A DNA stretch of 17,207 nucleotides, taken from NCBI GenBank assembly GCA_009920225.1, contig RGAJ01000008.1, positions 1 to 17,207 on the forward strand. The letters are read 5' to 3'. The position numbers were made by a program, and so were the translations under genes. Positions 1 to 17,207 of this stretch are shown here, one piece after another (the first letter of the stretch is position 1; each line of letters begins with the position of its first letter). Origin of the DNA: Paracoccaceae bacterium. Lineage in GTDB: Bacteria > Pseudomonadota > Alphaproteobacteria > Rhodobacterales > Rhodobacteraceae. The notes beneath the pieces are model-generated. The model searched no databases, was not told where the DNA came from, and was given only the letters and a program-made list of their open reading frames with translations.

Positions 1-687
1 GCGGAGCGTTGTGACCGCCTCATTGAGGCGGATTTTTTCGGCGTCGGGATCTTCGGACACAAGGTTTGTCACGACGACGCGGGGTTCGTGCAGCCAGACA
101 TGACCCTTGGCAGCGCCTTCTTGTGCGGTGCTTCCGCGAAACAGGGTTGGACGTTGGTGAAGCGCTTTTACGCCTGTTTCTTCGCTGACAAAAACACCCA
201 GTTCTGCCATTTCGGCCAGAACCATCGCAACCACTTCGAGCGCATAGATTTCATCAGCAGAAAATTCGCGGGCCACTTTGGATTGCACCACCAAAACGCC
301 CAACGTATCGCCCAAACGTTGGATTGGAATGCCAAGGAACGACGAATAGATTTCTTCGCCCGTTTCGGGCATATAGCGAAAGCCCTTTTGCGACGGTGCG
401 TCGGCGGTGTTCACCAATTTGCTGGTTTTGGCGACTTGGCCCACCAAACCTTCACCTAAACGCATGCGGGTTTGGTGCACAGATTCGCGGTTCAAACCTT
501 CGGTCGCGCAAAGTTCAAGCGTGTCTTCGTCGCGGAACAAATAGATGGAACACACCTCTGTTCCCATCGAATCCGCAATCAGATGGGTGATTTTATCAAG
601 CCGCTCTTGTCCCTTGGCCTCTTCGGCCATGGTATCGCGCAAGCGGCCTAATAGCTTGCGACTGTCGCTTTCTCGCCGATGTGGCAT
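1..687 (-). CDS. ptsP: PtsP, phosphoenolpyruvate-protein phosphotransferase of the nitrogen PTS, N-terminal part (cut by window edge)
   Basis: This frame is open from an ATG at 687 to the window edge and gives the first 229 residues. Reading the minus strand gives MPHRRESDSRKLLGRLRDTM, then a GAF domain (about residues 30-165) with SMGTEVCSIYLF, LRLGEGLVGQ-like and SFLGIPIQRLGDTLGVLVVQ segments typical of PtsP (EI-Ntr). The domain is known to sense small molecules such as glutamine ahead of the PEP-utilising EI region, which would lie outside the window. PtsP starts the PTS-Ntr phosphorelay (PtsP to NPr to EIIA-Ntr) in the cytoplasm. It lies 15 nt downstream of lysC on the same strand, so the two are probably co-transcribed. 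The start at 687 is the first ATG after the lysC stop. The EI catalytic domain cannot be confirmed here. Confidence 0.9.
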   Translation of the reverse strand, partial: MPHRRESDSRKLLGRLRDTMAEEAKGQERLDKITHLIADSMGTEVCSIYLFRDEDTLELCATEGLNRESVHQTRMRLGEGLVGQVAKTSKLVNTADAPSQKGFRYMPETGEEIYSSFLGIPIQRLGDTLGVLVVQSKVAREFSADEIYALEVVAMVLAEMAELGVFVSEETGVKALHQRPTLFRGSTAQEGAAKGHVWLHEPRVVVTNLVSEDPDAEKIRLNEAVTTLR

Positions 688-702
688 GGGCGTGGTGCCC
701 CC

Positions 703-1941
703 TTAGGATGCTTTCTCCAACTCGAATGCATCATGCAACGCCTGAACCGCAAGTTCCATGTATTTTCGATCAATCAGCACAGAAATTTTGATTTCTGATG
801 TCGCAATGACCTTAATGTTTATTCCTTCATCAGAAAGAGTCTTGAACATCTTGGCCGCAACGCCGGATTGCGAACGCATGCCAATGCCTACGGCGGAAAT
901 TTTTGCCACATTGGTGTCTGCGATCAATTCTTCGAATTTCAACGCACCGCTGTCTTTGGTGGCGTTCAATGCCTTTTGGGCGCGCAGCACTTGGTCGGTT
1001 GGACAAGAAAATGTCATGTCCGTGAGACCGTCTTCGCCGATATTCTGGATGATCATATCAACGTTCACGCCAGCATCCGACAATGGGCCAAAGATGGCGG
1101 CCGCAATGCCTGGGCGATCTTCGACGGACACAAGGGTCATTTTCGCTTCATCACGGGAATATGCAATGCCCGATACAACGTTGGATTCCATGATTTCCTC
1201 CTCGGCGCAGACCAATGTACCTGCGTTATCTGATGGTTCTTCGAAACTTGAAAGAACACGCAATTTCACTTTATAGCGCATCGCCAATTCGACGGATCGC
1301 GTTTGCAAGACTTTGGCACCCAAAGACGCCAATTCCAACATCTCTTCAAAGCTGATTTTATCAAGCTTGCGGGCTTTTTCAGAAATACGCGGATCTGTGG
1401 TATAAACACCGTCAACGTCTGTATAGATGTCACAGCGTTCCGCATCAAAAGCGGCGGCAAAGGCAACGGCGGTCGTATCCGATCCACCGCGGCCCAATGT
1501 TGTGATGCGGCCTTCTTTGGAAATACCCTGAAATCCTGCCACGACGGCGACTTTCATGCCTTCGGCAAATTTCGCGTTGATATTTTCATTTGGAATGTCT
1601 TCGATCCGCGCTGCGGCATGGGCAGATGTCGTGATCAATGGCACTTGCCATCCTTGCCAACTGCGGGCGGGGATGTCCATTTCTTGCAACGTCAATGCCA
1701 TCAAGCCTGCGGTGACGTTTTCACCGGACGACACCACCGCATCATATTCGCGGGCGTCATACAAAGGCGAGGTTTCGTTCACCCATCCAACCAATTCATT
1801 CGTCTTGCCAGACATGGCTGATACGATGACGATAACATCGTATCCCTTGGCAACTTCAAGCGCGACGCGCTTTGCGGCACGTTTAATTCGATCCAACGTT
1901 GCGACGGACGTTCCGCCAAATTTCATGACTAAGACGGGCAT
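703..1941 (-). CDS. lysC: Aspartate kinase
   Basis: The 412-residue product is the usual length for a LysC of the feedback-regulated type. It phosphorylates aspartate with ATP in the cytoplasm, the first step to lysine, threonine, methionine and diaminopimelate. Visible motifs are the N-terminal KFGGTSV (residues 7-13), TTLGRGGSDTTAVAFAA and the TDVDGVYTTDPR nucleotide/substrate segment. Two C-terminal ACT domains (about 265-410) follow, including VEDRPGIAAAIFGPL and ISAVGIGMRSQSGVAAKMF. The start ATG has an AAAGGGAAAG Shine-Dalgarno just upstream. The downstream neighbour on the same strand is ptsP, an arrangement I recall as common in Rhodobacterales. Nothing looks broken. Confidence 0.97.
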   Translation of the reverse strand: MPVLVMKFGGTSVATLDRIKRAAKRVALEVAKGYDVIVIVSAMSGKTNELVGWVNETSPLYDAREYDAVVSSGENVTAGLMALTLQEMDIPARSWQGWQVPLITTSAHAAARIEDIPNENINAKFAEGMKVAVVAGFQGISKEGRITTLGRGGSDTTAVAFAAAFDAERCDIYTDVDGVYTTDPRISEKARKLDKISFEEMLELASLGAKVLQTRSVELAMRYKVKLRVLSSFEEPSDNAGTLVCAEEEIMESNVVSGIAYSRDEAKMTLVSVEDRPGIAAAIFGPLSDAGVNVDMIIQNIGEDGLTDMTFSCPTDQVLRAQKALNATKDSGALKFEELIADTNVAKISAVGIGMRSQSGVAAKMFKTLSDEGINIKVIATSEIKISVLIDRKYMELAVQALHDAFELEKAS

Positions 1942-1956
1942 GACTTTCCCTTTATC

Positions 1957-2016
1957 CCTGAATTGCGGCGGGTTTATGCGTTTGCGCGATCAGATACAAG
2001 ATACAATCAATTCAGG
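1957..2016 (-). promoter_or_regulatory. lysC leader with 9-bp perfect inverted repeat
   Basis: CCTGAATTG (1957-1965) and CAATTCAGG (2008-2016) are perfect 9-bp inverted arms separated by 42 nt, in the 95-nt gap between the DUF1178 gene and lysC. In the lysC mRNA the 3' arm would sit just 5' of the AAAGGG Shine-Dalgarno. The loop contains a tandem TGTATCT/TGTATC repeat. It could be an mRNA stem that influences lysC translation, or a split DNA operator. The arms are real in sequence; the function is inference. Confidence 0.4.
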
Positions 2017-2036
2017 TGCAACATATAACCGCACAC

Positions 2037-2459
2037 TTAATTGGTTTTTCGGTTCGGCATAAATGGCAGGGGCACAACGTTTATCCCGTCTTCGATCAAG
2101 GACTTTGCTTCTTCTGGTTTTGCCTCGCCATAGATTGACCGCTCCGGCGCGTCCCCAAGATGCATTTTGCGCGCCTCTGCGGCAAAGTTTTTTCCCACAT
2201 AATCCGAATTGGCTTCGATCTTTTTGCGCATCTCTTGGATGGCACGCGCGGTGTGATCATCTGGTGCCATCAGGGGTGTCGTTTCTGCGGCTTTGCCGGT
2301 CGAGACACGCGGCGCCATGATCGCCTTTTGCACCTTGGTCGATCCGCAGATGTTACAGGTCACCATGTCCGCACCAGACAGTTTGTCAAACGCATCAGCG
2401 GATGCAAACCAGCTGTCGAATGTATGATCGTTGTCACATTTCAAGCTATAGCTAATCAT
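2037..2459 (-). CDS. DUF1178 family protein
   Basis: The 140-residue protein starts MISYSLKCDNDHTFDSWF, matching the DUF1178 family pattern of alpha- and betaproteobacteria. Conserved parts visible are the early Cys and His, a CNIC (CxxC) pair near residue 37 that suggests a small zinc site, the K-x-MAPRVSTGK segment, and a VPLPF motif near the C-terminus. The start at 2459 is chosen over an upstream in-frame ATG because the family begins with this methionine. Function is unknown. The gene lies on the same strand between the TRAP operon terminator and lysC; no operon partner is obvious. Confidence 0.88.
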   Translation of the reverse strand: MISYSLKCDNDHTFDSWFASADAFDKLSGADMVTCNICGSTKVQKAIMAPRVSTGKAAETTPLMAPDDHTARAIQEMRKKIEANSDYVGKNFAAEARKMHLGDAPERSIYGEAKPEEAKSLIEDGINVVPLPFMPNRKTN

Positions 2460-2542
2460 GGTCGAACACTGCCATCGTTGGGTCGACAACACATATTGGT
2501 ATGGGCCGGAAAAATCAAGCATGTCGCGTCCGTTTGATCGCG

Positions 2543-2575
2543 CAAAAGAAAAAGGGGCCGCGGCACAGCCCCTTT
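2543..2575 (-). terminator. Rho-independent terminator of the TRAP operon
   Basis: On the minus strand AAAGGGGC (2575-2568) pairs perfectly with GCCCCTTT (2558-2551) around a 9-nt loop. It is followed directly by a TTTTTCTTTT tract. It lies about 22 nt after the stop of the large permease gene and before the DUF1178 gene. Confidence 0.85.
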
Positions 2576-2596
2576 GAAGTGTTGATCAGAAATGTC

Positions 2597-5251
2597 CTAG
2601 AAATTCAGTGACAAATCTTTGTGGTTGGCAGTACACGACGCCAGATACAGCGCCTGATCCCGTGTCAGACGATCTTGGGCGCGGGCACCGATTGTGCCAC
2701 GAATACCGTCCAAATATGCGCTCAGATCACCGCGCACTTGGGTTTCTGCCAAGGCACGCCATTCTTTTTGACCTTCATAGGCGGTCATAACTTTTTCAAA
2801 GTCTTTGAGCGCCTTTTCACGGTCTTGCTTGCGCTTATCAAGCGATTTTTTGACGTTGCCCAAAGCCTTTTTAACGTCGTCTGACCCTTCGATGTCACGC
2901 AAAGCGCGCTCCATCTCTTTTGTGGCCTCTTCTGAGACGTCAAATTCGGCGGTTTCGATCACAGTTTTCAACGCAATCAAATCAGCTTCCAACGCCAGAT
3001 AGCTTTGTGTGCCATCCAACATCGCCATAGCCATGGCCGCATCCTCATAGGCGCTGTCTGCGGCACGGCGATAAGTATTGCGCGCTTTGGTTTCTGCGTC
3101 GGTTAGCACCTTGAATGTATCGTGCATGTCATCCCAATTCGCAGGGATTTGTGCGCGATAGGCTTCGATTTCGGCGCTCATATCATCCAATTGCGCGACC
3201 AATTCGCCGCGTCTTGGATTGTCGTCATTCATACGGCTGACTTCCATCTCGATCACGTCACGATGTTCTTTGATATTGCGCATCTGCTTTTCCAAACCAC
3301 GCACAAAGACCAATGTTGGACGATAATCTGCCTCTGCGGCGGATACGGCATCGACTGATGCTGTGATCTCACCCAATCCTGCGATTGCTTGATCCGCGGA
3401 TTTTGTCGATGACGCCAACAGCTTGACCAAATCTTTTGGCATGTTTGCGGTGTTGATCGCTTTTGCCATTTCAATCGCGTTCAACGTGGTCGACGTGCCT
3501 GACGCCAATTCGTCCATGACAAATTGATCAAGACAGAACTGAAGACGCGGGTTGCGCGGGGGGGGCGCAGATTCGGACAGAAAGCTTGATCGGTTTGGCA
3601 GATAGTTCACCAGTGGCGGGTACAACCCAACGATCAAAAGTGCCAACAACTGCAATGAGATAAAGGCAACGACACCTTTGTACATCGAAATTGTTTTAAC
3701 CGTCGCAGGCGCAACACCCCGCAGATAAAAGAGCGCAAAGCCAAAGGGCGGCGTGAGGAACGATGTTTGAATGTTCAAACCAATCATCACACCCAACCAA
3801 ACTGCGGTAATGTTGGCAGACGGATCAGCCAATAAAATCGGCGCCACAATCGGCACAACCACAACCGCGATTTCGATAAAGTCCAAAAAGAAGCCCAATA
3901 CAAAGATCACCGCCATAACGATGATGAATTGCGCCCAGAACCCACCGGGCAACGAGACCAGGAATTCGCGAACCAATTCTTCGCCCCCAAAGGCGCGGAA
4001 GGCTGCGGTCAACATGGCCGCACCCAACAGGATGACGAAAACCAACGCAGTTGTTTTGGCAGTTTCCATCATCACGCCATTCAGCGTATCTTCGATCTTA
4101 AAGGCACGGAAGGCCGACCAAACGACACCAACAAGGATCATCACGGTGCCGACGGCACCGATTGTGATCCCCATAAAGTCTTCGGCTGTTTGCGCTGCTT
4201 TCACGTTCATGGGATAGTTCATCAAGGCAAAGGCCACGACCAATAGACCAAGGATTGACACAATCGCAGGGGCGAATGGGTACTTGTGATCCCCTTCAAG
4301 ACGGTAACCTGCCATGATCAATGCACCCGCCGCGCCGATTGCGCCGGCTTGGTTCACGGTTGCGATCCCTGTGATGATCGATCCCAACACCAAAAAGATC
4401 AAAGCAAGCGGCGGAACCAGCGTCAGCAGCACCGTGCCAAGGAATTTGCGGTCATAGGATCCTTCGTAAGGAACGGCTGGGGCCGACTTGGGTTTGATGA
4501 TTGCATAGCCCAGGATGTAGACCATATAGATTGCGACCAACAACAGACCCGGCACAAAGGCGCCAAGGAACATTTCGCCCGCAGATGTCGATCCCACGTC
4601 AAAGACCGATGGCATTTGCAATTCGCCAGTTGTTTCTTTGAACAAGGCTTTACGCGCTGTTGACGCTTGGTCCGTGGCGGATGCCAATTGGTCCGCCAAG
4701 ATGATCAACACGATTGATGGCGGAATGATCTGCCCCAAGGTACCAGAGGCGGCAATCGTCCCTGTCGCAAGTGATGGCGAATAGTTGTTGCGCAACATAG
4801 CGGGCAGAGAAATCATCCCCATCGCAACCACGGTCGCACCAACGATCCCCGTTGTCGCGGCCAGCAATGCGCCCACGAACACAACAGAAATCCCCAAACC
4901 ACCGGGCACCGGACCGAACAACTGTGCCATTGTGACCAACAGATCTTCGGCAATTTTTGAGCGTTGCAGCATGATGCCCATGAAAATGAACAAAGGAATC
5001 GCAATGAGCGTGTCTCGCTCGACCTCCCAATAGACGCCGCGCAGGTTCAAAACCCCCGCTGACAACCATTCATAGGGGCCGCCCGAATGGAAAAACGCCG
5101 CTGTGTTGCCCATGGTCAGGTATCCTGCCACAGCCGCAAGCGTAATCGTGATAATCGCCGCACCAGGCAGTGCGAAAGCAACGGGGTAACCCGACCCCAA
5201 CGCGACTGCCATAATGACGACTAAGATAAGAAGAAAAAACAGTTCCATCAT
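2597..5251 (-). CDS. TRAP transporter large permease (DctM family) with long C-terminal soluble extension
   Basis: The 884-residue product is about twice the usual ~430 of a DctM subunit. Residues 1 to ~548 are membrane-embedded and carry TRAP large-subunit signatures such as GSGYPVAFALPGA, TLGQIIPPSIVLIILADQ, LGFFLDFIEIAVVVVPIVAP and QTSFLTPPFGFALFYLRGV. An insert with extra helices (about residues 230-390) sits between the two halves. From ~550 on, the chain is hydrophilic, rich in Lys, Glu and Ala, with helical repeats predicted by eye to be coiled coil (e.g. KALGNVKKSLDKRKQDREKA). The family drives Na+-coupled uptake of organic acids with a periplasmic binding protein. The start has GAGG just upstream of tandem ATGs (5251/5248) and lies 5 nt after the small permease stop. 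A run of eight C encodes the Pro stretch at the membrane/soluble boundary. Substrate is not known. Confidence 0.9.
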   Translation of the reverse strand: MMELFFLLILVVIMAVALGSGYPVAFALPGAAIITITLAAVAGYLTMGNTAAFFHSGGPYEWLSAGVLNLRGVYWEVERDTLIAIPLFIFMGIMLQRSKIAEDLLVTMAQLFGPVPGGLGISVVFVGALLAATTGIVGATVVAMGMISLPAMLRNNYSPSLATGTIAASGTLGQIIPPSIVLIILADQLASATDQASTARKALFKETTGELQMPSVFDVGSTSAGEMFLGAFVPGLLLVAIYMVYILGYAIIKPKSAPAVPYEGSYDRKFLGTVLLTLVPPLALIFLVLGSIITGIATVNQAGAIGAAGALIMAGYRLEGDHKYPFAPAIVSILGLLVVAFALMNYPMNVKAAQTAEDFMGITIGAVGTVMILVGVVWSAFRAFKIEDTLNGVMMETAKTTALVFVILLGAAMLTAAFRAFGGEELVREFLVSLPGGFWAQFIIVMAVIFVLGFFLDFIEIAVVVVPIVAPILLADPSANITAVWLGVMIGLNIQTSFLTPPFGFALFYLRGVAPATVKTISMYKGVVAFISLQLLALLIVGLYPPLVNYLPNRSSFLSESAPPPRNPRLQFCLDQFVMDELASGTSTTLNAIEMAKAINTANMPKDLVKLLASSTKSADQAIAGLGEITASVDAVSAAEADYRPTLVFVRGLEKQMRNIKEHRDVIEMEVSRMNDDNPRRGELVAQLDDMSAEIEAYRAQIPANWDDMHDTFKVLTDAETKARNTYRRAADSAYEDAAMAMAMLDGTQSYLALEADLIALKTVIETAEFDVSEEATKEMERALRDIEGSDDVKKALGNVKKSLDKRKQDREKALKDFEKVMTAYEGQKEWRALAETQVRGDLSAYLDGIRGTIGARAQDRLTRDQALYLASCTANHKDLSLNF

Positions 5252-5256
5252 AGACC

Positions 5257-6255
5257 TCAGTGAGAAACAGCAGTGATTTCGCGGCGACCAGGTTCATCCC
5301 GTTTGTCTGCGATTGCACTTAGGAAATAGCTGACAAATTGGATCAGCATGGTGATAGCGAACAGGCCGATAAAGACAGCCATTTGATATTTGATATACAT
5401 GCCTGCGCTGCCGGATTGGGACACTTCGAAGGTGCGCACAGGCGCGTTGATCATCGAAGTTGGGCCAGAAAACCCAACGATCAAGATCACCCAAGCCGTG
5501 GACATGCCCAAGAACACAGTGCCAATGGCGTTCACCTTGCCCTTGGCGCGGGAATTCAGACCGGCAAACACGATATCAACCCGAACGTGACCTTCGTCAT
5601 AAAGGGTATAGGCGGACGCAAACAGGAACAAGGCCGCGTACCAATAGCGAACCAGATCGCCCATGAACGCCTGTTCATATGAGAAAATAAAGCGCGACAG
5701 CACGATGCCCAATTCGGCGGCGGCAATCAACGCGGCCAGCCAATGGAACCCGAGTGTCGGGGTAAAGCGGGCCAATGTAAAGGCCACAACGATCAAGGGC
5801 ATGTGAATATAGGGGGCCACAAACGCCGCGCGTCCAAATTCACGGGCAAATTCAACCGTGAACCAAAGGTTCAAGACTTCTTCAACACGCAGGAACGACA
5901 GGGCCGCGTCCGCAATCCCAACGATGAACACGCTCCAAAACAGGGCGCGAACCAGATAACAGTTGAAATTGTGGATGGTTTGCGCATCCCACCGCAGCGA
6001 TTGGTTCGGGGTCGAACGGACATATGCCAACGCAATGACCAAACCAACAACGTAAATACCAACAGTGATCAACGCCCCGCCTGACATCCCGACCGTCGGG
6101 ATTTCAGTAACGCGTGGTGTGCCATATCCAATGTTCAGGATGTTATTGATCAAAAAACCAGCAAGAACCGCCAAAGATCCCCAACCGAACAAACGCGGCA
6201 GGATGGCAGGTGTACCATGCTTTTCGACATTGGGGGAATTGCCCAAATCTGACAT
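5257..6255 (-). CDS. TRAP transporter small permease (DctQ-like), extended form
   Basis: The 332-residue protein is longer than typical DctQ subunits (about 160-220). The DctQ-like signature is in the second half: DEGHVRVDIVFAGLNSRAKG and the following helices near residues 220-280. The first half adds several hydrophobic segments (about 22-42, 53-75, 98-118, 142-160), so about eight membrane spans are expected. The start at 6255 (MSDLGNSPN) is chosen over an in-frame ATG at 6291 because GGAGAGGG stands 3-5 nt upstream of it. The gene lies between the binding protein and the large permease, with a 5-nt gap to the latter. Long small subunits are, from memory, found in the mannitol/chloroaromatic (TakP-like) TRAP group. 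Its partners support the call. Confidence 0.85.
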   Translation of the reverse strand: MSDLGNSPNVEKHGTPAILPRLFGWGSLAVLAGFLINNILNIGYGTPRVTEIPTVGMSGGALITVGIYVVGLVIALAYVRSTPNQSLRWDAQTIHNFNCYLVRALFWSVFIVGIADAALSFLRVEEVLNLWFTVEFAREFGRAAFVAPYIHMPLIVVAFTLARFTPTLGFHWLAALIAAAELGIVLSRFIFSYEQAFMGDLVRYWYAALFLFASAYTLYDEGHVRVDIVFAGLNSRAKGKVNAIGTVFLGMSTAWVILIVGFSGPTSMINAPVRTFEVSQSGSAGMYIKYQMAVFIGLFAITMLIQFVSYFLSAIADKRDEPGRREITAVSH

Positions 6256-6365
6256 GTGCCCTCTCCAAAAGGAAAATGTGTCTGAATTCACAAAATTAAA
6301 TTCTGCGAAATATCGCCGGACCGAATGTCATGATGACGGCGTATGTGGACCGGCACGATATAGGA

Positions 6366-6397
6366 ATGGCGAGGCCTGCCAACACAAACCTCGCCAT
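6366..6397 (-). other. Intercistronic stem-loop between binding protein and permease genes
   Basis: ATGGCGAGG (6366-6374) and CCTCGCCAT (6389-6397) form a perfect 9-bp stem with a 14-nt loop, 20 nt after the binding protein stop. No convincing U-tract follows on the minus strand (TTCCTATAT). It fits an mRNA 3'-end stabiliser or partial attenuator that keeps binding protein levels above permease levels better than a full terminator. Confidence 0.6.
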
Positions 6398-6416
6398 AGA
6401 TCAGCTGTTCGCCGAC

Positions 6417-7559
6417 TTAGCCACCAATGCCCAAGATACGGTTACGTTGGTTGATAAATGTACCTTCCAACGACGCGATAGTGCCGCCGATTTCACGCAG
6501 CTTTTGCTGGAAATGATCGTCGATTTTCGTCGCCAATGCAGAGTGCGCACGGGTTTCTTCGAACACTTCTTCCGCCGCCACACCGAACGCATCCCAGATG
6601 TCGTCGTTAAAGTTGCGAACTTGAACGCCTTGCTCGTCGATCAGCTTTTGCATGTACTCGCCGTTTTTCGCCATAGCTTCGTCATGTGACGCAGCATGCT
6701 CTTCATAGGCTGCAGCTGTGATGACTGTGCGTTCCCAATCGGTCAAAGAGCCCCACCAAGATGCGTTCAGGCCTAGTGCAAGACCGCCGCCTGGCTCGTG
6801 CATACCACCGGTGTAGTAGTATTTCGACGCTTCATAGAACTTCATGAAATAGTCGTTGTATGGACCAACCCACTCGGTCGCTTCGATCGCGCCAGATACA
6901 AGGTTTTCATAGATTTGGCCGCCTGGCAAAGATACCGAAGACGCGCCCATTTTTGTGATAACCTGACCACCTAGGCCTGGCATACGCATTTTCAAACCTT
7001 TAAAGTCGTCTGGGCTTTCCATTTCTTTGTTGAACCAACCACCCGCTTGGGTACCTGTTGAACCAACTGGCAATTTCACTGTACCAAATTCGCCGGACAG
7101 TTCGTTCCAAAGCTCTTGGCCGCCGCCGTATTTGATCCATGCGTTCCATTCTTGTGTGGACATGCCAAATGGAACAGATGTGAAATACGCGAAGCCCGGG
7201 TGTTTACCAGTCCAGTAGTAATCCGCGCCGATATACGCGTTTGCATTGCCAGAAGACACTTCGTCAAACGCATCGAATGCGCCAACACGTTCTCCGGCTG
7301 CGAAATATTCGGTCTGAATAGCTCCGTTTGAAATTTCATTTACGCGTGCAGCAAAGCGTTGCGCCGAAATACCCAACCCTGGGAAGTCACGTGGCCAAGT
7401 GGACACAATGGTCATCGCTCGTGTGCCTTGTGATACAGCTGGAGCACTGAGTTCTTCGCTTTTAGCATTTTTACTCTGGCTCGAGTTATAAGCGGCAACG
7501 GCTGCCGCACCTGCAACAACGCCGACGGCGGCACCGCTCAGAAAACTTCTTCTTTCCAT
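6417..7559 (-). CDS. TRAP transporter substrate-binding protein, TakP-like, Tat-exported
   Basis: This is a 380-residue periplasmic solute receptor. The N-terminus MERRSFLSGAAVGVVAGAAA carries the twin-arginine RRSFL motif and a hydrophobic stretch, so folded export by Tat is likely. TRAP receptor features include TQAGGWFNKEM (~170-180), the KGLKMRMPGLGGQV segment with the expected carboxylate-binding Arg at ~192, and IEATEWVGPY with Glu229-Trp230. These match, from memory, residues that bind pyruvate and Na+ in R. sphaeroides TakP (Gln, Arg, Glu, Trp), suggesting a 2-oxo or hydroxy acid ligand; the exact substrate is inference. The ATG at 7559 is preferred over an in-frame GTG five codons upstream because GAGGAA precedes it at a good distance. 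It is first in the TRAP operon. Confidence 0.92.
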   Translation of the reverse strand: MERRSFLSGAAVGVVAGAAAVAAYNSSQSKNAKSEELSAPAVSQGTRAMTIVSTWPRDFPGLGISAQRFAARVNEISNGAIQTEYFAAGERVGAFDAFDEVSSGNANAYIGADYYWTGKHPGFAYFTSVPFGMSTQEWNAWIKYGGGQELWNELSGEFGTVKLPVGSTGTQAGGWFNKEMESPDDFKGLKMRMPGLGGQVITKMGASSVSLPGGQIYENLVSGAIEATEWVGPYNDYFMKFYEASKYYYTGGMHEPGGGLALGLNASWWGSLTDWERTVITAAAYEEHAASHDEAMAKNGEYMQKLIDEQGVQVRNFNDDIWDAFGVAAEEVFEETRAHSALATKIDDHFQQKLREIGGTIASLEGTFINQRNRILGIGG

Positions 7560-7623
7560 TAAATTGTTCCTCACTGTTTATATTTAGGATCGCAATCACG
7601 ATTTAGACCTCGGTATTGGCAAG

Positions 7624-7650
7624 GTTATATTACCAGTTTTTTCTGCGCAA
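7624..7650 (-). promoter_or_regulatory. Candidate promoter of the TRAP operon
   Basis: On the minus strand TTGCGC (7650-7645) and TATAAC (7629-7624) are 15 nt apart, 65 nt upstream of the binding protein start. The overlapping TGGTAATAT could act as an extended -10. Spacing and -35 are not ideal, so this is a weak call within the 243-nt gap 7560-7802, where nothing else coding was seen. Confidence 0.3.
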
Positions 7651-7781
7651 CACTTAATAATCAAAGCGTGTTCTTATCACCAATATCGCAGTGTTTCGCG
7701 AATTGGTTGGTTTGAATGGCCTCTCACATCGGTCTGCGTCACCCTCAGTGAAGACCGCGCACCTGCAATCTGTCAAGTAAA

Positions 7782-7806
7782 TTAGATATAAATATTTGTA
7801 ATCTAA
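7782..7806. repeat. AT-rich imperfect palindrome at the end of the TetR gene
   Basis: TTAGAT (7782-7787) and ATCTAA (7801-7806) flank a central AAATATTT. The right arm overlaps the stop codon of the TetR-type gene. It could be an operator for the TRAP operon or incidental AT-rich sequence. Confidence 0.3.
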
Positions 7807-8453
7807 CGGCTGTGCCCGCCCAGATTGAGCTGGGACACCACATTTAGAAACATCGTTTCAAACCGCAGCGCATCGCGGAAGTGTACGATGTCGGATGACA
7901 ACGCCGCGCGTTTGCGTTCAACTGCGCCAAAATGCCCCGCCCCAAGCGCAGCAGTATAAAATGCCCAGACCGCACGCGACGCGGTTTCAGAATCAATATT
8001 CAGCGCGTCGCAAAAAATTTGTGCTTGTCGGTCCAACATCTGCTGGAACGATTCCATCATCTCTTGATATGTTTCGTCTGGCAGTCCGGCATCAAATTGA
8101 TCATGCGCCGCATGCATAAGTGGTAAAATCAAATCGTCTTGGATCAGTGTTGCGGCGTAGGTTTGGCAAAAATCATCGTATGACATCGTGTTTGTCAGCG
8201 TTCGTTCAAACCGCGCGATCCAGTCCCCAAGCGATTTTACAAAAAGTGCTGCCAAAATTTCATGCCGCGTTTTGAAATAAAGATACAGCGTCCCTTTGGC
8301 GACATTGCATGCGGCACTCAGGGCGTTCATTGACAACCCGTCCAGACCGGTGTCCCGTGCAATCCTTTCGGCGATCACCAAGATAAATTCGCCCTTGGCG
8401 ATTTTCTCAGCCGGTGTTTCCGCGCGATCTATTCGTTTCATGTGACTGCCCAT
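7803..8453 (-). CDS. TetR family transcriptional regulator
   Basis: The 216-residue protein has an N-terminal TetR helix-turn-helix at about residues 20-70: AERIARDTGLDGLSMNALSA, then ACNVAKGTLYLYFKTRHEIL. The all-helical C-terminal ligand domain is not specific. It is divergent from the racemase/nitroreductase pair and followed on its own strand by the TRAP operon, so either could be its target. There is no strong Shine-Dalgarno before the ATG at 8453; an alternative in-frame ATG at 8441 would drop four residues (MGSH). Ligand is unknown. Confidence 0.9.
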   Translation of the reverse strand: MGSHMKRIDRAETPAEKIAKGEFILVIAERIARDTGLDGLSMNALSAACNVAKGTLYLYFKTRHEILAALFVKSLGDWIARFERTLTNTMSYDDFCQTYAATLIQDDLILPLMHAAHDQFDAGLPDETYQEMMESFQQMLDRQAQIFCDALNIDSETASRAVWAFYTAALGAGHFGAVERKRAALSSDIVHFRDALRFETMFLNVVSQLNLGGHSR

Positions 8454-8477
8454 TTTTTGAAAACGCTAGCATAGAGA

Positions 8478-8490
8478 TGACGGAAGGTCA
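8478..8490. promoter_or_regulatory. Candidate TetR-type operator in the divergent intergenic region
   Basis: TGAC (8478-8481) and GTCA (8487-8490) are inverted arms around GGAAG in the 109-nt gap between the TetR gene and the racemase. Position and dyad form suit an autoregulatory operator, but the arms are only 4 bp and may be chance. Confidence 0.3.
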
Positions 8491-8562
8491 CTTAAAAATC
8501 CGATTTTGTGCGCTTGCGACTGTGTCAAATGTGAATAGTGTTAAGCGTGAAAGGATGCCCAA

Positions 8563-9657
8563 ATGCTTGCTGGTGTTACAATCATAGAAGTCGAAGCCTT
8601 GGGTCCCGCGCCCTTTGCAGGGCGCATGTTGGCAGAATTGGGCGCGGATGTGATTGTTATTCATCGCAAAGATGACGGCCATTCCCCTGCTAAATCGGCG
8701 CAAAGCCCGTTGGACGCAGGAAAACGATCCATCTCGCTAAACCTGAAAGAGACGGCAGATGTTGCAATTGCGCGGGATCTGATTGCAGCGGCCGACGCGG
8801 TGATCGAAGGGTTTCGCCCCGGTGTCATGGAAAAGCTGGGCCTCGGGCCGGATGTCGTGATGCGTGACAATCCCGCGTTGGTATTTGGTCGCATGACAGG
8901 GTGGGGACAATCAGGACCGCTGTCACATGTGGCAGGGCATGATTTGAACTATATCGCGCTGTCGGGCGCCTTGCATTATGCGGGGACGCCTGATGCGATC
9001 CCCCAAACGCCCGCCACAGTTGTGGGTGATATAGGGGGCGGCGCGCTCTATCTGGTCGCGGGGGTTTTGTCTGGCCTGATCCAAGCGATGAAAACCGGTG
9101 TCGGCACTGTCGTGGATGCCGCCATTGTCGATGGGTCCGCGCATATGATGAACCTTGTGATGTCGCTGCAATCCATCGGCGGGGTGTCGATGCAGCGCGG
9201 CCAGAGCTTTTTGGACGGGCCGCATTGGTCGCGCGTCTATCGTTGTGCGGATGGGCGGTATATCAGTGTGCAATGTATTGAACCCCAGTTTTATGCGCTG
9301 TTCCTGACGGTGATGGACCTTGGCGCGGATGATGATTTCGCAAGGCCCTATGACACCTCACAATGGCCCAAAGCCTGCGCGCGATTGACAGAGATGTTTG
9401 CGCAGCACCCCCAAGATCACTGGGCCGCCCTTTTTGACGGAACGGATGCTTGCGTCGCACCTGTTTTGTCACCTGATCGTGCAGCGATGCATCCGCATGT
9501 CGCCGCGCGTGGGATTTGGGAAAACACCGATGGCATTCTAAGCGCCGCACCTGCGCCACGGTTTTCAAATTATGACGCGCCGCATGGACAAATTCCGCAT
9601 CGTGACGGGGATCGCGATGCCATTCTCGCATGGGCCGCAGCGGCCAAAGGACGGTGA
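8563..9657 (+). CDS. CaiB/BaiF family protein, alpha-methylacyl-CoA racemase type
   Basis: The 364-residue protein has the length of the alpha-methylacyl-CoA racemase branch of class III CoA-transferases. The N-terminal VEALGPAPFAGRMLAELGAD is the family opening. Catalytic residues known from the Mycobacterium tuberculosis racemase MCR are present at the same numbers: His126-Asp127 (GHDLNYIALSG), Asp156 (VVGDIGGG) and a Glu at 240 (CIEPQFY; Glu241 in MCR). MCR Asn152 is Thr here. It likely epimerises 2-methylacyl-CoA esters for beta-oxidation; a CoA-transferase role is less likely. An AAAGGA Shine-Dalgarno precedes the ATG at 8563. The nitroreductase follows 4 nt later, so they form an operon, probably controlled by the divergent TetR protein. 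Confidence 0.88.
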   Translation: MLAGVTIIEVEALGPAPFAGRMLAELGADVIVIHRKDDGHSPAKSAQSPLDAGKRSISLNLKETADVAIARDLIAAADAVIEGFRPGVMEKLGLGPDVVMRDNPALVFGRMTGWGQSGPLSHVAGHDLNYIALSGALHYAGTPDAIPQTPATVVGDIGGGALYLVAGVLSGLIQAMKTGVGTVVDAAIVDGSAHMMNLVMSLQSIGGVSMQRGQSFLDGPHWSRVYRCADGRYISVQCIEPQFYALFLTVMDLGADDDFARPYDTSQWPKACARLTEMFAQHPQDHWAALFDGTDACVAPVLSPDRAAMHPHVAARGIWENTDGILSAAPAPRFSNYDAPHGQIPHRDGDRDAILAWAAAAKGR

Positions 9658-9661
9658 TCAG

Positions 9662-10333
9662 ATGACAGATATCCAAGTCTTGAACACAATCATGGATCGG
9701 CGGTTTTCATGCCGCGGGTTCTTGGACACATCCGTTGACCGAAAGGTGATCGACGCAATCGTTGCAACGGCGCAAAAAGTACCCAGTTGGTGCAATTCGC
9801 AGCCATGGCAGCTGCATCTTTTGTCGCCCCGTGCGCGGGATCAGTTGTCTGCACGTTTGTTGCAGGCGGCCCAAGATGGGCAAGAGGCCCCCGATATCGC
9901 CTTTCCTGAACGCTATTCAGGGGCTTACAAGCATCGCAGATCGGTCTGTGGCTGGCAGCTTTATGATGCGGTGGGGGTCAAGAAGGGGGATCGCGACGGT
10001 TCCATTCGTCAAATGATGGAAAACTATCGTTTTTTTGGTGCGCCGCATGTGGCGATCATTTCAACGCCGCGCGAACTGGGGGCCTATGGCGCATTGGATT
10101 GTGGGGCATTTGTTACGGCGTTTACGCTCGCCGCAAGCGCGCACGGGGTTGCCACGATTCCACAGGCTGCGGTTGCCGGCAAGGCGGCGATTGTGCGCGA
10201 TGTGATTGGTCTGGATGCGGCGCGCGATGTGCTTTGCGCGATATCGTTTGGCTATGCCGATCCCGATCATCCAGCCAATGCGTTTCGTACGGAACGCGCT
10301 GGGCTGGATGAGGTTGTTTTTGACGTTGATTAG
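9662..10333 (+). CDS. Nitroreductase family FMN oxidoreductase
   Basis: The 223-residue protein carries nitroreductase features: an N-terminal phosphate-binding MDRRFSCRGF, VPSWCNSQPWQLHLL near residues 40-54 for FMN contact, and a late GVATIPQAAV-like segment followed by AISFGYADPDHPAN. Such enzymes reduce nitro, quinone or enoate groups with NAD(P)H. ATG 9662 is chosen over an in-frame ATG at 9572, which lies inside the racemase gene; AAGGACGG precedes 9662. It follows the racemase by 4 nt. Its stop codon overlaps by 4 nt with the 3' end of the convergent RidA-family gene. The natural substrate is unknown. Confidence 0.92.
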   Translation: MTDIQVLNTIMDRRFSCRGFLDTSVDRKVIDAIVATAQKVPSWCNSQPWQLHLLSPRARDQLSARLLQAAQDGQEAPDIAFPERYSGAYKHRRSVCGWQLYDAVGVKKGDRDGSIRQMMENYRFFGAPHVAIISTPRELGAYGALDCGAFVTAFTLAASAHGVATIPQAAVAGKAAIVRDVIGLDAARDVLCAISFGYADPDHPANAFRTERAGLDEVVFDVD

Positions 10334-10680
10334 GCTTTTGCCGCCACAACGATGATTTCCACACGGTACTCAGGTGTGGCAAGCGCAGATTCGCCTGCCG
10401 CGCGGGCAGGGGTGTGACCTTGGGGGACCCATGCATCCCAAACCGCGTTCATTTCAGCAAAATCCGCCATATCGGCAAGCCAGACTTGGGCAGACAGAAT
10501 GCGTGTTTTGTCGGACCCGCATTCGGCCAACAGCCGATCAATACTGTCCACGATGCCTTTGGTTTGTTCGGTGACAGAGGCGCCGGGATTGGCGACTTGG
10601 CCAGCCAAGTAAATGGTGTTGCCGTGAACCACGGCTTGGCTCATGCGGGGGCCTGTTTCGATACGAATGATGTCTGACAT
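10330..10680 (-). CDS. RidA (YjgF/YER057c/UK114) family protein
   Basis: The 116-residue product is slightly shorter than canonical RidA. Visible family features are the QAVVHGNTIYLAGQVA opening, SIDRLLAECGSDKTRILSAQ, and the C-terminal TPARAAGESAL with the Arg that holds substrate carboxylates, then a VEI segment. RidA proteins hydrolyse reactive enamine/imine intermediates made by PLP enzymes; some subfamilies lack that activity. An AAGGAG Shine-Dalgarno precedes ATG 10680. It lies 64 nt downstream of the UPF0173 hydrolase on the same strand. Confidence 0.93.
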   Translation of the reverse strand: MSDIIRIETGPRMSQAVVHGNTIYLAGQVANPGASVTEQTKGIVDSIDRLLAECGSDKTRILSAQVWLADMADFAEMNAVWDAWVPQGHTPARAAGESALATPEYRVEIIVVAAKA

Positions 10681-10744
10681 TGGAATGCTCCTTGGTGAAT
10701 TTATGCGTCCTCTAGCGAGGTTTTATCGCCCTGACCAGATGTAA

Positions 10745-11437
10745 TTAGATTTCTATTGCGTGCAAAACCTGCGGTTCAATGACCTGCGCGTTTGGAACTG
10801 CGGCGGCCAAAACATCGGCTGATTGTTCCAAAATCGGGAACGTCCGATAATGACAGGGGATAATTGTTTTGAAATCAAAGAATTTCGCCGCCGCATATCC
10901 CGCACGTTTCATATCCATGGTAAAGTGACCGCCCGCCGCTAAAATCCCGATATCGGGATGGTGAAGGTCGTTGAAAATGGCCATATCCGCCATAACATCC
11001 GTGTCGCCCGAGACATAGATTGTATGTCCTTCGCCCGAAATCATAAAGCCGCATTCGGACCCCGCTGCCATCAATTCGCCGTCTGGGGACATCGTGGATG
11101 AATGCACCGCATTGACCATTGTGACCGAAACATTACCCAGTTGGACGGTGCCACCTTTGTTAAATCCCACAACTTTGATGCCGTTTTTGCGTTCCAGATA
11201 TCCCATGAGATCGTATTGCCCGACGACTGGGATATCCAAATCCTTGGCAAGCGTGGGTGTATCCGCGATGTGGTCAAAATGTGCATGTGTCAAAAGGATA
11301 TGCGTGGCACCTGTGACCGCCTGCGGATGCTGTGTTTCGGTCAACATCGGATTTCCCGTCAGCCACGGATCAATCAATAACACTTGATCCGCAATTTCGA
11401 TGCGAAATGACGCATGTCCCAGCCACGTAATTTTCAT
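10745..11437 (-). CDS. UPF0173 metal-dependent hydrolase (metallo-beta-lactamase fold)
   Basis: The 230-residue protein begins MKITWLGHASFRIE and has the metal-binding THAHFDH at residues 50-56 (His51, His53, Asp55, His56). It also has VSGDTDVMADM, AAGGHFTMD and the late PCHYRTFPIL, all typical of UPF0173 (YtkL-like). It is a probable zinc-dependent cytoplasmic hydrolase with no known substrate. The start at 11437 is chosen because AAGGAA lies 8 nt upstream and the family begins with MKI; an upstream extension of 32 codons is not family-like. It is divergent from gatC. Confidence 0.93.
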   Translation of the reverse strand: MKITWLGHASFRIEIADQVLLIDPWLTGNPMLTETQHPQAVTGATHILLTHAHFDHIADTPTLAKDLDIPVVGQYDLMGYLERKNGIKVVGFNKGGTVQLGNVSVTMVNAVHSSTMSPDGELMAAGSECGFMISGEGHTIYVSGDTDVMADMAIFNDLHHPDIGILAAGGHFTMDMKRAGYAAAKFFDFKTIIPCHYRTFPILEQSADVLAAAVPNAQVIEPQVLHAIEI

Positions 11438-11607
11438 CTGTCTGTTCCTTTTGATCTGTTGGTTTGTTTGAGTATTTTTACAAAAGTGAAAGATGTGCAA
11501 TGAAAATAGACAAAACTGCCCGCCACGCCGCATGTTTATAGGTTCTATCCGCTTGCAGCGACGCGCGCGCAGCGTTAAACGGGTGACGAGTTATGAAGGA
11601 GAGCCTT

Positions 11608-11895
11608 ATGTCCATTGATACGGCAATCGCTGCAAAAGTCGCCAAATTGGCGCGAATTCGCGTTGAAGAAGATGCGCTGCCTGCGTTGGCAGAAGAATTC
11701 AACAATATTTTGGGCTTTATCGAGCAGCTCAATGAAGTGAATGTCGATGGGGTCGAGCCAATGACATCTGTCACGCCACAGCGGTTGAAGCGCCGTGTGG
11801 ATGTGGTCAATGATGGCGATCAGCAGGATAAGGTTTTGAAAAACGCGCCCGATGCGCGTGAAGGGTTCTTTGCGGTTCCAAAGGTGGTTGAATAA
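11608..11895 (+). CDS. gatC: Asp-tRNA(Asn)/Glu-tRNA(Gln) amidotransferase subunit C
   Basis: The 95-residue protein has the normal GatC length and features: [53 protein letters not shown], and a C-terminal [14 protein letters not shown]. GatC wraps around GatA and stabilises it in the GatCAB complex that amidates mischarged Glu-tRNA(Gln) or Asp-tRNA(Asn). The ATG at 11608 has AAGGAG just upstream; an in-frame ATG at 11593 overlaps that Shine-Dalgarno and is unlikely. The stop overlaps the gatA start by 1 nt (TAATG). Confidence 0.96.
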
Positions 11896-13376
11896 TGAGC
11901 GCACTAAACACATTCACAATCGCCGAAGCGCGCGACAAATTGCGTGCAAAAGAGGTCACTGCCGTTGAGCTGACCCAAGCCTGTTTGACCGCGATCGAGG
12001 GTGCGGATGCGCTGGGCGCTTATGTGCACAAGACGCCTGATCTGGCGATGGAGCAAGCCAAAGCTGCGGATGCACGCCTGGCTGCGGGTGATGCGCCGGA
12101 CATGTGTGGCATCCCTTTGGGCATCAAAGACTTGTTTTGTACCAAAGGCGTTGATAGCCAAGCCGCGAGCCGCATTTTGCAAGGGTTCAAGCCTGAATAT
12201 GAAAGCACGGTCAGCCAAAATCTGTTGGATGCGGGCACGATTACGTTGGGCAAGCTGAACATGGACGAATTCGCCATGGGCAGTTCGAATGAAACATCTG
12301 TGTATGGAAATGCTGTCAACCCATGGAAAGTCGATGATCGTCAATTGACGCCTGGTGGTTCGTCTGGCGGCTCTGCCTCGGCGGTGGCGGCGGATTTGTG
12401 TTTGGCCGCTACAGGAACCGACACCGGTGGATCCATTCGCCAACCCGCTGCGTTCACGGGCATTGTGGGGATTAAACCCACCTATGGTCGCTGTTCCCGT
12501 TGGGGCGTTGTCGCGTTTGCGTCGTCCTTGGACCAAGCGGGCCCAATGACAAAAACTGTGCGCGATGCCGCGATCATGTTGGAAACCATGGCCGGTTATG
12601 ATCCGAAAGACAGCACAAGCGCGGATATCCCCGTGCCAAATTTCGAAGCCATGTTAACAGGCGACATTCGGGGCAAGAAAATCGGTATTCCAAAAGAATA
12701 CCGCATGGATGGCATGCCCGCCGAGATCGAGAAACTGTGGGAAGATGGCACAGCCAAGCTGCGTGATGCAGGCGCCGAGATCGTCGATATTTCATTGCCA
12801 CACACCAAATACGCTTTGCCTGCCTATTACGTGATTGCCCCTGCGGAAGCGTCGTCTAACCTTGCGCGGTATGACGGTGTTCGGTTCGGTCATCGCGCCA
12901 GTTTGGCGGCGGGTGATGGCATCACAGAAATGTACGAAAAAACCCGTGCCGAAGGGTTCGGACCAGAGGTACAGCGCCGCATTATGGTTGGCACCTATGT
13001 GTTGTCTGCGGGCTTTTATGACGCCTATTACAACCGCGCACGCCGCGTTCGGGCCTTGATCAAAAAGGATTTCGACGATGTGTTCGCGGCAGGGGTTGAT
13101 GCGATTTTGACGCCTGCGACACCCTCTGCGGCTTTTGGATTGGGCGAAATGACAGATGCGGATCCGGTTCAAATGTATCTAAATGACGTGTTTACCGTGA
13201 CCGTGAACCTTGCCGGTTTGCCCGGTATTTCGGTTCCGACGGGATTGGATTCTACGGGTTTGCCATTGGGTCTGCAATTGATCGGCCGTCCATGGGAAGA
13301 GGGCGATTTGCTAAATACCGCCTATGCGTTGGAACAGGCGGCGGGCTTTGTGGCCAAACCACAAAAGTGGTGGTAA
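11895..13376 (+). CDS. gatA: Asp-tRNA(Asn)/Glu-tRNA(Gln) amidotransferase subunit A
   Basis: The 493-residue amidase-signature protein carries the full Ser-cisSer-Lys triad: Lys78 in [11 protein letters not shown], the cis-Ser in [12 protein letters not shown] (~156), and the nucleophile Ser180 in [14 protein letters not shown]. It frees ammonia from glutamine and passes it to GatB for tRNA-dependent amidation. The C-terminus [14 protein letters not shown] is family-typical. It overlaps gatC by 1 nt, so translation is coupled. gatB is not in the window. Confidence 0.97.
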
Positions 13377-13406
13377 AAGACCCCAAACGGGTACGAAGGA
13401 TGGATT

Positions 13407-14042
13407 ATGCGTAAAATTTTGCTAGGGGTTTCGATGTTGGCAGTGTTCGGCTGTACCGAACCTGAGATCCCCAACAGCGGCTATGTTCCCCAAGGGGAAC
13501 AGCGCGCGCGAGACGCCCAATTGGCAGGGATCCCAAGCCCCGTCGAAGTCAGCGCAGATGAGTTGGACGCCAACAGCCCCGATTTCACATCTGGGGATGA
13601 CGTCGTCACGACCGAAAGCTCAATTGCGCCAACGCCCACCTTTGACAATCCCGGTTTGTCAGATGAACAAGATTTCAGCGCAGTCGCAGATCGTCAATCG
13701 ATTGAAAGCGATGCGGCACGTTTGGAACGCAACAGATCGCTGTACCAAGTGATTGAACCCACCGCGGTTCCCCGCCGTCCGGGGACAGATATTCCGAATA
13801 TCGTTGAATTTGCCATCCGCACAACCAATCCAGTTGGCGCGGAACTGTATTCCCGTGGTCCATTTTCGACCGAAGCGCGCTTTCGACGCAATTGTCAGAA
13901 ATTCGTATCTGATGCCGCAGCTCAAGAAGCGTTTTTGTCCAACGGCGGACCAGAGCGGGATCGCTTGGGTCTTGACCCAGACGGTGATGGCTTTGCCTGC
14001 TATTGGGATCCAACGCCATTCCGTTTGGCGCGCAAAAAATAA
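13407..14042 (+). CDS. Lipoprotein with C-terminal Excalibur-like calcium-binding motif
   Basis: The 211-residue protein begins MRKILLGVSMLAVFGCTEPE, a type II signal with a lipobox ending at Cys16. The middle (about 20-110) is acidic, low complexity and probably disordered. The C-terminal part (about 160-205) has RNCQKF and DPDGDGFACYWDP; the DxDxDG loop followed by Cys is the mark of Excalibur-type extracellular calcium-binding domains. An AAGGATGG Shine-Dalgarno precedes ATG 13407. It sits 30 nt after gatA and 3 nt before an AmpD-type amidase, so it may work at the cell wall. Residues after the lipobox Cys do not settle which membrane it is anchored in. No specific function is known. Confidence 0.82.
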   Translation: MRKILLGVSMLAVFGCTEPEIPNSGYVPQGEQRARDAQLAGIPSPVEVSADELDANSPDFTSGDDVVTTESSIAPTPTFDNPGLSDEQDFSAVADRQSIESDAARLERNRSLYQVIEPTAVPRRPGTDIPNIVEFAIRTTNPVGAELYSRGPFSTEARFRRNCQKFVSDAAAQEAFLSNGGPERDRLGLDPDGDGFACYWDPTPFRLARKK

Positions 14043-14045
14043 CGC

Positions 14046-14729
14046 ATGACCACGTGGTGCCCATCGCCGAATTTTTCGGAACGTCGGGGTGGGTTACAGG
14101 CGCAGTACGTGGTTCTTCATTACACCGCAATGAACAGCGCGCGCGCAGCGATTGATCGCCTGTGCGCCCCTGAATTCGAGGTCTCTGCACATTACGTGAT
14201 CGATGAACATGGCCGCGTGACGCAGCTGGTGGATGAGGCGCATCGCGCATGGCACGCAGGCCGGTCGTTTTGGCAAGGATGCGAGGATATGAATTCCGCC
14301 TCGATTGGCATCGAATTGTGCAATCGTGGTACCCATCCCTTTCCACATCCTCAAATGCAACAGCTGCGCAGCCTGTTGGCTGGCATCACACACCGCTGGT
14401 CTCTTCCTAGGTCTCATGTGATCGGGCATTCCGATATTGCCTTGGGGCGCAAAACCGATCCCGGATCGCGGTTTGATTGGCGGGGGCTTGCGCGCGACGG
14501 CTTTGGGCTTTGGCCGCAAGAACACACTGCGATCAATGATCCAGCGCAGTTTTTGGACCATGCCGCACAGGTCGGATATGATGTGGCAGTCGGGGTACAC
14601 CCCGTGTTGCAGGGATTTCGATTGCACTTCGCACCCCATCGCGTTGGCGCGCTTGGCCCAGACGATTGCGCAGACATGGCGTCGCTGGCGCATCAAACAG
14701 TGGTTGACCAAACCCCGCCTTCAGCCTAA
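14046..14729 (+). CDS. N-acetylmuramoyl-L-alanine amidase, AmpD-like (Amidase_2)
   Basis: The 227-residue protein has no signal peptide, so a cytoplasmic AmpD-like role in recycling anhydro-muropeptides is likely. Zinc/catalytic residues are visible: His25 (VLHYTA), Glu90 (IGIELCNRG), and GHSDIALGRKTDPG giving His128, Lys136 and Asp138, with the same His-to-Asp spacing of 10 as E. coli AmpD (His154/Asp164). The last ~50 residues form a helical tail resembling a small peptidoglycan-binding segment (VHPVLQGFRLHF). There is no good Shine-Dalgarno; the ATG lies 3 nt after the lipoprotein stop, so translational coupling is probable. Its stop codon is part of the rnpB -10 box. Confidence 0.92.
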   Translation: MTTWCPSPNFSERRGGLQAQYVVLHYTAMNSARAAIDRLCAPEFEVSAHYVIDEHGRVTQLVDEAHRAWHAGRSFWQGCEDMNSASIGIELCNRGTHPFPHPQMQQLRSLLAGITHRWSLPRSHVIGHSDIALGRKTDPGSRFDWRGLARDGFGLWPQEHTAINDPAQFLDHAAQVGYDVAVGVHPVLQGFRLHFAPHRVGALGPDDCADMASLAHQTVVDQTPPSA

Positions 14730-14732
14730 ATC
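14704..14732 (+). promoter_or_regulatory. Predicted rnpB promoter inside the amidase 3' end
   Basis: TTGACC (14704-14709) and TAAATC (14727-14732) are separated by exactly 17 nt. The expected start, 6-7 nt later (14738-14739), coincides with the first base of the RNase P RNA P1 helix. The TAA of the -10 is the amidase stop codon. Confidence 0.65.
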
Positions 14733-14737
14733 AGCCC

Positions 14738-15129
14738 CACGCGGGGCGCTGGATGGCCGCGGGCCTTGGCCCGAGGAAAGTCCGGACTCCACAAAGCAAT
14801 GGTGCCAGGTAACGCCTGGGCGGGGCAACCCGACGGAAAGCGCAACAGAGAACAAACCGCCCGTGCAGGTCACGGGTAAGGGTGAAACGGTGGGGTAAGA
14901 GCCCACCGGAGGACTGGTAACAGGACTCGCATGGCAAGCCCCACCAGGAGCAATGCCGAATAGGAACCTTGCGCGGGGCATGATCGGGCAACCGATATCG
15001 CCGCAGGGCAGCTTTGGCCCAAAGGTTCGGGTTGGCAGCTAGAGGCGCAGGGGTGACCTTGCGTTTAGATGAATGGTCATCCAAGGGGGAAACCCCTGGA
15101 CAAAATCCGGCTTATAGGTGCCCCGCGTG
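14738..15129 (+). ncRNA. rnpB: RNase P RNA (class A)
   Basis: This is the catalytic RNA that trims tRNA 5' leaders. The P1 helix is a perfect 10-bp pairing of CACGCGGGGC (14738-14747) with GCCCCGCGTG (15120-15129). The conserved 5' core GAGGAAAGTCCGGACTCC starts at 14773. Further core pieces are ACAGAGAACAAACCGCC, GGTAAGGGTGAAACGGTG, AGAGCCCACCG and the 3' core ACAAAATCCGGCTTA just before P1. The length of ~392 nt fits alphaproteobacterial forms. A T7 run (15133-15139) and a second T7 (15143-15149) follow and probably end transcription. Confidence 0.97.
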
Positions 15130-15159
15130 TTATTTTTTTGCCTTTTTTTCCAAAGCCTG

Positions 15160-15187
15160 TTGACTCGGGCGTAGGTATAGGTAAAAG
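15160..15187 (+). promoter_or_regulatory. Predicted rpmG promoter
   Basis: TTGACT (15160-15165) and TAAAAG (15182-15187) are 16 nt apart, upstream of rpmG and after the rnpB T-tracts. The -35 is strong and the -10 moderate. Confidence 0.5.
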
Positions 15188-15242
15188 GCAAACCTCATAG
15201 GAATTCGCGGGCAACCTACACGCCCGACGCAGGAGATGTAAA

Positions 15243-15518
15243 ATGGCGAAGCCAACCACGATCAAAATCCGCCTGAACTCGACCGCGGGCACTGGCCACT
15301 TCTACGTGACCAAGAAAAACGCACGTACCATGACCGAAAAAATGGTTGTGCGTAAGTACGACCCGCACCAATATGTCGTTTTTATCATTGCGCGACGCCC
15401 CAGATTTGGCGATGATATTTCTATCAAGGTGCCTGCCACCGCAGGAGAATTGGGAAGTCGGTGCAACCCCGACGCTGCCCCCGCAACGGTGAGGGTGGAA
15501 TGTGTCATGAACCACTGA
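15243..15518 (+). CDS. rpmG: 50S ribosomal protein L33 with its normal C-terminus replaced
   Basis: Residues 1-41 are standard alphaproteobacterial L33 ([20 protein letters not shown] onward to VRKYDP). AGGAG precedes the ATG at a good distance. Family members of this type are 55 residues and end in a basic tail close to VxRKHVEYKEGKIK. Here similarity stops at the codon ending 15365. The frame instead runs 50 further codons with no L33 likeness, stopping at 15518 inside the cobalamin riboswitch aptamer. No frame near the junction restores the tail, so this is not a simple frameshift. L33 sits at the ribosomal E site; the lost tail is basic. Possible explanations are a real deletion/recombination at 15366, a degraded second copy, or an assembly chimera. 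The gene start is certain; the end is uncertain as biology. Confidence 0.75.
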
Positions 15519-15586
15519 GCATATCTTGGGAAGGTCATGATGCACGGCGCAAGCCATCCGCCCCGAGCCCGGAAACCAGCCTTGAT
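15423..15586 (+). ncRNA. Cobalamin (adenosylcobalamin-type) riboswitch
   Basis: The closing stem ATCAAGG (15423-15429) pairs with CCTTGAT (15580-15586). Inside are the conserved aptamer blocks in order: GGGAAGTCGGTGCAACCCCG, GCTGCCCCCGCAACGGT, a peripheral arm with CCACTGAGCATATCTTGGGA, and the B12 box GAGCCCGGAAACCAGCC (from 15565). This class binds coenzyme B12 and usually shuts off translation or transcription of uptake or synthesis genes downstream. Its target here is the small gene at 15728. The rpmG reading frame runs into the aptamer up to 15518, so ribosomes from rpmG could disturb folding. Confidence 0.93.
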
Positions 15587-15637
15587 CAGAGAACGTCAAC
15601 CTACGGTGGGTGGGTCAGGGCCTGTGTAAATGTGTCC

Positions 15638-15695
15638 TATGCTATCCACCATTCATGCCACGGGGCGTGGCGGAAGGAATGAAATGGATAGGATA
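15638..15695 (+). promoter_or_regulatory. Hairpin covering a Shine-Dalgarno: likely riboswitch expression platform
   Basis: A multi-part stem is visible: TATCCA/TGGATA (15643-15648 with 15685-15690), ATTC/GAAT (15651-15654 with 15677-15680), and GCCACG/CGTGGC (15657-15662 with 15666-15671) closing a GGG loop. The 3' side contains GGAAGGA (15672-15678), the best ribosome binding site here, and the ATG at 15684. No T-tract follows, so control of translation is more likely than termination. Confidence 0.5.
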
Positions 15696-15731
15696 TGTCT
15701 TGTGACCTCGATGGACGGGGGCACGCAATGA
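15684..15731 (+). CDS. Possible 15-residue leader peptide ORF
   Basis: ATG 15684 follows GGAAGGA by 5 nt and encodes MDRICLVTSMDGGTQ. Its TGA (15729-15731) overlaps the ATG of the next gene at 15728 as ATGA, the classic layout for translational coupling. It gives the 94-aa gene, whose own ribosome site is poor, a means to be controlled by the hairpin. It is too short to identify by content, and could instead be an accident of sequence. Confidence 0.35.
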   Translation: MDRICLVTSMDGGTQ

Positions 15732-16012
15732 CCGCACAAACAATTTACGAAACACTGCGGGATTATCCCGTAACCGACGACATGGCTGACCGTGCAGCGC
15801 GTGATGGGTTCTTGGAGTGGCTGATCACATTGCCCGCCCGCAACGATCCTCAAACCGAAGCACAGCGTGCCTTGCACAAGCTGCCCGATCAAATCTGCGA
15901 GAATCGCGCCTGTCAGCTCTTTGTGGGTTTTTTGGCCCAAGCGGCCAAACGCCCTGTCTGCGCACCGACCCGCAAAGGCGGATCCCGCATGCGGCGTCGC
16001 GTTTTACACTAA
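15728..16012 (+). CDS. Unknown 94-residue protein downstream of the cobalamin riboswitch
   Basis: I do not recognise this family. The product starts MTAQTIYETLRDYPVTDDMA, has a hydrophobic FLEWLITLPA stretch, three Cys (ENRACQLF, RPVCAPT and one at IC), and ends in a basic tail RKGGSRMRRRVLH. There is no signal peptide or clear membrane span. An alternative in-frame ATG at 15695 would add 11 residues, but its ribosome site is poorly spaced; 15728 is preferred for the ATGA overlap with the leader ORF. Being the only gene after the riboswitch suggests B12-repressed expression, hence a role when cobalamin is scarce. That role is inference. It is convergent with the CcsR RNA operon. Confidence 0.6.
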   Translation: MTAQTIYETLRDYPVTDDMADRAARDGFLEWLITLPARNDPQTEAQRALHKLPDQICENRACQLFVGFLAQAAKRPVCAPTRKGGSRMRRRVLH

Positions 16013-16022
16013 GGGGTAAGGC

Positions 16023-16060
16023 AAAAAAAACGACGACGCAAGGGAGGAGAGCGTCGTCGT
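16023..16060 (-). ncRNA. CcsR-like hairpin 4, also the operon terminator
   Basis: On the minus strand a perfect 10-bp stem ACGACGACGC/GCGTCGTCGT (16060-16051 with 16039-16030) presents the loop UCUCCUCCCUU and is followed at once by eight U (16030-16023). It is thus both the last anti-Shine-Dalgarno-like hairpin and a Rho-independent terminator. Confidence 0.85.
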
Positions 16061-16069
16061 CTTCTGTCA

Positions 16070-16105
16070 AAACAAACCCATAGGGAGGAGGAATAGGGTC
16101 TGTTT
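16070..16105 (-). ncRNA. CcsR-like hairpin 3
   Basis: AAACAGACCC (16105-16096 on the minus strand) pairs with GGGTTTGTTT (16079-16070) over 10 positions. The single irregular pair is G-U only if the minus strand is the RNA; it would be A-C on the plus strand. The loop contains the full CCUCCUCCC motif, one base longer than in the other three. Confidence 0.82.
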
Positions 16106-16108
16106 ATG

Positions 16109-16125
16109 TCGGGCCCGAAGGCCGA
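16109..16125 (-). other. UUCG tetraloop hairpin between CcsR-like hairpins 2 and 3
   Basis: On the minus strand GGCC-UUCG-GGCC gives a C(UUCG)G tetraloop with a short extension (one bulged base, then C-G and U-A). Such loops are very stable and could help separate or process the flanking RNAs. No U-tract follows, so it is not a terminator. Confidence 0.5.
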
Positions 16126-16131
16126 ATTTTT

Positions 16132-16165
16132 GGCAAGCAATCAAGGGAGGAGAAGATTGCCTGCC
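16132..16165 (-). ncRNA. CcsR-like hairpin 2
   Basis: GGCAGGCAATC (16165-16155 on the minus strand) pairs with GATTGCTTGCC (16142-16132) over 11 positions. One is a G-U pair that exists only in minus-strand RNA. The 12-nt loop is UUCUCCUCCCUU, carrying the CUCCUCCC motif. Confidence 0.85.
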
Positions 16166-16173
16166 GATGCGGT

Positions 16174-16202
16174 GATCAAGGTAAGGGAGGAGAACCTTGA
16201 TC
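16174..16202 (-). ncRNA. CcsR-like hairpin 1
   Basis: A perfect 9-bp stem GATCAAGGT/ACCTTGATC holds the loop UCUCCUCCCUU. It begins 9 nt after the DUF1127 stop codon. In R. sphaeroides the CcsR1-4 RNAs (stress-induced RNAs with a conserved CCUCCUCCC loop) are processed from a transcript shared with a DUF1127 gene, the same order as here. Confidence 0.87.
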
Positions 16203-16211
16203 CACGAATTC

Positions 16212-16424
16212 TTAGTAGCCTGCCGCTTCCAATGCGACGGAGCGGATCATTGAGCGTGACAAGCCCAAGTCGGCCAATTCACGGTTGCTCAACGCGGACA
16301 GTTCAGAGACTGTTTTTTTGTATGCACGACGGCGCTCGATGCGCTGTGCCAAATCTGTTAAAACGTCTGCTGCACGTGCAAGAAGTGTTGCTGAGTGTGC
16401 TGGTGTCTGTACTGCGTATGCCAT
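16212..16424 (-). CDS. DUF1127 family small basic protein (CcaF1-like)
   Basis: This 70-residue protein has the DUF1127 pattern in its second half (about 27-66): RIERRRAYKKTVSELSALSN then RELADLGLSRSMI. The basic helical segment suits RNA binding. In R. sphaeroides the DUF1127 protein encoded upstream of CcsR1-4 (RSP_6037, CcaF1) has been described as an RNA-binding protein affecting processing of these RNAs. Here four CUCCUCCC hairpins follow immediately, so the same role is inferred. AAGGAT lies about 9 nt before ATG 16424. Its expression is probably stress-induced through the heat-shock-like promoter upstream. Confidence 0.9.
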   Translation of the reverse strand: MAYAVQTPAHSATLLARAADVLTDLAQRIERRRAYKKTVSELSALSNRELADLGLSRSMIRSVALEAAGY

Positions 16425-16480
16425 TTCATATCATCCTTCGTCTAAGCGCGGTTCATTCATTCGTTGCGCTGTTGAGATGA

Positions 16481-16509
16481 ATATGAGGCTTTTGCTGCAA
16501 TTGCACAAT
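16481..16509 (-). promoter_or_regulatory. Heat-shock sigma (RpoH)-like promoter of the DUF1127-CcsR operon
   Basis: On the minus strand ATTGTGC (16509-16503), a 14-nt spacer and CCTCATAT (16488-16481) resemble the RpoH pattern CTTGAAA-N14-CCCCATNT, strongest in the -10. A 10-bp palindrome TGCAATTGCA (16496-16505) lies across the spacer and -35 and might bind a regulator. The start would be near 16474, giving a ~50-nt leader. Confidence 0.5.
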
Positions 16510-16703
16510 AATCATGTTCGCAATGCCGCTATGCAGCAAGTGCATGGAATAACATAGGAATTTTTACAAAATTGTTAGGGTAATCCGTTTAGGGGTGAAT
16601 ATTAGGATTTAAAGATCGCCCGATGCGTGTGATGCCTGCACCGGTATCATGGCCGCTATATCGGGATGGAATAGCAGGGTGAGACATCGATTTTGAACGC
16701 AGA
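16510..16703. other. Intergenic stretch between the RpoH-like promoter and tonB; one bipartite inverted repeat
   Basis: No coding region is credible here. A stem-loop is visible at 16619-16665: outer arms CCCGAT/ATCGGG and inner arms TGATGCC/GGTATCA around TGCACC. The inner irregular pair is G-T on the plus strand and would be A-C on the minus strand, so it does not look like a minus-strand tonB terminator, and no T-run follows on either strand. Confidence 0.4.
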
Positions 16704-17207
16704 TCACTTTTGGCCGAGTCGGATTGGAATTTGGAACGTATATGATGATTGCGTCAATTCTTTTGGGGCCGCAGGGAATCGCGCACGTTTAACCGCGCTC
16801 AATGCCGCTTGATCCAACCGTCCATCATTTGACGATTTATAAACCTGCGCTGACCGCAAGGCACCGTTTTGGGCAACAACCAATGCAATCACAACCGTGC
16901 CTGAGGCACGGGTTCCATTCGGATAGAACTTTTTGCGCTCAATCGCGTGTCGTATTTTTCCACCCCACGCAGCCGTCGCCTGTTTGAGAACGCCCGCGCG
17001 TTCGACAGACTGTGTTGGTGCTTGTGAAGTCCCTGCGGATTTGTTTGATGCCTTGGCGCTGCCCTTGGCCCGTTCTGAAACTTTGGGTGCGGCTGACGGG
17101 GGCTTGGGCGACGGTGCGGTTTTAGTGACCTGTTGTTCGGGCCGTGGTTTCGGACGCAGGCTTTCGGTCAAAATTTGGTGGGGTTGCGGCTCTGGCGCAG
17201 ATGTCTC
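16704..17207 (-). CDS. TonB family protein, C-terminal part (5' end cut by window edge)
   Basis: The frame is open from the window edge to the TGA at 16704, giving 167 residues; the TTG at 17171 is not needed as a start because the frame is open above it. The first ~80 residues are rich in Pro, Lys, Ser and Ala, the periplasm-spanning linker of TonB proteins. Residues ~85-167 form a TonB C-terminal domain: WGGKIRHAIERKKFYPNGTR, GTVVIALVVAQNGALRSAQV, AALSAVKRARFPAAPKEL and YTFQIPIRL. TonB couples ExbBD proton-motive energy to outer-membrane receptors for iron chelates or cobalamin. The N-terminal anchor helix and any exbBD genes lie outside the window. Confidence 0.88.
   Translation of the reverse strand, partial: ETSAPEPQPHQILTESLRPKPRPEQQVTKTAPSPKPPSAAPKVSERAKGSAKASNKSAGTSQAPTQSVERAGVLKQATAAWGGKIRHAIERKKFYPNGTRASGTVVIALVVAQNGALRSAQVYKSSNDGRLDQAALSAVKRARFPAAPKELTQSSYTFQIPIRLGQK

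Follow-up and report, generated by a model that had tools for sequence, protein, structure and literature searches.

The stretch of DNA analysed here, referred to throughout as the window, comprises 17,207 nt and corresponds to positions 1-17,207 of the forward strand of contig RGAJ01000008.1, from an assembly of a Paracoccaceae bacterium (GCA_009920225.1, genome G000 in the comparisons below) that consists of 586 contigs and is 92% complete. On the minus strand it carries, in this order, a DUF1127 gene (16424-16212), four stable hairpins and, behind the last of these, a tract of eight U residues (16023-16030). The DUF1127 identity of the 70-aa product, assigned earlier from the letters alone, is confirmed by a Pfam match to PF06568 at 51.3 bits (cut-off 23.3), as is the placement of the gene directly upstream of the hairpins and in the same direction; hairpin 1 begins 9 nt past its stop codon. 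It is the sole DUF1127 match in its own assembly at E values up to 1e-3. The protein was aligned with 11 relatives, and at the loci encoding the nearest by identity, L038 (68%) and L039 (67%), the gene is likewise followed by these four hairpins and a U-rich end. The plus strand of the window carries a class A RNase P RNA (14741-15130, 286.5 bits) and a cobalamin riboswitch (15410-15598, 112.9 bits), the latter ahead of a 105-aa open frame that runs toward the hairpin array and has no Pfam match. A cobalamin riboswitch also lies beyond the U-rich end in L038 and L039, on the strand opposite DUF1127, as in the window.

The hairpin array is organized around a short motif, GGGAGGAG, which an earlier note on this DNA had placed on the plus strand at 16042, 16083, 16145 and 16185, and all four positions are correct. 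These copies fall inside 151 nt, each within a hairpin loop, and make up the entire count for the 17.2-kb window, against 0.21 expected; none of 200 dinucleotide shuffles reached four. Read as minus-strand RNA, all four loops contain CUCCUCCC, although the motif as the earlier note had given it is present in full (CCUCCUCCC) in loop 3 only, the remaining three loops reading UCUCCUCCC. Also borne out is the observation that the loops are conserved while the stem sequences differ, the four stems in the window being unlike each other. The stems comprise 9, 11, 10 and 15 pairs with no mismatches, and each hairpin is stable when folded singly: hairpin 1 (16174-16202, loop UCUCCUCCCUU) at -10.8 kcal/mol and z -4.4, hairpin 2 (16132-16165, loop UUCUCCUCCCUU) at -16.8 kcal/mol and z -4.4, hairpin 3 (16070-16105, loop UAUUCCUCCUCCCUAU) at -11.4 kcal/mol and z -3.6, and hairpin 4 (16025-16065, loop UCUCCUCCCUU), in which a 10-bp core is extended by pairs with the U tract, at -21.8 kcal/mol and z -6.5. 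Between hairpins 2 and 3 lies a small spacer hairpin without the motif (16109-16125, minus strand), weak on its own (z -1.25, equalled by 24 of 200 shuffles). The direction of the array, which had been deduced from G-U pairs, is supported by one such pair in each of hairpins 2 and 3, C-A on the opposite strand, and by the folding of the 211-nt region as a whole, which reaches -78.7 kcal/mol and z -9.6 as minus-strand RNA against z -3.8 as plus-strand RNA, with none of 200 shuffles folding as well in either case. A function of the plus strand was considered and rejected on its poorer fold and its C-A mismatches.

Comparison of the stems in related genomes, which had been proposed as a check on the array, shows that they covary around fixed loops. 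The set consisted of 49 hairpins, one taken at random per locus and picked by the loop TCTCCTCCTCCCT blind to the stems; the shuffles leave the relatedness of the loci in place. The covariation score was 0.688, compared with 0.246 in shuffles, none of 500 of which reached the observed value, and with at most 0.287 when slid. Double changes numbered 139 against 55 in shuffles, and at a fixed register 78.8% of cells were paired against 52.0% in shuffles, leaving 21.2% unpaired. Changes on both sides were seen at 10 of 10 pairs, a count that shuffles nearly equal at 9.6 of 10, which leaves the score and the tally of double changes as the informative measures. Closer to the window, one pair of hairpin 4 is kept through A-U and G-C among the three nearest loci, and one of hairpin 3 through G-U, G-C and A-U; the stem sequences of hairpins 1 and 2 have strongly diverged among the nearest loci. 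A control in which arms were swapped, run on 581 unfiltered motifs, gave a mean score of 25.4 observed and 12.8 swapped, with only 174 of the 581 above the swapped 99% point, a control made less than sharp by the similarity of arms among related hairpins.

The covariance-model search suggested by the earlier note gave a divided outcome, in that two families match on the expected strand and neither reaches its Rfam cut-off; at those cut-offs nothing is found in the hairpin stretch, and elsewhere in the window only the RNase P RNA and the cobalamin riboswitch. The stronger match, to ar14 (RF02344), the family of rhizobial Smr14/NfeR1-type sRNAs, spans 16024-16130 on the minus strand and the whole model at 50.4 bits (E 2.9e-8, gathering score 58.8); the other, to CcsR1 (RF02791), likewise covers its whole model on the minus strand at 26.5 bits (E 2.5e-4, gathering score 65.3). 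Four further families score lower in the cut-off-free scan, the best of them anti-hemB (22.1 bits, E 0.008). The window has the RF02344 layout of three hairpins with CUCCUCCC loops in the last two and a U tail, the weak spacer hairpin aligning to the first hairpin of the model and thereby opening the ar14-like unit; the CcsR1 consensus calls for CCUCCUCCC in both loops of a unit, of which the window has one. The L038 and L039 loci match both families behind their DUF1127 gene, again below the cut-offs. Among 41 family genomes, 33 have ar14 matches at E values up to 1e-3 and only 7 have matches above the cut-off, compared with none of 14 control genomes at all, so that the Rfam models undercount RNAs of this kind; the match in the window is the only one in its own assembly. 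A scan of 20 loci at the Rfam cut-offs found ar14 or CcsR1 in L040, L042, L055, L061, L067 and L117 and in none of the other 14.

The association of such hairpins with DUF1127 was approached from both sides. A pair of CTCCTCCC motifs with 25-55 nt between them occurs in 122 of 149 family genomes (reversed control pattern, 32 of 149), and at loci outside the window chosen by the hairpin pattern alone, the first match in each genome being taken, a DUF1127 match is present in 23 of 29 and absent from 6; 22 of the 23 have E values below 1e-7, and that at L009 is weak (9e-6). Starting from the gene, a set of 81 loci was formed from the window and the best 80 of 557 DUF1127 matches by means of profile A1, which was built from array-linked loci and therefore biases the set toward array-linked genes. 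In this biased set (best 80 of 557 plus the window), at least two stemmed hairpins lie within 2 kb downstream of DUF1127 at 73 of the 81 loci, one at 2 and none at 6, their number where present ranging from 1 to 15. Of the six loci with none downstream, one is on a contig that stops after 159 nt and five have stemmed hairpins upstream. At G051:C4:691717-692220, the five listed hairpin-pair stretches are identical in sequence between and including the motifs, and this looks like a recent tandem expansion. Taken together, the co-directional DUF1127 gene directly upstream, the paired hairpins with anti-Shine-Dalgarno loops and covarying stems, the minus-strand direction, the sub-cut-off Rfam matches and the shared layout in relatives leave the central proposal of the earlier note, a DUF1127 gene followed by sRNAs of the CcsR/cuckoo type, well supported.

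Upstream of the gene, a promoter-like arrangement, TTGTGC-17-CATATT, is present on the minus strand (16508-16503 and 16485-16480), its putative -10 hexamer identical in L038 and L039; a scan of the window stretch with the sigma-70 consensus returned no promoter. A conserved two-part element spans the putative -35 and the DNA ahead of it, with site A (TGCTGCATRGCRGCATTG) first and site B (TTGTGCANNYGCAGCA), which begins 30-31 nt later, covering the -35 itself. In the window, site A is an imperfect palindrome (TGCTGCATAGCGGCATTG, 16521-16538, minus strand) that starts 30 nt ahead of site B (TTGTGCAATTGCAGCA, 16493-16508, minus strand). Among the 81 loci (best 80 of 557 plus the window), the 16-nt site B, TTGTGCA-N3-GCAGCA, is perfect in 62, has one mismatch in 9 (L043: other spacing) and at least two in 10, with none of 405 shuffles showing fewer than two mismatches; in the same best-80-of-557 set a looser form is found within 350 nt upstream at 76 loci, a looser site A (TGCNGCANNGCNGCA) at 38 (shuffled mean 0.05), and the distance from A to B in the 35 loci with both is 31 nt in 22 and 30 nt in 13. 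In wider searches, 14 of 41 genomes have TGCTGCATRGCRGCATTG, each of them a single copy (reversed control, 0), and every one of these copies lies no more than 500 nt ahead of a hairpin array. Of 100 family genomes, 76 have site B, compared with 3 for the control; of 189 genomes beyond the family, 23 have it, compared with 7, and none of the 12 loci examined there is near DUF1127 or the hairpin motif. At 30 family site B loci, one per genome, DUF1127 is downstream in 18, hairpin motifs only are found at L127, and neither is found in 11; the own assembly has one perfect site B, that of the window.

The element also occurs at hairpins set apart from the gene. In six Sulfitobacter/Roseobacter loci (L058, L066, L070, L072, L103 and L110), site B stands ahead of hairpin motifs that lie upstream of DUF1127, accompanied by site A in L058, L066, L103 and L110; in L103 and L110 a hairpin pair (about 2167-2501) has its own A and B, and a second A and B is found at a separate DUF1127 unit. 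Ahead of DUF1127 itself, a variant site B is present in L058, L070 and L072, and the pattern finds none in L066. The possession of an element copy by these separate hairpins indicates that it accompanies the RNAs in addition to the protein gene, and a nearly invariant putative operator ahead of the majority of the DUF1127 loci studied makes the switch for these RNAs testable.

A dedicated regulator of sites A and B is likely, and PhaR is only a possible candidate for it. The PhaR site consensus is CTGC-N3-4-GCAG. Site A in the window, CTGCATAGCGG, is one letter off CTGC-N3-GCAG, and the phasin genes of G000 and of the same-genus genome G115 have two exact CTGC-N3-GCAG sites each, 29 and 28 nt apart; this near identity of site A to paired phasin-gene sites is the reason for considering PhaR or a relative. 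Site B opens with GTGC, not CTGC. PhaR (PF07879) is encoded by 143 of the 149 family genomes, G115 among them, and is not found in the 92% complete own assembly even though the window has both sites; no PhaR match lies behind the phasin gene of that assembly (L154/L162, G000:C62), which is followed by a frame that by eye appears transporter-like, unlike in G115 (L200), where phaR is next. Other genomes point in both directions: G003, a single contig that is 100% complete, lacks PhaR and has a DUF1127 locus with hairpin motifs and neither site, which counts for PhaR, and G098 (84% complete), in which PhaR was not found, keeps site B and a site A with one mismatch, which counts against it. The other genomes without PhaR (G033, G090 and G136) have no hairpin pair and are thus uninformative. 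It is a tentative suggestion that one dedicated regulator, maybe PhaR or a relative, governs the DUF1127/cuckoo-RNA locus of the family through a two-site operator with a spacing of 30-31 nt, or about three helical turns; if true, heat-shock sigma factors would not be the only link, and anti-Shine-Dalgarno RNAs would also be tied to the state of carbon storage.

The following explanation of the locus as a whole is held with considerable confidence. A single minus-strand transcript, predicted to have a leader of about 50 nt ahead of the DUF1127 gene and to be under the control of the dedicated two-site element overlapping its promoter, would encode the 70-aa protein and carry in its 3' part two sRNAs of the cuckoo/CcsR/ar14 type, formed by hairpins 1 and 2 and by hairpins 3 and 4, before ending at hairpin 4 and its U tract. 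The sRNAs would be cut out of the 3' UTR, and their unpaired CUCCUCCC loops are expected to base-pair with mRNAs at GGAGG-rich ribosome-binding sites and so reduce translation of these mRNAs, while the stems would do no more than present the loop. In R. sphaeroides the CcsR RNAs are induced by stress, depend on RpoH and Hfq and are processed from the DUF1127 mRNA; by analogy with its relative there (CcaF1), which reportedly aids processing or turnover of these RNAs, the DUF1127 protein of the window probably helps RNA processing or turnover. Three other CTCCTCCC 8-mers exist in the own assembly, one at a ribosome-binding site (L001) and two inside long open frames (L002, antisense, and L003), and with only one of these three CUCCUCCC complements so placed, pairing would mostly need shorter GGAGG cores. 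The best single target candidate in the own assembly is L001 (G000:C135), where GGGAGGAG at 1501-1508 lies 3 nt ahead of the start codon ATG; the encoded protein, of 393 aa, has a BCCT-transporter match of 26.0 bits, just under the cut-off of 27, and no match in its first 197 aa.

The loops might instead compete generally with the 16S anti-Shine-Dalgarno at many ribosome-binding sites, and not act on a few chosen mRNAs. Each loop includes CCUCC, the anti-Shine-Dalgarno core, and the loops are fixed as the stems vary, which holds for unfixed loops as well as for the set of 49, whose loops were fixed by choice; CcsR1, however, is reported to have flhR as its single defined target, and such general competition is considered unlikely.

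Rather less credence is given to the proposal that the hairpins act in cis, stabilizing and terminating the DUF1127 mRNA, with loops that contact a protein, either Hfq or the product of the DUF1127 gene, in place of other mRNAs. The short distance from the stop codon to hairpin 1 would suit this, as would the distribution of U tracts, which also speaks for the preferred explanation: among the loci of the set (best 80 of 557 plus the window), 37 of 75 arrays have UUUUU behind the last hairpin, compared with 3 of 432 cases behind other hairpins, and its absence from the last hairpin in 38 of the 75 counts against the preferred explanation. In that explanation hairpin 4 is likely the intrinsic terminator; a terminator scan of the window stretch found none, with a loop limit of 8 that shuts out these loops. 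Against an action confined to the DUF1127 mRNA, 5 of the 81 loci (L058, L070, L072, L103 and L110; best 80 of 557 plus the window) have their stemmed hairpins upstream of DUF1127 and none downstream, with site B ahead of the hairpins in all five and site A also in L058, L103 and L110, an arrangement that suggests a transcript of their own.

The preferred explanation, that of excised RNAs acting on other mRNAs, also includes a count of them. The earlier note had equated the four hairpins with CcsR1-4, and this is not supported. Both Rfam models, ar14 and CcsR1, consist of two hairpins with anti-Shine-Dalgarno loops and accordingly cover hairpins 3 and 4 of the window (unit 2), from which hairpins 1 and 2 would form the first pair (unit 1). 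Neighbouring stemmed motifs in relatives are spaced bimodally (35-49 nt in 248 of 432 and 60-74 nt in 96 of 432; best 80 of 557 DUF1127 loci plus the window), the pattern that hairpins arranged in successive pairs would give. Given this spacing and the two hairpins of each model, the array is probably two cuckoo/CcsR-type sRNAs and not four; that four hairpins are present, each stable alone, is the one point in favour of four independent single-hairpin sRNAs, a count that is rejected on model architecture and spacing, that the missing U tracts behind hairpins 1-3 in the window also oppose, and that is accordingly rated the least probable of the alternatives.

The locus in the window is a divergent member of an already known kind of RNA, which is hereby extended to a divergent lineage. 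In Rhodobacter sphaeroides, RSP_6037 (CcaF1) occurs with CcsR1-4, and the window likewise has a DUF1127 gene and then hairpins with anti-Shine-Dalgarno loops on one strand. Hairpins 3 and 4 align to positions 1-83 of the 83 in the CcsR1 model RF02791; the window differs from CcsR1 in its score (26.5 against 65.3 bits), in having four hairpins in about two units and in showing the full CCUCCUCCC in one loop only. With ar14 it shares a small first hairpin, two hairpins with anti-Shine-Dalgarno loops and a U tail, aligned over model positions 1-123 of 123, and differs in score (50.4 against 58.8 bits) and in the linkage of its RNA to DUF1127. The cuckoo RNA family of the Alphaproteobacteria has two hairpins with anti-Shine-Dalgarno loops, and this same architecture is found in the window.
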